Source of the DNA: Vreelandella boliviensis LC1
GTDB lineage: Bacteria; Pseudomonadota; Gammaproteobacteria; Pseudomonadales; Halomonadaceae
Direction of reading: 5' to 3'
Assembly (NCBI RefSeq): GCF_000236035.1
Contig: NZ_JH393257.1
Span: 186,397 to 250,396, forward strand
Length of the DNA stretch: 64,000 bases
Within the stretch, counting starts at the first letter, position 1. Each line of letters begins with the position of its first letter. The notes beneath the pieces are model-generated. The model saw only the letters and a list, made by a program, of their open reading frames with translations, had not been told where the DNA came from and did no database searches. Shown one piece after another: positions 1 through 64,000 of this stretch. Both the position numbers and the translations under genes were made by a program.

Positions 1-1
1 A

Positions 2-637
2 ACTCCTCAACGCTTGGATCACATCGTGATGCCCGAGGCCGCCGTGCTGTTGCCGATTGTCGAGCGCCCAGCGCCTACTTTACTGTTTACCCGCCGTGCC
101 AGCCATTTGAACACCCATAGCGGCCAGGTGGCGTTCCCAGGCGGCAAACGCGAGTCCTTTGATGTCGACCTTTACGCCACGGCACTGCGCGAGGCAGAAG
201 AAGAGATTGCCCTCGACCCCGGCCTGGTGCAACCCCTGGGGCGGCTGTCGGATGTCATTTCGCTACATGGTATTCGCGTTACCCCCTGGGTAGGCATTAT
301 TCCGCCAGATTTACCGTTGATTGCCGACCCCGGCGAGCTAGACGCCATTTTTGAAGTACCGCTGAGTCACTTTCTGAACGATCACCGTACCCACACCGAT
401 GTGATTACTGTGGATGGCGTTGCCCACTACGTGCCCAGTTATCACGTAGAAGGCCATGTGATTTGGGGCCTCTCGGCGATGATGCTGGTGGAATTGCTGG
501 CCGAGGGCTTCGGTATGCCGATTGATTTATATCAGCGCCCTCAAGGGCCGCTGCGCCACTATCCAGAACGTAAAAGCCGACTCTCTAAACCCTCCCCGGC
601 CGCTACCGGCTCAGCGCCATCGAGATCCAACCAATGA
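2..637 (+). CDS. Nudix hydrolase, NudL/CoA pyrophosphatase type (5' end outside window)
   Basis: Likely hydrolyses the pyrophosphate bond of CoA or a related nucleotide in the cytoplasm. A proline-rich opening, the motif GQVAFPGGKRE and the Nudix box helix ALREAEEEIAL are visible in the first 70 residues; this arrangement is typical of the NudL (YeaB) subgroup. The frame is open to the left edge of the window, and a TTG at 14 and an ATG at 29 are possible but weak starts, so I treat the gene as 5' truncated by the window. Its stop overlaps the start of the next gene (ATGA), which indicates translational coupling. The substrate is inferred from subgroup resemblance only. Confidence 0.88.
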   Translation, partial: TPQRLDHIVMPEAAVLLPIVERPAPTLLFTRRASHLNTHSGQVAFPGGKRESFDVDLYATALREAEEEIALDPGLVQPLGRLSDVISLHGIRVTPWVGIIPPDLPLIADPGELDAIFEVPLSHFLNDHRTHTDVITVDGVAHYVPSYHVEGHVIWGLSAMMLVELLAEGFGMPIDLYQRPQGPLRHYPERKSRLSKPSPAATGSAPSRSNQ

Positions 638-1302
638 CTCCCAGTGTTGCAACGTCGTCACCTGCGCTTCAGCCCGCGACGCAGGTCGCACTTGTCGATG
701 CGCTGGTCGAGCAGGGCTGGTATGTGGGGCGCGGGGTTATTGACCTGACACTATGCAACGCGCTGAATAATGAGCTTCTACACCGAGCGGCCTATAACGG
801 ACTGGATGAAGCCGGTATTGGCCGCGGCCAACAGCACCTGTTGCGTAAAGATATCCGCAGCGACGCTATTCACTGGCTTGATCGGGAAAGCGCCGCCCAG
901 AGGCGGTACCTGGACGCCATGAGCGAACTGCAGCAGGCGCTTAACCACGCGCTGTTTTTGGGCTTATTTGAGTACGAAGCGCACTTTGCCCACTACCCAC
1001 CGGGCGCTTTTTATCAACGCCATCTGGATAGCTTTCGCGGTCGTGCCAACCGTGTCATCTCAACCGTTGGCTATCTGACGCCCGACTGGCCCAGCGACGG
1101 TGGCGGCGAAATGGTGATTTACCACCCTGACGACCCCAGCCAAGAGGTCGCACGCGTGGTACCCGAAGCGGGCACCTTCGCCTGTTTCTTATCTGAAACC
1201 ATTCCCCACGAAGTGCTACCTACCCGCTGCCCACGTACTAGCATCGCGGGCTGGTTTCGGCGCAATGCCTCACTGGGTGGCGTGCTTGATCCAGCACGCT
1301 AG
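634..1302 (+). CDS. 2-oxoglutarate/Fe(II)-dependent oxygenase (prolyl 4-hydroxylase-like)
   Basis: A soluble oxygenase that would couple 2-oxoglutarate decarboxylation to hydroxylation of an unknown, possibly protein, substrate. The iron-binding triad is visible: H-x-D in the stretch QRHLDSF (about residue 130) and the distal His in IPHEVLP (about 190), followed by RTSIAGWFRR carrying the Arg expected to bind the 2-oxoglutarate carboxylate. At 222 residues it is a compact single domain without a signal peptide. It starts in a 4-nt overlap with the upstream Nudix gene, so the two are probably cotranscribed. Confidence 0.87.
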   Translation: MTPSVATSSPALQPATQVALVDALVEQGWYVGRGVIDLTLCNALNNELLHRAAYNGLDEAGIGRGQQHLLRKDIRSDAIHWLDRESAAQRRYLDAMSELQQALNHALFLGLFEYEAHFAHYPPGAFYQRHLDSFRGRANRVISTVGYLTPDWPSDGGGEMVIYHPDDPSQEVARVVPEAGTFACFLSETIPHEVLPTRCPRTSIAGWFRRNASLGGVLDPAR

Positions 1303-1317
1303 CATTTTCAGCGCCCT

Positions 1318-1345
1318 AACAGGCTAACCCCAACAGGCTAACTAA
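1318..1345. repeat. 14-bp tandem duplication across the stop codon of the L,D-transpeptidase gene
   Basis: Two copies with period 14 (AACAGGCTAACCCC then AACAGGCTAACTAA) share their first 11 bases. The TAG stop of the minus-strand L,D-transpeptidase lies in the second copy. Similar short duplications occur at other gene ends in this window. Confidence 0.8.
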
Positions 1346-2294
1346 GCGGGACAATTTGCCCATTCGCCCGCTCCAGCACTTCGCGCACTTGCTCGTAGTC
1401 AGCGCTGCGCGTGTTACCACCTTCATGCTGTTCAATAAGCCCGACAACGTTTAATAGCGTGTCCATCCCATAGGCGTTTTCATCCGTGGCAGTAAACGCC
1501 TGGATATAGCCTTTACCGCTGACATCCCAGCCTACTTTGATCGGCGAATCGATAATATTGACCTGCGTGCCTACCGGCACCCGCCAGAACACCGATTCGA
1601 TATCTTCAGGGAGCATGCGAATACAGCCCCGGCTAGCGCGCATACCAATGCCATCGGGCTGGCTGGTGCCATGAATCAGGTAACCGGGAATATCCAGCAA
1701 AATAGCGTACTGGCCTAGCGGGTTATCGGCACCGGGGGGAACAACCGCAGGCGCCGGGTCGCCGCGTTCGGCGGCTTCACGGCGAATCGATTCAGGCGGA
1801 TACCAGGCCGGGTTTTCAAGCCGCATGGTGGTTTCGGTAATCCCCAACGGGGTGTTATAGGCATCCCGCCCAATACCAATGGGGTACGTCTCTACCCGCG
1901 GCGCCTCGCCCTGTCCTATCTCGGGGTAGTAATAGAGGCGCAGTTCCGCAACGTTAATAACAATGCCGGTACGCGCTTCATCGGGCAAAATAAACTGCCC
2001 GGGGATCGTCACCTCGGTTCCTTCTCCTGGGACCCACAGGCTGGTATCTGGATTGGCCATACGAATTTCTTCATAGCCCACGTTGTTTGCCCGGGCAATA
2101 TCCAGCAGCGTATCGTTTTCGGTCGCGGTGACGGTATACACTTGGCCCACCATATTGCCCTCTTCGGGCAGCAGGAAATGCCCTTTGGGCAGTTCGCTGT
2201 TATCAGCGGCAACACTCGTGGCTAATAGCCATGCACCTAGCGCAACGCTGCTGACACAGAGCTGTTTAATAGTCTGCAAAGGGCAGGACGTCAT
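1338..2294 (-). CDS. L,D-transpeptidase with LysM domain (ErfK/YbiS/YnhG family)
   Basis: A periplasmic enzyme that forms 3-3 peptidoglycan cross-links or attaches lipoprotein to peptidoglycan. The 318-residue product starts with a signal peptide ending near ATSVAA, has a LysM-like segment (YTVTATENDTLLDIARANN, about residues 53-71), then a YkuD catalytic domain. The catalytic motif is complete: HGTSQ followed by SRGCIRM with the nucleophilic Cys near residue 225. The ATG has GGAG eleven bases upstream. It is a single gene, convergent with the upstream pair and divergent from the PRC-barrel gene. Which of the two reactions it performs cannot be read from the sequence. Confidence 0.93.
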   Translation of the reverse strand: MTSCPLQTIKQLCVSSVALGAWLLATSVAADNSELPKGHFLLPEEGNMVGQVYTVTATENDTLLDIARANNVGYEEIRMANPDTSLWVPGEGTEVTIPGQFILPDEARTGIVINVAELRLYYYPEIGQGEAPRVETYPIGIGRDAYNTPLGITETTMRLENPAWYPPESIRREAAERGDPAPAVVPPGADNPLGQYAILLDIPGYLIHGTSQPDGIGMRASRGCIRMLPEDIESVFWRVPVGTQVNIIDSPIKVGWDVSGKGYIQAFTATDENAYGMDTLLNVVGLIEQHEGGNTRSADYEQVREVLERANGQIVPLS

Positions 2295-2550
2295 GGTCAG
2301 GGGTTCTCCTTTTTATGCGACCTACGCCGATGAACAGCGGGCCATTTGGTTAGGAATATGAACACTGGATTGGGACAGGTCAACTCGACAGACTGTCGCA
2401 CGGCAGCAGCGAAGCAGCTGCCTGGCAATCAACCCAACCCGATTCCACTACCCAAAAGTTTCAATGTAACAGTTGTATTTCTGAAAAAAACGTCTAACCT
2501 GATAGTTATCTTAGCGCAGTGAAGCGCAAGATAGCGTTAATCACACTAAT

Positions 2551-2573
2551 GTATTAAATACAGTATTTAATAC
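2551..2573. promoter_or_regulatory. 23-bp perfect palindrome in the 447-bp gap upstream of the PRC-barrel gene
   Basis: GTATTAAATA and TATTTAATAC form a perfect 10-bp inverted repeat separated by CAG. The surrounding AT-rich stretch (about 2545-2610) contains further partial copies of the ATTAAAT/TAATAAAT theme. The rest of the gap 2295-2741 shows no convincing gene. This looks like an operator for a dimeric regulator of the PRC-barrel gene or of the divergent transpeptidase gene; the regulator is unknown. Confidence 0.55.
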
Positions 2574-2741
2574 TGCATTAAATTCTGTAATAAATACTTA
2601 GGGTAATTAACACATTTAGGAGTAATAGTACGGGCATTGACATCGCTTATTTTTAAACGAAGCCGATACCGTCGCTATTGATTTATTTGGGTTGTTACGC
2701 GGAGTCGTTAAGCCCCAATAAAATCGCAAGGAGCAAGTAAA

Positions 2742-3161
2742 ATGAAAATCATCAAACCCGCTATTCTAGGTACTCTCATGGTTCCGGCCTTTATGTTTGC
2801 CGCTGGCACGGTAAATGCCGAAGAGACTACCACCACCATGGAAGCGACCTACCTGACTGAAACACCAGCAGGCACTTTCCATGCTGACGCCCTAACCGGC
2901 AACCAAGTCAAAAGCAGCATCGAACATGACGAAGATATCGGCACCATCACAGACTTAGTGATTGACGAAGATGGTCAAATTAATGCTGTCGTTGTTGGCG
3001 TTGGTGGCTTCCTCGGTATGGGCGAGAAAAACGTCGCTATCGAATGGGATTCACTTGAACTGACCAAAGACGAAGATGGCGAAGATTACGTCATCACCGT
3101 TAATGCTTCAGAAGATGCGCTTGAAGCAGCGGAAGAGTACAACCGCACTACAGACAAGTAA
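2742..3161 (+). CDS. Exported PRC-barrel domain protein
   Basis: A 139-residue periplasmic protein of unknown biochemical role. An N-terminal signal peptide (MKIIKPAILG..., cleavage probably after TVNA) precedes a PRC-barrel domain: IEHDEDIGTITDLVIDEDGQ followed by VVVGVGGFLGMGEKNVAIEW. The domain is usually a binding module. The sequence is rich in Asp and Glu, as expected for exported proteins of halophiles. AAGGAG lies nine bases before the ATG. It is monocistronic, with a strong intrinsic terminator directly downstream and a palindromic operator-like site upstream. Confidence 0.88.
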   Translation: MKIIKPAILGTLMVPAFMFAAGTVNAEETTTTMEATYLTETPAGTFHADALTGNQVKSSIEHDEDIGTITDLVIDEDGQINAVVVGVGGFLGMGEKNVAIEWDSLELTKDEDGEDYVITVNASEDALEAAEEYNRTTDK

Positions 3162-3180
3162 GTGCTAGCTAGAAACACAA

Positions 3181-3208
3181 AAGCCTTGGCAAATGCCAAG
3201 GCTTTTTT
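3181..3208 (+). terminator. Rho-independent terminator of the PRC-barrel gene
   Basis: A perfect 10-bp stem (AAGCCTTGGC / GCCAAGGCTT) with loop AAAT runs directly into a T tract, 19 bases after the PRC-barrel stop codon. Confidence 0.95.
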
Positions 3209-3214
3209 AATGCT

Positions 3215-3251
3215 AAGCATTAAAAATACCAAGCATTAAAAACACCAAGCA
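3215..3251. repeat. 16-bp tandem repeat between two terminators
   Basis: AAGCATTAAAAATACC is followed directly by AAGCATTAAAAACACC and a partial third unit AAGCA. It lies between the PRC-barrel terminator and the terminator of the convergent osmC-family gene. No function is evident. Confidence 0.8.
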
Positions 3252-3283
3252 ATAGACTTAAAGGCGAGCATTAATCCAAACAA

Positions 3284-3320
3284 TAAAATGGCTCACGCAC
3301 ACTATCTATGCGCGAGCCAT
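3284..3320 (-). terminator. Rho-independent terminator of the osmC-family gene
   Basis: Read on the minus strand, ATGGCTCGCGCA pairs with TGCGTGAGCCAT (one G-T pair) across a 9-nt loop and is followed by TTTATTGTTT. It lies about 50 bases beyond the stop codon of the OsmC-family gene. Confidence 0.85.
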
Positions 3321-3368
3321 CTATCTTTAGGTATACTATCTACAAGCAAACCATTGCCTAGATCAAGT

Positions 3369-3791
3369 TTAGGCTTTAAGTTTAGCCGTCATACTAATAT
3401 CAGCATTAAGGACTTTGGAAACTGGGCAATTGGCTTTAGCCGTTTCCGCTGCTTCCTGGAAAGCGGCTTCGTCTGCGCCACTTATCTCAGCAACAACATC
3501 CAGGTGAATGTTCGAAATATCAAACCCGGCGTCGCTTTGGGAAAGCGTCACTTTGGCGCTGGTCTCAATAGAGTCAGCGGTATAGCCTTTCTCACCCAAA
3601 ATCATTGACAGCGCCATTGAGAAACAGCTGGCGTGTGCCGCGCCAATCAGCTCTTCGGGGTTGGTACCTTTTTCATCTTCAAAGCGCTTGCTGAAGGAGT
3701 ACTTGGCATCTAAAACGCCACTTTCGGTTGAAACGGAGCCTTTACCATCCTTGAGACCACCTTCCCAACGTGCGCTAGCTTTACGATCCAT
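3369..3791 (-). CDS. osmC: OsmC-family hydroperoxide reductase
   Basis: A cytoplasmic thiol peroxidase of the OsmC branch, expected to reduce organic hydroperoxides. The two redox cysteines are present in their usual contexts, AAHASCFSMAL and ANCPVSKVLNADI, and the N-terminal RKASARWEGGLKDGKGSVST is typical of OsmC. I place the start at 3791 because AAGGAG sits six bases upstream; a longer in-frame reading would add 13 residues without a ribosome site. The resulting 140 residues match the family length. A related but distinct Ohr protein is encoded at 14.7 kb. Confidence 0.93.
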   Translation of the reverse strand: MDRKASARWEGGLKDGKGSVSTESGVLDAKYSFSKRFEDEKGTNPEELIGAAHASCFSMALSMILGEKGYTADSIETSAKVTLSQSDAGFDISNIHLDVVAEISGADEAAFQEAAETAKANCPVSKVLNADISMTAKLKA

Positions 3792-3999
3792 GAACAACTC
3801 CTTGTGTGTGCCAAAATGCATAATAGACATGTCGTCAGACAGGGCCTAACGACAGTTGCCGCTCGACCACCTAACCAGCGTAGCTGATTTTCTACTGTTC
3901 TGCTGCCCTCGCGTTCTCAATAGCTTCCATCCCCCTCTATTCAGCCGTAAGCTAGTTAGCTACCTAACCGCATTACTTATTGGACGTTAAGGACTCACC

Positions 4000-4905
4000 A
4001 TGTCGTCGGCTGATTCACTGCGCTTGATACTGCTCTCTTCACTGTGGGGTCTGTCGTTTATCTTTATGCGTGTAGCCGCCCCAGAGTTCGGTGCAGTGCC
4101 GTTAGTGATGGTACGTATGGGGATTGGCGCGCTACTGCTGATGCCGCTACTGATCAGCCTGCGCTATCTGCGACTCATCTGGCAGCATAAAGGCCCATTG
4201 CTGTTTTTAGGGGTGGTCAATCATGTACTGCCTTTTTCACTGCTGGCGCTCGCCACCACTCAACTTGAAGCCGGCTTCACCTCACTGATTAACGCCACCA
4301 CGCCAATTTTCACAGCGCTACTTGGCGCGCTGTTTTTCGCTACCGCGATACAGCGTCAGCAGTATTTGGGGCTCGCCTTAGCGTTGCTGGGTGTTTACGT
4401 ACTGTCTGCCAATCGGCTCGACTTCACCTTGGGCGGGGACGGTTGGTTTATTTTGGCCGCACTGGGGGCGACCTTTTGCTACGGCATTGCGAGCAACTAC
4501 TCCAAAACACGCCTCAGTCATCTGCCAACGCGTGTACTGGCCGCGGGCAGTAGCGCCATGTCGGCGCTGGTGCTGCTGATTCCGGGCATCTTGCTATGGC
4601 CTAGTGATCCCATCACGCCACTGGCCTGGGGAAACGCCCTGGCGCTGGCCGGTCTCAGCACCACGCTGGCTTTTCTGCTCTACTTTGGTTTACTCGCCAG
4701 CGCGGGCGCAACCGCCACCTCAACGGTGACCTTCCTGGTGCCGGTTAGCGCGCTAATGTGGGGCTATTTGTTGCTTGGCGAAACCCTGAACCTGCAGATT
4801 ATCGCCGGGATGGTGATTACCTTGATCGGCACGGCCATCGCCACCAAGTTACTGCGCATCAAGCGTCACGAGTCACCGCCACCAGTCTATCCCCCACACG
4901 AATAA
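4000..4905 (+). CDS. DMT-superfamily transporter with two EamA domains
   Basis: A 301-residue inner-membrane protein with about ten hydrophobic segments arranged as two EamA repeats. The first helix has the characteristic SSLWGLSFIFMRVA and the C-terminal repeat has LVPVSALMWGYLLLGE. Members usually export amino acids, metabolites or small toxic compounds; the substrate is not identifiable. AAGGA lies six bases before the ATG. Its 3' end overlaps the convergent MOSC gene by 47 bases. Confidence 0.9.
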   Translation: MSSADSLRLILLSSLWGLSFIFMRVAAPEFGAVPLVMVRMGIGALLLMPLLISLRYLRLIWQHKGPLLFLGVVNHVLPFSLLALATTQLEAGFTSLINATTPIFTALLGALFFATAIQRQQYLGLALALLGVYVLSANRLDFTLGGDGWFILAALGATFCYGIASNYSKTRLSHLPTRVLAAGSSAMSALVLLIPGILLWPSDPITPLAWGNALALAGLSTTLAFLLYFGLLASAGATATSTVTFLVPVSALMWGYLLLGETLNLQIIAGMVITLIGTAIATKLLRIKRHESPPPVYPPHE

Positions 4906-5707
4906 CACTGCCTTCGCCGTTAAGCAGCGTAGCATTTTGACCAAAGTGGGCGCCTTTTTGGTTGGGTTGGGTATTGAGTTCAATCAAGGTTTTCAGCGGC
5001 TCTGCAGGAGCAGGCACTGCCGCCGTATGCTGATCGATTGTGGTGATTTTGCAGCGCTTACAGGGCTTACGCAGCGCCAGCTGAAAAGTGCCGCTCGCCT
5101 CGGTGAGGGTAGCCCAGCGGTCTTCAGCCCATGCCTCATCGCTCTTTACCACGATATTAGGCCGAAAGCGGTTCATGGGGATAGGTGCCTGCCCCTTCGC
5201 TATCAAGGCCTGATTAAGGGCATCTAATGAGCCCGTGGTGGTGATCAAAAAAGGATAACCGTCGGAGAAGTAGGTATGCGCTGACCCGCCGTCGAGAAAA
5301 TCCTCTTCAACGGCTCGGGTAAACTCGTTGGCAAAGCGAACCATGCTAAGCCCCTGGGCCTGCTCGCCCAGGGCGGCAACCAGCCAGCGCGAGACTTCAT
5401 CGCTCTCTGGCAGGGCTTTGCAGTGATCATTCCACACACTGACCAGGCGCAGATTCCCCTTGGGCTCGGCCAGCGGCACGTTCAGCGGCTCGACGTTGGG
5501 ATGCGACAGCACCAAGTGCTCATCGGTCAGCGCAACCTCAACGGTGGCAAGCGCCGGTAGTTGACGCTGGGTAACAAAACGCTGTTGCGCATCTACCAGC
5601 ATCCAGCGCCGATCCCAGGCTAGCCCGTGCTCCTGCAGCTCGCTGTGATGAACGCTGATGCCTTTTAGCGATTTAACGGGATAAATATTGAGTTGAGTAA
5701 TCTGCAC
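4859..5707 (-). CDS. MOSC domain protein (YcbX-like, molybdenum-cofactor sulfurase C-terminal family)
   Basis: It has an N-terminal MOSC_N beta-barrel (LNIYPVKSLKGISVH near residue 5) and a C-terminal MOSC domain with RFRPNIVVKSD and the conserved PCKRCKITTID cysteine motif. Relatives bind molybdenum cofactor and reduce N-hydroxylated bases. I prefer the GTG at 5707, with GAGG five bases upstream, because homologous proteins begin just before the YPVKS motif; an ATG at 5746 would add 13 residues. Unlike E. coli YcbX there is no C-terminal 2Fe-2S ferredoxin domain, so an external electron donor would be needed. Confidence 0.87.
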   Translation of the reverse strand: MQITQLNIYPVKSLKGISVHHSELQEHGLAWDRRWMLVDAQQRFVTQRQLPALATVEVALTDEHLVLSHPNVEPLNVPLAEPKGNLRLVSVWNDHCKALPESDEVSRWLVAALGEQAQGLSMVRFANEFTRAVEEDFLDGGSAHTYFSDGYPFLITTTGSLDALNQALIAKGQAPIPMNRFRPNIVVKSDEAWAEDRWATLTEASGTFQLALRKPCKRCKITTIDQHTAAVPAPAEPLKTLIELNTQPNQKGAHFGQNATLLNGEGSVIRVGDRLVAVTRDA

Positions 5708-5778
5708 GGCGGCCTCGTGACGATGTAAAAGCGCTACTTTAGCCATTCTCGCCGCGTGCGGCTACTCGAAAACACGCC

Positions 5779-6774
5779 CTATAGCGTCATACCGGCTTCG
5801 ATCCGATAGCCTAAATCAACCACTTTCTGGGTCAGCGACTCCCCGCGAATGCGCGCCAACAATTCTCCCGCCGCCGCTTCTCCAATGGCCTGACGTGGAG
5901 TGACGACGCTGGCAAGCCGAGGTGTCATCACCTGCCCCACATCGTGGCCATGGAAGCCAGCCAAGGCCATACGCCCAGGCACATCAATGCCCCGCCGATG
6001 GCACTCGAAGTAGGCTCCAACAGCAACATCATCATTGGTACAGAACACGCCATCAGCCTGAGGATAATCGGCTAACACTTGCCCGAGCAGTGCCGCCCCA
6101 ACGCTGTAAGACGAGCGCTGGGTGCTTTGCAGCGTGACAGGCGTTAATCCGTGCTCTTCCATGGCATGACGGTAGCCCCGCTCACGCTGGAGGGTACGCT
6201 CATCCAAGCGCACCGCCAGATAAATTACCTGACGTCGCCCACGACGAATCATCTCACTCACCATGTCATACGCGGCTTGAACGTTATCGTAGCCCACCAC
6301 CTGCTGCAGCGGCGGGCGGTGGGTATCCATGATCTCAACAATCGGGATTCCGGCGGTTTCCAGCATACGCAGGCTGCGCGGGGTATGGTCACGGTCAGAC
6401 AGAATCACCCCATCGACGTTATAGGAGAGCAAAGATGCCAGGCTGCGCTCTTCAAGCTCGGGGCTATAGCCATAGTGAGAAAGCATCAGGTGATAGCCCG
6501 CCGGTTCCGTCAGCTTTTCGATACCGAGGATGACATCGGCGAACACCTGGTTGGTGAGCGACGGCACCAGTACCCCTATGGAGTGACTGGTCGCTCTGGA
6601 GAGCAAATCCGGTGCGCGATTGGGAATATAGCCAATCTGTTCGGCAACCGAGAAGATGCGCTCGCGCAGGCCTTCTGAGACCGTTTCAGGGTCGCGCAGG
6701 CAGCGGCTTACCGTCATTTTGGTAGCCCCTACATGATCGGCAATATCCTGTAGGGTGGGGCGTTTTTTCTTCAA
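5779..6774 (-). CDS. gntR: LacI-family transcriptional repressor, GntR (gluconate) type
   Basis: DNA-binding repressor with a LacI-type helix-turn-helix (TLQDIADHVGATKMTVSRCL, residues 7-26) and a periplasmic-binding-protein-like sensor domain. Length (331 residues) and sequence match enterobacterial GntR, whose effector is gluconate. The start is a TTG codon preceded by GAGA. It lies last in the minus-strand run tctB-tctC-tctA-gntK-gntR, ten bases after gntK. The palindrome GTTACCGGTAAC found downstream of both transporter promoters resembles known GntR operators, so it probably controls both operons and hence itself. A broken second copy of its 5' end lies at 10744-10795. Confidence 0.93.
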   Translation of the reverse strand: MKKKRPTLQDIADHVGATKMTVSRCLRDPETVSEGLRERIFSVAEQIGYIPNRAPDLLSRATSHSIGVLVPSLTNQVFADVILGIEKLTEPAGYHLMLSHYGYSPELEERSLASLLSYNVDGVILSDRDHTPRSLRMLETAGIPIVEIMDTHRPPLQQVVGYDNVQAAYDMVSEMIRRGRRQVIYLAVRLDERTLQRERGYRHAMEEHGLTPVTLQSTQRSSYSVGAALLGQVLADYPQADGVFCTNDDVAVGAYFECHRRGIDVPGRMALAGFHGHDVGQVMTPRLASVVTPRQAIGEAAAGELLARIRGESLTQKVVDLGYRIEAGMTL

Positions 6775-6784
6775 GTTATCTCAA

Positions 6785-7312
6785 CTAGCAAGAAGCTGGG
6801 GAAGCGTTAGACGAAATGAGCGCATCGAGACAGCCCTGTAAAACCATCTCTGGTGGCTGATCGATTGATATAGTAACGGCTTCGTCTTCGCTGGGTGGCT
6901 CTAGCTGAGCAAATTGGCTTTGCAACATATCATCACCTTTGAAATAGTGATCTTCCCTTCCTGCGAGGCGCTTGCGAATCGTTGCAAAGTCGCCCTCAAG
7001 ATAGATAAACACGACATTTGGCTCATCACGGCGCAAACGCTCCCGATAGCGACGTTTGAGAGCAGAACAGCCAAGTACCAGCGCTGTTTCTTGTGACAAC
7101 AGTTGCGCTAAATCGGATAGCCAGCCAATGCGATCTTCATCGTTCAAAGGAATACCCTCGGCCATTTTATTGACATTGCTTTGGCTATGAAAATCATCGG
7201 CATCATAGAAAGGAATGCCAAAATAGCTTGCCAACTGGTCGCCAATTAAGCTCTTACCGCAACCTGACACACCCATAACTACAATTTTGTAATGCTTGGG
7301 CACGTTATGCAT
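6785..7312 (-). CDS. gntK: Gluconokinase
   Basis: Phosphorylates D-gluconate with ATP to 6-phosphogluconate, feeding the Entner-Doudoroff or pentose phosphate route. The P-loop GVSGCGKS is at residues 14-21, followed by FYDADDFHS and the LGCSALKRRYRERLR motif of the thermoresistant gluconokinase family. The start at 7312, overlapping the end of tctA by 8 bases with GAGG upstream, gives 175 residues, the usual family length. The overlap shows it is translated from the tct operon message, which is the main evidence that the TctBCA transporter carries gluconate or a close relative. Confidence 0.95.
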   Translation of the reverse strand: MHNVPKHYKIVVMGVSGCGKSLIGDQLASYFGIPFYDADDFHSQSNVNKMAEGIPLNDEDRIGWLSDLAQLLSQETALVLGCSALKRRYRERLRRDEPNVVFIYLEGDFATIRKRLAGREDHYFKGDDMLQSQFAQLEPPSEDEAVTISIDQPPEMVLQGCLDALISSNASPASC

Positions 7313-8810
7313 TTTTAACCTCTTTTGCAGCAATTTTTTCCTTATGGCGCATGCGAATGACCACCAGCAGCATGATAACGACCAACGCCACCAAACCTTT
7401 GGATAGTGGCGTCGCCAGCAAATACTCCCATAACGGCATATTGCGGGCACCGGCAATACGCATTGCTCTTGCCAGGTTGGTCTCAATTAACGGCCCGAGT
7501 ACCACCCCGATAATAATGGGGGCCAACGGAACATGCATTTTTTTGAAAATAGCGCCTGCTATCCCGAGGATAATTGCTATAAAGACATCAAATAGGCTAT
7601 TACGCAGGCTGTAGGCACCAAACAAGGCAAATACCAGTACCGTCGGTACGATGTATTCCATTTTAATCTTTAAAATATAAGAGAAGTACTTGATTCCTAT
7701 CGCACCGATGATGGTCATCGCCACCACTGTCAGTAACATGCCATATAAAAAAGTAAATGCTACATCTGGACGATTAACGAATAGGCTTGGACCCAGCACT
7801 ATGCCATGGATAACCAACGCTCCCGCGATAATTGCGCTAGTGGGGCTACCCGGAACACCAAGTGCCAAAAGCGGAACCATAGAGCTACCTACGGTGGCAT
7901 TATTGGCGCTTTCGGCAGCGATAATTCCATCAGGGTTACCTTGCTCAAACGGTATGTCGCGACGCGATGCACGCTTGGCATCTCCATAAGACATAAACAC
8001 GGCAAGCGTAGTACCTACACCAGGCAGTAGCCCTACCACGGTGCCAATCAAGCCTGATTTCCAGACCAAAAACCGTTGGCTCAAAATATCCTTTATTACC
8101 GTCATCCGCGAAATTTTCTGATCACGGTACTGCACTTGTTCACTAGGCTTTTTACCTATGTTCAGGAACATTTCAGCAAAGCAAAACAGCCCCAGCACAA
8201 CGGGCACCACGGAAATACCCGAACGTAATCCTAGGCTATCAAAGGTGAAACGTTCAGATCCGGTGATCATATCCACCCCAACCGTGCTGATAAATAACCC
8301 TAACAGCACAGCTAAAGCCGCTTTTAAAATGCTGCCGCTTAGGGCACCGACAATGATTAAACCGCTTAACGACACAAAAAACATTTCCGCAGGGCCGAAT
8401 TGAAGCGCAAAACGAGCTAGCGGAGGCGTAAATAAAATCAACACCAGCACGCCGATAAAGCCACCGAACATGCTGGAAAAAATAGAGTAATAGAGCGCTT
8501 CTTTGGCGCGCCCCTGCTGCGTTAATGGATAACCCTCCATCGCCACAGGCGCTGCAACAACATCCCCAGGCACATTTATCAAAATAGCGGTGATCGAGCC
8601 ACCGTACATACCGCCCATGTAAATACCACCAAGCAACAATAGGCCGATTTGCGGCTCCATTGTGAAGGTCAGTGGTAACAACAGCGAAATACCAATAGCA
8701 CCGTTTAAACCAGGAATAGCGCCGACGACAATGCCGACCAGCACACCAGCAAACACCACTAAAAAAACGCTAGGGGTAAATAAATTGAGCAGGATTGAGA
8801 AAATATCCAT
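7305..8810 (-). CDS. tctA: Tripartite tricarboxylate transporter, large membrane subunit TctA
   Basis: The main membrane subunit of a tripartite tricarboxylate (TTT) transporter, about 501 residues with around twelve hydrophobic segments. The family hallmarks are clear: GAIPGLNGAIGISLLLP near the N-terminus and GLLPGVGTTLAVFMSYGDAKR in the middle, with ANNATVGSSMVPLLALGVPGS. I choose the ATG at 8810 rather than the GTG six bases upstream. It follows tctC across a stem-loop and overlaps gntK. The family name implies citrate-like substrates, but context points to gluconate or another sugar acid. Confidence 0.95.
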   Translation of the reverse strand: MDIFSILLNLFTPSVFLVVFAGVLVGIVVGAIPGLNGAIGISLLLPLTFTMEPQIGLLLLGGIYMGGMYGGSITAILINVPGDVVAAPVAMEGYPLTQQGRAKEALYYSIFSSMFGGFIGVLVLILFTPPLARFALQFGPAEMFFVSLSGLIIVGALSGSILKAALAVLLGLFISTVGVDMITGSERFTFDSLGLRSGISVVPVVLGLFCFAEMFLNIGKKPSEQVQYRDQKISRMTVIKDILSQRFLVWKSGLIGTVVGLLPGVGTTLAVFMSYGDAKRASRRDIPFEQGNPDGIIAAESANNATVGSSMVPLLALGVPGSPTSAIIAGALVIHGIVLGPSLFVNRPDVAFTFLYGMLLTVVAMTIIGAIGIKYFSYILKIKMEYIVPTVLVFALFGAYSLRNSLFDVFIAIILGIAGAIFKKMHVPLAPIIIGVVLGPLIETNLARAMRIAGARNMPLWEYLLATPLSKGLVALVVIMLLVVIRMRHKEKIAAKEVKNA

Positions 8811-8838
8811 GGGCACTACTCGGGTATTAGCAAAATGA

Positions 8839-8862
8839 AACCGGGGCTGTTAAACCCCGGTT
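8839..8862 (-). terminator. Stem-loop between tctC and tctA
   Basis: A perfect 8-bp stem (AACCGGGG / CCCCGGTT) with an 8-nt loop lies in the short gap after tctC, followed on the minus strand by TTTCATTTTG. It is probably a partial terminator or RNA-stabilising structure that lets the binding-protein message exceed that of the membrane subunit. Confidence 0.7.
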
Positions 8863-8873
8863 ATGTGTCGGTA

Positions 8874-9833
8874 TCAGTTACCGTTGATTTGATCTAAATT
8901 GCTTTCGATAACCGGCATCAACACGCTGTTGGATTTTTCCAGCATTTCGTTGACGGCACTATCGTCTAGGTAGCGGTAAGGAATTGCCGAGTTTTCAAAG
9001 TTAGTGATCATTTCTTCGTTGGTACTAATCTTATCCAATGCGGCGACAAGCGCTTCACGAACGTCGTCAGGCAACCCTGCTGGAGCAACCAGCACCCGTG
9101 ATACACCCATCACAAGATCAAGGCCTTGCTCTTTAAATGTGGGCACGTCAGGAAACATCTCCATACGCTCTTCCGCTGCAAAGCCAATCGGTTTGCCGTT
9201 TGAATCAACAATCGGATCATGGCTCATGGAGGAGGTCGATGCTAAGTCAATATGGTTGCCTAGCAAAGCGTTCATCAGTTCACCACCACCGGAATACCGG
9301 ATAGGGGTAATTTGCATGTCGGAGCGTTCAGCAAAGGCCAACGCATGAAGCAAGCCAAGGGCGCCAGACTCACCAATAATCATTTCGCCTGGATGCTCCT
9401 GACCGTAGCTGACTAACTCTTCCAGCGTATTGTGCTGACTATTTGGCGAGGCAAAAATCCCCATAGGCATATCGTCAAAAGCAGCCAAGTAGTCGAGGCT
9501 ATCAAAAGTAAAACTGGTATCACGAGTATGTTCTAGAACAAAGTTATCTGGGTAACCAAACACACCCAGGGTATAACCGTCCGCATCACTACGGGCAATC
9601 TCGTCAATGCCGATTTCACCGCCTGCACCCTCGCGGTTAACAACATTAATTTGTTGCCCAAGCTCTTCACCCAAGCGGTCAGCGACAATACGCGCAACCG
9701 TATCGCCACCACCTCCGGCACTATAAGGCACTATAATTTGAATATTTTTTGTAGGGTAATCCTGTGCCTGGGCTGTGCCCGCCGCCGCTAGCAGAAACGG
9801 TGCACTAAGTAGTAAAGTTAGGTTAGTTTTCAT
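8874..9833 (-). CDS. tctC: Tripartite tricarboxylate transporter, periplasmic binding protein TctC
   Basis: Substrate-binding protein of the TTT transporter, about 319 residues, with a signal peptide ending near GTAQA and the family motif YPTKNIQIIVPYSAGGGGDT followed by NREGAGGEIG. The start at 9833 is chosen because AAGG lies seven to eight bases upstream. Two earlier in-frame codons sit too close to that site. The gene order B-C-A differs from the common C-B-A. The partner subunits flank it and gluconokinase follows, so the ligand is inferred to be gluconate-like. Confidence 0.94.
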   Translation of the reverse strand: MKTNLTLLLSAPFLLAAAGTAQAQDYPTKNIQIIVPYSAGGGGDTVARIVADRLGEELGQQINVVNREGAGGEIGIDEIARSDADGYTLGVFGYPDNFVLEHTRDTSFTFDSLDYLAAFDDMPMGIFASPNSQHNTLEELVSYGQEHPGEMIIGESGALGLLHALAFAERSDMQITPIRYSGGGELMNALLGNHIDLASTSSMSHDPIVDSNGKPIGFAAEERMEMFPDVPTFKEQGLDLVMGVSRVLVAPAGLPDDVREALVAALDKISTNEEMITNFENSAIPYRYLDDSAVNEMLEKSNSVLMPVIESNLDQINGN

Positions 9834-9908
9834 TGTCATCACCTTGGTTATTTGGCGTGCATGGATGAACTGGCGCTGCTCTTCTGTTGTTGGGTTTACA
9901 ACTGTTAA

Positions 9909-10397
9909 TCAAAAGAGTGCGCCTGAAGGTGCTGGGAGGCCCAGCAGAAGAGTAAAGACGAGATACATAAATAGTGTGATTACAAATGCGAAAATGACTG
10001 CGCGCACCCACAGGGCTCGATTTAGGTTTTCTGCATCAATACGAAAGGCATGGTAGCTGTATATGGTGAAAACCAAAAAAGCGGACGCTGGGTAAAACCC
10101 AACGGATAGTAACAATCCATACGCCACCAGCATCAGACCACCCGGCACCATCACTTGAAAAATCAGAATATCGTTAAATTGAACACGCGCTTCTCGACGT
10201 GCTTCTAACTCTTCTTTTGCCGCCTTTTTACGCCCTTCAAGCAACGCTTGAAAAATTAATAGCACACCGACAATGGCCAACCCCCACAAAATATATTGAG
10301 GAAACAGCGCTGATCGGTCGGGTAGATCTGTCGTTTGCAGATAAAAGAATATCGAACTAAGAAGAACAATAACGCCGAGAATAAGATTTGAAAGCAT
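9909..10397 (-). CDS. tctB: Tripartite tricarboxylate transporter, small membrane subunit TctB
   Basis: Small four-helix subunit of the TTT transporter, about 162 residues. The opening LILGVIVLLSSIFFYLQTTD and the final VFTLLLGLPAPSG are typical of TctB, with a charged Lys/Arg/Glu loop (EGRKKAAKEELEARREAR) in the middle. I use the ATG at 10397; upstream codons at 10445-10439 are in frame but would place the start right beside the operator and lack a ribosome site. It is the first gene of the tct-gnt operon. Confidence 0.85.
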   Translation of the reverse strand: MLSNLILGVIVLLSSIFFYLQTTDLPDRSALFPQYILWGLAIVGVLLIFQALLEGRKKAAKEELEARREARVQFNDILIFQVMVPGGLMLVAYGLLLSVGFYPASAFLVFTIYSYHAFRIDAENLNRALWVRAVIFAFVITLFMYLVFTLLLGLPAPSGALF

Positions 10398-10446
10398 TTG
10401 AGCACACGCGTTAGTCGGTAAAGGGGCTACCGTTAACATCATCAAT

Positions 10447-10500
10447 GTTACCGGTAACTTTTGATATGCAAAGGCTAACGACCTGATCTGAGGGTGTCAA
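10447..10500 (-). promoter_or_regulatory. Promoter and GntR-type operator of the tctBCA-gntK-gntR operon
   Basis: On the minus strand TTGACA (10495-10500) and TAGCCT (10472-10477) are spaced by exactly 17 bases. The perfect palindrome GTTACCGGTAAC (10447-10458) lies just downstream of the predicted start site, the position expected for repression. The same three elements, with the same spacing, precede dctP at 14029-14082. The palindrome matches the core of enterobacterial GntR operators. Confidence 0.8.
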
Positions 10501-10532
10501 AACAAAACTGATAACTTACGACCAATGTCTAG

Positions 10533-10714
10533 GGCTCGTACAAAAAGTCGGCGAGCGAAGGCTAGAGAAGGTAAAAATCGACGTAAAAAGGATCGGGCTC
10601 GTGTTCGAGTTTAGGGGGTGTAAATGAGCATTTTGATGGTGACGCCGAGTTCGGACTCGCACACGAGATGATTTTTAACGCTGTATTGGCAAGCGCAAGC
10701 AATTTTCGTACAAA
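10533..10714. mobile_element. Palindromic MITE-like element (candidate)
   Basis: A non-coding stretch of about 180 bp forms a large imperfect inverted repeat. The arms CTCGTGTTCGAGT (10598-10610) and ACTCGCACACGAG (10655-10667) pair at 12 of 13 positions, and the outer edges carry GTACAAAAA and its counterpart TTTTCGTAC. The hexamer GTCTAG flanks both ends (10527-10532 and 10715-10720), which could be a target-site duplication. It contains no transposase. It interrupts the segment shared between the two gluconate promoters and the gntR remnant. Confidence 0.4.
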
Positions 10715-10743
10715 GTCTAGAACAAGTTCGGCACGCATATGAG

Positions 10744-10795
10744 ATATAGCCAATCTGTTCGGCAATATCCTGTAGGGAGAGGCGTTTTTCTTCAA
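10744..10795 (-). pseudogene. Remnant of the 5' end of a second gntR gene
   Basis: Two blocks match the start of the intact gntR gene: 22 identical bases (10744-10765 with 6626-6647) and 19 identical bases (10759-10777 with 6737-6755), continuing to the TTG start codon region with a few changes. Between them 96 bp of gntR are missing, and the junction is the heptamer TCGGCAA that occurs at both edges in the intact gene. A one-base loss in a T run also shifts the frame. It therefore cannot encode a repressor. Confidence 0.85.
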
Positions 10796-10921
10796 AAAGT
10801 GACTGCTTTATACCAGGTGTAAGCGTTAGGGCCTCCCCTAACCAAGGGGAGCACCCAAATGCTCTTTCTTGTAGTTCGCTTCCCTTTAACCAGGCGAGTG
10901 GCTGGGCGTCCGGCGCTCCTA

Positions 10922-12202
10922 TTAATTACCGCGCACGGCGGTGAGATCAGGCAGCCAAGTAACAATACTTGGGAAGGCAATCAGGACTACCAGCACCACG
11001 ATGAGCGCCGCATAGTATGGCAGCATGGCTTTGACCAACGACTCCATAGAGACTTTACCCACACCACAGCCCACATAGAGGCAGGTGCCCACCGGCGGGG
11101 TTAATAGCCCGATGCCCAATACAAACGCCATCAGTACACCGAAGTAAGCCGCATCGACGCCTACCGAGGTCACAATCGGAGCCAACATGGGTGCCATGAT
11201 CACCATTGCCGGGGTTAAGTCCATTACAAAACCGACCAATAGCAGCAAGAAGGCCACAATCAATAACAACAAAAATGGATCTTGGGTAATAGCCTGTACT
11301 TGGCTAACCAGGGTTTGCGGCACCATATTGATGGTAAGGAACCAGGCGATAACCGTTGCAAATGCCAGAAGCATCATGACCATGCCGGTCAAACGAGCAG
11401 TGCGGATCAACATGCCGATTAGCTCTTTGAGTTTGAACTCGCGGTAGACCACCAGCGAAATAGCCAGCGAGTAGAGCAGAGCTGCCACAGCGGCTTCGGT
11501 GGCGGGAAATACGCCGCCAATAATACCGCCAATCACAATCACCGGCAGCACCAGCGCCAGCCAGGCAGCTTTAAAAGCTTTCCAAAGGCGATCCCAGCGG
11601 AACTGCTGCACACCACCGCCATCTTTTTTAGCAAGAATATAGGTGGTCACCATCAGTGCAAAGCCAATCAACAGGCCAGGGATAATACCGGCGATAAACA
11701 GGCGGCTAATAGAGGTTTCAGTAACAATGCCGTACAGAATCAGCGGAATAGAGGGCGGAATAATGATACCGATCACTGACGAGACGGTATTAATCGCGGT
11801 GGCATTGGCCGCCGTGTAGCCCTGTTCTTTCATTGAGGGAATCATCATTGCGCCGGTAGCGGCCGTATCGGCCACTGCAGAACCACTGATACCGCCAAAG
11901 AACATCGAGCCGGTAATTGCGACCTGTCCCAACCCGCCGCGCATAAAGCCGACCAAAGCAGCCGCCAGTTCCATCAAGCGACGCGCGATGCCGCCATTGC
12001 TCATCACCTCGCCGACTAAAATAAAGAACGGGATCGCCAGCAACGGAAAACTGTTCACCCCACGAATAGACTGCTCGATCATGATCGACAGTGGAATATC
12101 AGAGAGTACCGCCATCACCAACGCCGCCACGCCTAAACCAAAGGCAATCGGCAGCCCAATAACGATGGAGGCCAATAAAATAGCCAGAAAAATCCATAGC
12201 AT
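10922..12202 (-). CDS. dctM: TRAP transporter large membrane subunit DctM
   Basis: Ion-coupled permease of a TRAP transporter, 426 residues with about twelve hydrophobic segments. Family motifs include GLPIAFGLGVAALVMAVLSD, PLLAIPFFILVGEVM, and FGGISGSAVADTAATG. It starts two bases after the dctQ stop, and forms an operon with dctP and dctQ. The upstream operator shared with the gluconate operon suggests it imports a sugar acid such as gluconate, although TRAP systems for sialic acid, C4-dicarboxylates and uronates look alike at this level. Confidence 0.95.
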   Translation of the reverse strand: MLWIFLAILLASIVIGLPIAFGLGVAALVMAVLSDIPLSIMIEQSIRGVNSFPLLAIPFFILVGEVMSNGGIARRLMELAAALVGFMRGGLGQVAITGSMFFGGISGSAVADTAATGAMMIPSMKEQGYTAANATAINTVSSVIGIIIPPSIPLILYGIVTETSISRLFIAGIIPGLLIGFALMVTTYILAKKDGGGVQQFRWDRLWKAFKAAWLALVLPVIVIGGIIGGVFPATEAAVAALLYSLAISLVVYREFKLKELIGMLIRTARLTGMVMMLLAFATVIAWFLTINMVPQTLVSQVQAITQDPFLLLLIVAFLLLLVGFVMDLTPAMVIMAPMLAPIVTSVGVDAAYFGVLMAFVLGIGLLTPPVGTCLYVGCGVGKVSMESLVKAMLPYYAALIVVLVVLIAFPSIVTWLPDLTAVRGN

Positions 12203-12204
12203 GA

Positions 12205-12798
12205 TTAGTGCTCCCGCTCAGGGTGGCGAATAACGTTCAGGCTGACCCACATCCGCCAAATCGATACCACAGCAATAAAGATAACGCACAGCACCAGCGA
12301 AAGGCTGATGAAGCTCAGCGGTACGTCCATAATCGCCGAACGACCACTGGAACGTGACAGCACTTGGTAGCCGCCCCAAATCATCACCACCATCAGGCCG
12401 GTAATAATCAGGTGCTGGAGCAGATATAGCATGTGTGCAATGCGCAGTGGCAGGCGCCGCACCAGGGCGTCAACGGCGATATGCTCGTAGCGGGAAAACG
12501 CTGCTGCAGCACCTATAAACACCAGCCATACAAATAGCATACGCGCTAGTTCATCCGCCCAGGGCAGTGAATTATTGAACAGAGCGCGCCCCACCACGTT
12601 GCAGGAAACGGACACAATCAACGCCACTAAAATAACGCCGATCAGATACTCCATGCCTAAGGTCAGCCATCGAAAAATCACCGGGCCTTGGCGGGTATCG
12701 GTATCGATTTCCAGCAACTTGCGATTGGGGTCATCCAGATACAACGATGGATCCTCAATCGGCGTGGGGGAATTTGAGGGAGTAGAGGAGAGTGACAT
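12205..12798 (-). CDS. dctQ: TRAP transporter small membrane subunit DctQ
   Basis: A 197-residue membrane protein with four hydrophobic segments after an unusually long polar N-terminus of about 45 residues. The motif WADELARMLFVWLVFIGAA is diagnostic of DctQ. GGAG lies four to five bases upstream of the ATG. It lies between dctP and dctM; a strong hairpin separates it from dctP. Confidence 0.92.
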   Translation of the reverse strand: MSLSSTPSNSPTPIEDPSLYLDDPNRKLLEIDTDTRQGPVIFRWLTLGMEYLIGVILVALIVSVSCNVVGRALFNNSLPWADELARMLFVWLVFIGAAAAFSRYEHIAVDALVRRLPLRIAHMLYLLQHLIITGLMVVMIWGGYQVLSRSSGRSAIMDVPLSFISLSLVLCVIFIAVVSIWRMWVSLNVIRHPEREH

Positions 12799-12824
12799 AG
12801 GAGCTCCAAGGGCACTGACACGTC

Positions 12825-12846
12825 GGGCAGGCTCAATGGCCTGCCC
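12825..12846 (-). terminator. Stem-loop between dctP and dctQ
   Basis: A perfect 8-bp stem (GGGCAGGC / GCCTGCCC) with a 6-nt loop and no T tract. Its position after the binding-protein gene mirrors the tctC-tctA hairpin and suggests differential expression of binding protein and permease. Confidence 0.65.
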
Positions 12847-12869
12847 CAGTAGTGCGCTAAACGTAAGGT

Positions 12870-13943
12870 TTAGTTGCTGCTCTCTTCAACAATCTTTTGA
12901 ATGTCGGCGATCAGATCTTCACCAATGCGCGGCGCCCACTCTTCATAGACCGGCTGAACTGCCTCTTGGAAAGCGCCTAACTGCTCGTCGTCCAGGCGGG
13001 TAATTTCCATACCACGCTCTGCTAGCTGGTCACGTGACCAATCATCGTATTCAGCAGAGAGCTGAATTTCGTACTCCGCAGACTGACGCGCAGCTTCCTG
13101 CACAAGCTCTTGATACTCAGGCGCCATACGCTCCCAGGTGCGTTCGGAAAGCATCATGATAAAAGGAGTATAGACGTGACGGGTTTCGGTGCCGTAATCC
13201 TGCACTTCGTTAAAGTTAGAGGTCAGGATGGTGCTCCAGGGATTTTCCTGACCATCAACAACGCCCTGCTCCATCGCGGAGAACAACTCACCAAAGGCCA
13301 TCGGCGTTGGGTTGGCGCCTAAGGCTTCCCAAATCGCCAGGTGCACTGGGTTTTCCATGGTACGTACACTTAAACCGCGCACATCAAGTCCGGCAACATC
13401 ATCCGGGCTGGCCACAGGGCGAGCGCTGTTAGAGAGCTGACGATAGCCATTCTCAGAGAAGGCGAGCGCTTTCAGACCGGTACCTTCAAAGGCATCCAGC
13501 ATATCCTGAGCAACATCGCTCTGCATGACGGCTACGGCAGCTTCACGGCTAGGCAGTAAGAACGGCAGATCAAAGGCAGCCAGCTCTTCAACGTAACCGG
13601 TGGTGGCCGAGCTAGACGGATAGGTCATATCGAGCGTACCGGTTTGCAGCATTTCCAGCATCTGCACGTCGTCACCCAACTGGCTGTTAGGAAAAACGCT
13701 AACCTTAATGCGACCGTCGGTGCGCTGCTCCAGAATCTCACCAAAGTACTGGCTGGATAGGTACTGCGGAGAGCTTTCCGCAAGGCCGATGCCCATGCGC
13801 AAAGTATGCGAACCATAATCAGCGACTACCTCGCCTTCGATCTCAGGCGGATCAGAGAGCTCAGGGCTCTGAGCATGAGCCATACCCAATGTCAGAGTGG
13901 TCGCGCCGACGAAGGTCAGGGTGTTGCGCCAAATAGCGGTCAT
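12870..13943 (-). CDS. dctP: TRAP transporter periplasmic binding protein DctP
   Basis: Periplasmic substrate-binding protein, 357 residues, with a signal peptide (MTAIWRNTLTFVGATTLTLG, cleavage near AHA). DctP-family features include LAESSPQYLSSQYFGEILEQ, the R-containing substrate segment GLDVRGLSVRTMENPVH and the helix DGQENPWSTI. The Arg in the DVRGL region normally binds the ligand carboxylate, consistent with an acid substrate. GGAG lies eight bases before the ATG. First gene of the dctPQM operon under the shared GntR-type operator. Confidence 0.94.
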   Translation of the reverse strand: MTAIWRNTLTFVGATTLTLGMAHAQSPELSDPPEIEGEVVADYGSHTLRMGIGLAESSPQYLSSQYFGEILEQRTDGRIKVSVFPNSQLGDDVQMLEMLQTGTLDMTYPSSSATTGYVEELAAFDLPFLLPSREAAVAVMQSDVAQDMLDAFEGTGLKALAFSENGYRQLSNSARPVASPDDVAGLDVRGLSVRTMENPVHLAIWEALGANPTPMAFGELFSAMEQGVVDGQENPWSTILTSNFNEVQDYGTETRHVYTPFIMMLSERTWERMAPEYQELVQEAARQSAEYEIQLSAEYDDWSRDQLAERGMEITRLDDEQLGAFQEAVQPVYEEWAPRIGEDLIADIQKIVEESSN

Positions 13944-14028
13944 AGCGTTATCTCCAAATACTCATTGTTTGTAGTGAATTGTTATATGCAGCGAACTGTT
14001 TTATAGCGAACTTTAAGTCCGGCAACTT

Positions 14029-14082
14029 GTTACCGGTAACATTCGGTAAGCGAAGGCTAGCCACCTACCCGGGGCGTGTCAA
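14029..14082 (-). promoter_or_regulatory. Promoter and GntR-type operator of dctPQM
   Basis: TTGACA (14077-14082), a 17-base spacer, TAGCCT (14054-14059) and the palindrome GTTACCGGTAAC (14029-14040) repeat the arrangement upstream of tctB. Similarity between the two regions extends about 85 bases, including ACTTACGACCAA and GTCTAGGG beyond the -35 box, so the two promoters are duplicates. The rest of the gap 13944-14178 holds no other evident feature. Confidence 0.8.
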
Positions 14083-14178
14083 AACAAAACTGCCCACTTA
14101 CGACCAACGTCTAGGGATAGCCACTTACTGCTTCCCGCGCTACATTAGGCTACGTATTTCAGATCGGAACCCATACTT

Positions 14179-14622
14179 GTGCAACCATCTTGTAGCGAAT
14201 TAGAGCTCGATCACCAGCTTTGCTTTGCGCTCTATTCAACCTCGTTGATGATGACCAAAGTTTATAAACCTCTGCTCAAAAAGCTGGGGCTTACTTACCC
14301 GCAATATCTTGCCATGCTGGTGTTGTGGCAAAACGATGGCATCACAGTAGGCACAATGAGTAAGCGCCTACTAACCGACCCTGGCTCGCTTACGCCGCTG
14401 CTTAAGCGCCTTGAAGCCGACCAACTGCTGAACCGCAAACGCAGCCACGAAGACGAGCGCGTGGTAGAGCTTTATCTTACTGACAAAGGCACAGCGTTGC
14501 GTGAACTGGCGTTCGATATTCCTAGCTGTATGGTGCATGCCAGCGAGCAGTCGATTGAATCACTGACCACCCTGAAAGAGGACTTGGTGCGGTTGCGTGA
14601 TAGCCTGCAAAAGAACCAGTAG
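14179..14622 (+). CDS. ohrR: MarR-family peroxide-sensing repressor OhrR
   Basis: A 147-residue winged-helix repressor. The reactive Cys lies in the segment DHQLCFALYS at residue 15, the conserved OhrR position, and the winged helix contains GLTYPQYLAMLVLW, SKRLLTDPGSLTPLLKRLE and the wing RSHEDERVVELYLT. Oxidation by organic hydroperoxides releases it from DNA. The start is GTG. It lies directly upstream of ohr with a palindrome between them, the standard arrangement. Confidence 0.93.
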   Translation: MQPSCSELELDHQLCFALYSTSLMMTKVYKPLLKKLGLTYPQYLAMLVLWQNDGITVGTMSKRLLTDPGSLTPLLKRLEADQLLNRKRSHEDERVVELYLTDKGTALRELAFDIPSCMVHASEQSIESLTTLKEDLVRLRDSLQKNQ

Positions 14623-14663
14623 CCCTTCACTTTTTGGTGCAGAGCATCAGAATTTATTTGCCA

Positions 14664-14685
14664 TTTATATTGCGCGCAAAATAAA
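14664..14685. promoter_or_regulatory. Candidate OhrR operator
   Basis: A 22-bp near-palindrome, TTTATATTGCGCGCAAAATAAA, symmetric at all but one pair of positions, lies 58 bases upstream of the ohr start. Its location between ohrR and ohr makes it the best operator candidate; it does not closely match the TACAATT-type sites described for Bacillus. Confidence 0.5.
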
Positions 14686-14742
14686 GCTGCGCTAAGTTAA
14701 TAACACAGGTTCATAATTAATAACGCTGACAGGAGATACAGA

Positions 14743-15174
14743 ATGACAACCACTATCGAAAACGTTGTTTATCGCGCCCACGCCTCTGCTACCGGCGGCC
14801 GAGAAGGCCACGCCAAGTCATCCGACGGCGCGTTAGATGTTAAACTCAGCACGCCCAAAGAGCTGGGCGGTGCAGGCGGTGATGGCACTAATCCCGAGCA
14901 GCTTTTTGCCGCTGGCTACTCGGCCTGCTTTTTAGGTGCGCTGAAGCACGTGGCGAGCCAGGAAAAAGTAAAGCTTCCCCAGGATACGAAAATTGATGGA
15001 CATGTGGGTATCGGCGCCATTCCTACCGGCTTTGGCATCGAAGTCGAGCTGAAAATCAGTTTACCCGGCCTTGAGCAAGACGTAGCCCAGCAGCTGGTTG
15101 ATAAAGCCCATGTTGTCTGCCCCTACTCCAACGCTACCCGTGGCAATATTAATGTCACCCTGACGTTGGTTTAG
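14743..15174 (+). CDS. ohr: Organic hydroperoxide resistance protein Ohr
   Basis: Thiol peroxidase that reduces organic and fatty-acid hydroperoxides, usually with lipoyl-dependent reduction. Both catalytic cysteines are present ([16 protein letters not shown] and [14 protein letters not shown]) with the Ohr-specific [19 protein letters not shown] context, distinguishing it from the OsmC at 3.4 kb. Its 143 residues match the family. AGGAG lies nine bases upstream. It is controlled, by position, by OhrR encoded just upstream. Confidence 0.96.
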
Positions 15175-15210
15175 GCGTCATAACCTAGTTTATTTATTTC
15201 TTGGTTTAAA

Positions 15211-15248
15211 CATTACTGGGGTTAATCATTACTGGGTTTAATCATTAG
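15211..15248. repeat. 16-bp tandem repeat at the 3' end of the racemase gene
   Basis: CATTACTGGGGTTAAT is followed by CATTACTGGGTTTAAT and a partial CATTAG. The stop codon of the minus-strand racemase gene lies in the partial third unit. Confidence 0.8.
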
Positions 15249-15949
15249 TTGGCTTGATCATCTGATGCCCACGCCACCGCTTTTTGGGCATGCAGAGCGG
15301 TGGTGTCATAAAGGGGGACTGCGGTATCGCACTGGCCCACCAGCATGGCGATTTCTGTACAGCCTAAAATCACCGCCTGGGCGCCTTGGGCATGCAGTGA
15401 ATCAATGATGGACAAATAGCGCTGCCGCGAGTCATCTTCGATTCGGCCCTGGCAGAGTTCCTGGTAAATAATCTGATGAATGACATCGCGCTCAGACTGA
15501 TCCGGCACGACGACCTCAATACCGAACTGCTCTTCTAAGCGGCCGATATAAAAGTCCTGCTCCATGGTAAAGCGCGTACCTAATAGCCCGACGCGAGTAA
15601 TGCCGTCGGTCTGTAACTGCTCGGCAGTGGCATCGGCAATATGCAGCAACGGAATAGTAATAGCCTTTGCGATAGCGGGCGCAACCTTGTGCATCGTATT
15701 GGTGGCAATCAGCAAGCAATCGGCACCTGCGCGCTCAACGCTTTGGGCGGCGCTGGCCAGCAGATCCCCGGCGGCATTCCAGTCACCCTGTTGCTGCAGT
15801 GCCTCAATGTCGGCAAAGTCGACACTAACCATCACGATCTTAGCCGAATGAAAGCCGCCTAACGCCGCTTTGACGCCTTCGTTTAACGCCCGGTAGTAGC
15901 CCTGGGTAGACTCCCAGCTCATACCGCCTAGCACACCAATAACACGCAT
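15245..15949 (-). CDS. Aspartate/glutamate (hydantoin) racemase family protein, YgeA-like
   Basis: A cofactor-independent amino-acid racemase of 234 residues. The opening GVLGGMSWESTQGYYRALNE and the second active-site motif LGCTEIAML (Cys near residue 197) are clear. The first active-site position, usually Cys, is Thr (IATNTMHK), as in E. coli YgeA, a broad-spectrum racemase; this predicts altered stereochemical preference. It stands alone on the minus strand between ohr and the yghU-like gene. Confidence 0.9.
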   Translation of the reverse strand: MRVIGVLGGMSWESTQGYYRALNEGVKAALGGFHSAKIVMVSVDFADIEALQQQGDWNAAGDLLASAAQSVERAGADCLLIATNTMHKVAPAIAKAITIPLLHIADATAEQLQTDGITRVGLLGTRFTMEQDFYIGRLEEQFGIEVVVPDQSERDVIHQIIYQELCQGRIEDDSRQRYLSIIDSLHAQGAQAVILGCTEIAMLVGQCDTAVPLYDTTALHAQKAVAWASDDQAN

Positions 15950-16045
15950 CCGCCACCTCTTTTAGGAAAATGAACTACTTTATTACCAGGCTAATTACTA
16001 GCTAGCCGTTTTGTCACCGATAACCTATTTATAGCGAGGATACGA

Positions 16046-16918
16046 ATGAGCGACAACACCTATACGCCACCGAGTATTTGGAAGTGGGAACCAGGCAACG
16101 GCGGTAAATTTGCCAATATCAATCGCCCCATTGCGGGCCCTACCCATGACAAGATGTTACCGGTGGGTAAACACCCGCTGCAGCTGTACTCACTTGCCAC
16201 GCCCAACGGTGTCAAAGTCACCATGATGCTGGAAGAGCTGCTGGAGAAAGGTGTAACAGCCGCCGAGTACGACGCTTACCTGATTCAAATTGGCGAAGGT
16301 GATCAGTTCAGCAGCGGCTTTGTCGAGGTGAACCCCAACTCCAAAATTCCCGCGCTAATGGATCACTCCACGAGTCCGCCTCAACGAGTATTTGAGTCTG
16401 GCGCCATCCTGCTCTATTTGGCTGAAAAATTTGACGCTTTCCTACCCAGTGACCCGGCGAAACGCACCGAGTGCCTCTCCTGGCTATTCTGGCAGATGGG
16501 CAGCGCACCAATGCTGGGCGGTGGCTTTGGCCACTTTTACGCCTACGCGCCAGAGAAATACCAGTACCCGATTGACCGCTATACCATGGAAGTAAAGCGC
16601 CAGCTTGATGTACTTGACCGCCACCTGGCCGAAAACCGTTTTATGGCAGGCGATGAGTACACCATTGCCGATATGGCGATTCACCCCTGGTACGGCGCGC
16701 TGGTGAAAAACCGCGTTTATGAAGCAGCCGAATTCCTTGAGGCACACACCTACAAGAATGTTCTGCGTTGGACTCAAGAGATTGACGAGCGCCCCGCCGT
16801 TAAACGCGGCCGCATGGTCAATCGCAGCTTTGGCGAACCTCACGAGCAGTTGCACGAGCGTCATGACGCCAGCGACTTCGAGCTCAAAACGCAGGACAAA
16901 CTGACTGACAGTGAGTGA
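16046..16918 (+). CDS. yghU: Glutathione transferase-like disulfide reductase, YghU type (nu class)
   Basis: A 290-residue cytoplasmic GST-fold protein. The long N-terminal arm (NTYTPPSIWKWEPGNGGKFA...NRPIAGPTHDK) before the thioredoxin-like domain is the hallmark of YghU. The glutathione site segment SLATPNGVKVTMMLEELLE and the later LLYLAEKF and FMAGDEYTIADMAIHPWYG are present. Family members bind two glutathiones and reduce disulfides and hydroperoxides. GAGG lies six bases upstream. A sequence GTCACCGATAAC at 16013 resembles, imperfectly, the gluconate operators. Confidence 0.94.
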   Translation: MSDNTYTPPSIWKWEPGNGGKFANINRPIAGPTHDKMLPVGKHPLQLYSLATPNGVKVTMMLEELLEKGVTAAEYDAYLIQIGEGDQFSSGFVEVNPNSKIPALMDHSTSPPQRVFESGAILLYLAEKFDAFLPSDPAKRTECLSWLFWQMGSAPMLGGGFGHFYAYAPEKYQYPIDRYTMEVKRQLDVLDRHLAENRFMAGDEYTIADMAIHPWYGALVKNRVYEAAEFLEAHTYKNVLRWTQEIDERPAVKRGRMVNRSFGEPHEQLHERHDASDFELKTQDKLTDSE

Positions 16919-16936
16919 TCGTGGGTAAGTAGCCAC

Positions 16937-16975
16937 CAAAAAAGGGCCTACGCTTAATCTCTCAACGTAGGCCCT
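16937..16975 (-). terminator. Rho-independent terminator of the DUF6693-like gene
   Basis: A perfect 10-bp stem (AGGGCCTACG / CGTAGGCCCT) around a 13-nt loop is followed, on the minus strand, by TTTTTTGG. It lies between two convergent genes and may also slow transcription from yghU. Confidence 0.88.
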
Positions 16976-17010
16976 AAGGGATGCTAAATACAGCTTTTCA
17001 CGCTTAAACG

Positions 17011-17325
17011 CTATTCAACCCGTGAGTTATTCAAAGCGTAGTTCCAAACCCGATAGAAGTAGAAAATATACCCTAAACCGAAGGTAACCAGCGAAATCAG
17101 CATCCATAGAATGATATGGCCGATATTGCTGAACAGATTTATATCGCAGATCATTTTTCGCTCGACACCAGCAGCGTCAACGACCGAGGTGCGGTTAATA
17201 ACAAACCGTGAAAATGAGTAGGGGAAGAAAAATAGCGCTATACCAAAGGTAATAATGCTCAATACCACCCAAATAATCAGATGGCCAATAATATCTAGAA
17301 TAGAGAGATCCGCTTTGATTTTCAC
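17011..17325 (-). CDS. Small inner-membrane protein with internal duplication (DUF6693-like)
   Basis: A 104-residue membrane protein of unknown function. Two halves of about 45 residues resemble each other: each has an IGHxIxW segment, a hydrophobic stretch containing TFG and an F/Y-rich end (LIIWVVLSIITFGIALFFFP and IILWMLISLVTFGLGYIFYF). The start is GTG with AAGGG upstream. It is followed by a strong terminator. The family name is my recollection of the pattern and should be treated as tentative. Confidence 0.75.
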   Translation of the reverse strand: MKIKADLSILDIIGHLIIWVVLSIITFGIALFFFPYSFSRFVINRTSVVDAAGVERKMICDINLFSNIGHIILWMLISLVTFGLGYIFYFYRVWNYALNNSRVE

Positions 17326-17404
17326 AAATTGCCCTTAGCATGCGTGGAAAGCAGCATAGGTTAACACCACCGACCTCAAACGCGAATGGCGGGGTTAACA
17401 TTAT

Positions 17405-17938
17405 TTAGGTATCTGAACGATGCGGCCCACGAACGCCCTCTAGGCTTGAATGACGGCTCTCCGCCTGCCGTTTGACGACACTTAACGAACCATCGGTTTC
17501 TAAAACAACAGCTTCTACTCCAGTCACGTCACTAAGCCCACTACTGCGGATGGCTGAAAGAACTTCGTCTTGGGTTACCCGCGCTTGCCGCAGTGACGTT
17601 AACAGAAACTCCCCCTGATAGAGCAGCATCAGTGGCTCGCCAGTGACTAACCGACGAACCCAAAGGAATCGAACGCTTGTCCAAGTAATCGCAAACTGCA
17701 GCAGAATCAGTAACGCTAAAGCGACCGCTCCATCCATCAAGGGTACATCTTTAGATAACAGTACGGTTGCCAGCGTAGAACCCAGCGCTACCGTCACGAT
17801 TAAGTCGAAAGCATTCATTTTCGAAAGAGTACGATTGCCTGACAGGCGCAGGAAGAGAACGAGCGTTGCGTATGCCAGTAGCCCAATAATCACAATGCGT
17901 AATAAGCTGCCCCAGCTATTAAAAAAAACCAGCTCCAT
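17405..17938 (-). CDS. DUF421 (YetF/YrbG-like) membrane protein
   Basis: A 177-residue protein with three N-terminal membrane helices and a cytoplasmic C-terminal domain. Family motifs are LFLRLSGNRTLSKMNAFDLIVTVALGSTLATVLLS (split over helices two and three) and the cytoplasmic LLYQGEFLLTSLRQARVTQDEVLSAIR. Function is unknown; relatives occur in spore and general stress settings. AGGAG lies eight bases before the ATG. Confidence 0.9.
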   Translation of the reverse strand: MELVFFNSWGSLLRIVIIGLLAYATLVLFLRLSGNRTLSKMNAFDLIVTVALGSTLATVLLSKDVPLMDGAVALALLILLQFAITWTSVRFLWVRRLVTGEPLMLLYQGEFLLTSLRQARVTQDEVLSAIRSSGLSDVTGVEAVVLETDGSLSVVKRQAESRHSSLEGVRGPHRSDT

Positions 17939-18039
17939 AGACTATTTCTCCTAGACGCCAAGCGATATGTGATCATCACACACCTCTGCATAGGCTAGCA
18001 GCCCAGAGTCTGTTGTATACGCTAGGAGGGTATTGAGTG

Positions 18040-18086
18040 CTGGCTCTCCCACCATTCGGTGTGGTGGGCTGGGTGGGTTTAGCCAG
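18040..18086 (-). terminator. Two-tier hairpin downstream of the lpxR-like gene (weak terminator candidate)
   Basis: Outer arms CTGGCT/AGCCAG enclose an inner stem CCCACCA/TGGTGGG with a short loop, starting right after the stop codon. No T tract follows, so termination is uncertain. The remaining bases to the DUF421 gene show nothing else. Confidence 0.4.
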
Positions 18087-19076
18087 TTAGAAGCGCTTAG
18101 ATAGCGTGATGGAACCAAATTTATCCTGCTCTTCCTGACCATCAAATTCACGCGAGCGCTGAATGGCAGCGTAGCTAACCTGCCAATCTTCCCAGGCCAA
18201 CGCCAGCCCCGCTGAGAGGTCGCCTATCCACTCTTTGCGATCAACCGAGTGGCTATTTCTGAATGTATTGCCGTCAAGCATCAGGTTTTGCGCCATATAA
18301 TAGCCGTCCACACTAGCAAACAGGTACCACTGCCATCCCTCTTTACCGGTCATGTGGTGGCGGCTGCCGGGGTTTGGCGCCAGCGTAGGTATGCTGGAAG
18401 CTTCATCGCCCCAGCGCACGCTATACCCAGCGCTTGCGTAGCTGTAGAGGTTGCCCAAAGCGGCGCTGACGCTAGGGCCATGGGCAAGCTGCTTACCGAT
18501 CAATGGGGAGCTATGCCACCACTGGCGACGCATGGTGACGTTGACGATGGCTTCATCACCAAGTTGATTATTCCAGCCTCTGGGGCGATCGCTATTAGTG
18601 ATGCGGTGCACTTCGCGTTGGATACTATCGGCAAGCGACGAGGGCCCTACCAAGCCGATATCCAGGTGCAGGTCCGTGGCTTGGCGCCAGTTACCCATCG
18701 GCACATCTTCGTAGAGCGAAATGCCGCCGTAAACAATCCCGGCATAGGGGCGATCGTCTTCAACCAACCCACGCTGCTCAATATTGTTTGGCGTATAAAT
18801 CTGATGCACCAGCCTGAATGCTGCCATATCAGCACTTCCAATGATGCTATCGGGCAAAGCAATGGCTAGGCGCTGTGTCCAGCTTTGCGCTTCGGGTTCA
18901 AATGTCCAATCAAGCTCAAAACCACTGGTAAAGTGGCCATCATCACTACTGGCCATGCCATCATTGGCGTGCTTAATCGAGAGGACGCTATCGTCGGCTT
19001 GCGCCAACGTTGGCACAAAGCTAATAGCGGCTACCAACGGCAGCAGCTGCCATCGTAAGGAGGTATTTCCTTTCAT
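18087..19076 (-). CDS. LpxR-like lipid A 3-O-deacylase (DUF2219), outer membrane
   Basis: A 329-residue outer-membrane beta-barrel with a signal peptide ending at TLAQA. Conserved LpxR features are NDG near the mature N-terminus, the FTSGFELDW strand, DDRPYAGIVYGG and the segment DIGLVGPSSLADSIQREVH, which contains the catalytic His. It ends in an aromatic residue (LSKRF), as outer-membrane proteins do. LpxR removes the 3'-acyloxyacyl chain of lipid A. AAGGA lies seven bases before the ATG. It is preceded by an AT-rich 250-bp gap with a terminator for yaeQ. Confidence 0.87.
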   Translation of the reverse strand: MKGNTSLRWQLLPLVAAISFVPTLAQADDSVLSIKHANDGMASSDDGHFTSGFELDWTFEPEAQSWTQRLAIALPDSIIGSADMAAFRLVHQIYTPNNIEQRGLVEDDRPYAGIVYGGISLYEDVPMGNWRQATDLHLDIGLVGPSSLADSIQREVHRITNSDRPRGWNNQLGDEAIVNVTMRRQWWHSSPLIGKQLAHGPSVSAALGNLYSYASAGYSVRWGDEASSIPTLAPNPGSRHHMTGKEGWQWYLFASVDGYYMAQNLMLDGNTFRNSHSVDRKEWIGDLSAGLALAWEDWQVSYAAIQRSREFDGQEEQDKFGSITLSKRF

Positions 19077-19221
19077 TACTCGTTCCTTGAGATTGAACTT
19101 GAAACTATCTTTTTGAGACTGCTTTTTTTAAGAACAGAAACAAACATTGTTGATTGTATGTAATTTTACAAAAAGATAGCAAGCATACTTTTTCTGTCTT
19201 CTACAGAAAACGGCTTAGCCA

Positions 19222-19256
19222 CAAAAAAATAAGAGGTGGTCCGTAGGCCACCCCTT
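19222..19256 (-). terminator. Rho-independent terminator of the yaeQ operon
   Basis: A 9-bp stem with one mismatch (AAGGGGTGG / CCACCTCTT on the minus strand) is followed by TATTTTTTTG. It lies about 75 bases after the yaeQ stop codon. Confidence 0.88.
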
Positions 19257-19330
19257 ATGCTATTGATTGCTTAAAATAATAGCGTAGCAGAATAGACGAA
19301 AGTTTGAAGGCTAACGGTCGAGATTAATCA

Positions 19331-19870
19331 CTATCTATCGCGTAGCAGCCACTGCGGGGTAATTTCATGCTGGCCGTTTTCATCGGTAATAAACAGTGAT
19401 CCTTCGCTGATCATAGCCGCCCAATTGATAGCCCTTGGTAGGTCTTTAGCAATAGTCGCTAGGGCCTCTTGCGGCAGCCCCGCCACATGTACATTTTTCA
19501 GCGATGCCACGCTGGGCAGTACCTTGCTCTCCCAAAGGTCTACACGACCGTAAGCGAGCAGCGACACGCGTTCAGCCCGCCGTGAGCACCAAGTGATACG
19601 TTCAGCATCCGGCAGACCCACTTCGATCCAGTGCAGCAAGCGCCCGTCTAAGCTTTTCTCCCACAGCGCCGGCTCGTCCACATCGGAAAGCCCGCGCCCG
19701 AAGGCCAGCGTTTCGCTATACCACAGCACATAAGCGAGCAAACGCGCTGTCATGCGCTCTTCTGTCTCTGACGGATGGCGGGCCACGGTAAAGCGCAGCG
19801 TTTCATACACCCCGCGATCCAGATCGGTCAGATTAATATCAACTTTGTAGGGCGTTGCGCTAAGAGCCAT
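19331..19870 (-). CDS. yaeQ: YaeQ family protein
   Basis: A 179-residue protein of the YaeQ family, whose fold is related to the PD-(D/E)XK nuclease superfamily; its role is not established. Characteristic segments are LTDLDRGVYETLRFTVARHP, the ERMTARLLAYVLWYSE helix and FGRGLSDVDEPALWEK. The ATG at 19870 has GGAA eight bases upstream; a TTG twelve bases earlier is less likely. It lies in the same direction as the GST and LysE genes upstream. Confidence 0.93.
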   Translation of the reverse strand: MALSATPYKVDINLTDLDRGVYETLRFTVARHPSETEERMTARLLAYVLWYSETLAFGRGLSDVDEPALWEKSLDGRLLHWIEVGLPDAERITWCSRRAERVSLLAYGRVDLWESKVLPSVASLKNVHVAGLPQEALATIAKDLPRAINWAAMISEGSLFITDENGQHEITPQWLLRDR

Positions 19871-19939
19871 GGAAGTTTCCAAACGAAATTTGCGTCAGTG
19901 TACTCGATGCAGGGTGTCCCTGGTGAATTGCCAGATAGG

Positions 19940-20641
19940 TTAAGCTTTACGATGATCGGATGTTACTGCGCCATTTTTCAGCGTATCGGCCTCGTGCATG
20001 GGCTCGCGCCATGGCTCTTCAAGCGCGGCTTGGTACCACGCTTGCATGGCAGGCAGCGCTAGCAAGCGCTCGACATATACCTGGGATTTCTCACTAACAG
20101 GCAGGTTGAATGTCTGCACGCGAAAGGCTACAGGGGCATAAAACGCATCAACCGCTGAGAAGTGTTCACCCGCTAAAAATGGCCCACCAAAGCGCTCAAG
20201 CCCCTGCTGCCATAGCGTATCCAAGCGAGCCAAATCGGCATTGAGATTGGCAGATAAGCTATTCAATTCCACCCGCATACCGCAATTCATCGAACACTCG
20301 TCGCGCAGAGTGCCGAAGCCACTGTGCATCTCAGCAGTGGCTGAGCGCGCCCAGGCACGTGCGGTCTTGTCACTCGGCCAGACGCTGGTGTACTGCTCGG
20401 CCAGATACTCGACAATCGCCAGAGAGTCCCACACCGCCAGCTCGCCTTTGTCCGTCACATCCACTAAACAGGGCACTAAGCCTGAAGGCGAAAAGCGGGT
20501 AAAGGTGGCATGACTCGCACCAGTGCCCCCTTCAAACGGCATCAAATGTTCGTTAAACGGAATCTCCAGCACTTTCATCAGCACCCAAGGGCGCAGCGAC
20601 CAGGAAGAGTAATTCTTGTTGGCAATGTAAAGATCAAACAT
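19940..20641 (-). CDS. Glutathione S-transferase family protein
   Basis: A 233-residue cytoplasmic GST with an N-terminal thioredoxin-like domain (LYIANKNYSSWSLRPWVLMK, where the Ser-Ser-Trp-Ser region holds the catalytic residue, and later VWDSLAIVEYLAEQ for glutathione binding) and a helical C-terminal domain (FLAGEHFSAVDAFYAPVAFR). The YSSWSLRP signature is seen in a bacterial group of unknown substrate. AAGGAG lies seven bases before the ATG. Confidence 0.92.
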   Translation of the reverse strand: MFDLYIANKNYSSWSLRPWVLMKVLEIPFNEHLMPFEGGTGASHATFTRFSPSGLVPCLVDVTDKGELAVWDSLAIVEYLAEQYTSVWPSDKTARAWARSATAEMHSGFGTLRDECSMNCGMRVELNSLSANLNADLARLDTLWQQGLERFGGPFLAGEHFSAVDAFYAPVAFRVQTFNLPVSEKSQVYVERLLALPAMQAWYQAALEEPWREPMHEADTLKNGAVTSDHRKA

Positions 20642-20691
20642 GCAGCGCTCCTTATGTGAGGAATTGAATTAGCCCATGTAAGCAGACACCC

Positions 20692-21309
20692 TTAACGTGC
20701 AGCCTGAGCCAGCGTATTACCGCCTAATCCCATTAATACGCCACCACCGATGCGCTGAATGAGCCGAGAGGAGCCATGGGATTTTTGTAACCACTCGCGC
20801 AGCGGGCTGGCAAGTAGCACTACCATGACATCAGCAGATGAGAACAGCACATTGGTGGCGAGCCCCAACCAGAGCAGTTGCCATGCCACCGGCATAGCGC
20901 TTTCGGGCTGCACAAATTGGGGCAAAAATGCCACAAAGAAAAGTGCGGTTTTAGGGTTGAGCACCTCCACTAGAAAGCTGTCGCGCAGCACGCGTTTAGT
21001 GGTCGCCAGCGGCACCTCATCGCCATGGGCACGAATGCCCTGCTGCCATAGCCGCAGCCCCATCCAGAGCAAGTAAAGCCCACCGATGATTTTCATGGCG
21101 ATATAGGCAGGCGGAATCGCCGCAAATAGTAGCGCCAAGCCTAGTGCAGCCGCCACTACATGAACGTAGCAGCCCATATGCACACCCATGACCGCTAACC
21201 ATCCTGCTCGTCGGCCGCGACCCAAAGTTTGCGCTGCGGTATACAGCATCGCAGGCCCAGGTAAATAGGCAAAACCAAGCGCGGCGAGGATAAACGCGGC
21301 CCATTGCAT
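20692..21309 (-). CDS. LysE-family exporter
   Basis: A 205-residue inner-membrane exporter with about six helices. The family signature FAYLPGPAMLYTAAQTLGRGRRAG follows the first helix, and VEVLNPKTALFFVAFLPQFV lies in the second half. Members export amino acids such as homoserine, threonine or lysine; the substrate is unknown here. The start at 21309 has GGAG eight bases upstream, whereas a longer reading adds 22 residues without support. Confidence 0.9.
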   Translation of the reverse strand: MQWAAFILAALGFAYLPGPAMLYTAAQTLGRGRRAGWLAVMGVHMGCYVHVVAAALGLALLFAAIPPAYIAMKIIGGLYLLWMGLRLWQQGIRAHGDEVPLATTKRVLRDSFLVEVLNPKTALFFVAFLPQFVQPESAMPVAWQLLWLGLATNVLFSSADVMVVLLASPLREWLQKSHGSSRLIQRIGGGVLMGLGGNTLAQAAR

Positions 21310-21348
21310 CGTGGCAGCTCCGAAGTGAGTAGTAGGAAGTCTTTGAGA

Positions 21349-21379
21349 ATAAAACGGGGGTGACGCAAGCGCCACCCCC
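21349..21379 (-). terminator. Rho-independent terminator of the beta-oxidation operon
   Basis: On the minus strand GGGGGTG pairs with CACCCCC, with an additional inner GCG/CGC pairing, and is followed by GTTTTATTC. It lies 30 bases after the enoyl-CoA hydratase stop codon. Confidence 0.85.
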
Positions 21380-21409
21380 TAAATAAGTAAAACCGGAATG
21401 AGTAATAGT

Positions 21410-22183
21410 TTAGAAGTTAGGTTTGCGCTTCTCAACAAATGCCGCCATACCCTCTTTCTGCTCGTTACCGGCAAAGCAGAAGGCGAACAGGCTGGTTTCC
21501 AGCGCCAGTGCGCTGTCCAGGTCTTGATCCATACCATCGTGAACGGCCATCTTAGCACCGCGCACCGACTGCGGGCCGTTGCCTTTAAGCTGCTTGGTGA
21601 GCTCTTCTGCGTAGCTCTCCAATTCAGTTTGCGGCATTACCCGGTTCACCAAGCCGATACGCAGCGCCTCTTGGGCGTCAATTTTGCGCCCGGTGGTAAC
21701 CAGATCAATCGCCATCGCAGGGCCAACGCGGCGTGGCAGGCGTTGTGTACCACCAAAGCCAGGAATTACACCCAGCAGCACTTCCGGTTGACCAAATACC
21801 GCGTTGTCGCTGGCTACGGCCCAGTCGCAGGCCAGTGCCAGTTCGCAGCCGCCGCCAAGGCAAAACCCGTTCACCAGCGCGACCACCGGCACGGGCAGTG
21901 TCTCTAGGCGTTTAATGGTACGTAGCGCTTGGCTGGCGAAAGCCCGCGCTTCTTCGGGTGTTTTTTCACGCATTTCAGTGATATCAGCACCCGCTACAAA
22001 GGACTTCTCGCCCGCGCCTGTAATTAGTACAGCACGTAGGTTCGGTTGAGCTTCAAGCTCTACTAAGTGCGCTTCCAACGCGGCTAATACATCGCTGTTT
22101 AAGGCATTCAGCGCTTTAGGACGATTGATGGTGAGCCGTACCATCCCATCGTTATCAACCTTCTCGATCACTGCTTCGCTCAT
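21410..22183 (-). CDS. Enoyl-CoA hydratase/isomerase
   Basis: Crotonase-fold enzyme that hydrates trans-2-enoyl-CoA in beta-oxidation, 257 residues. The oxyanion-hole and catalytic segments are present: AGADITEMREKTPEEARAF near residue 65 and GGGCELALACDWAVAS with the first catalytic Glu, then PEVLLGVIPGFGGTQRLPRRVG with the second. It starts at 22183 with GGAG six bases upstream. Last gene of a four-gene fatty-acid degradation run on the minus strand. Confidence 0.95.
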   Translation of the reverse strand: MSEAVIEKVDNDGMVRLTINRPKALNALNSDVLAALEAHLVELEAQPNLRAVLITGAGEKSFVAGADITEMREKTPEEARAFASQALRTIKRLETLPVPVVALVNGFCLGGGCELALACDWAVASDNAVFGQPEVLLGVIPGFGGTQRLPRRVGPAMAIDLVTTGRKIDAQEALRIGLVNRVMPQTELESYAEELTKQLKGNGPQSVRGAKMAVHDGMDQDLDSALALETSLFAFCFAGNEQKEGMAAFVEKRKPNF

Positions 22184-22227
22184 GGTGGACTCCTTATTTG
22201 ATTTGTTATGGAATATTAAAGTGAACA

Positions 22228-22260
22228 CCACTCAACCCTAGCGAACGCTTGGTTGAGTGG
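22228..22260 (-). terminator. Stem-loop between the dehydrogenase and hydratase genes
   Basis: A perfect 10-bp stem (CCACTCAACC / GGTTGAGTGG) with a 13-nt loop and no long T tract. Similar hairpins occur in the other long gap of this operon and probably set relative message levels. Confidence 0.65.
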
Positions 22261-22300
22261 CAATGACTTCTTTACGCCGCGCTACCCTGTTCAGCAAAAG

Positions 22301-23149
22301 CTAGTCGTAAGAGTAGAAACCGCGTCCGCTTTTACGGCCTAGGTAGCCCGCTGCGACCATGCGCTTAAGCAGTGGGCAGGGGCGATATTTCGGGTCGCCA
22401 AAGCCCTCTTGAAGCACTTCCATAATCGCCAAGCAGACATCCAACCCGATTAAATCCGCCAGCGCTAGCGGCCCCATGGGGTGAGCCGCGCCTAGTTTCA
22501 TGGCCTCATCTATCGCTTCGGGGGTCGCGGTGCCCTCTTGAACAATAAATGCTGCTTCATTGATCATCGGCACTAGCAGGCGATTCACCGCAAAACCAGG
22601 CGCATCGCCCACCGGTACGGCGGTTTTACCTAACGCTTTAGTCAGTTGCTCAATATGCTCGACGGTGGCATCTGACGTCTGCTCGGCGCGAATCACTTCC
22701 ACCAGTTTTAGCACCGGCACCGGGTTAAAGAAGTGCATACCCACCACGCGCTCGGGGTGCTCGCATACTGCCGCCAAGCGGGTAAGCGATAGCGACGAAG
22801 TATTAGAGGCCAGAATCGCGCTACTGCTCAAGTGGCTTAGGTCGCGAAACAGCTTCTCTTTGAGCTCGGGCTGTTCGGGGGCGGCCTCAATAATTACCGC
22901 GCAGTCGCTCAGGGTATCCAGCGTAGTGGTGGTAGACAGGCGCGCTAAGGCAGCGGTTTTATCCGCTTCGCTGATCTTTTCTTTCGCCACCAGCTTTCCC
23001 AGGCCTTTGTCGATATTCGCTTTAGCACGGCCAAGTTGCTCCTCGGCCACATCGTAAAGGTGCACCTGATAGCCACTAGCAGCCACTACTTGGGCAATTC
23101 CCTGCCCCATGGTGCCAGCCCCTACAACGCCAATTAGTTGATCACTCAT
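22301..23149 (-). CDS. 3-hydroxybutyryl-CoA / 3-hydroxyacyl-CoA dehydrogenase
   Basis: NAD-dependent oxidation of 3-hydroxyacyl-CoA to 3-ketoacyl-CoA. The N-terminal Rossmann motif GAGTMGQGIAQV is at residues 9-20, the catalytic His lies in VGMHFFNPVPVLKLVEV, and the C-terminal 3HCDH domain contains DAPGFAVNRLLVPMINEA and ADLIGLDVCL. The start at 23149 with GGGGAG upstream gives 282 residues, the normal length. It follows the ligase gene by 19 bases. Confidence 0.95.
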   Translation of the reverse strand: MSDQLIGVVGAGTMGQGIAQVVAASGYQVHLYDVAEEQLGRAKANIDKGLGKLVAKEKISEADKTAALARLSTTTTLDTLSDCAVIIEAAPEQPELKEKLFRDLSHLSSSAILASNTSSLSLTRLAAVCEHPERVVGMHFFNPVPVLKLVEVIRAEQTSDATVEHIEQLTKALGKTAVPVGDAPGFAVNRLLVPMINEAAFIVQEGTATPEAIDEAMKLGAAHPMGPLALADLIGLDVCLAIMEVLQEGFGDPKYRPCPLLKRMVAAGYLGRKSGRGFYSYD

Positions 23150-23168
23150 ACATGCTCCCCTCTGTCGG

Positions 23169-24800
23169 TTATGAATGCTGCTTGGCTTCTTCACGCAAAA
23201 CGAATTTTTGGATCTTGCCCGTTGACGTTTTCGGAAGTTCGCTGAATATGACCGTTTTGGGGACTTTGTAGCCCGCCAAGTGTTCGCGGCAATGGGCGAT
23301 AATATCGGCATCGGTGACTTCGCCGTAACCGACTTTGAGCTTCACAAACGCACAGGGCGTTTCGCCCCACTTCTCGTCGGGCTTGGCCACCACCGCCGCC
23401 TCTTCAACCGCAGGATGACCGTAAATAGCGTCTTCCACCTCGATAGTCGAGATATTTTCACCGCCGGAAATAATAATATCTTTAGAGCGATCTTTGATCT
23501 CGATATAGCCATCTGGATGCCATACCGCCAAATCACCGGTGTGGTACCAGCCGCCCTCCAGCGCCTGTTCGGTGGCCTCCGGGTTCTTTAAATAGCCCTT
23601 CATAACGTTGTTGCCGCGCATGAGTATTTCACCCATGGTTTGGCCATCTTTAGGCACTGGCTCCAGGGTCAGCGGGTCGGCCACGCAGAGTGCTTCGAGC
23701 ATGTGGTAGCGCACCCCTTGGCGGGCTTTGATTTTGGCCCGCGCTTCCAGCGGCAACTCATCCCATGTTTCGCGCCAGGCGCACACGGTCACTGGACCGT
23801 ACACTTCGGTTAGGCCATACACGTGGGTTACCTCAATGCCCAGCTTCTCCACCCCAGCAATTACCGAGGCAGGCGGCGCGGCACCAGCGGTGGTGACTTT
23901 GACCGGATGATCGAATTGATGCTTATCTTCCGCAGGCAGGTTCACCAAGCCATTAAGAATAATCGGCGCCCCGCTGAAGTGGGTGACCCTCTCTTCGGCA
24001 ATTAGCTGCATGATCTTCTTGGGGTCGACGCGGCGCAGACAAACGTTTACCCCGGCGTTGGCGGCAATCGTCCACGGGAAGCACCAGCCGTTGCAGTGGA
24101 ACATCGGCAGCGTCCAAAGGTAGATCGGGTGGTGGGGCATGGCCCACTCCATGATATTGCTCACCGCATTGAGGTAGGCACCGCGATGGTGGTAAACCAC
24201 CCCTTTAGGCTTGCCGGTGGTACCAGAGGTGTAGTTGAGCGAGATCGCATCCCACTCATCGGCAGGCAGCTGATAGGCAAAGTCAGCGTCGCCCTCGTTG
24301 AGCAGCGCCTCGTACTCAAGCTCGCCAATGCCATGGGTTTCGCCGAGAAACTCCACATCGGCGACATCGATGATCAGCGGCTTGTGAGTAAGCTTGGCAA
24401 CGGCTTGTTGGATGACCTCGGCAAACTCGGGGTCAACAAGAATGGCTTTAGCCTCGCCGTGCTCCAGCATATAGCTGATCGCCTCAGCATCCAGGCGAAT
24501 ATTAAGGGTGTTCAATACACAACCCGCTAGCGGCACGCCGAAGTGCGCTTCAAACATCGCCGGGATATTGGGCAGCATCGCTGCCACTGTCTGACCCGGT
24601 TGAATGCCCCGCTTTTCGAGCGCAGAGGCAAGCTGGCGGCAGCGCGACCAGGTTTCGCTCCAGGTGCGTCGCGTACTGCCATGTACCACCGCCGGGTAAT
24701 CGGGATAGATCGACGCCGAGCGCTCGATAAAGGTCAGCGGTGAAAGCGGCACGTGGTTGGCAATGGTTTTGGGTAAGCCTTGCTCAAAGATAGCGGTCAT
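23169..24800 (-). CDS. Acyl-CoA synthetase (AMP-forming, medium-chain AlkK-like)
   Basis: Activates a fatty or related acid with ATP and CoA. ANL-superfamily motifs: P-loop YTSGTTGKPKGVVY (about residue 190), TEVYGP, GWYHTGDLAVWHPDGYIEIKDRSKDIIISGGENIS across the hinge, and the C-terminal catalytic Lys in PKTSTGKIQKF. Length 543 fits medium-chain ligases. AGGAG lies seven bases before the ATG at 24800. Context (acyl-CoA dehydrogenase upstream, hydroxyacyl-CoA dehydrogenase downstream) supports beta-oxidation; chain length is uncertain. Confidence 0.93.
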   Translation of the reverse strand: MTAIFEQGLPKTIANHVPLSPLTFIERSASIYPDYPAVVHGSTRRTWSETWSRCRQLASALEKRGIQPGQTVAAMLPNIPAMFEAHFGVPLAGCVLNTLNIRLDAEAISYMLEHGEAKAILVDPEFAEVIQQAVAKLTHKPLIIDVADVEFLGETHGIGELEYEALLNEGDADFAYQLPADEWDAISLNYTSGTTGKPKGVVYHHRGAYLNAVSNIMEWAMPHHPIYLWTLPMFHCNGWCFPWTIAANAGVNVCLRRVDPKKIMQLIAEERVTHFSGAPIILNGLVNLPAEDKHQFDHPVKVTTAGAAPPASVIAGVEKLGIEVTHVYGLTEVYGPVTVCAWRETWDELPLEARAKIKARQGVRYHMLEALCVADPLTLEPVPKDGQTMGEILMRGNNVMKGYLKNPEATEQALEGGWYHTGDLAVWHPDGYIEIKDRSKDIIISGGENISTIEVEDAIYGHPAVEEAAVVAKPDEKWGETPCAFVKLKVGYGEVTDADIIAHCREHLAGYKVPKTVIFSELPKTSTGKIQKFVLREEAKQHS

Positions 24801-24888
24801 AATCAGCTCCTGAACTTTGTTGATATTATTGAAAGCGTTTGTTTTAAGGGTTCGTTTAAAATAGTTGTTTTGATAGCTTAGAAACAAC

Positions 24889-24912
24889 ACCGCCGCCCAA
24901 AGGGGCGGCGGT
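24889..24912 (-). terminator. Stem-loop between acyl-CoA dehydrogenase and ligase genes
   Basis: A perfect 10-bp GC-rich stem (ACCGCCGCCC / GGGCGGCGGT) with a 4-nt loop, followed on the minus strand by GTTGTTTC. It is strong enough to act as a partial terminator or message-end protector. Confidence 0.7.
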
Positions 24913-24931
24913 ACTGGCTGAAACATTAGCG

Positions 24932-26719
24932 TTAGTGAACCTCAAATTCGCTTAAACACTGCATACCTGCCTCAATCACCGCGAGCTGGGCGCGCCCAAC
25001 CGGCAGCCATTGCGTGATGGCAAATTCGGCGCTGCGCATCTTGGCAGTATAGAAGGGATCATTGCTGCCGTTGTTAAGGGCGGCCTGGGCGCTAAGCGCC
25101 GCCTGCCCCATCTGCCAAGCACACAGCACGTGCCCCGCCAAGTTAAGGAACGGCGTAGCATAAGCCTGCACCGCATCTGCGCCTTTTTCAGGGTCGCGGC
25201 CTTGTTCTAGCACAATCGCTTGGGCGGCTTTTAAATCGTCAAGCCCGGCGGCCAAGCCGCTGCCCAGCGCCTTCAGTGCGGGGACGGCGTTGAGCTGCTC
25301 AACAGTGGCAGCCACATCGTACAGCAGCGCGGTAAGCGCTTCACCGTTGTCACGCTGGAGCTTACGGCCTGCTAAATCGAGCGCCTGGATACCATTGGTG
25401 CCTTCATAGATGGGCGCAATACGCGCATCGCGCAGCAGCTGGGCGGCACCGGTCTCTTCCACATAACCCATGCCACCGTGCACTTGAATGCCCATGGAAG
25501 CGATATCCACCGCTTGATCGGTGGAGAAGCTTTTGATTACCGGAATCAAAATATCCGCGCGGGCCTGAGCGGCTTGGCGGGTATCGTCACTTTCAGCTTG
25601 GCGGGCGGTGTCCAGTTCGGCTGCGCAGTACAGTGCCAGGGCACGCAGCGCATCGGTACGCGAACGCATGGAGAGCAGCATACGGCGCACGTCTAAATGA
25701 TCGCTGATGCTGCATTCTGCGCCACCCCGCGCTTTTGGAGCACGCCCCTGACGACGCTCAAGCGCGTAGGCAAAGGCGTGCTGGCAGGCACGCTCAGCCA
25801 CACCAATGCCCTGAATACCGACTTTGTGGCGCGCCTCGTTCATCATGGTGAACATATGGTTCAGACCACGCCCCTCTTCGCCGACCAAGTAGCCAATCGC
25901 GCCGTCGTTTTCGCCAAAGCTCAGGGTACATGTCGGCGAGCCGTGAATGCCCAGCTTGTGTTCAATAGAGGCGCAGATGACATCGTTGCGCTCGCCCAAG
26001 GAGCCATCGTCATTGACTAAGAACTTGGGCACCAGAAATAGGGAGATGCCTTTGTTGCCTTCCGGCGCATCAGGCTTACGGGCCAGTACCAGGTGAATGA
26101 TGTTTTCGGCGGCGTCGTGCTCGCCCCAGGTGATATAGATCTTCTGCCCACTGATGCGGTAGTGGTCGTTTTCAGGTACCGCGCGGGTGCGCACTTGGGA
26201 GAGATCCGACCCTGCTTGGGATTCGGTAAGGTTCATGGTGCCCGTCCAGGTGCCTTCCACCAGCTTGGGCAAGTAGGTCACTTTGAGAGCATCACTGCCG
26301 TGATGGGCCAGCGCCTCGATGGCACCGGCGGTCAGCATGGGGCAGAGCCCCAGCGCCATATTAGCGCCGTGAAGCATCTCTTGAACTGAGCTGGCAACCA
26401 CCTCTGGCAGGTTCTGGCCGCCTAGCGCCTCAGCAACGCCAATACCGTTCCAGCCGCCCTCGACATAAGCCTGATAAGCCGCCGCGAAGCCTTCCGGCGT
26501 CGTCACGCTGCCATCGGAGTGGCGTTTGGCCCCCTGCTGATCACCACTCTTATTGAGCGGCCCCCAGACGTCACCGGCCAGTTTTGCGGCCTCTTCGAGT
26601 ACCGCTTCGACCAAATCAGGCGTGGCTTCTTCAAAGCCCGGCAGGCTGAGCGAACGGTGCGCTAATAGCTCTTCAAGCACAAAGCGCAAATCGCGTACCG
26701 GTGCGGCGTAAACATTCAT
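24932..26719 (-). CDS. Acyl-CoA dehydrogenase with C-terminal extension (DmdC-like subgroup)
   Basis: FAD-dependent dehydrogenase for the first step of beta-oxidation. At 595 residues it carries the extra C-terminal acyl-CoA dehydrogenase domain of the long subgroup, which includes DmdC. Visible motifs: NLTESQAGSDLSQVRTRA and KIYITWGEHD for flavin and substrate binding, and QVHGGMGYVEETGAAQLLRDARIAPIYEGTNGIQ with the catalytic Glu. GAGG lies seven bases before the ATG. A PsrA-like palindrome lies 22 bases upstream. First gene of the operon. Chain specificity cannot be told from the sequence. Confidence 0.94.
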   Translation of the reverse strand: MNVYAAPVRDLRFVLEELLAHRSLSLPGFEEATPDLVEAVLEEAAKLAGDVWGPLNKSGDQQGAKRHSDGSVTTPEGFAAAYQAYVEGGWNGIGVAEALGGQNLPEVVASSVQEMLHGANMALGLCPMLTAGAIEALAHHGSDALKVTYLPKLVEGTWTGTMNLTESQAGSDLSQVRTRAVPENDHYRISGQKIYITWGEHDAAENIIHLVLARKPDAPEGNKGISLFLVPKFLVNDDGSLGERNDVICASIEHKLGIHGSPTCTLSFGENDGAIGYLVGEEGRGLNHMFTMMNEARHKVGIQGIGVAERACQHAFAYALERRQGRAPKARGGAECSISDHLDVRRMLLSMRSRTDALRALALYCAAELDTARQAESDDTRQAAQARADILIPVIKSFSTDQAVDIASMGIQVHGGMGYVEETGAAQLLRDARIAPIYEGTNGIQALDLAGRKLQRDNGEALTALLYDVAATVEQLNAVPALKALGSGLAAGLDDLKAAQAIVLEQGRDPEKGADAVQAYATPFLNLAGHVLCAWQMGQAALSAQAALNNGSNDPFYTAKMRSAEFAITQWLPVGRAQLAVIEAGMQCLSEFEVH

Positions 26720-26740
26720 GGCGAACCTCGGGCTGAAAAA

Positions 26741-26756
26741 TTAAACAATTGTTTGA
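26741..26756 (-). promoter_or_regulatory. PsrA-like operator upstream of the beta-oxidation operon
   Basis: TCAAACAATTGTTTAA on the minus strand contains a perfect 12-bp palindrome AAACAATTGTTT. It matches the C/G-AAAC-N2-4-GTTT-G/C pattern described for PsrA, a TetR-family repressor of fatty-acid degradation in Pseudomonas. No psrA gene is in the window. Confidence 0.55.
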
Positions 26757-26816
26757 AAGTGTGCCCTAGATAGTAGTAATACTCTCTCACGTACACCATT
26801 AGCCCAAGGTATCACC

Positions 26817-26830
26817 CGTTACCGATAACG
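26817..26830. promoter_or_regulatory. Gluconate-operator-like sequence (tentative)
   Basis: CGTTACCGATAACG differs by one core base from the operators at 10447 and 14029 and is close to the enterobacterial GntR consensus. It lies about 100 bases upstream of the acyl-CoA dehydrogenase gene, just beyond the MFS gene stop. A chance occurrence is possible. Confidence 0.35.
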
Positions 26831-26843
26831 TCTCCGCCCCGTT

Positions 26844-28217
26844 TTATTTTCGCTCGCCAGCTTGATCCACATCATCATAGTAAGCGATATGGCTTTCATC
26901 TTCCGCGGGTGGCCCCACCACCGGCTCGGCAGCATCGACATCCCATACGGCATCGGACAGATCCTCCAAGTGCTCGTGCTCCAGCGCACCCTGCATCAAC
27001 TCTTCGGTGACCACTAGTTCAGCACCTGCAGTGGTCATTGGCGTTGTCGGTGTAAAGGGCGCCACGGGCACCGGCGCTGGACGCATGCTACGCCGCCAGG
27101 AGAAGAACATTAAGAAGAATAGGCTTAGTGAACCGAAGGCCCAGAACAGGCCCGCATCGCCCATCACGGTCATCACCGGGGAAATCATCAGCGGGCTGAT
27201 CGTCGCGCCAATCGAGTTGATTAGTAGCAGGCCCTGGCTCATGCGCACAAGTGCCCCTGCGGGTGCACGGTCAGCAGCGTGACTCACCGCCACCGGGTAG
27301 AGGGCAAACACGCCACCGCCAAGCAAGAACAGCAGCACTGCCAGCATTGGCGTCGAAAGCGGCAGCCACAGCATCGCCGCCGAGATGAGTACACAGAAAC
27401 CGCTAATGCCGATCAGTACCATCTGTCGGTCATGGCGGTCCGACCAGCGGCCAATCGGGTACTGCAATAGCATGGCACCCAGAATCACCACCGCCATCAT
27501 CTGGCCTACCTGACTGACGCTCATGCCATTGCGCTGTAAATAGAGCGGCAGCAGCGTATACGCTGCTGCTACCACCATCCCAGAGCCTAAACTACCCATC
27601 ACGCCGGTAGGTGTCAGGGTAATCAAACGGTGCGGGGGAAGCGGTTCAGCGTACTCCATAATCGGCGTTACACGGGGAATCATCGCCATAGGCAGCACAG
27701 AGAGCGAGGCCAGTAGCCCAATCACCATAAAAGGCGCGGTGACACCCATGGCGTTGGTCACCCCCAGCAGCAGTTGACCCAACACACCGGCCGCATACAG
27801 CGAAATCATATACAGTGCCAACAGGCGGCCGCGAACCTTCTGGTCGCCTGACGTAAGCAGCCAGCTTTCAATGACCAGATAAACTCCAACCGTGGCCCAG
27901 CCGCCAATTAGGCGCAGTACAAACCAGGCCCAGGGGTCGAAGAACAAGCCTTGTAGCAGCACCGTGACGGCCACTAATGAGGCAAAACTGCCGTAGGCAC
28001 GAATATGACCAATTCGCAGCAGCAGGCGGTCATTCACCAACGCGCCTAAAGCTAAGCCGATAAAGTAAGCCGACGAGACGATACCGATCACCGTGGCCGA
28101 CTCACCAGCGGCATCCAGACGCACGGTAATTAAGGTGGCAAGAAAACCGTTGCCAATCCCGAGAATGAATAGCCCTAAAAGGGGCGCCAGCGCCATGGCT
28201 AGCAGTTGCCGTGACAT
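26844..28217 (-). CDS. MFS transporter, YcaD-like
   Basis: A 457-residue inner-membrane transporter with twelve hydrophobic segments and a long acidic cytoplasmic C-terminus (about 80 residues rich in Glu, Asp and Pro). Features of the YcaD group include LAPLLGLFILGIGNGFLATL, SSAYFIGLALGALVNDRLLLRIGHIRAY and WLLTSGDQKVRGRLLALYM. The substrate is unknown. The ribosome site is weak. A 14-bp palindrome lies 52 bases upstream. Confidence 0.9.
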   Translation of the reverse strand: MSRQLLAMALAPLLGLFILGIGNGFLATLITVRLDAAGESATVIGIVSSAYFIGLALGALVNDRLLLRIGHIRAYGSFASLVAVTVLLQGLFFDPWAWFVLRLIGGWATVGVYLVIESWLLTSGDQKVRGRLLALYMISLYAAGVLGQLLLGVTNAMGVTAPFMVIGLLASLSVLPMAMIPRVTPIMEYAEPLPPHRLITLTPTGVMGSLGSGMVVAAAYTLLPLYLQRNGMSVSQVGQMMAVVILGAMLLQYPIGRWSDRHDRQMVLIGISGFCVLISAAMLWLPLSTPMLAVLLFLLGGGVFALYPVAVSHAADRAPAGALVRMSQGLLLINSIGATISPLMISPVMTVMGDAGLFWAFGSLSLFFLMFFSWRRSMRPAPVPVAPFTPTTPMTTAGAELVVTEELMQGALEHEHLEDLSDAVWDVDAAEPVVGPPAEDESHIAYYDDVDQAGERK

Positions 28218-28268
28218 ATTTCTATCTTGCCTCTTAGAATTTAAGCCCGTCCGGGATCAACACTCGAC

Positions 28269-28282
28269 TGAAGTTAACTTCA
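28269..28282. promoter_or_regulatory. 14-bp palindrome upstream of the MFS gene
   Basis: TGAAGTTAACTTCA is a perfect palindrome in the divergent gap between the MFS gene and the ABC efflux operon (28218-28622). It is an operator candidate for either gene; the regulator is unknown. Confidence 0.45.
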
Positions 28283-28410
28283 ACCGCAGAATCGGGCAGC
28301 GAATCTACACCCGTTGCACTGGTTTCACCAGGCTTTTCGCTGTTCACCACCAGCGTAATCGGCAATAGCGAGAAACGCACATGCAACTCTGCGGGCGGAG
28401 GTAATATTGA

Positions 28411-28430
28411 TAACGACCGATCCGTCGTTA
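28411..28430. promoter_or_regulatory. 20-bp inverted repeat upstream of the ABC efflux operon
   Basis: TAACGAC and GTCGTTA form a perfect 7-bp inverted repeat around CGATCC. Size and spacing suit a TetR-type operator, and TetR proteins often control such efflux operons, but no TetR gene lies next to it. The rest of the gap shows no gene. Confidence 0.5.
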
Positions 28431-28622
28431 GCCATCTTGCTCTACATCAATATGTGTCCGGACAATTAACGCCATACTCATTTACATATATTGCTGGGAT
28501 GCTCGCGCTGTATCGACTCAACACAAGTCCGGCCCACCCCCTTTGCAATCGACTTGGCCAACTAGATGTTAAATATGCCCGTTTCTTTGCCTAAGCTGAA
28601 ATATCGACATCAGCGCGCCCCC

Positions 28623-30023
28623 ATGAAGAAAGAAAAGGCGGCACGCCTAGCGACAATGCTGCTGGTTCTGGGATTATCCGGTTGCACCTCGCTGGCACCG
28701 CCCCATTCCACGCCGGAGGCGGCACTGCCCGATGCCTATTCAAATCAGGTTGCGCCAACAACGGTAGCTGATGCTGATAATGGTTGGCGCAGCTACTTTA
28801 CCGATACCAGGCTGCAAGCGCTGATAGAACAAGCACTCACCACTAATTACGACCTACGTAGCGCCCTGCTGCGTGTTGAACAGGCCCGGGCCGCCTATGG
28901 CATTCAACGCGCTGAGCGGCTGCCCACCCTTGGTGTAGAAGCAGCCGGTGAGCGCTCACGCACACCTGCTGACCTGAGTCCCAGTGGTCGCACACGGATC
29001 GGCAACCAGTTCCAGGCTGGTGTTGGCTTCAGCACCTGGGAACTAGATTTCTGGGGGCGGGTACGCAACCTCAATGAAGCCGCCCTCGAGCAATATCTAG
29101 CCACCGACGAGGCGCGTCGTGCCACCGAGATCAGCCTTATCGCCCAGGTCGCCGACAGTTATTTTCGCCTTCAGGAATTGGATGAGCGCCTGGATCTTGC
29201 CCGCCGCACCATCGATAGTCGCCAAGAATCACTGCGGATATTTACCCGGCGTGTTGAAGTAGGAGCAACATCGCCGCTGGAACTCACCCAAGTTGAAATG
29301 TTGCTGCAGCAAGCCAAGGCGTTGGGCGCCCAGTTGGAGCAGGCCTATGCTCAACAGGCGAATGCCCTGGCACTGCTAGTAGGCTCGCCCATCGAAACGG
29401 TAGCGGGCGACGAACATAAAATAGCTGCGGATGCTCTGGCCCCTCTCGCGCCGGGGCTGCCTTCGGAACTCCTGATCCGCCGCCCCGACATTCGCTCGGC
29501 CGAGCACCTCCTGCGCTCTGCAAACGCTAATATTGGTGCGGCGCGGGCGGCTTTCTTCCCGCGTATTGCCCTCACCGGCAACCTGGGCACAGCGAGTGCC
29601 GACTTGGGTGGCCTGCTCGGCTCCGATAGCCAGGCGTGGAATTTCTCGCCAACGCTGTCACTGCCCATTTTCGATAGCGGACGCCGGCGCGCCAACCTGA
29701 CACTGGCCGAGCTACGCCGCGAACAGGCCGTGGTGGAATACGAACAAACTATCCAACAGGCCTTCCGTGATGTCGCCGATGCCCTGGCAGCCAACCGCTG
29801 GCTAGCAGAGCAGCTGGAAACCGCCAGTGCCATGCTGGCGGTGCAACGCGAACGCACACGTCTGGCTATGCTGCGCTATGAAAGCGGTGCGGTGCCCTAC
29901 CTGGAAGTTTTGGATGCCCAGCGTGACCTGCTCTCAGCCGAACAACAGCGGGTAGAAAAGCGCCGCCAATTGCTGTCGGCTAGGGTGGCCTTATATACCG
30001 CTCTGGGCGGCGGACTAATTTAG
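28623..30023 (+). CDS. Outer-membrane efflux lipoprotein, NodT/OprM family
   Basis: TolC-like outer-membrane channel. The lipoprotein signal has the lipobox LGLSGC with Cys at residue 21 when translation starts at 28623; an ATG at 28566 would add 19 residues ahead of the signal and neither has a clear ribosome site. Two OEP repeats follow, with GNQFQAGVGFSTWELDFWGRVRN and LPSELLIRRPDIRSAEHLLRSANANIGAARAAFFP. It precedes the membrane-fusion and ABC genes and presumably completes their export channel. Confidence 0.92.
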   Translation: MKKEKAARLATMLLVLGLSGCTSLAPPHSTPEAALPDAYSNQVAPTTVADADNGWRSYFTDTRLQALIEQALTTNYDLRSALLRVEQARAAYGIQRAERLPTLGVEAAGERSRTPADLSPSGRTRIGNQFQAGVGFSTWELDFWGRVRNLNEAALEQYLATDEARRATEISLIAQVADSYFRLQELDERLDLARRTIDSRQESLRIFTRRVEVGATSPLELTQVEMLLQQAKALGAQLEQAYAQQANALALLVGSPIETVAGDEHKIAADALAPLAPGLPSELLIRRPDIRSAEHLLRSANANIGAARAAFFPRIALTGNLGTASADLGGLLGSDSQAWNFSPTLSLPIFDSGRRRANLTLAELRREQAVVEYEQTIQQAFRDVADALAANRWLAEQLETASAMLAVQRERTRLAMLRYESGAVPYLEVLDAQRDLLSAEQQRVEKRRQLLSARVALYTALGGGLI

Positions 30024-30081
30024 CTTACAAATATTCCTGAACCCACCCACCTTACGCTGAATGACATTAGGGCCTAGCCAT

Positions 30082-31152
30082 ATGCATCTTCCGCTCAAGA
30101 AACTGATCCTTGCCGCTGGGGTAATCCTGATCGCTGCCGGAGGCTACTACTACTGGTCTGAACTGCGCGGCGAAGGCCTTGGGGAAGGCTTCGCCAGCGG
30201 CAATGGCCGCATCGAGGCCACTGAAATTGATATCGCCACCAAGCTTCCCGGACGCGTTGACGCGGTATTGGTTGATGAAGGCGAGTTCGTCACCGTCGGC
30301 CAACCCCTGGCACGCATGCAGATTCAGGTGTTGGAAGCTCAGCGCGACGAGGCCGCAGCCCATCATCAGCAGGCACTCAACACCGTACTCAGTGCTGAAG
30401 CGCAAGTCGCCCTGCGCCAAAGTGACCACCTCGCCGCCCAGGCCGTGGTAACTCAACGCGAAAGTGAGCTTGATGCCGCCCAGCGCCGCTTGGCACGCTC
30501 GGAAACCTTATCGCGGGAAGGAGCTGCATCGGCACAGGAACTCGATGATGACCGTGCTCGGGTCAATAGCGCACGGGCAGCGGTTGCCGCCGCCAATGCC
30601 CAGGTTGATGCCGCCCAGTCCGCCATCGAAGCAGCTCGCGCCCAGGTAACCGGTGCCAACTCAGCGGTTGCCGCCGCGGATGCCACGATTGCGCGGATCG
30701 CCGCCGACATCACCGACAGTCAATTGGTTGCGCCTCGTGCTGGCCGCGTGCAGTTTCGCATTGCCCAGCCAGGCGAGGTGCTTCCGAGCGGGGGGCGGGT
30801 GCTCAACCTGGTCGATCTGGGCGATGTACACATGACATTCTTCCTGCCTGCCGAACAGGCAGGACGCGTGGCCCTGGGTAGCGAGGCGCGCATCATCCTG
30901 GATGCCGCACCAGACTTGGTCATACCGGCACGCATCTCGTTTGTCGCCAGCACCGCGCAATTCACCCCAAAGACGGTGGAGACGGCATCGGAACGGCAGA
31001 AGCTGATGTTCCGAGTAAAGGCACAGATCGACCGTGACCTCCTTCAACGTCATCTTGAACAAGTCAAGACCGGCGTACCCGGCGAAGCCTGGGTCAAGCT
31101 TGACCCCGACATCGAGTGGCCCGCCGAGTTGGCTATTCGGGTACCGCAATGA
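30082..31152 (+). CDS. yhiI: HlyD-family membrane fusion protein, YhiI-like
   Basis: Periplasmic adaptor anchored by one N-terminal helix ([20 protein letters not shown]). The biotinyl-lipoyl-like halves ([19 protein letters not shown] and later [18 protein letters not shown]) flank a long alpha-helical hairpin rich in Ala and Gln. Sequence and length (about 356 residues) closely resemble E. coli YhiI. I use the ATG at 30082 (AGGG nine bases upstream); an ATG at 30061 is also possible. Its stop overlaps the start of the ABC gene. Confidence 0.93.
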
Positions 31153-33899
31153 TAGAGGCCCCGCTCTCTTCGCTTCCATCGGTGGTGGTGAAACTTTCCG
31201 CAATCCAACTGCATTATGGCAAGCGGATCGCTCTGGAGGGCATCGACCTGGAGATCCCCGCTGGTGGGATGGTCGGCCTAATAGGGCCTGACGGTGTCGG
31301 AAAATCCAGCTTATTGGCGCTAATTGCTGGAGCACGCGCCGTCCAAGAAGGGCAGATTGAAGTGCTCGGTGGCGATATGACCAGTAAGCGCCATCGCGAC
31401 AGCATTTGCCCACGCATTGCCTACATGCCCCAAGGGTTGGGCAAGAACCTCTACCCGACCCTCTCAGTGGAGGAAAACCTGCAGTTCTTTGCCCGCCTTT
31501 TTGGCCATGGGCATGCCGAACGGCGTCGGCGTATCGACGATCTGACCCGTAGCACCGGGCTGCACGGCTTTCTGAACCGTCCAGCTGGCAAGCTTTCCGG
31601 CGGCATGAAGCAAAAGCTCGGTCTGTGCTGTGCGCTGATCCATGACCCCGACTTGTTGATCCTCGACGAGCCGACCACCGGTGTCGACCCATTGGCCCGC
31701 GCCCAGTTCTGGGAGTTGATCGCACGTATACGTCGCCAAAGGCCACAAATGAGCGTGGTGGTAGCGACTGCCTACATGGATGAGGCCCAGCGTTTCGACT
31801 GGCTGGTGGCCATGGATGACGGCAAGGTTCTTGCCACCGGAACGCCAGAGGCGTTGCTCGAACGCACCGACAGTGACTCTCTGGAAACCGCCTTCATCGC
31901 CCTGTTACCGGAAGAGAAAAAACGCGACTACGCACCGGTGCATATCCCGCCCCTGGCCCAAGACGACAATGAAATCGCCATCGAGGCTAAGGATCTCACC
32001 ATGCGTTTTGGCGACTTTGTCGCCGTCGACCATGTCAGCTTTCGCATCCGACGTGGCGAGATTTTCGGCTTTCTCGGTTCCAATGGTTGCGGCAAGTCGA
32101 CCACTATGAAGATGCTCACTGGACTGCTACCGGCTAGTGAAGGCCAGGCACGGCTGTTCGGCAAACTGGTCGATACCCGCGATATCGATACCCGCCGCCG
32201 CGTGGGTTACATGTCTCAGGCATTCTCGCTTTACGGCGAACTGACCGTCGAGCAGAACCTGGTATTGCATGCCCGTCTTTTCCAGGTACCGGAAGCCGAA
32301 ATAGCCGCTCGCGTGGATGAGATGGTGAACCGTTTCGGCCTACAGGATGTGTGCGGCAGCCTGCCAGAAAGCTTGCCACTGGGAATCCGCCAGCGTCTAT
32401 CCCTGGCGGTGGCGATGGTCCACAAACCCGAACTCCTGATCCTGGACGAACCGACCTCGGGGGTCGACCCCATTGCCCGGGACAATTTCTGGCGACTCAT
32501 GATCGAGCTGGCTCGCCGCGACCGGGTGACCATTTTCATTTCCACCCATTTCATGAATGAAGCTGAGCGTTGCGATCGCATGTCGATGATGCACGCTGGT
32601 CAGGTGCTCGATAGCGACACCCCAGCGGCACTGGTGGAAAAACGCGGGGCGGCGACACTGGAAGAGGCATTCATCGGTTATCTGACCGAAGCAGGCGCCG
32701 ACGAGCAGGACCCAGAAGCGCCCGAGGCGACCTACACTCCTGCTACCACCACACCTCAGAACGCCATAAAGCACCACGCCTTCAGCCTCCAGCGGCTACT
32801 CAGCTACACCTGGCGAGAGTCGCTGGAGCTTCGCCGCGACCCTGTGCGCGGCACCCTTGCCCTACTTGGCTCGCTGATCCTGATGTTGGTAATAGGCTAC
32901 GGCATCAGCCTGGATGTGGAGGATCTCAGTTATGCCATCCTTGACCGAGACCAGACAACCCTGAGCAATAGCTACGCTCTGAATCTGTCCGGTTCCCGCT
33001 ACTTCATCGAACAACCGCCGTTGACCGATTACGCGGATATGGACAAGCGCATGCGCAGTGGCGAGCTCGCCCTGGCCATTGAAATCCCCCCTGGCTTTGC
33101 TCGTGAAGCGAAGCGGGGCCACCCGGTGGAAATCGGAGCCTGGATCGATGGTGCGATGCCCCAACGTGCCGAGACCATCCGTGGTTACGTACAGGGCATC
33201 CACCGGCAGTGGTTGCAGGAGCAGGCCGGACAGGCCACGAACCCAAGTAGTGTCGCCGCCAGTGTCGAGACGCGCTTTCGCTACAATCCCGATGTACAGA
33301 GCCTGCCGGCAATGGTGCCGGCGGTGATCCCGCTGCTATTGATGATGCTGCCGGCGATGCTGACTGCCTTGGCCGTGGTGCGGGAAAAGGAGCTCGGGTC
33401 GATCATCAATCTCTACGTCACGCCGGTAACCCGCAGCGAATTCCTGATCGGGAAGCAACTCCCCTATATCGTGCTCGCCGTCATCAATTTCCTGCTGATG
33501 GCGATACTCGCGGTCACGCTGTTCGGCGTCCCCATCACGGGAAGCTTTATGACGCTGCTGCTGGCCGTAGTGATCTACAGCATTATCGCCACAGGCATGG
33601 GGCTGCTCGCTTCGACCCTGACACGCAGTCAGATCGCTGCGATGTTCTTCGCCATCATCGGCACGCTGATTCCTGCGGTGCAGTTCTCTGGGATGATCGA
33701 CCCTGTCAGCTCACTGGAGGGCGCAGGGCGTTTCATTGGCAATATCTACCCCACTTCCTACATGCTGACCATCACCCGCGGCGTATTCAGTAAGGCTTTG
33801 GGGCTAAGCGACCTCTATACCCTGTTCGTGCCGCTATTGATCGCGGTGCCGACGATTATGGGGCTTTCCATCTTCTTGTTGAAAAACCAGGAGCGCTAA
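31149..33899 (+). CDS. rbbA: Fused ABC transporter: two ATPase domains plus ABC-2 membrane domain, RbbA-like
   Basis: A 916-residue fusion. Domain order: NBD1 (Walker [10 protein letters not shown] near residue 50, signature [11 protein letters not shown], Walker [13 protein letters not shown]), NBD2 (Walker [10 protein letters not shown] near 325, degenerate signature [12 protein letters not shown], Walker [13 protein letters not shown]), then an ABC-2 permease with six hydrophobic segments. The same degenerate second signature occurs in E. coli RbbA, a ribosome-associated ATPase. The start overlaps the yhiI stop (ATGA). Gene order yhiI-rbbA-yhhJ is as in E. coli, with an outer-membrane gene added in front. 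Whether it acts in export, ribosome function or both is open. Confidence 0.94.
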
Positions 33900-33900
33900 G

Positions 33901-35025
33901 ATGCATAGTGTCCTGACCATCTACCGGCTGGGCGTCAAAGAGCTATGGAGCCTGATCCGTGATCCGATCATGCTGATACTGATCGTCTATGTATGCAGTA
34001 TTTCGGTCTACACCAAAGCCACCGCCTTGCCCGAAAGCCTGCACATGGCCCCTATCGCCATCGTCGATGAAGACAACTCGCCACTGTCGTCCCGTATCAT
34101 CACAGCCTTCTATCCTCCCCAGTTCGCCACCCCAGCTAGAATATCGCTCCCCGAGGTCGACCCTGGGCTTGACGCCGGCCACTACACCTTCGTGCTTAAT
34201 ATCCCACCCGACTTTCAGCGCGACGTGTTGGCCGGCCGTAGCCCCCAGATTCAGCTCAATATCGATGCCACTCGCATGAGCCAGGCCTTCACCGGCAACG
34301 GGTATATCCAGCAGATCGTCATGGACGAAATCAACGAGTTCACCCAACGTTACCGCAGCCACAGCGCACCGCCGGTCGACCTGACACTACGGGCGCGCTT
34401 CAATCCAGGACTTGAGAAAGCCTGGTTCGGCTCGCTGATGTCGATCATCGATAACATCACTATGCTGTCCATCATCCTTACCGGCGCGGCATTGATACGC
34501 GAACGCGAGCACGGCACCATCGAGCACCTGCTGGCGATGCCGGTCACCCCGACGCAGATAATGTTGGCCAAGATCTGGTCGATGGGCCTGGTTGTGCTGG
34601 TCTCCGCGTTACTCTCGCTTTACCTGGTAGTCAGTTGGGCCTTGCAGGTACCCATTGCGGGTTCGGTAGCACTGTTCGCTGTAGGGGCGGCATTACATCT
34701 CTTTGCTACCACCTCTATGGGTATCTTTCTGGCCACCCTGGCGCGCAACATGCCACAATTCGGCATGCTGATGGTACTGGTGCTGCTGCCGCTGCAGCTG
34801 CTCTCGGGCGGTGCCACACCGCGCGAGAGCATGCCAGAAACTGTCCAGCACATCATGCTCCTCGCCCCGACCACTCACTTCGTCGAATTGGGTCAGGCGA
34901 TCCTCTACCGCGGCGCCGGAATCGACGTGGTGTGGCCGCAGTTCTTTTTTCTAATGCTGATCGGGAGCTCCCTATTCGCCTTCTCCCTGTCTCGTTTTCG
35001 CAAGGCTATCGGACAAATGGCGTGA
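33901..35025 (+). CDS. yhhJ: ABC-2 type permease, YhhJ-like
   Basis: A 374-residue permease with one N-terminal helix, a large periplasmic domain (residues about 45-170) and five C-terminal helices. The conserved segment GAALIREREHGTIEHLLAMPVTP is typical of ABC-2 permeases, as is LLSGGATPRESMPE. It begins one base after the rbbA stop and would form a heterodimer with the RbbA membrane domain. Confidence 0.94.
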   Translation: MHSVLTIYRLGVKELWSLIRDPIMLILIVYVCSISVYTKATALPESLHMAPIAIVDEDNSPLSSRIITAFYPPQFATPARISLPEVDPGLDAGHYTFVLNIPPDFQRDVLAGRSPQIQLNIDATRMSQAFTGNGYIQQIVMDEINEFTQRYRSHSAPPVDLTLRARFNPGLEKAWFGSLMSIIDNITMLSIILTGAALIREREHGTIEHLLAMPVTPTQIMLAKIWSMGLVVLVSALLSLYLVVSWALQVPIAGSVALFAVGAALHLFATTSMGIFLATLARNMPQFGMLMVLVLLPLQLLSGGATPRESMPETVQHIMLLAPTTHFVELGQAILYRGAGIDVVWPQFFFLMLIGSSLFAFSLSRFRKAIGQMA

Positions 35026-35179
35026 CAGTCATTTCAATGTCCGTTTTCGGGCCTGGAAACGACCGGCCGATAAACGAGGCCGCCGAAGCAACGGTGAGCG
35101 CTATGATCACTCCCCGACACACACTTCTTCCGAGACACCGAAGCGCCGGCGTTTACCCGTAGAGGTGCGAAAGGAACAG

Positions 35180-35398
35180 ATGCTTGATGCCACCCTGGCC
35201 GATAATGCACCCTTATTGTTCGCCCCCTCGCTCTATGCAGTGCTTAGGCGAATGATCTTCAAGGAGACCATGCCACAGGATTTCCTGTCGTTGCGCAGGG
35301 CACATGCCGGCATGTTTCTCGAGCTTCTCCGCCCCCGCCTAAAGGTGCTTCCGGCTTTGCTGATCTCGACAGCAACTGATACAGCATTTCTGACGTAG
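35180..35398 (+). CDS. Small hypothetical protein
   Basis: A 72-residue open frame with a good ribosome site (AAAGGA four to five bases before the ATG). The predicted product is basic and partly hydrophobic (MLDATLADNAPLLFAPSLYA at the start). I recognise no family. It lies 155 bases after yhhJ in the same direction and ends next to the convergent methyltransferase stop. It could be a remnant of a longer gene. The stretch 35026-35179 shows nothing else. Confidence 0.35.
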   Translation: MLDATLADNAPLLFAPSLYAVLRRMIFKETMPQDFLSLRRAHAGMFLELLRPRLKVLPALLISTATDTAFLT

Positions 35399-35402
35399 CT
35401 CA

Positions 35403-36047
35403 TCAATCCTCTCGACAGCGCAGCAACACTACATCTGCCCCTGGGAACTCCACCGCCATGTTCCAGTGTTCTCCTATCCAGCGAAACGTCGCTTCACTAA
35501 AAAAACTAACGTGGGTAGGGTCGCTAATATAGTGCCAGAGGGCAAAGGCCTCGGGCGAAGTGACGCGCTTGGTCATAAGTCCCAGATAACCATTTGGCGC
35601 GAGTTGTGCAACCAATTGAGTCAGCACCTCACCAGGCTGCGACAAGTGCTCAACCACTTCTGTGGCGGTGATAAAATCAAACGTCTGGGTGAGAACCGAG
35701 GCATCAGGGGCATAAAAAGGGTCGTAGATGGCCATCGTGAAGCCTTGCTCTGCGAACATCACCGACAGCGTTGGCCCAGGCCCGGAACCAAAATCGAGGC
35801 CGCGGGCGTTAGGTTCGAGCTTCGCTAGCAGCGGGGTAAATAAACGCCCTAAAAAGCGCCGGTATCCCGTATCATGCGGCGAGTTTTGATGTTTATCGTA
35901 TTCGGCCTTTTCTGCAGCGGCGTTCAAATGCTGCTCGGGGGGGACAAATACCAGCTCGCACGTGGCACACTGGTAGTAGTCACGACGCCGATCCCGGTGG
36001 TAGAGCGCAGTAGTGGATTCCGCGCAGAGCGGACAGCGACGCATCAT
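35403..36047 (-). CDS. Class I SAM-dependent methyltransferase with N-terminal zinc ribbon
   Basis: A 214-residue cytoplasmic methyltransferase. Residues 4-30 hold a CxxC...CxxC zinc ribbon (CPLC and CATC), the SAM motif is LDFGSGPGPTLSV (about 85-97) and a methyltransferase_11-like FDFITATEVVEHL follows. The pattern resembles small-molecule or tRNA-like substrate methyltransferases with an N-terminal zinc finger; the substrate is unknown. The start at 36047 is preferred because a longer frame would run into the divergent VOC gene, whose start is only 41 bases away. Confidence 0.88.
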   Translation of the reverse strand: MMRRCPLCAESTTALYHRDRRRDYYQCATCELVFVPPEQHLNAAAEKAEYDKHQNSPHDTGYRRFLGRLFTPLLAKLEPNARGLDFGSGPGPTLSVMFAEQGFTMAIYDPFYAPDASVLTQTFDFITATEVVEHLSQPGEVLTQLVAQLAPNGYLGLMTKRVTSPEAFALWHYISDPTHVSFFSEATFRWIGEHWNMAVEFPGADVVLLRCRED

Positions 36048-36087
36048 CGTATTCTCTGGCTTATCGTTAGGTATTAAGGAAGGTGGC

Positions 36088-36471
36088 ATGCTATCAGGTC
36101 TGGATCATCTTGTTGTTACCGTGACCGACATGGGTCGCGCTGTCGATTTTTATTCACGTGTGCTTGGCTTAGACGTCCGCTATCGCGATGCTCAACGGGT
36201 CGATTTAATGCTCGGCGATACGGCGCTACGCCTGCATCAAACCGATACCGACATTGCCCCTATTTCAGCAACGCCCACGCCTGGCAGCCTGGATCTATGC
36301 CTGCGTTGCCAACTGCCGTTGGATGAATTCAAGCAGCACCTGGATGCACTGGCTATTGATGTAGAGCTGGGCCCCGTGGCTCGCCAAGGCGCCAATGGCC
36401 CGATTGAGTCAATTTACCTGCGTGACCCGGATGGCAACCTGTTAGAGATTTGCCGCCCCGCTGCGCGTTAA
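36088..36471 (+). CDS. VOC family (glyoxalase/bleomycin resistance) protein
   Basis: A 127-residue protein with the paired beta-alpha-beta-beta-beta modules of the VOC fold. The metal-ligand pattern His near residue 7 (LDHLVVTVTD), His near 51 (LRLHQTD) and Glu near 122 (LLEICRP) is visible, and YLRDPDGNLLEI is a classic C-terminal motif. The exact reaction is unknown. The ATG has AAGGAAGG upstream. It is divergent from the methyltransferase with a shared short promoter region. Confidence 0.9.
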   Translation: MLSGLDHLVVTVTDMGRAVDFYSRVLGLDVRYRDAQRVDLMLGDTALRLHQTDTDIAPISATPTPGSLDLCLRCQLPLDEFKQHLDALAIDVELGPVARQGANGPIESIYLRDPDGNLLEICRPAAR

Positions 36472-36586
36472 TGCTATGTCTAATGAACCAAGATATTATA
36501 TATCGCACTTAACAGTGCGTCCCGAGACGCACTAGTCATCAACACCCACGACAGCACTTCATACAGATTTTGCGAAAGGAAACGTT

Positions 36587-36976
36587 ATGCGTGATAACGA
36601 AAGTGATTCCCCACTCGAAGGCAACGTAGCCAGCGAAGAGCAAAGCCTTCAGCCCGACACTACCATGGCGATGGTTATCTATGCGCTCTATCTGGCCAGT
36701 TTTATCCTTGGTTTTACTTCGATTATCGGTGTAGTTATCGCCTACGTCTATAAAGGCAAAGGCCCTGCGTGGCTGGAAGAGCACTACCGCTACCAGATTC
36801 GTACGTTCTGGATGGGCTTGGTGTACGGCGTTGTTTTTTCGCTGTTGACTCTGATATTGATCGGTTTCCCGTTGCTGTTAGCGCTCGCGGTCTGGCTGAT
36901 TATCCGCTGCGTTAAAGGCTTTAAAGGGTTACAAGAAAAACGCGCCCCTTCTAACGTAGATTCCTGGCTGTTTTAG
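36587..36976 (+). CDS. DUF4870-like membrane protein, copy 1
   Basis: A 129-residue protein with three membrane helices after an acidic 25-residue N-terminus. Motifs MVIYALYLASFILGFTSIIG, VIAYVYKGKGPAWLEEHYRY and QIRTFWMGLVYG mark the family, whose function is unknown. AGGAAA lies six bases before the ATG. It is followed two bases later by an acyltransferase gene, and then by a second copy of itself. Confidence 0.85.
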   Translation: MRDNESDSPLEGNVASEEQSLQPDTTMAMVIYALYLASFILGFTSIIGVVIAYVYKGKGPAWLEEHYRYQIRTFWMGLVYGVVFSLLTLILIGFPLLLALAVWLIIRCVKGFKGLQEKRAPSNVDSWLF

Positions 36977-36978
36977 CT

Positions 36979-37914
36979 ATGACGCAACCAACGGATAACA
37001 CCAGCGGACGTTTTTCAAAGGCCAGTGCCATAAGCTGGCTATGGCGTCAGCTGTCACGTTGGCCGCTTGGCCTGCTATGGCGTTTTGCTTCACTGCTAGG
37101 CCCGTTGGTCTATCACTTCAGTCAACGCGAGCGCCGGGTAACGGAAGCCAATCTTAACGTCGTAAACCCGAACTCCACAGTTGACGAGCGCAAACAACTC
37201 GCCAAGCAAAGCCTGAAGCATTCAGCAGCTACCATGTTGGAGTTAGGCCACGCCTGGATGGCGGAACCTAATAAAGTGGAAGCAAGCATTTTGGCAGTGC
37301 ACGGTCGCGACAAACTCGATAACGCCCGCACCGAAGGCCGCGGCGTAATTGTGCTTGCACCTCACTTCGGTAACTGGGAAGTACTGAACTTTTGGCTATC
37401 GAGCCATTTTCCTTTCACCGCCATGTACGAGCCACCCAAAATCAGCGCCCTCGACCCTGTGATTCGTCATGGCCGCGAGCGCATGGGGGCAAGCCTAGTG
37501 CCCACCAACCCCCGCGGCGTGGCAGCACTGCTTAAAGCACTGAAACGCAGCGAAGCGATTGGCATACTGCCTGACCAGGAGCCCGATTGGGGCAGTGGCG
37601 TTTTCGCGCCTTTCTTTGGCCGCGATGCCTACACCGCCACCCTGCTGCCGAAACTGGTCGCGCGCACCCAGGCACGGGTGGTCACAGGCGTCGCTCTACG
37701 ACTCCCTGGCAAAGGATTTGAAATCCATTTTTTAGATGCCGACGAGTGGGTCTATAGCAACGATGATGTGCAGTCTGCCACCGGTGTCAATGCCAGCGTC
37801 GAGAGTGCGATTGCTCTGGATCCGGCACAGTATCAATGGGAGTACAAACGCTACCGTAAAGTGGTGCAAGAACAGCAAAAACTGGCCAATTTCAGCGATT
37901 TCCGGCTTTATTGA
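36979..37914 (+). CDS. Lipid A biosynthesis lauroyl/myristoyl acyltransferase-like protein (LpxL/HtrB family)
   Basis: A 311-residue membrane-associated acyltransferase. The catalytic HxxxxE motif is HFGNWEVL (about residue 126), followed by MYEPPKISALDPVIRHGRERMG and ILPDQEPDWGSGVFAPFFG typical of LpxL-type enzymes. It would add a secondary acyl chain to lipid A or another lipid. It lies between two DUF4870-like genes in a tight three-gene operon, an arrangement that suggests a shared envelope function. Confidence 0.9.
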   Translation: MTQPTDNTSGRFSKASAISWLWRQLSRWPLGLLWRFASLLGPLVYHFSQRERRVTEANLNVVNPNSTVDERKQLAKQSLKHSAATMLELGHAWMAEPNKVEASILAVHGRDKLDNARTEGRGVIVLAPHFGNWEVLNFWLSSHFPFTAMYEPPKISALDPVIRHGRERMGASLVPTNPRGVAALLKALKRSEAIGILPDQEPDWGSGVFAPFFGRDAYTATLLPKLVARTQARVVTGVALRLPGKGFEIHFLDADEWVYSNDDVQSATGVNASVESAIALDPAQYQWEYKRYRKVVQEQQKLANFSDFRLY

Positions 37915-37927
37915 TAAGAGTTTACTG

Positions 37928-38278
37928 ATGACCCAAAAATATATACCTCGCGATGAGATACGCGCGCCACAGATTATTTATGCGCTTTACTTAGCAGGCA
38001 TAGTCACAGCCAATATCACTCTGCTGATTGGCGTTATCATTGCCTATGTTTATCGTAAAGAAGCAGCACCCTGGCTGCAGCAGCACTACCGCTACCTGAT
38101 CCGCACCTTCTGGATCGGCACGCTGTATGCCTGCATCGCCTTTTTGCTCAGCATTGTGATAGTCGGCACCCTGCTCTGGCCACTGCTAGCGGTATGGCTA
38201 GGCGTGCGCTGCCTGCTCGGCTGGATTGTTGTACGCAAAGGCCAGCCCCCGGCACGCCCGACTAGCTGGCTTTGGTAA
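37928..38278 (+). CDS. DUF4870-like membrane protein, copy 2
   Basis: A 116-residue paralogue of the protein at 36587. The segments IIYALYLAGI, GVIIAYVYRKEAAPWLQQHYRY and LIRTFWIGTLYA align with copy 1, and both proteins end in SWL plus an aromatic residue. I start it at the ATG at 37928, 14 bases after the acyltransferase stop; a longer frame overlaps that gene and is not supported. Confidence 0.85.
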   Translation: MTQKYIPRDEIRAPQIIYALYLAGIVTANITLLIGVIIAYVYRKEAAPWLQQHYRYLIRTFWIGTLYACIAFLLSIVIVGTLLWPLLAVWLGVRCLLGWIVVRKGQPPARPTSWLW

Positions 38279-38298
38279 GCGGCGTGTCACTCCGTCCT

Positions 38299-39708
38299 TC
38301 ACTCATCGCTATCACGGGCGTAAACATCGTCTAAGCGCTCGATATCGTCTTCGCCCAAGTAGCTACCCGACTGCACTTCGATCAGTTCAAGGGGTATTTT
38401 GCCGGTATTTTCCAGCCGATGCAGTGCCCCAATGGGAATATAGGTGGACTGGTTTTCGGTTACCAGGAAGCTACGCTCATCAAGTGTTACCTGCGCGGTT
38501 CCTCTTACCACAATCCAGTGTTCAGCGCGATGATGATGGCGCTGCAGGGAGAGCCGCCCACCGGGCTTCACGGTAATGCGCTTAACCTGATAACGCTCGC
38601 CGCTGTCCATCGCTTGAAAACTGCCCCAGGGGCGCTGTACTTGGGGTGCCGAGCACGGCTCGCTGCGCCCCGCCTGGGAAAGTGATGCCACCAGTTGCTT
38701 CACGGCTTGCGCCTGATCACGGTGGGCCACCAGTACGCTATCCGAAGTCTCCACTACGATGAGATTATGCACGCCCAGCGTAGTCACCAAGCGGTGTTCG
38801 GCAAATACCAGCGAATCCTGCGTATCGGTCAGCCATGTATCGCCTTTGGTGGCGTTGCCCGCCGCGTCAGGCTTAACGGTTGCCAATAGCGCATCAAAAC
38901 TACCGATATCGCTCCACGCGGCGGCTAAAGGCACCACAGCGGCGTGGTTGCAGTGTTCCATCACCGCGTAGTCGATAGAATCCGCTGGGCAGCGGCGGAA
39001 CGCCACTTCGCCCAAGCGCAGAAAATCCAAGTCGCGATGCGCACTGCTAACCGCCTCTTCGCAGGCTTCAAGCATGGCTGGCTGTAGCTGTTTTAGCTGG
39101 TCTAAATAGCGGGAGGCACGCAGCAAAAACATGCCGCTATTCCATAGGTAATCGCCGCTGTCGATTAACTCTACAGCACGCTTGGCATCGGGTTTTTCTA
39201 TAAAAGCGGCAAGATGGTGGCCGCCTTTCAGCGGGGCGCCACAGGCAATATAACCATAGCCTGTTTCAGGCTGCGTCGGCACAACCCCAAAGGTGACTAG
39301 GTAACCCGCTTCGGCTAACGGCGCGGCAAGTGAAACGCTGTGTTGAAACGCCTGAACATCGCCAATCACATGATCAGCCGGAAGCACTAGCAGCAGCGGA
39401 TCATCTCCAGACTGTCGCGCCAGCAGCGCCGCACAGGCAATCGCTGGGGCGGTATTGCGGCCTTCGGGCTCAAGTACTAGGGTCGCGGCTTGATCCATTT
39501 CGCGTAGTTGTTCGGCCATTAAAAAACGGTGGCTATGATGACCCATCAGCATTGGCGCTGCGTCGGTTAACCCGACTAAGCGGCTTAAGGTTTGCTGGAG
39601 AAGGCTCTGGGATGAGGTTAAGCGCAAAAACTGTTTTGGCATCTGTTCCCGAGAGAGCGGCCAGAGCCGCGTGCCGCTCCCCCCGCTCAAAATCACTGGC
39701 TGAATCAT
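38299..39708 (-). CDS. manC: Mannose-1-phosphate guanylyltransferase / mannose-6-phosphate isomerase
   Basis: Bifunctional enzyme for GDP-mannose supply. The N-terminal nucleotidyltransferase has GGSGTRLWPLSRE at residues 9-21 and FIEKPDAKRA; the C-terminal cupin isomerase domain has RPWGSF, GGRLSLQRHHHRAEHWIVV and the end segment IEVQSGSYLGEDDIERLDD. Length 469 is normal. GDP-mannose would feed exopolysaccharide or other glycans. Its start overlaps the end of the upstream sulfatase-fold gene by 4 bases, so they are cotranscribed. Confidence 0.96.
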   Translation of the reverse strand: MIQPVILSGGSGTRLWPLSREQMPKQFLRLTSSQSLLQQTLSRLVGLTDAAPMLMGHHSHRFLMAEQLREMDQAATLVLEPEGRNTAPAIACAALLARQSGDDPLLLVLPADHVIGDVQAFQHSVSLAAPLAEAGYLVTFGVVPTQPETGYGYIACGAPLKGGHHLAAFIEKPDAKRAVELIDSGDYLWNSGMFLLRASRYLDQLKQLQPAMLEACEEAVSSAHRDLDFLRLGEVAFRRCPADSIDYAVMEHCNHAAVVPLAAAWSDIGSFDALLATVKPDAAGNATKGDTWLTDTQDSLVFAEHRLVTTLGVHNLIVVETSDSVLVAHRDQAQAVKQLVASLSQAGRSEPCSAPQVQRPWGSFQAMDSGERYQVKRITVKPGGRLSLQRHHHRAEHWIVVRGTAQVTLDERSFLVTENQSTYIPIGALHRLENTGKIPLELIEVQSGSYLGEDDIERLDDVYARDSDE

Positions 39709-41369
39709 TGCTGCGTCCTTGTCATTGTCTTTGAACCAGAGGCTGACCTTGAATCAGTGATTTTCCCTGTTTCCGAGTCAGCGCCTACGTCATTCGCTAA
39801 CTCTCCAAAATCGGCCTGTAGCCAGTGGCGTAACTGGCTCATTCTAGGCGCATTGCTCGACTCTTCGAGCGTAGGCAATGTGCCGGGAACAAAGCCACGC
39901 TTTATAAAGGGCGCTAATAGCTCCGGATCGCCGCTAATAATATGCACCGGTACTGCCGCACTGGCATCATCGCCGGTAATCAACGGCGCGGCTTGATGGT
40001 CACCCAGCACTATCATCAGGGTATTGTTATCCACTACGCGCTCGGCCCAGCGGCCAGTGACTTTCACAGCGTAGTCCACCGACCAGGCATAGTGATCGCG
40101 AATACGCTCAATCTCCTGCCACAACACTTCTGGCGGGTCGCCAGCGTCCTCCCAAGGGGCAAAAATACGCCCATCGCCAATGGATGACCAATCATCCAAT
40201 ACAGGCAGAATGGGTGTCCAGGGAGCATGGCTGGAGATCAGTGCTAATTGGGCAAAGACCGGCGTCTCACCCAGCAAGTAACGCTGGGTGTAATCGAGGG
40301 TAAATTGATCCGGCATGGTTACCCAATTGAGAGCAGGTCCGGCGTAGGCGATATCTTTCGCTGCGGCAATTTCATCGAAACCGTAGGCCTCCCCTTCCGG
40401 CCACGCCATGGTAATCGCGGGCATCACACTAAGGGTGCGCTGCCCAGTGGCACGAAAATCATCGATCAAAGTGGAGTGTTCGCTGTCCAACATCAGCTGA
40501 TACCACAGCTGATTGTCGATCCACCGGCCACTGAGTGCGGTCGCGTGGGCCAGCCAGGATTGGCCACCGCGAATGGGTGATTTCAACATGCCAGAGACCA
40601 CGTGGAGATCACGCGCTGCTAACCGCTGCTGCATATCGGCCAGGGTGGGAAGCAGAACATCCGCATAACGCGGATCCTCCAGTGCCGAGATACCGTAAGA
40701 CTCAATAAAGGTGAGCAGTACATTGTGTCCTTCAAGCCCCGGTAGCGACTGGGCTTCCAGCGGCGCGGCTTCCAATTGGGCAGTAAAGGACAGACGAGCG
40801 GCATGGGTATCGGTAATTTGCTGCCACTGAAAACGCGTGGTGTTCACCATCGGCAAACGCGCGCTATCTACCAGTCGCACACCATTGAGTTCAAGCGCTG
40901 CGCTGGTGGTGGCAACGACCATCAGCATTAATGCGGCCGCTCCAGGCAGACGCTTAACAGAGTAGGTGACGGGTGGCAGCAGCAGGCGTGCTAAACCCAC
41001 GGTGATAGCAACTAACACGGCGGCCCCCGCCAGTAGTGCGCAAACTGCCAGCAGTTGGCCTACATTACCTACAAGCAGGTGATAAATTGAGCGCAGCAAG
41101 GGTACGTCAAGATAGAGATTGAGTGGCCGGGCAAAGGCCATTTGGGTGGCAGCGTCACCTAGGTTGGCGGCTGTTACCAGCACGATCCAACTGACAAACC
41201 CGACCCCCACTATGCGGCGCGCTTGGCCAGCAGGAAGCAGCAGCATAAGTGGCGCAATGATGAGCGCCTCCCAAGCGAGTAAATAGGCGCTGATCTCGCC
41301 AAAACGCCACCATAGCGGTGCAATGAGTAAGAGATTCAGCATGAAAAACATTAGTAATAATCGACTCAT
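39705..41369 (-). CDS. Membrane sulfatase-fold enzyme (LtaS/OpgB-like phosphoglycerol or phosphoethanolamine transferase)
   Basis: A 554-residue inner-membrane protein with five N-terminal helices (to about residue 165) and a periplasmic alkaline-phosphatase-superfamily domain. Metal-site elements are visible: LLTFIESYG (metal-binding Glu), GGQSWLAHATALSG (expected nucleophile region, Ser or Thr), SSHAPWTP and IVLGDHQAAP. It is divergent from opgGH and coupled to manC. A role in decorating periplasmic glucans with phosphoglycerol, as OpgB does, is a reasonable inference from the neighbourhood but is not proven. Confidence 0.82.
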   Translation of the reverse strand: MSRLLLMFFMLNLLLIAPLWWRFGEISAYLLAWEALIIAPLMLLLPAGQARRIVGVGFVSWIVLVTAANLGDAATQMAFARPLNLYLDVPLLRSIYHLLVGNVGQLLAVCALLAGAAVLVAITVGLARLLLPPVTYSVKRLPGAAALMLMVVATTSAALELNGVRLVDSARLPMVNTTRFQWQQITDTHAARLSFTAQLEAAPLEAQSLPGLEGHNVLLTFIESYGISALEDPRYADVLLPTLADMQQRLAARDLHVVSGMLKSPIRGGQSWLAHATALSGRWIDNQLWYQLMLDSEHSTLIDDFRATGQRTLSVMPAITMAWPEGEAYGFDEIAAAKDIAYAGPALNWVTMPDQFTLDYTQRYLLGETPVFAQLALISSHAPWTPILPVLDDWSSIGDGRIFAPWEDAGDPPEVLWQEIERIRDHYAWSVDYAVKVTGRWAERVVDNNTLMIVLGDHQAAPLITGDDASAAVPVHIISGDPELLAPFIKRGFVPGTLPTLEESSNAPRMSQLRHWLQADFGELANDVGADSETGKITDSRSASGSKTMTRTQQ

Positions 41370-41492
41370 CGCATCCTCATAGGCGCCTGCTTTAGCTTAA
41401 AGTGTCAAAGGTACAACCTGTCAGCGCCCAGATTCGAAGTGAGTCTGTACCCAATCGCAAGACAAGAGAGCAAGGAATAAGGCTGCTGAAAC

Positions 41493-41538
41493 ACACAATA
41501 ATCATGTACTGTAATATTTTATCGTATAGTTATTGTGT
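41493..41538. promoter_or_regulatory. Inverted repeat in the opgG upstream region
   Basis: ACACAATAA (41493-41501) and TTATTGTGT (41530-41538) are a perfect 9-bp inverted repeat separated by an AT-rich 28-bp stretch containing likely promoter elements. It lies about 70-115 bases before opgG, between divergent genes. Confidence 0.45.
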
Positions 41539-41607
41539 AAACATTTCACGCTTTGCTTGGCATAAGGTCATGCGTTTTGCAGACCTTCACCGGAAAGGAA
41601 TTCGCCC

Positions 41608-43167
41608 ATGTATTGTAACCATGTTGATAGGTGGCAAGTTCGTAGGTGGCGGGCTGGTAAGTGGATGGTATTAATAGGCTGTGCGTTCGCCTTACCGGCG
41701 TTTGCCGAAGACGATAGACACTTTAGTGCTGTCATTGAACGCGCCCAACAGCTTGCAGAAGAAGCCTATCAAGCTCCCGAAGAGACATTGCCCGAGGTTT
41801 TGAGTGAGCTTGATTACGATACCTACCGGCAAATTCGTTTTGATCCCGCCCAAGCCTATTGGCAAGACGAGAGCCCTTTTAGCCTGCAGCTATTTCACAG
41901 CGGCTTTATCTTTCAAACCCCGATTGCGCTGAATGTCATTGAAAACGACACGGCAACCCCCCTGCCCTTTTCGGCAGAGAACTACTCCTATGATGGCAAT
42001 GCCGAAAAGCTCAAAGAGTACGATTTGTCCGCTAGTAATCACGCCGGATTTCGCCTCCACTACCCCTTAAACAGCGATGACTACGCCGACGAGTTTGTCG
42101 TTTTTCTTGGAGCTAGCTATTTCCGCCTAGTCGGGCGCGATCAGGCTTACGGGCTCTCCACCCGAGGTCTGGCGATCGATACGGCCTCTTCTGAAGGCGA
42201 AGAGTTCCCGGCATTTCGCGAGTTTTGGCTCTACAAACCCGACGCTGATGGCGAACAGATTGAGCTGCTGGCATTAATGGACAGCCCCTCGGTCAGCGGT
42301 GCCTACCGGTTTATCATTCAGCCGGGGGAGAATACCCAGGTAGAGGTCGAAGCGGAGCTGTTTGCTCGCGAAGATGTTGCCAAGCTGGGCGTCGCCCCGC
42401 TCACCAGCATGTTCACTTACGGTGAGGCAAGCCGCGAGCGGCCGGACGATTTTCGCCCCCAGGTGCACGACTCCGACGGCCTGCTGATGCATAACGGCAG
42501 CGGCGAGTGGATCTGGCGCCCTCTGAGTAACCCATCTCACGTGCGTACCTCTGCCTTTATAGACGACTCTCCCCAAGGCTTTGGGTTAATGCAGCGGGAG
42601 CGTGACTTTAACCGCTATCTTGATACCGAAGCCCAGTACCACCGTCGCCCCAGCCAGTGGGTTGTCCCGCTAGATGAGTGGGGGCCGGGCCGAGTAGAAC
42701 TTGTTGAAATCCCTACCCCCGATGAGACTCACGACAATATTGTCGCCTACTGGGTGGCGGACGATACGCTGGACTCAGGCGACTCCCTGCGCTTGCACTA
42801 CCTCACCCATACGCTGAATAGCCAGCCAGACGCACACAACCTTGGCCGAGCCATTCGCACTCGCCATGGGAGCGCAGGTGTGCCGGGGCAAGCGGACTCT
42901 CCCTCGCAAGATCAGCGTCAGTTTATCGTCGACTTTCAGGGTGGTGCCTTAGACAACATCGCCGCCGACCAGCCCGTCGAGCTCGATATCAGTTCCCAGC
43001 AAGGCAAGGTACTGCTACCTCAGGTCACCGCGCTGCCCAATAATGGCTGGCGGGCGAGTTTCCGCCTGCCCGCTAGCGATCAACCCAGCGATGTTCGCCT
43101 AAGACTGACCTTAAACGGCGAACCGGTTAGCGAAACCTGGAATTATGTGTGGTATCCCGATGCCTAA
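41608..43167 (+). CDS. opgG: Periplasmic glucan biosynthesis protein OpgG
   Basis: A 519-residue periplasmic protein needed for the backbone or branching of osmoregulated periplasmic glucans. The N-terminus carries a signal with an Arg-rich n-region (VRRWRAGKWMVLIGCAFALP, cleavage near AFA). Family motifs: YDTYRQIRFDPAQAYW, LFHSGFIF, FVVFLGASYFRLVGRDQAYGLSTRGLAID. AAGGA lies eight bases before the ATG. The following opgH overlaps by 8 bases. Confidence 0.95.
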   Translation: MYCNHVDRWQVRRWRAGKWMVLIGCAFALPAFAEDDRHFSAVIERAQQLAEEAYQAPEETLPEVLSELDYDTYRQIRFDPAQAYWQDESPFSLQLFHSGFIFQTPIALNVIENDTATPLPFSAENYSYDGNAEKLKEYDLSASNHAGFRLHYPLNSDDYADEFVVFLGASYFRLVGRDQAYGLSTRGLAIDTASSEGEEFPAFREFWLYKPDADGEQIELLALMDSPSVSGAYRFIIQPGENTQVEVEAELFAREDVAKLGVAPLTSMFTYGEASRERPDDFRPQVHDSDGLLMHNGSGEWIWRPLSNPSHVRTSAFIDDSPQGFGLMQRERDFNRYLDTEAQYHRRPSQWVVPLDEWGPGRVELVEIPTPDETHDNIVAYWVADDTLDSGDSLRLHYLTHTLNSQPDAHNLGRAIRTRHGSAGVPGQADSPSQDQRQFIVDFQGGALDNIAADQPVELDISSQQGKVLLPQVTALPNNGWRASFRLPASDQPSDVRLRLTLNGEPVSETWNYVWYPDA

Positions 43168-45175
43168 TACACTGGAGATAACGCCATCGATCCCCTGGTT
43201 GAAAACCCGCCGGGGCATTCTCGCCATCATGGTGCTAATTTCCAGCGTGGCGGGCTGTATCGCCATGAACCGGGTAGCAGCAAGCCTCTCCATGGGCTGG
43301 CAGATCACCATGCTGGTGCTGTTTTCGCTGACCTTTACCTGGATTGCCCTGGCCTTCTGGGGAGCCGTATGCGGCTTTGTGGTGTGCGCGTTGCGGCGCG
43401 ACCCGCTAAGCCTGCGCAAGCTGGATATGGAGGCGCCCAGCGCACGCCTGCTGGTGAGCCGCACCGCAATCGTGATGCCGATTTATGCCGAACCGCCCAT
43501 CCCTACCTTTGCCGGGCTTGAAGCCACCTGCCATTCGCTGCTGAGTTACGCTATCAACGATAGTGATAAGAGCAGCGAGAATGGCGAAGCTGCGCGCCCT
43601 CTGAGCGAGCACTTTGAGGTGTTTATTCTTAGCGACACCCAAGACGCCACTATGGCCGAAGTGGAGGAGACCCACGTGGGGGCGCTACAGCGCCGTTTTG
43701 CTGACAAGCTCGCTATCCACTACCGGCGGCGCCCCAATAATGATGGTCGTAAAGTGGGCAATATTGCTGATTTTTGCCGCCGTTGGGGGCGCAATTACGA
43801 TTATATGATCGTGCTGGACGCCGACAGTTTAATGAGCGGTGCTACGCTACTGCGTATGGTGCAACGCATGCAGCGCCAGCCTAGCATTGGCTTGATCCAG
43901 ACAGTACCGATCCCAGTGGGGCAAAAAACCCTGTTTGGGCGCTTTACTCAGTTTGCGTCAGCGCTGTATAGCCCCATGCTGGCGGCTGGTCAGAGCTTCT
44001 GGCAGGGCGACGCCGCCAACTATTGGGGGCATAACGCCATTATCCGCACCCGTGCGTTTATGGATCACGCGGGCTTGCCCACCCTGCCCGGCAAACCACC
44101 GCTGGGTGGTGACATCATGAGTCACGATTTTGTTGAGGCTGCCCTACTCAAACGCGGCGGGTGGCAGGTGATACTGGATACCACCATTACGACAGCCGTA
44201 TCCCGCCATGACCCTTACGCCAGCGCCTCCCATAATAGTTTTGAAGCGATGCCGAGTAATCTGCTCGACTTTGCCAAGCGTGACCGCCGCTGGCTGCAAG
44301 GCAACCTTCAGCACCTGCGTTTACTGGACGGCACAGGCCTGCACCCACTTAGCCGTATACACTTCTTCTATGGCGCTTTTGCCTATTTATCGTCGTTAGT
44401 GTGGCTAGGGCTTCTCGTGTGTACCAGCATACTGGTCTCTTACCACGCGCTCAGCGATGTTTCCGTAAATGGCCTACCCAAGCCACTCTCGTTGGGCTTA
44501 CTGTCCGTCACTTTGGCGATGTTACTGGCACCTAAACTGCTCGGTTTTACACTGGCCTTCTGGCAAACACCCCACGCCTTTGGTGGTCGTCTTCGCTTAC
44601 TGGCAAGCACCTTTCTGGAAATGCTGTTTGCTGCCTTGCTAGCCCCACTGATGATGGCGTGGCACAGCCTGTTTATTATTAACGTACTGCTGGGACGCTC
44701 TATCGACTGGCAAACCCAGCCCCGTGGTGAACGCTCACTGACCTGGCGTGAAACCTGGCAGCACGTGGGTTGGATGACGTTCACAGGCGTGGTTTGGGCA
44801 GGTGCTATGGTGACCTTTTCGCCGACAGCGTTTGGCTGGCTAACCCCGGCCTGGTTAGGCCTTGTGGGCGCAGCGCCGCTGGTTAAATATACCAGCAGCG
44901 GTACCTGGGGCGGCGTTGTGAGCCATCGTTTTGGGCTGCTTAAAACGCCTAGCATGTGTTTGAAACCGCCGCTGCTGGATGACTTCACCACCCTTGTAAC
45001 CAGCAGTGATCCTCAACCACTCGACCCAGCTACTCAAGCGCCCTTCGCACTTCAGTTGCCCCCCGCTGAGCGTTTTGGCGAAATGCGCTGCCAATCTTTT
45101 CGGCAGTTTGATCGTCAGGGATTGGCAGCAGCGTCCACAACGATACCTACTTCAGCGTCCAGGGAGCCTAACTAA
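43160..45175 (+). CDS. opgH: Glucans biosynthesis glucosyltransferase OpgH
   Basis: Inner-membrane processive beta-glucosyltransferase (GT2) that makes and exports the glucan backbone from UDP-glucose. Residues: two N-terminal helices, the cytoplasmic GT domain with MPIYAEPP, VLDADSLM (DxD) and RDRRWLQGN (Q/RxxRW), then several C-terminal helices. At 671 residues it is shorter than the E. coli enzyme, lacking most of the long N-terminal region. The ATG at 43160 lies inside the end of opgG, a coupling typical of this pair. Confidence 0.95.
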   Translation: MPNTLEITPSIPWLKTRRGILAIMVLISSVAGCIAMNRVAASLSMGWQITMLVLFSLTFTWIALAFWGAVCGFVVCALRRDPLSLRKLDMEAPSARLLVSRTAIVMPIYAEPPIPTFAGLEATCHSLLSYAINDSDKSSENGEAARPLSEHFEVFILSDTQDATMAEVEETHVGALQRRFADKLAIHYRRRPNNDGRKVGNIADFCRRWGRNYDYMIVLDADSLMSGATLLRMVQRMQRQPSIGLIQTVPIPVGQKTLFGRFTQFASALYSPMLAAGQSFWQGDAANYWGHNAIIRTRAFMDHAGLPTLPGKPPLGGDIMSHDFVEAALLKRGGWQVILDTTITTAVSRHDPYASASHNSFEAMPSNLLDFAKRDRRWLQGNLQHLRLLDGTGLHPLSRIHFFYGAFAYLSSLVWLGLLVCTSILVSYHALSDVSVNGLPKPLSLGLLSVTLAMLLAPKLLGFTLAFWQTPHAFGGRLRLLASTFLEMLFAALLAPLMMAWHSLFIINVLLGRSIDWQTQPRGERSLTWRETWQHVGWMTFTGVVWAGAMVTFSPTAFGWLTPAWLGLVGAAPLVKYTSSGTWGGVVSHRFGLLKTPSMCLKPPLLDDFTTLVTSSDPQPLDPATQAPFALQLPPAERFGEMRCQSFRQFDRQGLAAASTTIPTSASREPN

Positions 45176-45957
45176 TGCGGCGCATGGCGCTACAACGACT
45201 GCGTAGCGCGGGTGGGCTAGCCCGCTCGCTGTTTATTTATTGGCGGCCGGGGCGTCAACGCGGGCTCCAGCGCCTGTATCAGCCTTTTATTCAACCCGGT
45301 ACCGTTGCCTTTGATATTGGTGCTCACTTAGGCGACCGTAGCGCGGCTTTTCATGCGCTCGGCGCCAAGGTGGTGGCGCTAGAGCCCCAGCCCGGACTGG
45401 CCAAGTGGTTTAAGCGCCTGGTGAAGCCGCCGACCATCACCTTGCTACCGATGGCTGCAGGCCCGACGAAGGGCTTTGCCGAAATTGCTATTAGCCCCGG
45501 CAACCCAACGCTTGCCACGCTTGCCACTGAGTGGCGAGAGAAAATAGGCGAACGCAACGCAGGCTTTAGCCAGATACGCTGGGAGCAACGCTTGCAGGTG
45601 GCGGTGACCACGCTGGATACGTTAATTGAAGAATATGGCGAACCGAGCTTTATCAAGATCGACGTCGAGGGCTTTGAAGCGGAGGTACTGGCGGGGCTAA
45701 GCTCCCCGGTGCCCGCGCTTTCGGTGGAGTTTGTTAGCGGTTCGTTAGAGGGTAGTCACGCCTGCGTGAGACATCTAAGCCGCCTTGGCGAATACCGTTA
45801 TAATGTGGTGGTCGGTGAGCAGCGCCATTTCCGCTGGGCCGAGTGGCAAACGCCGCAAGCGGTTAGCGAGTGGTTAAATGCCGGAGCCGAACAATTGCCA
45901 TCTGGCGATATTTACGCTTGCCGCTCAGACCATCCGCTACTGCTAGGTTCACTTTGA
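45175..45957 (+). CDS. FkbM-family methyltransferase
   Basis: A 260-residue SAM-dependent methyltransferase. SAM-binding motif AFDIGAHLGDRSAAFHALGA (residues about 43-62), VVALEPQP, then the FkbM hallmark TLDTLIEEYGEPSFIKIDVEGFEAEVLAGL. Its start shares one base with the opgH stop (TAATG), so it belongs to the opg operon and may methylate a glycan or a product of the neighbouring pyrimidine cluster; I cannot tell which. A short gap separates it from the creatininase gene. Confidence 0.92.
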   Translation: MRRMALQRLRSAGGLARSLFIYWRPGRQRGLQRLYQPFIQPGTVAFDIGAHLGDRSAAFHALGAKVVALEPQPGLAKWFKRLVKPPTITLLPMAAGPTKGFAEIAISPGNPTLATLATEWREKIGERNAGFSQIRWEQRLQVAVTTLDTLIEEYGEPSFIKIDVEGFEAEVLAGLSSPVPALSVEFVSGSLEGSHACVRHLSRLGEYRYNVVVGEQRHFRWAEWQTPQAVSEWLNAGAEQLPSGDIYACRSDHPLLLGSL

Positions 45958-45991
45958 TTTTTTTTGAATATTCTAATAGGCACGTCACGCA

Positions 45992-46765
45992 ATGATTCAC
46001 CACTGGCAAACCCTCACCGCACCGCAGTTAGCCGAGCTCACTCAGCACGACCCGGTAGCGGTACTGGTACTCGGGGCAATTGAACAGCACGGCACTCACC
46101 TCCCTTTAGCCACCGACCTCACCATTGGCGAGGGTCTCCAGGCAGCTATGCTGGAGCAACTAGATCCCTCCCTTAACGTGATCTGCCTACCGCCGATTGC
46201 GGTGGGCGCCAGCGATGAGCACGCCAGCTTCCCCGGCACGCTCAGCCTGCCCGCTCCGCTGGCGATTGCCACTCTAGAAGCCTACGGCGACAGCTTAGCC
46301 CGCACAGGCATTCGTCGCCTGGTGCTGCTTAACAGCCACGGCGGCAATAAGGCGGTGATGGATTTGGCAGGGGTAACCCTACGGCGGCGGCATGGCATGC
46401 GTGTAGTCAAAGCTACCTATACCCGGCTGCCGCCTTTAGAGGGCGCGATGGCCTTTGAAGAGTTGCGTTACGGGTTACACGGCGGGTTACTCGAAACCGC
46501 GATGATGCGCTATTTGGCGCCAGCGCTGGTAAAACTTGACGGCTACCAGGCCACCCCGCCGGCAGCGCCCCAAGGCGATGCCTTGGTTAGCCCAGAAGGT
46601 GCCGCAGCCTTTGCCTGGTTGGCGGAGGACTTAAACGCTCAAGGTGTCGCAGGCGATGCCAGCCACGCCAGCGCTGAATTAGGCGAACAGCTGGTTCAAC
46701 ACTACGCCCGCCAACTGGCAGCCGTGGTGACGGAAACCGCCCGCCTGCCGCCACTCACCAGCTAG
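45992..46765 (+). CDS. Creatininase-family amidohydrolase (ArfB/MftE-like)
   Basis: Metal-dependent amidohydrolase, 257 residues. The metal-site pattern is complete: GAIEQHGTHLPLATDLTIGE (Glu, His, Asp; residues about 29-48), SDEHASFPGTLS, LLNSHGGN (His) and GGLLETAMM (Glu). The family includes creatininase, the peptidase MftE and the archaeal formamide hydrolase ArfB of riboflavin and F420 synthesis. Its neighbour ribA and the stand-alone reductase make an ArfB-like role on a formamidopyrimidine attractive, but this is inference. The stop faces the ribA stop 43 bases away. Confidence 0.85.
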   Translation: MIHHWQTLTAPQLAELTQHDPVAVLVLGAIEQHGTHLPLATDLTIGEGLQAAMLEQLDPSLNVICLPPIAVGASDEHASFPGTLSLPAPLAIATLEAYGDSLARTGIRRLVLLNSHGGNKAVMDLAGVTLRRRHGMRVVKATYTRLPPLEGAMAFEELRYGLHGGLLETAMMRYLAPALVKLDGYQATPPAAPQGDALVSPEGAAAFAWLAEDLNAQGVAGDASHASAELGEQLVQHYARQLAAVVTETARLPPLTS

Positions 46766-46781
46766 CGAGGTCCTGTCATTA

Positions 46782-46828
46782 GGTTAGCGCCGATCGCTTA
46801 ATACGGTTTAGCGCTGGCCGCTTAATAC
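46782..46828. repeat. 23/24-bp tandem duplication at the ribA 3' end
   Basis: Copy 1 (46782-46804) and copy 2 (46805-46828) both read GGTT(T)AGCGC...CGCTTAATAC with few differences. The ribA stop codon (46808-46810) lies in copy 2, so a previous stop may have been duplicated downstream. Confidence 0.8.
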
Positions 46829-47911
46829 GTCTTCCAACAAGTGCCCGCCACGGGTTGCCTTGGCATTAAGGTAACGCTGATTATGGTCGGTAACGCTGCC
46901 GTACAGCGCTTGGCGTGATACCACTTCGATACCACCCTGGCGCAACGCTTCCATCTTCAAGGGGTTGTTGGTCAGCAGTTGCACCTGGTCGATGTTGAGC
47001 GCATTGAGCATATCCACCGCCACCGCATACTGTCGCTCATCGTCACCAAAACCGAGTACTTGATCCGCATCCACGGTATCCAGTCCACCATCCTGCAAGG
47101 TGTAGGCGCGTAATTTATTGGCTAGGCCAATGCCCCGGCCCTCTTGCGCCAAATAGAGCAGCACGCCGCCGCCCATGGCTTGAATATCCGCCACGGCGTT
47201 GCGCAACTGCTCGCCGCAGTCGCAGCGCAGGCTGCCAAACAGGTCGCCGGTTAAACACGCCGAGTGTAGGCGCAGTGGCACCGCGCCTTCCCAGCGCTCC
47301 GGCTTACCGATCACCACAGCAACGTGTTCACGCAGGCCGTCCGGTTCCCGGAAGAGTACAAAGCGGCTGTCAGCAGCACCCTCAAGAGGAATATTCGCTT
47401 CACTCACCCGCTTGAGCATACCCGACGACCCGGCAAGGCACTGTTCAGCATCTTTAGCGGTGACTTCCAGCAGCCGCCCTTCTGCCAGCTGCCGCTCAAT
47501 ATCCGCTGCGGCCTCTTCACTAACAAAGGCGCAGAGCGCTGCGGGGATTAGCAAGGCGCGGCGCATTAGGGTAACCGCGCCTAGTTCGGCTAATCCTGCC
47601 GGTTTTAAGCTGTTTAGTAGCCCACTAGCGGGTTTCGAAAGCATTTCCGCAGTGGCCAGGTTCTGCAGCTCACTGGTCGTAATGGGGGCCACTAGCGGCA
47701 AGCTGGCGGCCTCGGCGGTTAAGCTCATGCCCAGCGCTGCTAGGCGGTGACGGGTAAGCACCAGCGAAGGCCGCTCGCCTGCCAACTGGGCAAGCGCTTC
47801 GACTGACTCGCTACCTTCCAGCGCCTGCACTAGCAAACGTTTCTCACCAGCATTCACCACCACTGGCAATCCACGACGGATATCGAAAATAGCGCGTTCA
47901 ATCTGGTACAT
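46808..47911 (-). CDS. ribA: GTP cyclohydrolase II with N-terminal extension
   Basis: Opens GTP to 2,5-diamino-6-ribosylamino-pyrimidinone phosphate, releasing formate and pyrophosphate. The C-terminal half (residues about 170-367) is a complete RibA domain: zinc cysteines in CLTGDLFGSLRCDCGEQL, catalytic LAQEGRGIGLANK and LLTNNPLKMEAL. The N-terminal 170 residues resemble a degraded DHBP-synthase-like domain without its acidic catalytic motif. The start has a strong AGGAGG. It is divergent from the pyrimidine reductase gene; no DHBP synthase, lumazine synthase or riboflavin synthase is nearby. Confidence 0.93.
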   Translation of the reverse strand: MYQIERAIFDIRRGLPVVVNAGEKRLLVQALEGSESVEALAQLAGERPSLVLTRHRLAALGMSLTAEAASLPLVAPITTSELQNLATAEMLSKPASGLLNSLKPAGLAELGAVTLMRRALLIPAALCAFVSEEAAADIERQLAEGRLLEVTAKDAEQCLAGSSGMLKRVSEANIPLEGAADSRFVLFREPDGLREHVAVVIGKPERWEGAVPLRLHSACLTGDLFGSLRCDCGEQLRNAVADIQAMGGGVLLYLAQEGRGIGLANKLRAYTLQDGGLDTVDADQVLGFGDDERQYAVAVDMLNALNIDQVQLLTNNPLKMEALRQGGIEVVSRQALYGSVTDHNQRYLNAKATRGGHLLEDVLSGQR

Positions 47912-49886
47912 GTAGGCCTCCTGGCTTCCTTACGAGGGGGATGGTGCACGCTTGCACTGAGTTGTTTGCTCTCAACTGCACAACTTCTTGCTCTGAGCAA
48001 CTTGCTCTCAACTGACCAGAGCCCGCATGATGGAGCGGTTTTTTTAGCACGGAGGCGTCATGCCCGAATCCCATATCAACATTATTGCGCTGGAAGATGC
48101 CTGGGAATGGCTGCTGGCGTTGCGTCATCAGCGCTGTTGCGATGTGGCGATCACCTTGACGCCAAACGGCGAGTGGCAAACAGACAAACCGGTCGCCGCT
48201 GAGGCGCGTGAACTGCTCGATTGCCTGACCCCACTGGCCAGCCGACCGGCGTGGGTGGTGGCTCAACTGGGGCAGAGCTTGGATGGCCGCATTGCCACAG
48301 AAAGTGGTCACTCTCACTACATCAACGGTCACGAGAGTTTGGTTCACCTGCACCGTCTGCGCGCCATGGTCGACGCGGTGGTCGTCGGCGCGGGTACCGC
48401 CAGCGCCGATAATCCGCAGTTGACCGTGCGCCACGTTAGCGGCACTAACCCGACGCGGGTGGTGCTGGATCCACGAGGCCGCATTCCCAACGACTTGGCG
48501 CTGCTGAACACCGATAGCGCCCCGACGCTGCATATAGTCGGCTCTGCCGTGGGGGCTGAGTCGCAGGCGACGACGAGCTTGGCCCACGTTGAACGTTGCG
48601 TGTTGCCGCTGAATGCCAGCAGCCAGTTCAACCCCGATGATGTTGTCACCCTGCTGGCCGAGAAGGGCCTGCCGCGGGTACTGGTAGAAGGCGGCGGCAT
48701 TACGGTTTCTCAGTTTATCGAAGCGGGTGCCGTTGACCGGCTGCACCTGCTGGTCGCCCCATTGCTGATCGGTTCCGGCAGGCCAGGACTTCAGATGACG
48801 CCCATCGAGACGCTTGAGAGTGCGCTGCGCCCGCCCACGCGAACCTTCCGCTGCGGTGACGACACGCTGTTCGACCTGCGACTGCGGGATACCACCGCCT
48901 GAGGACTGGGCTTTTTCACGACGGCTAAGCGCCACCCAAATGCCGGGTAGACTCGCCAGCAACACCAGCACACCGTAAGCCAACGACACTGCGACTCCTT
49001 GGGCAGAAGGCAGCCCAACCATCGCCCAGACCCCAGCCGCGGCGCCTTCACGCAGCCCCCAACCGGCCACCGAAAATGGAATCAGCATGGCCAGCAGCAG
49101 TACCGGTGTGAGCGCAAGCACTTCCAGCGTCGGTAGCTCTACGCCAATCGCCCGGGCCGCACAGACCATTACTAAGCCATAACTCAGCACAATCACTAGC
49201 GACGACAGCAACTGCCGAGGCCATACGCCGCGCTGCAATAAGCCACGCTTTACATCACGAGCCAGGGCTTGGCACCAGTCCGGAAGCCTTGCCAACCAAT
49301 GGCTAAAAAGTTGACGCAACAACAGGCCGCTGACGATAACCAGCGCAAGGCCTGCCATCACGCTTAAGCCCACTGCAGTGATCACGGCCCCACCCAACGC
49401 GGCATACCAGAGCGGCGATAACAGCAGCGCCGTTAGTGTTAGCACCACCACTGCGACCTGCCCCGAGGCGCGTTCAATAATGACCGCTCGCCACGCGCGG
49501 CCCCTGGACTGCGCTTGCGTGGCATGGCGGTGCGCCCGCCCGGCGTCGCCTAATACACCGCCTGGTAGAAGTTGATTGACCAGCAGAGCCAAGTAGTACT
49601 CACGCAGGGCGTAAGCAAACCGCAGCGGCACATCAATAAGTCCGGCGGTAAACTGCCAGCGCCAGGCGCAAAGCATGATCTGTAGCGTGCTGATGGCTAA
49701 CGCCAGCATGACCCATTCAGCGGAGAAGCGCTGCACCTCTGCCACGATAGCCTGAGGCTCAACCCATAGCGCTACCGCACCCAGCAACGCCAAGCTAACC
49801 ACCACGCGTCTAAGCCATGGGCTTTGCAAGCCTATGCTTTTAGTACAAACGCTTAGCCGAGTGAACATCCCTTGAACAGGTCCCAT
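47898..49886 (-). CDS. Flippase-like membrane protein (lysylphosphatidylglycerol-synthase TM family) with a long antisense read-through tail
   Basis: The first 325 or so residues (49886 to about 48905) form a recognisable eight-helix membrane protein of the LPG-synthase TM / UPF0104 family, with YALREYYLALLVNQLLPGGVLGDAGRAHRH and VLLLAMLIPFSVAGWGLREGA. Relatives flip or handle lipid-linked intermediates. The expected stop near 48900 is absent, and the frame continues about 335 codons through the antisense of the reductase gene to 47898, inside the start of ribA. The tail has no domain and is Gln/Arg/His-rich, as expected of antisense reading. I start at 49886, five bases after the glycosyltransferase stop, with GAGG upstream. 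Confidence 0.75.
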   Translation of the reverse strand: MGPVQGMFTRLSVCTKSIGLQSPWLRRVVVSLALLGAVALWVEPQAIVAEVQRFSAEWVMLALAISTLQIMLCAWRWQFTAGLIDVPLRFAYALREYYLALLVNQLLPGGVLGDAGRAHRHATQAQSRGRAWRAVIIERASGQVAVVVLTLTALLLSPLWYAALGGAVITAVGLSVMAGLALVIVSGLLLRQLFSHWLARLPDWCQALARDVKRGLLQRGVWPRQLLSSLVIVLSYGLVMVCAARAIGVELPTLEVLALTPVLLLAMLIPFSVAGWGLREGAAAGVWAMVGLPSAQGVAVSLAYGVLVLLASLPGIWVALSRREKAQSSGGGIPQSQVEQRVVTAAEGSRGRAQRTLKRLDGRHLKSWPAGTDQQWGDQQVQPVNGTRFDKLRNRNAAAFYQYPRQALLGQQGDNIIGVELAAGIQRQHATFNVGQARRRLRLSPHGRADYMQRRGAIGVQQRQVVGNAASWIQHHPRRVSAANVAHGQLRIIGAGGTRADDHRVDHGAQTVQVNQTLVTVDVVRVTTFCGNAAIQALPQLSHHPRRSAGQWGQAIEQFTRLSGDRFVCLPLAVWRQGDRHIATALMTQRQQPFPGIFQRNNVDMGFGHDASVLKKPLHHAGSGQLRASCSEQEVVQLRANNSVQACTIPLVRKPGGLHVPD
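48023..48045 (+). terminator. Weak hairpin plus T tract upstream of the reductase gene (possible attenuator)
   Basis: CCGC (48023-48026) and GCGG (48035-48038) can pair ahead of seven T residues, 15 bases before the reductase start. The stem is short. Just upstream GCTCTCAACTG occurs twice. The 147-bp gap to ribA otherwise shows no FMN riboswitch. Confidence 0.35.
48060..48902 (+). CDS. Stand-alone RibD-type pyrimidine reductase
   Basis: NADPH-dependent reductase of the dihydrofolate-reductase fold, 280 residues. After about 75 unusual N-terminal residues come QLGQSLDGRIATESGHSHYI, RLRAMVDAVVVGAGTASADNPQLTVR, TRVVLDPRGRIP and LVEGGGITVSQFIEAGAVDRL, all diagnostic of the RibD C-terminal domain. 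There is no deaminase domain, as in archaeal and fungal reductases that act before deamination. A strong GGAGG precedes the ATG. The whole gene is covered on the other strand by the flippase frame. Confidence 0.92.
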   Translation: MPESHINIIALEDAWEWLLALRHQRCCDVAITLTPNGEWQTDKPVAAEARELLDCLTPLASRPAWVVAQLGQSLDGRIATESGHSHYINGHESLVHLHRLRAMVDAVVVGAGTASADNPQLTVRHVSGTNPTRVVLDPRGRIPNDLALLNTDSAPTLHIVGSAVGAESQATTSLAHVERCVLPLNASSQFNPDDVVTLLAEKGLPRVLVEGGGITVSQFIEAGAVDRLHLLVAPLLIGSGRPGLQMTPIETLESALRPPTRTFRCGDDTLFDLRLRDTTA

Positions 49887-49890
49887 AGGC

Positions 49891-51894
49891 TTAGGCCTCT
49901 TTCCTGGGCTTGGCAAACTGGGGCTTGGCAAACAGAGGCTTGGCAAACAGATCGCGATGCCCCACCCAAATACCCAGTTCGCCATTGGCCACCGCTTGCT
50001 GGCGCTGCTGCAGCCAGGTGGCAATGCGCGCCGCGGCTTCCGGGGTTTGCTCGGTGGCGGCTTCGGCCCAGCCTTCAAGCAGCGCCATCATCAGCGGCTG
50101 CTGAGCATGGTTGCCAGCGGCAAGCTGCCAAGGCGTTTCGGCTTGCTCGACGCGATAGTGCGCCCCCTCTAACGCGGCGACTAACGCCTGGTGGGCCAGA
50201 CCGCCCAACGCATCGCCCAAGCCTTTATCGCGCTGCTGATGGGCAATAAACATCGCCAGCAGCCAGTGGTCTTCGTCATCCAGCACCGGCGCGCCTTGAG
50301 AGTCTATAAAGTGCCATTCGCCGGTCACGCTAAGCGCTATCAGCAGCGCTTGCTGCTGCCCGGCAATACGGGTCACCAAGGCGTCAATCCACTGCTGGGA
50401 GACCAGGTCCAGCAGCGCCGATGCGGTCACCAAATGCGCATCGTCGAGCGGCACATCGGCAAGCGGCTCCAGCGATACGCAGTGCGTCTCAACGGCCACG
50501 GGCTGCCCTCGGCTATCGCTTAGGCCAGCGGCGCGCTGGCGCGCCTGGGCTAACAAAAGGGCATCGTGATCGATCAGCTTCCAGCGCTGATGCCCGCTTA
50601 GGCGCGGCGCCAGAAAGCGCATATTACTGCCCCGGCCACAGCCAAGATCCGCTATCAACGGCGTTGGGGCGCGCGCGCTCAACCACTCTGCGGCAAACTC
50701 GGCAAGGCGCTGGCTGCGCGAATCAACATCAGCTGCCTCACGCAGCGTCAGCCAGTCGGACTCAAATTGGCTCCCTGCACGCAAGTGCGAGGAATCGGCT
50801 AGTGAGTTTGTTGTGGAACTGCTTGATAGGTTGGCTGGCGCAGTTAACGCCGCTGCAAAATTAGCCCCGGCTTCCTGCCAGTCGCTTAACCCATCGCGGG
50901 CCTGGGCAGCTCCCTGGCGCAATTGGTGGCGCAGCGCGTCTTCATGGCAAAAGCGGCTCAAGGTGTCTTGAAGCGCGTCGGCATCACCCGGCTCAACGCT
51001 CAACCCGGCGCCTGTAGGTAAGGTATCGCGTAGTGCACCGCCGGTGGTGGTAATCACCGGCAGGCCGTGGGCCAAGGCTTCGGTGACCACCATGCCGTAG
51101 CCTTCATACCAGGAGGGCAGCACCAGCGCGTGGGCGCTGCGATAAGCCGCTTCAAGCGTCTCGCTATCGCACTCGCCGTGAAGCTGCACGCTACCCTGCA
51201 AGCCGTTCTGATCAATCAATTGCTGCACGTGCTGGGTAAAGACGGTATCTCGTGCGCCGCCGTAGCAGTCGCACTGCCAGTGGTTACCGGCAACGCCCGA
51301 CAACGCTTGAATAAGAATATCCTGTCCTTTGCGCGGCGTTAGCGTTGCCACACATAGCAAACGGAGTGTCTCACCAGACTCTGCTGCGGGGCTAATCGGC
51401 GCCTGGGCAACGCCCGGCTCAACCACGGTGATACTGGTATTGAGTGGTATGGCGTAGTGGGCCGCCAGCTCCGGTAAGCGCCGAGCGGTAAAATGGCTGG
51501 TGACGATAATCCGCGCCACGGGGGCAAGCGCGGTTAACTCACTACGATGAAAGCGCTGCTGATCGGCCTCGTTAAGGCCCAGCTCATCGCCTAGAGGGTG
51601 GTGCAGCAACGCTGTGATTTCCAGCCGCTGGCCATGTTGAGCAACTACCTCGGGCAGCGCCCCCATGGCTAGGCCATCAATTACCACCGACGATTGAGCG
51701 GGAAGCGACTCAAGGGCCTGGGTGAGCGCTGCTGCCGCCTCGGCATCCGCATCAGGGAATGTACCCGCCAAGCCCACAACGTCAATTTCCCAGCCCTGGT
51801 CACGCATGGCTGAGACAATCTGGGCATCGTAGATATAGCCACCGGTACGCTGAGCTGGGTCACCGGCAACGATAAGGGTAAACCGCTTACTCAT
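49891..51894 (-). CDS. Fusion of GT4 glycosyltransferase and SAM-dependent methyltransferase
   Basis: A 667-residue cytoplasmic two-domain protein. Residues 1-350 are a GT-B glycosyltransferase of family 4 with VATLTPRKGQDILIQALSG and the EX7E motif in SWYEGYGMVVTEALAHGLPV. After a Ser/Thr-rich linker, residues about 410-600 form a methyltransferase with IADLGCGRGSNMRFLAPRLSG. The C-terminus ends in three LFAKP-type repeats encoded by a 15-bp tandem repeat. It overlaps the PTPS-like gene upstream (ATGA) and leads into the flippase gene, so sugar transfer, methylation and membrane transport look coupled. Confidence 0.9.
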   Translation of the reverse strand: MSKRFTLIVAGDPAQRTGGYIYDAQIVSAMRDQGWEIDVVGLAGTFPDADAEAAAALTQALESLPAQSSVVIDGLAMGALPEVVAQHGQRLEITALLHHPLGDELGLNEADQQRFHRSELTALAPVARIIVTSHFTARRLPELAAHYAIPLNTSITVVEPGVAQAPISPAAESGETLRLLCVATLTPRKGQDILIQALSGVAGNHWQCDCYGGARDTVFTQHVQQLIDQNGLQGSVQLHGECDSETLEAAYRSAHALVLPSWYEGYGMVVTEALAHGLPVITTTGGALRDTLPTGAGLSVEPGDADALQDTLSRFCHEDALRHQLRQGAAQARDGLSDWQEAGANFAAALTAPANLSSSSTTNSLADSSHLRAGSQFESDWLTLREAADVDSRSQRLAEFAAEWLSARAPTPLIADLGCGRGSNMRFLAPRLSGHQRWKLIDHDALLLAQARQRAAGLSDSRGQPVAVETHCVSLEPLADVPLDDAHLVTASALLDLVSQQWIDALVTRIAGQQQALLIALSVTGEWHFIDSQGAPVLDDEDHWLLAMFIAHQQRDKGLGDALGGLAHQALVAALEGAHYRVEQAETPWQLAAGNHAQQPLMMALLEGWAEAATEQTPEAAARIATWLQQRQQAVANGELGIWVGHRDLFAKPLFAKPQFAKPRKEA
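49907..49951. repeat. 15-bp tandem repeat, three copies, at the 3' end of the glycosyltransferase fusion gene
   Basis: GGCTTGGCAAACTGG, GGCTTGGCAAACAGA and GGCTTGGCAAACAGA follow one another and encode the repeats LFAKP, LFAKP and QFAKP near the C-terminus, just before the stop codon. Confidence 0.9.
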
Positions 51895-52289
51895 AGCGCG
51901 CCTTCGTAGCTTGCCCAGGCCACATGGGATTCATGCAGCTTGACCTCCAAATGGGAAATCCCCTTGGCGGTGATGCCCATTTTGCCTTCACCAATCGCTT
52001 TGGCGAGCTGGTCAAAGATCACCTTAGCCATAAACTCGGTAGTCGTGTTTTTACCAGCAAATTCAGGCACTTCATCCAGATTACTGAAGTTGTAGTTTGC
52101 TAGTACCGATTTCACCGTTTCGCTGGCAAGGCCGATATCGATCACTAGGCCATCCTCATCCAGTTCAGGCCGCTGAAAGACCACATCGACAACATAGGTA
52201 GCGCCATGGGTACGCTGGGCAGGGCCAAAGATCTCCCCATTAAAGCTGTGGGCGATCATAAAGTGGTCACGGACACATAAACGGAACAT
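51891..52289 (-). CDS. 6-pyruvoyltetrahydropterin synthase/QueD-fold protein with altered active site
   Basis: A 132-residue T-fold protein. Alignment by eye with QueD: the first zinc His is kept (MIAHSF), but the HGH ligand pair reads HGA, the catalytic Cys ahead of it is missing (FGPAQRTHGA), and the catalytic His of DHHxLND is replaced (NYNFSNLDEVP). The C-terminal KLHESHVAWASYEG retains a Glu. It is therefore unlikely to make 6-pyruvoyl- or 6-carboxy-tetrahydropterin in the usual way. Strong GGAG before the ATG. Placed between an MDR dehydrogenase and the glycosyltransferase fusion in one operon. Confidence 0.85.
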   Translation of the reverse strand: MFRLCVRDHFMIAHSFNGEIFGPAQRTHGATYVVDVVFQRPELDEDGLVIDIGLASETVKSVLANYNFSNLDEVPEFAGKNTTTEFMAKVIFDQLAKAIGEGKMGITAKGISHLEVKLHESHVAWASYEGAL

Positions 52290-52316
52290 AGAGACTCCAA
52301 CTGATAGGTAAGTAGG

Positions 52317-53336
52317 TTATGAGGAGTAGCGCAGGCGGTGGCAGAGTTCAACACTGCCGGGGCCAAACAGCTTAGGGGCAAGCGTGGGCAATTGGGCAAA
52401 GTCACTTTCCCCGCTGATCAGTGCATCCAAGCGCTCGTCCACCAGCAGGCTCAACGCTAGCCGAAGGCGGCGCTGGTAGTCCCAGCGGGGGCGTAGTTTC
52501 GGCGACAGTTGGCCTACTTGGCTGGCCTTGAGCGTCAGCCGCTGGGAGTGGAAAGCCCCCCCCAACGGAATCGCGACATCCCCCTCGCCAAACCAGCTCA
52601 TTTCGATAATGCGCCCTTCACTGCCGACTAATTCAAGGGCATGGCGTAAACCCGCTGATTGGCCACTGGCATGGATCACGCAATCTTGGTCGTAAGTAGC
52701 TTGTTCGGGAGTGCAGAATGCCACGCCCAACTGCTCGGCCAATTGGCGACGCTCTGGGTTGGTATCGACTAACTGGACGGTAACGCCGGGTATCTGGGCG
52801 CATAGATACGCCACCAAAGCGCCCACCACCCCCGCGCCAATCACACTGATCCGCTCACCCAGCATCGGTTCGGCGTCCCACACGCCATTAATGGCGGTTT
52901 CCATATTGGCAGCTAATACGGCGCGTTTGGCAGGTACGTTGGCGGGCACTTCCAGCACTGCCGAAGCAGGCACGATGTATTGATCTTGATGGGGAAACAG
53001 GCAGAAGATGGTTTTATTTAACAGCGTGTCCGGTCCTTGTTCTACGCGGCCAACGCTGCAGTAACCGTACTTGACCGGTGCAGGGAATTCACCCGATTGA
53101 AAGGGGGCTCGCATGCGTGAAACTTCGCTTTCGGGTACGCGACCATTAAACACCAGCGATTCGGTGCCGCGACTGATACCGCTGTACAAGGTGCGTACGA
53201 GCACCTCATCCTGGATAGGGGGGATAAGTTGTTCACGCCGCAACTCGCCTTGTGATGGGTTGATTACCCAGAAGGCGGTGGCCGAGGTTTCTTTGGCAAC
53301 ATAGCTGTTTCTGCCAACATCGTCAGGCGCCGACAT
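52317..53336 (-). CDS. MDR-superfamily dehydrogenase lacking the catalytic zinc motif
   Basis: A 339-residue NAD(P)-dependent oxidoreductase. The Rossmann motif VIGAGVVGALVAYLCAQ is near residue 165. The N-terminal catalytic domain has TLYSGISRGTESLVFNG where zinc enzymes have a Cys-Gly-x-Cys-Gly-Thr-Asp pattern, so catalytic zinc is probably absent, as in BchC-like enzymes. AAGGA lies seven bases before the ATG. It is first in the operon with the PTPS-like and glycosyltransferase genes and has an unusual 5' leader. Confidence 0.88.
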   Translation of the reverse strand: MSAPDDVGRNSYVAKETSATAFWVINPSQGELRREQLIPPIQDEVLVRTLYSGISRGTESLVFNGRVPESEVSRMRAPFQSGEFPAPVKYGYCSVGRVEQGPDTLLNKTIFCLFPHQDQYIVPASAVLEVPANVPAKRAVLAANMETAINGVWDAEPMLGERISVIGAGVVGALVAYLCAQIPGVTVQLVDTNPERRQLAEQLGVAFCTPEQATYDQDCVIHASGQSAGLRHALELVGSEGRIIEMSWFGEGDVAIPLGGAFHSQRLTLKASQVGQLSPKLRPRWDYQRRLRLALSLLVDERLDALISGESDFAQLPTLAPKLFGPGSVELCHRLRYSS

Positions 53337-53538
53337 GAGCGTTCCTTTTCGTTACGAGCCCCAATAAACCGGGCTCTTTTTCATTCCGTTGAAAGTGGCG
53401 TGGCGCCAATCGTCTGCAAGTTAAGGCGCTGCTAGTAAAGACGCTGCTAGTAAAGGCTAAGTTACACGCTGCGTTCCGTGGCCCCTGACCATAATGGAGG
53501 GCCACACACCGGGTGACTCCATGCAGAACAGTTTTCAA
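53323..53538 (-). CDS. Candidate leader ORF upstream of and overlapping the MDR dehydrogenase
   Basis: A 71-codon frame starts with TTG at 53538, preceded at ideal distance by GGAGGTG, the best ribosome site in the region, and ends 14 bases inside the dehydrogenase gene. The predicted peptide (MKTVLHGVTRCVALHYGQ...) has no recognised domain. It spans two hairpins and a tandem repeat. It may be a regulatory leader peptide or simply part of a structured 5' leader. It is not a confident protein gene. Confidence 0.3.
   Translation of the reverse strand: MKTVLHGVTRCVALHYGQGPRNAACNLAFTSSVFTSSALTCRRLAPRHFQRNEKEPGLLGLVTKRNAHVGA
53356..53381 (+). terminator. Terminator-shaped hairpin just upstream of the MDR dehydrogenase start
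   Basis: GAGCCC and GGGCTC pair around a 9-nt loop and are followed on the plus strand by TTTTT. No plus-strand gene ends here, so it either ends an antisense transcript or acts as a 5' hairpin directly before the dehydrogenase ribosome site on the minus strand. Confidence 0.5.
53427..53456. repeat. 15-bp tandem repeat in the dehydrogenase leader
   Basis: CGCTGCTAGTAAAGA and CGCTGCTAGTAAAGG lie side by side in the 391-bp gap between the dehydrogenase and the CDP-alcohol phosphatidyltransferase gene. A separate 7-bp hairpin (GTGGCCC / GGGCCAC) lies at 53478-53505. The part 53560-53727 is AT-rich and probably holds the divergent promoters. Confidence 0.75.
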
Positions 53539-53727
53539 TGGCTCACCTCCTTCAGCGTAGCGGGTGAAAAGAAAATATTCGATTAACCATTTGCAACAGC
53601 TGAAACTAATTCAACTATTATTTTGATCATATGGACAACCCTACCTTCTTCTACAAGAATGGTACATATAAAAATAGTTGCATCATTTATTTCAACTGCG
53701 GACAGCGACGCCGCTTCGTGAGCACCC

Positions 53728-54456
53728 ATGCCGCTTTTTTCCAACACCTCTTCTTTTACCCTGCCTAAGCGGCTTTACAGCGCCGCTGAGTTACTGCTGG
53801 GTGGCTTACTGCTTATAGCTGTGGGAAAGGCCCTGCCGCTTTTAATGGCGACCCCCGCTAACTGGTGGGTGGCCATAGGCTTGTACACGTTGATATCCAC
53901 CCTAGTTATCATCTTCTGGCCTTTCGGTTCATTGGGTTGGGCAAACCGGGTCACGCTGGCCCGTGCAGTATTGGTTGCACTAGTGGCGGGCGCGCTCGCC
54001 GCCAATGTCTTTGTAGGGGCAATATGGCAGTGGCTGGCTATCGCGGTAATCGCCCTGCTGCTGGATGGCGTCGATGGCTGGATTGCCAGGCGCACCAAAA
54101 GCCACTCCCGGTTCGGCGCGCGTTTTGATATGGAGTTGGATGCCCTGCTGATTTTGCTACTGTGTGCGGGATTGCTGCGACTGGAGTCATTGGGCCTTTG
54201 GGTGCTAATGATTGGCGGAATGCGCTACTGCTTTATCGCTGCCAGTTGGCAGTTCCCGTGGCTCTCACAACCGCTGTTTGATAGCTTTCGCCGCAAGGCC
54301 GTTTGTGTCTGGCAGGTGGTGGCGCTGTTGCTGGCATTAACCCCGTTGACCTCTCACTTTATGGCCAACCTTCTCGCCATCAGTGCGCTGATATCGTTAA
54401 CGTATTCGTTTGGTTTTGACGTTTGGTGGCTATATCGCAAAGCACAAAGAGACTAG
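53728..54456 (+). CDS. CDP-alcohol phosphatidyltransferase family membrane protein
   Basis: A 242-residue inner-membrane enzyme with about six helices. The catalytic signature DG-x2-AR-x8-G-x3-D-x3-D is complete: LDGVDGWIARRTKSHSRFGA followed by RFDMELD. It transfers a phosphatidyl or similar group from a CDP-activated donor to an alcohol. It is divergent from the dehydrogenase operon and may use a product of that cluster as acceptor; this is inference. The ribosome site is weak. Its end overlaps the convergent GFA gene by 4 bases. Confidence 0.9.
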   Translation: MPLFSNTSSFTLPKRLYSAAELLLGGLLLIAVGKALPLLMATPANWWVAIGLYTLISTLVIIFWPFGSLGWANRVTLARAVLVALVAGALAANVFVGAIWQWLAIAVIALLLDGVDGWIARRTKSHSRFGARFDMELDALLILLLCAGLLRLESLGLWVLMIGGMRYCFIAASWQFPWLSQPLFDSFRRKAVCVWQVVALLLALTPLTSHFMANLLAISALISLTYSFGFDVWWLYRKAQRD

Positions 54457-54923
54457 CGCTCCAACCCCTGGCGCTGGTGCCATTCGGCCAGGCTTTCATC
54501 CGGGTATTCATCGAAGCATTTATCTTGGAACTGCGCATTTACCTCGACCCAGTCGGCACGGCTTCCCAGCATCATGTGCGTTCGTTTGGGCGGTGTGGGT
54601 AAAGGAGTATCGACCGCTGAGGCGAAGGGATGCACAAGATCGGGCCAATCGGGGTCGTAAACCCACAATGATGTGGCGCAGTGCTTGCAGAAATGCCGCT
54701 CTCCCGTGCTTTGCACGCCGTTGATGACCGCGCGATAGACTGAGATGTGCTCATTTCCACTCACATTGAGGGTTTTACTCTCTCCACTGAGATTGATGGC
54801 GTAGCCACCACCGCCCGCCGTTTTGCGGCATACAGAACAGTAACAGCGATTGAAAGGATAAGGGTGGTGAGACTTCACACTGAACGTCACTGCCTGGCAG
54901 TGGCATGATCCTTTGAGCAACAT
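54453..54923 (-). CDS. GFA family (glutathione-dependent formaldehyde-activating enzyme-like) zinc protein
   Basis: A 156-residue protein with the GFA/CENP-V zinc fold. Cysteine pairs are visible: GSCHCQAVTFSV near residue 5, RCYCSVCRKTAGG near 27 and FCKHCATSLWVYDP near 78. Such proteins bind zinc structurally; true formaldehyde activation is shown for few members. A strong GGAGG precedes the ATG. The gap to the next gene (54924-55106) shows only CT-rich sequence. Confidence 0.91.
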   Translation of the reverse strand: MLLKGSCHCQAVTFSVKSHHPYPFNRCYCSVCRKTAGGGGYAINLSGESKTLNVSGNEHISVYRAVINGVQSTGERHFCKHCATSLWVYDPDWPDLVHPFASAVDTPLPTPPKRTHMMLGSRADWVEVNAQFQDKCFDEYPDESLAEWHQRQGLER

Positions 54924-55106
54924 AGTTACCTCCGTTTTCAGCGGTTACCCAAGACGAATATCAAGGCGCGACTGCGTGAAACGAGTGCGATCTTAAGCTC
55001 CCTCTTTAGTACTCTCTTAAGTTCTCTCTCAGGCCCTGTCTTAATATCTTAGCTTAGCGCATAGGATCTAGGCCGCTTTCAACGGGGATAATTATGAGTC
55101 AAGGCG

Positions 55107-56066
55107 TCAACGCTCAGCCTTTAAGGCTCGAAGCAATGCAGCAACGGCCACCTCCCCTTCGGGCTCGTCAAACGCTTGTGCCAGCGAACCTTGTACATGG
55201 CTCAAAAAACGAATGGCGGCGGGAGGTAAGCGGCGTTGTCTTCTGATCACAAAGTGCCAACGACTTTTCAGGGGAAAGCCCTGCAGCGGCAGCTCTTGGA
55301 CGCCGTTGGGCGAGTCCGCAACAACGTGGCGAGACAGCACCGCTAGGCCCATGTTTGACGCTACCGCAAGCCGAATCGCCTCGTTACTGGCGATCTGCTG
55401 GGTTGAGCGCAGCTCAATACCCGCACTGTACAGCCAGGCATCAAAAGTATGCCGAGTCGCAGAGCCCGGTTCGCGCAGCAGAAATCGCTCCTCTTTGAGT
55501 GCGTCCATGCTGAGACCCTCTACGCTTGCCCAACGACAATGCTGCGGCCCGACCACTACCAATGGATTACTCAGAAAAGGCGCGGCTAACACATCGTCAT
55601 CAATGGGCGGGTGGCTAAATACGTAGATATCATCCTCATGACGCTCAAAACGATTGAGCATCTGTTGGCGATTACCTATCTCCACCGTGACATCTACCTG
55701 GGGGTTAGCCTGACTAAACGGCCCTAACAGCCGTGGCAGTACATATTGCGCGGTGTTCACCAAGCCGATACTGAAGTGCCCGCGCCCTCCGCGGTTGTAC
55801 TCTTCCAAGTACTGACTAAACACATCGGCACGGCTAAGCAAGTCTTGGCTAAGGTGATAAAGCGCCTGACCAACCTCGGTGGGCACCAAGCGACCTTCCT
55901 CGTGGCGCACAATCGGTTCACCGACAATCTCTCTCAACCGCTTTAGCTGCTGAGACACCGTGGGCTGGGTCAGGTGAAGCCGATTTGCTGTGGCCGTCAG
56001 TGAGCCTGTGCGAACCACATCGGCATAGACCTGTAGCAAGCGAAAAGTGAGTTGCCGTACTTTCAT
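55107..56066 (-). CDS. LysR-family transcriptional regulator (CbbR/CmpR-like context)
   Basis: A 319-residue regulator with an N-terminal winged helix (SLTATANRLHLTQPTVSQQLKRL, residues about 23-45) and a LysR substrate domain. The ATG at 56066 begins the usual MKVRQLTFRLLQVYADVVRTG. It is divergent from an SbtA-type bicarbonate transporter gene with a LysR-type palindrome between them, so it most likely controls that gene and its own expression, perhaps in response to inorganic carbon status. Confidence 0.92.
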   Translation of the reverse strand: MKVRQLTFRLLQVYADVVRTGSLTATANRLHLTQPTVSQQLKRLREIVGEPIVRHEEGRLVPTEVGQALYHLSQDLLSRADVFSQYLEEYNRGGRGHFSIGLVNTAQYVLPRLLGPFSQANPQVDVTVEIGNRQQMLNRFERHEDDIYVFSHPPIDDDVLAAPFLSNPLVVVGPQHCRWASVEGLSMDALKEERFLLREPGSATRHTFDAWLYSAGIELRSTQQIASNEAIRLAVASNMGLAVLSRHVVADSPNGVQELPLQGFPLKSRWHFVIRRQRRLPPAAIRFLSHVQGSLAQAFDEPEGEVAVAALLRALKAER

Positions 56067-56076
56067 AATCAACACC

Positions 56077-56092
56077 ATAGATAATCATCTAT
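56077..56092. promoter_or_regulatory. LysR-type operator between the regulator and sbtA-like genes
   Basis: ATAGAT and ATCTAT form a perfect inverted repeat separated by AATC and contain the T-N11-A pattern of LysR binding sites. It lies 11 bases from the regulator start and about 85 bases before the transporter start. Confidence 0.65.
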
Positions 56093-56175
56093 GACTATAT
56101 AAAGTTTATTTGTTTTCATCAATCACTTTGAATCGCTAAAGTAGCCGCTTTGAAACCCCCTCAAGGAGTTTGTCC

Positions 56176-57135
56176 GTGCCGGATATTGTGGTGATGTTTT
56201 TTGTACTAGGCGTGGTTGCCGGTGTGGTGCGCTCCGATCTCAGTATCCCCAAAGCCGCTTATGACATATTGAGCCTGCTGCTGATGCTGACCATTGGTCT
56301 TAAAGGCGGCATGGCGCTAAATGGCAGTTTGAGCTTATCGCTATTGATTGAGTTGGCTGGTGTTACCCTGCTGGGGATCATCATTCCACTGATTATCTTT
56401 CCGGTGGTTCACTATTGGGTGAGGCTATCCATTGCCGACAGTGCCAGCCTTGCGGCCCACTACGGCTCCGTTAGCGCCGGCACGTTCGCCGTGGCCCTGG
56501 CGTATACCGAAGCGCATAGCCTAATAACAGGTGGGCAGGTAACGCTTTACCTGGTACTGCTCGAACTGCCCGCCATCATGCTGGGCCTGTTGCTCTACCG
56601 GCGCTTCAGCCGTAAGAAGACCGCTGATACAACGTCAGAGCCAATCAAAACTTCCGGGCTGTGGCACGAGACTCTGACCAATCGCGGCGTGATCCTATTG
56701 GTGGGCGGTGTACTTATTGGCTGGCTATATGGCCCCGATGCCGGTGAGTCGGTGACTGGCCTGTATACCAAAGCCTTCCATGGCATTCTGGCGCTGTTCC
56801 TGTTGGAGATGGGCCTGGTCGCGGCAGAAACACTGCGCAGCCTGCGGTGGGGGCACAGCCGTCTGATTATATTCGCGCTAGCGGCACCTATCGTGCTTTC
56901 CTGCTTTGGCCTGCTAATGGCGTACTGGCTAGGACTACCCGCTGGCTCAGCGGTTATTCTGGCGAGTCTTACCGCCAGCGCCTCTTACATAGCCGCCCCC
57001 GTCGCCGTTCGCGCCGCGATTCCAGACGCCAACATTGGCCTGGCCATGTTGGCGTCATTAGGACTTACCTTCCCCTTTAACGTGCTAATCGGCATTCCGC
57101 TCTATCATCAACTTTGGGCATGGCTGGTAGGATGA
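56176..57135 (+). CDS. sbtA: Sodium-dependent bicarbonate transporter, SbtA family
   Basis: A 319-residue inner-membrane protein with about ten helices. SbtA-family features are the GLKGGMALNGS segment, SLAAHYGSVSAGTFAVALAY and the repeat-related SAVILASLTASASYIAAPVAVRAAIPDANIGLAM. Cyanobacterial SbtA imports bicarbonate with sodium. The GTG at 56176 is chosen because AAGGAG lies seven bases upstream; a TTG at 56170 is too close to it. No SbtB-like PII gene is adjacent. The 3' end overlaps the convergent RND gene by 28 bases. Confidence 0.88.
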   Translation: MPDIVVMFFVLGVVAGVVRSDLSIPKAAYDILSLLLMLTIGLKGGMALNGSLSLSLLIELAGVTLLGIIIPLIIFPVVHYWVRLSIADSASLAAHYGSVSAGTFAVALAYTEAHSLITGGQVTLYLVLLELPAIMLGLLLYRRFSRKKTADTTSEPIKTSGLWHETLTNRGVILLVGGVLIGWLYGPDAGESVTGLYTKAFHGILALFLLEMGLVAAETLRSLRWGHSRLIIFALAAPIVLSCFGLLMAYWLGLPAGSAVILASLTASASYIAAPVAVRAAIPDANIGLAMLASLGLTFPFNVLIGIPLYHQLWAWLVG

Positions 57136-60100
57136 GGTGAAGCATCCAACGTAGCGCTGTGATGGCTGACCAATGGGCCAGACAGTTTACGCAGCGCCAC
57201 GTAGAACACCGGCGTGAGGAACAAGCCAAACAGGGTGACGCCAATCATACCCGCGAACACCGCCGTACCCAGCGCCGCCCGTACCTCGGCTCCCGCGCCG
57301 GTGGCAACCACCGATGGCAACACTGCCGCCGTGAAAGCGATCGACGTCATGATGATCGGCCGCAGCCGCAGCCGGCAGGCTTCAAGGGCTGCTTCCACTG
57401 TGCCCTTGCCCTGCAGTTCAAGCTCGCGGGCGAATTCCACGATCAGGATAGCGTTCTTACACGCCAGGCCAATCAGCACCACCAGCCCCACCTGCACGAA
57501 GATGTTGTTGTCACCCCCGCCAAACCAAACACCAATCAGCGCCGCGAGCATCGACATGGGCACGATCAGAATCACCGCCAGCGGTAGCGTCCAGCTCTCG
57601 TAGAGGGCCGCCAGCACCAGAAATACCAGCAGGATCGACAGCGGGAAGACCACCAGCGCCGCATTCCCTTGAGTGGATTGCTGATAGCTTAAGTCAGTCC
57701 ACTCCAGCGCCATGCCCGGAGGCAGCACCTCTTCCGCCAGAGCGTTGATGGCGTCCATCGCCTGGGCGGAAGAAAGCACGCGTGGGTCAAATTCTCCGGC
57801 TAGGTCTGCTGCTGGGTAGCCGTTGTAGCGCAGCACTGGGTCTGGCCCAAAGGTTTGCGTGATGTTCACCATCGTGCCGATAGGCACCATTTCTCCCTGG
57901 TCGTTGCGGGTGCGCAGGCGGGCGATGTCCTCGACGCTGGCCCGGAAGGGGGCATCCGCTTGGGCGATCACCTGCCAAGTACGCCCAAAGCGATTGAAGT
58001 CATTCACATAGGTCGAGCCAAGATAGGTCTGCAGGGTGTCGAACAGCTCGGTCAAGGGCACGCCCTGAGCCTTGGCCCTCAACCGATCCACCTCGGCATC
58101 CAGCTGCGGCACGTTGGATTGATAGCTGCTGATCGGAAAACCCATTCCCGGCGTTTGCGAAATCGCGCCCTGGAGTTGGGTAACCGCCTCCTGTAGCGCC
58201 CCATAGCCAAGATTGCCGCGGTCCTCGATAAACAGCTGAAACCCGGAACCATTGCCCAGCCCGAGAATCGGCGGTGGCATAAACGAGAATGCAAACCCCT
58301 CTTTTAAGCCGCCAATGCCTTGATTGATTCGGGCATTTATCTCCGCAGCACTCAGGCTGCGCTCACCAAAGGCGCTGAGGGTAAGAAACGCCACACCGGT
58401 GTTGGAGGTGTTAGTGAACTGCAGCGCGTTCAGGCCGGGAAAGGCAATGGCGTGCTCCACGCCCTCGGTCTCCATGGCAATATCCACAACGTCCTGAAGC
58501 ATCTCGTCGGTTCGCTCCAGAGACGCCCCTTCCGGCAGGATGACGCCGGCAATCAGGTAAAGCTTGTCCTGCACTGGAATAAAGCCAGGCGGTACCGCCT
58601 TGAACATCACGCCGGTGCCCAGCAGCAACAGCGCGTAGATCACAAAGACCGCGCCACGATGCTTCAGGGAACGGGCGACGCCGCCCTGGTACTTGTTGGA
58701 GCTGGCGTTAAAGAAACGGTTGAAAGGACGGAAAACCCAGCCAAAAAGCTTATCGATTACGCGGGTGAGTCGATCTTTGGGCGCGTCATGGGGCTTGAGT
58801 AGCATCGCTGCCAACGCAGGCGACAGGGTCAGCGAGTTGATGGTGGAGATCACCGTGGAGATGGCAATCGTCACCGCGAACTGACTATAGAATTGACCGG
58901 TCACCCCCGACAGGAAAGCCATGGGAATAAACACCGCACACAGGACTAGGCCCACGGCGATGATAGGGCCGGATACCTCTTGCATAGCCTGATGAGCAGC
59001 GGCCTGGGGCTTCAGGCCCTCCTCGATGTTCCGCTCCACGTTTTCCACCACCACTATGGCGTCGTCCACCACAATGCCGATGGCCAGCACCAGCCCAAAA
59101 AGGGTCAGCGTGTTGATGGAGTACCCAAGCAGGTAGAGCGCCCCAAAGGTGCCGATCACCGATACCGGCACCGCAAGCAGCGGGATAATAGACGCTCGCC
59201 AGGTCTGCAGGAACAGCGTGACGACCAGCACCACCAGCAGCACGGCTTCCAGCAGCGTCTTCACCACGGACTCAATCGAGTCATTCACGAAGATGGTAGT
59301 GTCGTAAACCGCTTCATACTCCACGCCTTCCGGGAACTGTTCGGACAGCTCGTCCATGGTGGCGACCACCTGCTCTCGGATATCCAGCGCATTGGCGCCC
59401 GGCGCCTGGAATATCCCCACACCCACCGCGTTATTGCTGTCCAACTGCGAGCGCAGCGTATAGTCCCCGGCGCCCATTTCCAGCCGGGCCACATCCGAAA
59501 GCCTGAGTATCTCGCCACCCTCGCCGCGCTTCAGCACGATGTCGCCAAACTCCTCCACCGTTTCCAGCCGCCCACGGGCGTTGATCAGGGTAAGAAAGTC
59601 ACTATCTTCAATGGGTTCGGCACCCAATTGCCCCGCAGAGACCTGCACATTCTGTTCGCGCATGGCCCCGACCACATCACTGGCCGTCAGGCCACGAGCG
59701 GCTATTCGATCAGGATCGAGCCACGCCCGCATGGCGTAGTCCCCTCCGCCGAAGATTTGCGCGTCCCCAATCCCTTCGAGCCGGGCGAGACGATCGCGGA
59801 CATTCAGCCGCACATAGTTGCGCAAATAAAGGGTGTCATATTCACCGCTGGGCGAGGTTAGGTGAACGACCATCAGAAACGTCGGCGACTGTTTCTGGGT
59901 AGTGACACCTTGACGACGCACGGCTTCCGGCAACCTAGCCTCTGCCTGGCTAACGCGGTTCTGTACGCGAACGGCCGCCTGTTCAGCATCGGTACCGGGA
60001 CGGAAGGTGACGGTCATCTGCAGTACGCCATCAGAACCCGCAACAGACTTGAGGTACATCATGTCCTCGACGCCATTGATGGCTTCTTCCAACGGCGTCG

Positions 60101-60290
60101 CCACGGTCTCTGCGATCTCCTTTGGGTTAGCGCCGGGGTAGACCGTGCGAACGACCACCGATGGCGGCACCACGTCCGGGTACTCGCTAATGGGCAGGTT
60201 GGGAATAGAGATCAGCCCCACCGCAAGAATAATGATCGACAGCACCGCCGCAAAAATCGGTCGGTCAACGAAAAAACGGGAGAAATTCAT
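57108..60290 (-). CDS. RND multidrug efflux pump, HAE1 family (AcrB/MexB-like)
   Basis: Proton-driven inner-membrane trimer that exports hydrophobic drugs, 1060 residues with twelve helices in two halves. The helix-4 proton-relay aspartates lie in LVLAIGIVVDDAIVVVENVE (about residues 400-419). The start MNFSRFFVDRPIFAAVLSII is typical. GGAGGAG lies in the seven-base gap after the adaptor gene. No outer-membrane channel gene is adjacent; it may use a channel encoded elsewhere. Confidence 0.96.
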   Translation of the reverse strand: MNFSRFFVDRPIFAAVLSIIILAVGLISIPNLPISEYPDVVPPSVVVRTVYPGANPKEIAETVATPLEEAINGVEDMMYLKSVAGSDGVLQMTVTFRPGTDAEQAAVRVQNRVSQAEARLPEAVRRQGVTTQKQSPTFLMVVHLTSPSGEYDTLYLRNYVRLNVRDRLARLEGIGDAQIFGGGDYAMRAWLDPDRIAARGLTASDVVGAMREQNVQVSAGQLGAEPIEDSDFLTLINARGRLETVEEFGDIVLKRGEGGEILRLSDVARLEMGAGDYTLRSQLDSNNAVGVGIFQAPGANALDIREQVVATMDELSEQFPEGVEYEAVYDTTIFVNDSIESVVKTLLEAVLLVVLVVTLFLQTWRASIIPLLAVPVSVIGTFGALYLLGYSINTLTLFGLVLAIGIVVDDAIVVVENVERNIEEGLKPQAAAHQAMQEVSGPIIAVGLVLCAVFIPMAFLSGVTGQFYSQFAVTIAISTVISTINSLTLSPALAAMLLKPHDAPKDRLTRVIDKLFGWVFRPFNRFFNASSNKYQGGVARSLKHRGAVFVIYALLLLGTGVMFKAVPPGFIPVQDKLYLIAGVILPEGASLERTDEMLQDVVDIAMETEGVEHAIAFPGLNALQFTNTSNTGVAFLTLSAFGERSLSAAEINARINQGIGGLKEGFAFSFMPPPILGLGNGSGFQLFIEDRGNLGYGALQEAVTQLQGAISQTPGMGFPISSYQSNVPQLDAEVDRLRAKAQGVPLTELFDTLQTYLGSTYVNDFNRFGRTWQVIAQADAPFRASVEDIARLRTRNDQGEMVPIGTMVNITQTFGPDPVLRYNGYPAADLAGEFDPRVLSSAQAMDAINALAEEVLPPGMALEWTDLSYQQSTQGNAALVVFPLSILLVFLVLAALYESWTLPLAVILIVPMSMLAALIGVWFGGGDNNIFVQVGLVVLIGLACKNAILIVEFARELELQGKGTVEAALEACRLRLRPIIMTSIAFTAAVLPSVVATGAGAEVRAALGTAVFAGMIGVTLFGLFLTPVFYVALRKLSGPLVSHHSATLDASPHPTSHAQS

Positions 60291-60296
60291 GGCGGT

Positions 60297-61508
60297 TTAC
60301 TCCTCCCTGGACGCAATGGTGGGCTGGGCCTCGGCAATAGGGACAGCGGAAATAGGGGTATCGACAGCTGGGGCGGCCGCTACGCTTTGCGGGCTCACTT
60401 CCATTCCGGGGAAGAACACTTTTTGCACGCCATTGACGATCACTCGATCACCCGCTTGGAGCCCATCGGTAATGACTGTTTGTTCTGCCACCTGCCGCCC
60501 TGTGGTTACCTGGCGCTGCTCTGCCAGGTTATTCTCATTGACGACATAGACGTAGCGGCGATCCTGATTGGTCAGCACTGCCTTGCGATCCACCAGTAAT
60601 GCTTGCTCTAAACGAGCGACCGGCATTTCGACCCGTGCAAACTCTCCAGGCCGAATGCGGCCATCTGGATTGGCCAGCACCGCCCGGAATTGCAGGGTGC
60701 CCGTATTGGGGTTTAAGCGGTTGTCGATAAAGTCCAGGGTGCCCGTGTACTGCCGCTGCGGGTCGCCGCCCAGCTCGATTGTCAGGCTATTCGTCGCGTC
60801 AACGGTCAATAATGCCTGGCTGGCAAACGCGGCCTGCTCATCTGCCTCAAAGTAAACGTGTACCGGATCAATGCTTACCAGCGTGGTCAGCAGGCTCTGA
60901 TCGGCATTGGCCAGATTGCCGCGGGTCACCATTGCCCGACCGGCACGGCCACTGACCGGCGCCGTAATACGGGTATACTCAAGGTCTAGCTCGGCGGTAT
61001 CTAACGCCGCTTGGGCGGCATCCACCATAGCCCGCGCACTGTGCAAAACCGCCTGACGCTGGTCATGCACCTCCTGGGATATGGCCTGGCGACCCAGCAG
61101 CACCCGGGCACGCTCGGCTTCACTACCCGCCTGAGCCAGTTGGCTCCTGGCTTGAGCAAGCTCCGCTTGGGCGGCACCTATACGCGCCTGGTAAGGCCGC
61201 TGGTCGATTAGGAACAACAGATCTCCTTGCTCTACCAGCTCGCCCTCTTCGAATGCCACCTCTTGAATATAGCCGCTAACCCGAGCTCTTAACTCCACCG
61301 TTTCTGCGGCTTCCACACGCCCGGTGAATGACTCACTCAATACCAACGGCTGAGCGACGATTTGCGCTACTTCAACCTCTGGCGGCGGCGTAGGCGCTGC
61401 CGCCTCCTCGCTCTTGGCCTCACAGCCAGCTAGTAAGACCATTATTAGCAAAAACGGGATCACCGCTCGGCTGCTTGCAAAGCGGGCTCTTTGAGACAAA
61501 CTTCCCAT
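60297..61508 (-). CDS. RND efflux periplasmic adaptor lipoprotein (AcrA/MexA-like)
   Basis: A 403-residue membrane fusion lipoprotein. The lipobox VLLAGC places the acylated Cys at residue 29. Lipoyl halves (RARVSGYIQEVAFEEGELVEQ and ITAPVSGRAGRAMVTRG) flank an alpha-helical hairpin, followed by the beta-barrel (VYFEADEQAAF) and the membrane-proximal domain. It is first in the operon with the RND pump gene and divergent from an AraC regulator. Confidence 0.95.
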   Translation of the reverse strand: MGSLSQRARFASSRAVIPFLLIMVLLAGCEAKSEEAAAPTPPPEVEVAQIVAQPLVLSESFTGRVEAAETVELRARVSGYIQEVAFEEGELVEQGDLLFLIDQRPYQARIGAAQAELAQARSQLAQAGSEAERARVLLGRQAISQEVHDQRQAVLHSARAMVDAAQAALDTAELDLEYTRITAPVSGRAGRAMVTRGNLANADQSLLTTLVSIDPVHVYFEADEQAAFASQALLTVDATNSLTIELGGDPQRQYTGTLDFIDNRLNPNTGTLQFRAVLANPDGRIRPGEFARVEMPVARLEQALLVDRKAVLTNQDRRYVYVVNENNLAEQRQVTTGRQVAEQTVITDGLQAGDRVIVNGVQKVFFPGMEVSPQSVAAAPAVDTPISAVPIAEAQPTIASREE

Positions 61509-61691
61509 GATGACTTGCTCCCCTGGCTATCGGTATTCGATAGCAGCGTTCGTTATATAGATGGGTGTCGCGTTGGCAGTTATGTAGTCGGTTAAGCAAC
61601 GCCAGATTCGACCAGAGACCAAGCACCGACCGGATATCAGCTAACATAGGTGAAGTGAGAGCGTGGGAGGTATCAGGTTCCTGCGGGAAGA

Positions 61692-61834
61692 TTGCCTAAT
61701 TCTGTCGTGGCGAGTGAAAGCCTAAATAGGAGTGTGAGGCGAGATAACGACCTATTTCAGTGCATAGGCACAATGACAAGGTGATGACACTGAGTGCGAA
61801 TTGTCGGTTTCTACGGAGTGCTTGCCTAATTCTG
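61692..61834. promoter_or_regulatory. Pair of 13-bp direct repeats, probable AraC-type regulator sites
   Basis: TTGCCTAATTCTG occurs identically at 61692-61704 and 61822-61834 in the 397-bp divergent gap between the RND operon and the AraC-family gene. AraC proteins typically bind such direct repeats, and the spacing of 130 bp would allow looping. The rest of the gap shows no gene. Confidence 0.6.
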
Positions 61835-61905
61835 CAAAACAAGCCGAAAAGCCTTCGATTCCTCAAGCAAGGGCATATACTGCAAACTGTTAAGGAGAAG
61901 AGCCC

Positions 61906-62865
61906 GTGACCGTTATCGCACCTGAACAGATCACCCATTTCAGCGACAGCCTGCCGCAGCAATTGAGCCACATCGTCCGCCGCTGGTCGCCCCTGGAAAC
62001 ACTTCAGGACACGGCGATTGCCGAAGTTCAACTGGTGCGCACTGACGCCCCTTCCAGTTTTCACTGCGCCGTCTATGAACCGTGCCTGTCCTTTGTCATT
62101 CAGGGCAGCAAGACCGTGTTACTGGGTGACAAGGAGATCGTTTACACCGGCCCCAGCTACATGGCGAGCGCCGTTCACTTACCGGTGGTAGGCAGGATTG
62201 ACCATGCCTCTCCAGAAAAACCCTTCCTGGCGGTAAAAGTCTCTGTGGATCCTCAGGAAGTAGCGGGGCTGATACTGGAACTGGGTGATAAGGCACCGCT
62301 TGGGGGGAATGATGCTATCTGCCCCGAGATGGACTGCGGATTAACGTCGGCTCCCATGGATGCCCGTATGCAGGGCGCGCTCTTTCGCTTATTAAGCCTG
62401 CTCGACTCCCCGGAAGATATTAAGGTGCTTTCGCCCTTGGCCCGGCGGGAGCTGATCTACCGGGCATTAATGGGCGCACTGGGGCCACATATGCGCCGAT
62501 TTGCCGCCTCTGACTCCCAAGCTAGTCGGATTGCGCAGGTTATCTACACCCTTAAAGAGCACTATGCCCAGCCGCTTAAGATCCGTGAGCTGGCAGACGC
62601 GGCCAATATGAGCGAATCGACGCTTTATCACAGTTTCCGTCAAGTCACTCGCATGTCGCCCCTGCAGTACCAGAAGAAGCTTCGCTTGCATGAAGCCCGG
62701 CGGCTAATGCTGGCCGAAGGACTGGAAGCGGCCACCGCCAGCTATCGTGTGGGTTACGAAAGCCCTTCCCACTTCAGCCGCGAATATAGCCGCATGTTTG
62801 GCGCGCCACCTCGCGCTGACGTTAGCCAGTTGCGAGGTGCACACGCTTTATCACAGCCCGCCTAG
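61906..62865 (+). CDS. AraC-family transcriptional regulator with AraC_N domain
   Basis: A 319-residue regulator: an N-terminal cupin-like AraC_N domain (YEPCLSFVIQGSKTVLLGDKE, then DHASPEKPFLAVKVSVD) and a C-terminal double helix-turn-helix (KIRELADAANMSESTLYHSFR near residue 225 and ASYRVGYESPSHFSREYSRMFG near 280). The start is GTG with AAGGAG eight bases upstream. It is divergent from the RND operon and most likely regulates it together with its own expression. The domain type is shared with YqhC-like regulators that respond to aldehydes; the ligand here is unknown. Confidence 0.92.
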   Translation: MTVIAPEQITHFSDSLPQQLSHIVRRWSPLETLQDTAIAEVQLVRTDAPSSFHCAVYEPCLSFVIQGSKTVLLGDKEIVYTGPSYMASAVHLPVVGRIDHASPEKPFLAVKVSVDPQEVAGLILELGDKAPLGGNDAICPEMDCGLTSAPMDARMQGALFRLLSLLDSPEDIKVLSPLARRELIYRALMGALGPHMRRFAASDSQASRIAQVIYTLKEHYAQPLKIRELADAANMSESTLYHSFRQVTRMSPLQYQKKLRLHEARRLMLAEGLEAATASYRVGYESPSHFSREYSRMFGAPPRADVSQLRGAHALSQPA

Positions 62866-62999
62866 GTGCCAATCTTTTAAGCGGGCATTCTTAAATATTT
62901 AAACCGTTACCCCTTCGTTTCAAATCACTCAACAACACCACTTTTAAAAGGTAAAAAAAACGCTAAAAATCATTAAACATTAAAATCCCAACAAAATAA

Positions 63000-63020
63000 G
63001 CTAACACACACATTGTTAGC
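63000..63020. promoter_or_regulatory. Inverted repeat in the mntP upstream region
   Basis: GCTAACA and TGTTAGC form a perfect 7-bp inverted repeat with a 7-nt spacer, in the AT-rich gap 62866-63202. A second small hairpin (ACATGG / CCATGT) lies at 63133-63154. I find no yybP-ykoY manganese riboswitch signature, which precedes mntP in E. coli. Confidence 0.45.
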
Positions 63021-63202
63021 CACGGCTATATTAGTTCGCATCTACAAACTTTATTTTTCAACCAGCCTGCTTATTTAAGCATTAAAGCATGCTAGCATTC
63101 GTCGCTATTAACCACCCTATATTTACACTCAGACATGGTTTTTTAATGCCATGTTCTTGGGTTTATATACTCGGTACTTTTCAGCGAGAGAATGTATCTT
63201 TT

Positions 63203-63763
63203 ATGACTCCCATCACCCTGCTATTCCTGGCTGTTTCTATGTCAGCGGATGCCTTTGCCGCCTCTATCAGCAAAGGCGCTGAGCTGCAAAAGCCCCGGTT
63301 CCGCCATGCAGTGGGTATTGGCTTGGTATTTGGCATAATCGAAGCTATAACGCCTCTACTAGGCTGGGCGGCTGGCAAGGCGGCACAACAGTATGTGCAG
63401 GCCTGGGATCACTGGGTAGCCTTTACCCTGTTGTCGGTGATTGGCCTACATATGATTTATGCCGGGCTCAAAAAAGAGAACAAGATAGAGCACCGTAAGC
63501 AAACCTTCTGGCTATTAATCCTAACCGCCACCGCCACCAGCATCGATGCCATGGCCGTCGGCGCTAGTCTTGCGTTTATCGATGCCAGTATCATCGCCAC
63601 CAGCCTGGCTATCGGCCTCGCGACTACGGTAATGGCATCTATGGGCACACTCCTGGGCAATAAGCTTGGCAAGTTTGTTGGTCACTGGGCAGAGCTTATC
63701 GGTGGTGTTGTGCTGATCGGAATTGGCTTAGCAGTATTGGCAGAGCATACGGCGTTTTTTTGA
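63203..63763 (+). CDS. mntP: Manganese efflux pump MntP
   Basis: A 186-residue inner-membrane exporter with six helices. MntP signatures: VSMSADAFAASISKGA near residue 10 and ATATSIDAMAVGASLAF near 113, each containing the essential Asp. The start at 63203 gives the usual family length; an upstream ATG at 63089 would add 38 unsupported residues. The ribosome site is weak. Confidence 0.94.
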   Translation: MTPITLLFLAVSMSADAFAASISKGAELQKPRFRHAVGIGLVFGIIEAITPLLGWAAGKAAQQYVQAWDHWVAFTLLSVIGLHMIYAGLKKENKIEHRKQTFWLLILTATATSIDAMAVGASLAFIDASIIATSLAIGLATTVMASMGTLLGNKLGKFVGHWAELIGGVVLIGIGLAVLAEHTAFF

Positions 63764-63884
63764 ATAATTCCCGCCCCGCCAACCTTCCTATTGCCCCAGT
63801 CCATTAGGGCTTCAACCTGTACTGTTCGAGTTTAAGGGAGTAGGGTAGCCCTCTGGATCGACTCCCCCAGCGCTTTGTTTGGAT

Positions 63885-64000
63885 TCACTGTGGAAGTCCA
63901 TCTGCCTCCCTATTTAAGGCGTTTCCAACGCCTGACACTTGCACGACCAGATCGCCAACCGTGATCTCATCTCGCTACAGACATAACTAGGAAGTTGATC
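63885..64000 (-). CDS. Possible 3' end of a minus-strand gene entering from the right edge
   Basis: A frame open from the right edge ends with TGA at 63885-63887 and would encode about 37 residues ending ALNREADGLPQ. It is too short to recognise. The remainder of 63764-63884 shows no gene. A small hairpin GGCGTT/AACGCC lies inside this frame near 63925. Confidence 0.25.

Follow-up and report, generated by a model that had tools for sequence, protein, structure and literature searches.

What do a GTP cyclohydrolase II, a RibD-type reductase and a QueD-like protein have in common with the glycosyl transfer and membrane genes that surround them in Vreelandella boliviensis LC1? The window, by which we mean the whole stretch of 64,000 nt analysed here (GCF_000236035.1, NZ_JH393257.1, positions 186,397-250,396, forward strand), was read through open reading frames and Pfam profiles, ten of its genes being scanned with Pfam. 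A first-pass annotation had assigned eight genes, at 45992-54456, to a candidate undescribed, dedicated pathway from GTP to a glycosylated or lipid-linked product. Open frames and Pfam place all eight where it had them, but these limits are too narrow, as an LtaS-like gene (39705-41369, minus strand) and an FkbM-family methyltransferase gene (45175-45957, plus strand; PF05050, 5.6e-17; 34 bp 5' of the creatininase gene) recur as well. The notion of a dedicated pathway is strengthened by a widely repeated gene set that is distinct from riboflavin synthesis, whereas the word 'undescribed' goes too far and an ArfB-like step is not clearly called for in the window.

Recurrence and fusion of the genes

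One genome collection yielded at least 582 confirmed relatives of the T-fold (QueD-like) gene. We compared the neighbourhoods of the closest 80 of these at least 582 (the named loci; 61 with full and 19 with short flanks) and of 80 further, actinobacterial loci. Among the closest 80, the dehydrogenase is present in 80, the methyltransferase partner of the glycosyltransferase in 79, the glycosyltransferase in 78, the CDP-alcohol phosphatidyltransferase in 68, the RibD-type reductase in 62, the flippase in 57, the creatininase in 43, GTP cyclohydrolase II in 42, the FkbM methyltransferase in 23 and the LtaS-like gene in 21. The further 80 loci hold the dehydrogenase in 79, the flippase in 75, the phosphatidyltransferase in 71, the reductase in 35, the creatininase in 34, the LtaS-like gene in 31 and the FkbM methyltransferase in two. 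Eight set genes thus occur in 42 to 80 of the 80 closest loci, against 0, 1, 4, 4, 3 and 0 for six other window genes around the set, which serve as an inner control. The co-occurrence spans four phyla, so that the conservation in other genomes on which the first-pass annotation had staked its pathway does exist. Where present, the dehydrogenase, glycosyltransferase, methyltransferase and flippase genes share the strand of the T-fold gene and lie no more than 5 kb from it in nearly all 160 loci (dehydrogenase within 5 kb: 79/80 named, 78/80 further).

The set is not equally complete everywhere. GTP cyclohydrolase II is absent within the flank from 38 and the creatininase from 37 of the 80 named loci, 19 of which have short flanks. 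Across the 61 full-flank loci, the phosphatidyltransferase is missing in nine, the LtaS-like gene in 46, and cyclohydrolase, creatininase and reductase together in three (L072, L108, L113). Of the 34 actinobacterial loci with a creatininase, 31 have no reductase. Small sets of dehydrogenase, T-fold protein and reductase, free of glycosyltransferase, methyltransferase and phosphatidyltransferase, occur in L111, L178 (which keeps the flippase) and L183 (which has the cyclohydrolase), and suggest a ring-making module apart from decoration.

Several of these genes are fused. Glycosyltransferase and methyltransferase form one protein in the window and occupy separate open frames in many other loci; the reductase domain is joined to GTP cyclohydrolase II in L183 and to the creatininase in L093, and the LtaS-like enzyme to the phosphatidyltransferase in ten actinobacterial loci. 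We propose that these fusions join consecutive steps.

A T-fold protein with an altered active site

The QueD-like gene (51891-52289, minus strand; PF01242, 5.5e-27) encodes a protein with a single PDB match, over its full length, to SCO6650 of Streptomyces coelicolor (3d7j, E 1.2e-49), whose solved structure stands in the PDB as 'Uncharacterized protein'. The NCBIfam QueD model scores 47 bits against a cut-off of 89. The altered active site noticed earlier is confirmed by profile alignment to solved PTPS structures: Cys is replaced by Ala (FGPAQ), HGH by HGA and LDH by LNY. The canonical zinc site HGH and the Cys-Asp-His triad are not found in the window protein; as aligned, it has lost the PTPS catalytic triad and the third zinc ligand. 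F21, G22, P23, A24 and Q25 are invariant in 20/20 alignment rows, as is Glu120, and none of queC, queE and queF turned up in the Pfam scan of ten window genes.

The five invariant residues form the FGPAQ signature of PTPS-IV, a group reported in 2017 with PF00925 and PF01872 neighbours (cluster-node 62; PMC5445326); both families likewise adjoin the T-fold gene in the window. Because the protein belongs to the SCO6650 family and this neighbourhood is already in PMC5445326, 'undescribed' is too strong for the cluster. The section of that paper on PTPS-IV labels PF00925 'GTP cyclohydrolase I / FolE2' and says nothing of lipid, glycosyl, flippase or LtaS-like partners, of fusions or of a pathway. 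New here are the LtaS-like gene beside the set, its fusion to the phosphatidyltransferase, and the creatininase-reductase and cyclohydrolase-reductase fusions. Our literature search found no described product for the repeated set.

Proposed entry from GTP

GTP cyclohydrolase II (46808-47911, minus strand; PF00925 at residues 168-333) does carry the extra N-terminal part ascribed to it, about 165 residues ahead of PF00925. It matches NF006456 over its full length at 336 bits, under the cut-off of 464, and its N-terminus aligns weakly with that of the host RibBA-like protein, a DHBP synthase domain (hhalign probability 17%, E 0.0015, 56 columns). The enzyme keeps the equivalents of E. coli C54, C65 and C67, which we take to be zinc ligands, and of Y105, D126 and R128, presumably catalytic. 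In Actinobacteria, the presence of a creatininase tracks cyclohydrolases without the Tyr105 equivalent, a link that amounts to about one to two changes on the tree (sign test p 1). The window enzyme retains this tyrosine; an ArfB-like step, invoked in the first reading, is therefore not clearly needed there, and the creatininase-family protein may be redundant or act elsewhere.

The latter (45992-46765, plus strand; PF02633, 9e-63) fits a predicted BrbF/ArfB formamidase in family and genomic context, and by analogy we propose this role for it. The substrate of such formamidases is 2-amino-5-formylamino-6-ribosylaminopyrimidinone phosphate. In Sinorhizobium, creatininase-family BrbF deformylates the formyl intermediate (PMC9478397). 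A true creatininase (EC 3.5.2.10) was considered and rejected, the NCBIfam equivalog scoring 80 bits against a cut-off of 235; the window protein has HGGN where creatininase 1q3k has HYEN.

The reductase (48060-48902, plus strand; PF01872, 2.4e-42) matches no deaminase domain, as had been noted. Its best NCBIfam models include bacterial RibD as well as the archaeal reductase, and its best PDB matches are archaeal by a small margin; on this evidence it may or may not prefer the diamino substrate. Archaea proceed by ArfA, ArfB and ArfC. With that route and with the Sinorhizobium BrbF system the window set would share the opening of the ring, deformylation through a creatininase-family protein and a RibD_C-type reductase. 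The window differs in having GTP cyclohydrolase II in place of III and no downstream riboflavin genes, which the host carries elsewhere. DHBP synthase, lumazine synthase, riboflavin synthase and deaminase are indeed absent from the ten window genes scanned, as is a riboflavin operon (deaminase, RibB, RibH and RibE beside RibA). The cluster cyclohydrolase and reductase are not the only ones of the host, so that the other condition that would have told against the pathway does not hold either: separate RibA, RibD, RibBA-like and lumazine synthase (RibH) genes exist, with the second RibD_C match, the RibBA-like gene and RibH on contig C4. At least two PF00925 matches were found in 14/14 sampled cluster genomes.

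Candidate tailoring and membrane genes

The BchC-like MDR dehydrogenase (52317-53336, minus strand) matches PF00107 under the cut-off (2e-6), and its best NCBIfam model is bchC at 66 bits against a cut-off of 291. The fusion of a GT4 glycosyltransferase and a SAM methyltransferase lies at 49891-51894 (minus strand; PF00534, PF13692, PF13649). The flippase-like LPG_synthase_TM gene (PF03706, 7e-37) runs from 49868 to about 48903 on the minus strand, its 3' end being uncertain as the frame is open as far as 47898.

An intergenic region (53337-53727) separates the dehydrogenase gene from the divergent phosphatidyltransferase gene (53728-54456, plus strand; PF01066, 2.3e-14). The product has a PgsA-like predicted fold (AF2 pLDDT 91.4; Z 15.1 to PGP synthase 7drj). 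D113, D116, G117, A120, R121, G130, D134 and D138 are invariant in 32 alignment rows, and by sequence the catalytic motif, which we take to be DxxDGxxAR...GxxxDxxxD, is intact.

The LtaS-like protein (554 aa, a predicted LtaS/EptC/GacH-like membrane phosphotransferase of the sulfatase/alkaline phosphatase superfamily) scores 627 bits with a profile seeded and built from the neighbour genes of other genomes, and at 23.8 it narrowly misses the Pfam threshold for sulfatases (25); phmmer against the PDB gave no recognition. The top Foldseek match of its AF2 model (pLDDT 83.7) is LtaP (4uop, E 1.5e-8), and the model resembles LtaP, LtaS, EptC and GacH with weak TM-scores (query-normalised 0.26-0.38 among the matches listed). 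By its predicted fold it may belong with the phospho-headgroup transferases LtaS, GacH, EptC and OpgB, from which it differs by the fusion to a phosphatidyltransferase in some Actinobacteria. Delivery to the membrane, as first suggested, gains support from this gene and its fusion.

A proposed pathway and its alternatives

The sequence shows the gene families, their recurrent co-occurrence and fusions, a T-fold protein stripped of the PTPS catalytic residues and a phosphatidyltransferase with its motif intact. From these we propose, with a chance close to even, that the set serves a pathway of its own in which GTP is converted to a heterocycle bound to the envelope. We infer its reactions, their order and the product; on the best reading, this would be a diaminopyrimidine or pterin bearing sugar and methyl groups, linked to a lipid and exported from the cytoplasm. 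GTP cyclohydrolase II would open GTP to 2,5-diamino-6-ribosylamino-4-pyrimidinone phosphate, the creatininase-family protein removing formate where the cyclohydrolase halts at the formyl stage, and the reductase would yield the ribityl form, its 2-amino group kept because a deaminase is absent. A hydroxyl of the side chain may then be oxidised by the dehydrogenase; the T-fold protein, deprived of a full zinc site, may grip the 2-amino-4-oxo edge via Glu120 and close or rearrange the ring to a pterin-like product. Sugar and methyl group would be added by the glycosyltransferase-methyltransferase. The phosphatidyltransferase would then couple the resulting molecule to a CDP-activated lipid for flipping by the LPG_synthase_TM protein; in those loci that encode it, the LtaS-like enzyme would pass the phospho-headgroup on to an extracytoplasmic acceptor. 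If the lipid linkage holds, several phyla would include bacteria with a so far unrecognised lipid or glycan that carries a pteridine or pyrimidine.

A bolder version, which we consider decidedly unlikely, is a pterin route independent of GTP cyclohydrolase I. Reductase (C1') and dehydrogenase (C2') would between them arrive at the Amadori-type 2'-keto intermediate that this enzyme forms within a single active site, the T-fold protein would close the pyrazine, and the glycosylated, methylated pterin phosphate would become a phospholipid headgroup for the LtaS-like enzyme to move onto a glycan of the surface or periplasm. Lipids or glycans bearing a pterin would then form a class of their own, extending from Halomonas to Streptomyces.

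A rather unlikely alternative is a secondary metabolite resembling a pteridine that is soluble and secreted, the membrane genes serving its export only. In its favour, the pseudoiodinine cluster, similar to the toxoflavin genes, likewise has methyltransferases beside a GTP cyclohydrolase and a RibD-type protein. Of the seven psd genes listed in PMC9911603, none encodes a T-fold protein, a phosphatidyltransferase, a flippase or an LtaS-like enzyme. Also in its favour, SCO6652 of S. coelicolor rises by about log2 4 in the aerial and spore stages, according to data in PMC3610822. From the order of tags, it is probably the cluster methyltransferase. The frequency of the phosphatidyltransferase and its fusion to the LtaS-like enzyme fit a lipid-linked intermediate better, and the T-fold gene is present in 55/61 genomes of the host genus, a breadth unusual for antibiotic clusters. 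The toxoflavin cluster presumably also lacks T-fold, phosphatidyltransferase, flippase and LtaS-like genes.

An alternative or auxiliary riboflavin module, supplying a second ribityl-pyrimidine pool for flavins beside unrelated envelope genes, is improbable. Cyclohydrolase, formamidase-type protein and reductase are early riboflavin pathway families, and two riboflavin modules were proposed in Sinorhizobium by the authors of PMC9478397. Against this, dehydrogenase, T-fold and glycosyltransferase/methyltransferase genes are kept more constantly than those of riboflavin type in the closest 80 of at least 582 loci, and in an unbiased survey of 37 neighbourhoods every unlabelled group besides the flippase and LtaS-like genes was confined to three loci or fewer, groups of two or three loci being partly identified. 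We give equally little credence to two independent modules, for ring chemistry and for envelope lipid or glycan synthesis, that merely share neighbourhoods: the small sets and 13/80 further (actinobacterial) loci with no cyclohydrolase, creatininase or reductase nearby speak for them, the shared strand and close spacing of dehydrogenase, glycosyltransferase, methyltransferase and flippase against. A role of PTPS-IV proteins for F420, or for some other pteridine cofactor already known, is very improbable. PMC5041015 mentions, as unpublished, that PTPS-IV takes part in F420 synthesis, but this concerns archaea; no F420 gene was recognised among the neighbour groups (only recurrent groups being named) and the lipid and envelope genes would be left without explanation.

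For the lipid-linked pathway that we prefer, the acceptor in Halomonas may be the periplasmic glucan that belongs with two adjacent genes, mdoG (41608-43167, plus strand; PF04349, 1e-186; periplasmic glucan synthesis) and mdoH, which overlaps it (43145-45175, plus strand; named from position and translation, without a Pfam call). OpgB acts on periplasmic glucans. We regard mdoG and mdoH as neighbours and a possible source of the acceptor, their membership of the set being uncertain: they occur in 16 and 15, respectively, of the closest 80 of at least 582 loci, and a hand listing places five mdoG and six mdoH of these outside Halomonadaceae. The mdoGH link is mostly one of Halomonadaceae.

Conservation of the gene set

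All eight genes grouped together by the first-pass annotation, which encode a creatininase-family hydrolase, GTP cyclohydrolase II (GCH2), a RibD_C reductase, a flippase, a glycosyltransferase-methyltransferase (GT-MT) fusion, a QueD-like T-fold protein, an MDR dehydrogenase and a CDP-alcohol phosphatidyltransferase, were recovered as open frames at the proposed positions and strands, and their families are borne out by Pfam and NCBIfam. In the window, the dehydrogenase, QueD-like, GT-MT and flippase genes are co-directional, separated by short gaps or overlapping; the phosphatidyltransferase gene is divergent from this run, and the reductase and creatininase genes lie on the opposite strand. 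The flippase frame (47898-50078, minus strand) is stop-free down to 47898 and formally antisense across the entire reductase gene. In this region the nearest relative, L048, aligns gap-free across the 1200 bases compared.

The comparison of QueD-like neighbourhoods proposed in the first-pass annotation showed the set to be repeated across 80 named and 80 further loci. Scanning a one-genome-per-species collection confirmed at least 582 relatives among 594 stretches; the named loci are the best 80 of these, hence biased to close relatives, and 19 have shorter flanks. By record titles, these best 80 of at least 582 comprise 58 Pseudomonadota, 17 Actinomycetota, 3 Gemmatimonadota and 2 Acidobacteriota. 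With iterated profiles, they carry the dehydrogenase in 80 cases (61 of the 61 loci with full flanks), the methyltransferase in 79 (60), the glycosyltransferase in 78 (59), the phosphatidyltransferase in 68 (52), RibD_C in 62 (49), the flippase in 57 (45), the creatininase in 43 (36) and GCH2 in 42 (35). Two other window genes, encoding an FkbM methyltransferase (45175-45957) and an LtaS-like membrane phosphotransferase (39705-41369), recur in 23 (18) and 21 (15), respectively. As an inner control, six other genes around the set are present in 0 to 4 of the 80.

The further actinobacterial loci (L134-L213) were hand-picked from strong hits in three lists (8; 42 of 96; 30 of 77), avoiding contig starts; L199 is cut off by a contig end. 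They contain the dehydrogenase in 79 cases, the methyltransferase in 77, the glycosyltransferase and flippase in 75 each, the phosphatidyltransferase in 71, GCH2 in 56, RibD_C in 35, the creatininase in 34, the LtaS-like gene in 31 and FkbM in 2. There is overlap between the two sets: GCH2 is identical in L092 and L142 and in L125 and L153, and the contigs of L108 and L200 are equally long. In every locus of either set that has them, the glycosyltransferase, methyltransferase and flippase genes share the strand of the QueD-like gene, as does the dehydrogenase gene in 79 of 80 named and 76 of 79 further loci.

The QueD-like gene occurs in 55 of 61 genomes of the host genus and 60 of 101 of the family. 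Across 398 genomes of the phylum there were 104 matches, with 27 genomes at E 1.4e-33 or better; the remaining, weak matches are probably ordinary QueD. One family member (G533:C1:775419-775580) seems to have lost the middle of the gene, only residues 1-31 and 108-132 matching. L055, a metagenome-assembled contig titled Rhodovulum, encodes a QueD-like protein 83% identical to that of the window, more Halomonas-like than alphaproteobacterial, and is possibly misbinned.

Alternative explanations

There is good support for the set as a dedicated conserved pathway. Our best explanation, in which GTP is converted to a diaminopyrimidine or pterin that is glycosylated, methylated, lipid-linked and carried out of the cytoplasm, is offered tentatively as a whole, at slightly less than even confidence. 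Lipid linkage of the product is the likelier reading. Alternatively, two independent modules, one for ring chemistry and one for envelope lipid or glycan, could merely share neighbourhoods. Because 13 of the 80 further loci are without GCH2, RibD_C and creatininase alike within the range covered, we marked the best explanation down slightly and this alternative up, and still consider the latter improbable.

A simple riboflavin operon was rejected on account of the host paralogues and the gene content. The first-pass annotation had allowed that the cyclohydrolase and reductase might be the cell's only riboflavin genes of their type. This idea falls, since other copies exist in the host and PF00925 matches number two or more in each of the 14 cluster-bearing genomes sampled. 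In the host (4.2 Mb in 21 contigs) there are three such matches: besides the window copy, a RibA of 212 aa and a RibBA-like protein of 399 aa (G000:C4:14224, L003). In the GCH2 half of the latter, where the alignment is uncertain, one of three zinc cysteines is matched and none of Tyr105, Asp126 and Arg128; the DHBP synthase half looks intact. Contig C4 groups a second RibD_C match (397-aa frame), the RibBA-like gene and lumazine synthase. A viral origin of the set was discarded, as no relative was confirmed in the viral_contigs scan.

The T-fold protein and its Streptomyces counterparts

The sole PDB match of the window T-fold protein is 3d7j (E 1.2e-49, full length), that is SCO6650, a structure reportedly by Spoonamore et al. 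in 2008. Alignment to solved PTPS upholds the altered active site: alanine replaces both the catalytic Cys and the third zinc-ligand His, and Asn-Tyr replaces the Asp-His pair. Across 20 rows, His14, His28 and Glu120 do not vary. The protein carries the FGPAQ signature termed PTPS-IV. PMC5445326 describes a 561-sequence cluster preferentially with this signature and with PF00925 (there named a cyclohydrolase I) and PF01872 as neighbours. According to PMC5041015, citing unpublished work, PTPS-IV has a role in F420 synthesis of archaea. Of the cluster called undescribed at first pass, the T-fold group was thus previously known, and the pathway itself is in no paper found by our literature search, which covered neither subscription journals nor bioRxiv, so that absence is not proven.

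In the Streptomyces order (L116), T-fold, glycosyltransferase, methyltransferase, flippase, creatininase and GCH2 form six consecutive tags. Since SCO6650 is the T-fold protein and SCO6655 is listed as GCH II in PMC2853524, SCO6652 is probably the cluster methyltransferase. According to PMC3610822, SCO6652 is up by log2 0.8 at 24 h (substrate stage), 4.3 at 48 h (aerial stage) and 4.1 at 72 h (spore stage).

Proposed entry steps and ring formation

The product of GCH II is 2,5-diamino-6-ribosylamino-4-pyrimidinone phosphate. For SCO6655, Spoonamore and Bandarian are said to have found the formyl product as endpoint because Met replaces the catalytic Tyr. In Sinorhizobium, deformylation of the formyl intermediate is carried out by BrbF, a creatininase-family enzyme (PMC9478397).

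Among 98 aligned cluster GCH2 rows (L179, 77 aa, was left out as too short), 46 lack Tyr at the position of E. coli Tyr105, and the creatininase is in the cluster for 45 of them, L213 being the exception. The 52 rows with Tyr divide into 26 with and 26 without creatininase. Creatininase is missing for all 25 actinobacterial Tyr rows; the loci combining it with Tyr105 are that of the window, 24 more from proteobacteria and a single acidobacterial one. In the actinobacterial clade the residue varies (His, Met, Leu, Gln). On the GCH2 tree the Tyr state changes twice and the creatininase state three times; L109 (Halomonas halmophila, about 14189-15397), with Ile on a long branch and creatininase present, is a second loss of Tyr. 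The idea that the creatininase makes up for a cyclohydrolase unable to deformylate fits the pattern in Actinobacteria only, and with two Tyr changes the link is not independent statistical support; the pattern makes a consistent picture, not a statistical proof.

The creatininase and reductase share one open frame in L093 (614 aa), as do GCH2 and reductase in L183 (505 aa); a flippase-GCH2 frame in L171 was judged uncertain. The match of the extra N-terminal domain of GCH2 to DHBP synthase, of which it could be a relic, is weak. In creatininase-type actinobacterial clusters (26 of 34 loci surveyed), no unlabelled gene group occurred in more than six loci, and the representative of a group in six looks like a spurious frame.

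In L111, L178 and L183 the dehydrogenase, T-fold and reductase genes stand without glycosyltransferase, methyltransferase and phosphatidyltransferase (L183 also has GCH2, L178 a flippase), and from this gene content they may be read as a ring-making module. The dehydrogenase would oxidise C2', after which the ring would close, a route that is chemically attractive because the same keto intermediate as with cyclohydrolase I would arise. In L111 (Streptomyces sp. CBMA152, 8891-14429), a trypsin/AAA/TPR protein stands beside these genes in place of the sugar and lipid genes.

Proposed exit steps and neighbouring genes

The phosphatidyltransferase catalytic motif is complete in 32 rows. Its model (pLDDT 91.4) is nearest to PGP synthase (Z 15.1, rmsd 2.7, 166 aligned), followed by PIP synthase (Z 11.9), helical folds giving middling Z easily. 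The closest solved structure to the cluster glycosyltransferase, Tll1590 (6kih), is uninformative on donor or acceptor.

LtaP, LtaS, EptC and GacH are proteins by which phospho-headgroups are moved from lipids to glycans or lipids. They are among the best fold matches, at low TM-scores, of the LtaS-like model (pLDDT 83.7). An unbiased survey of 37 neighbourhoods had returned this protein, initially unlabelled, in 11, and its profile finds the window gene 39705-41369 with 627 bits. Ten of the 31 actinobacterial loci having it encode it as a fusion in which it follows the phosphatidyltransferase; this count leaves out L076, where both domains lie in one frame with overlapping ranges.

The mdoG, mdoH and FkbM genes lie, in this order, between the LtaS-like gene and the creatininase gene. 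Of the 80 named loci, 16 have mdoG, and 5 of these 16 fall outside Halomonadaceae (by a list hand-drawn from record titles and including L055); none of the 80 further loci has it. A probable mannose-1-phosphate guanylyltransferase gene of ManC type (38299-39708, minus strand; translation read by eye) shares 4 bases at its start with the end of the LtaS-like gene; being present in 1 of 80 named loci, it was dropped as source of the donor sugar. A GFA-family gene (54453-54923, minus strand) adjoins the phosphatidyltransferase gene; 6 of 80 named loci have it, and it is apparently a local neighbour.
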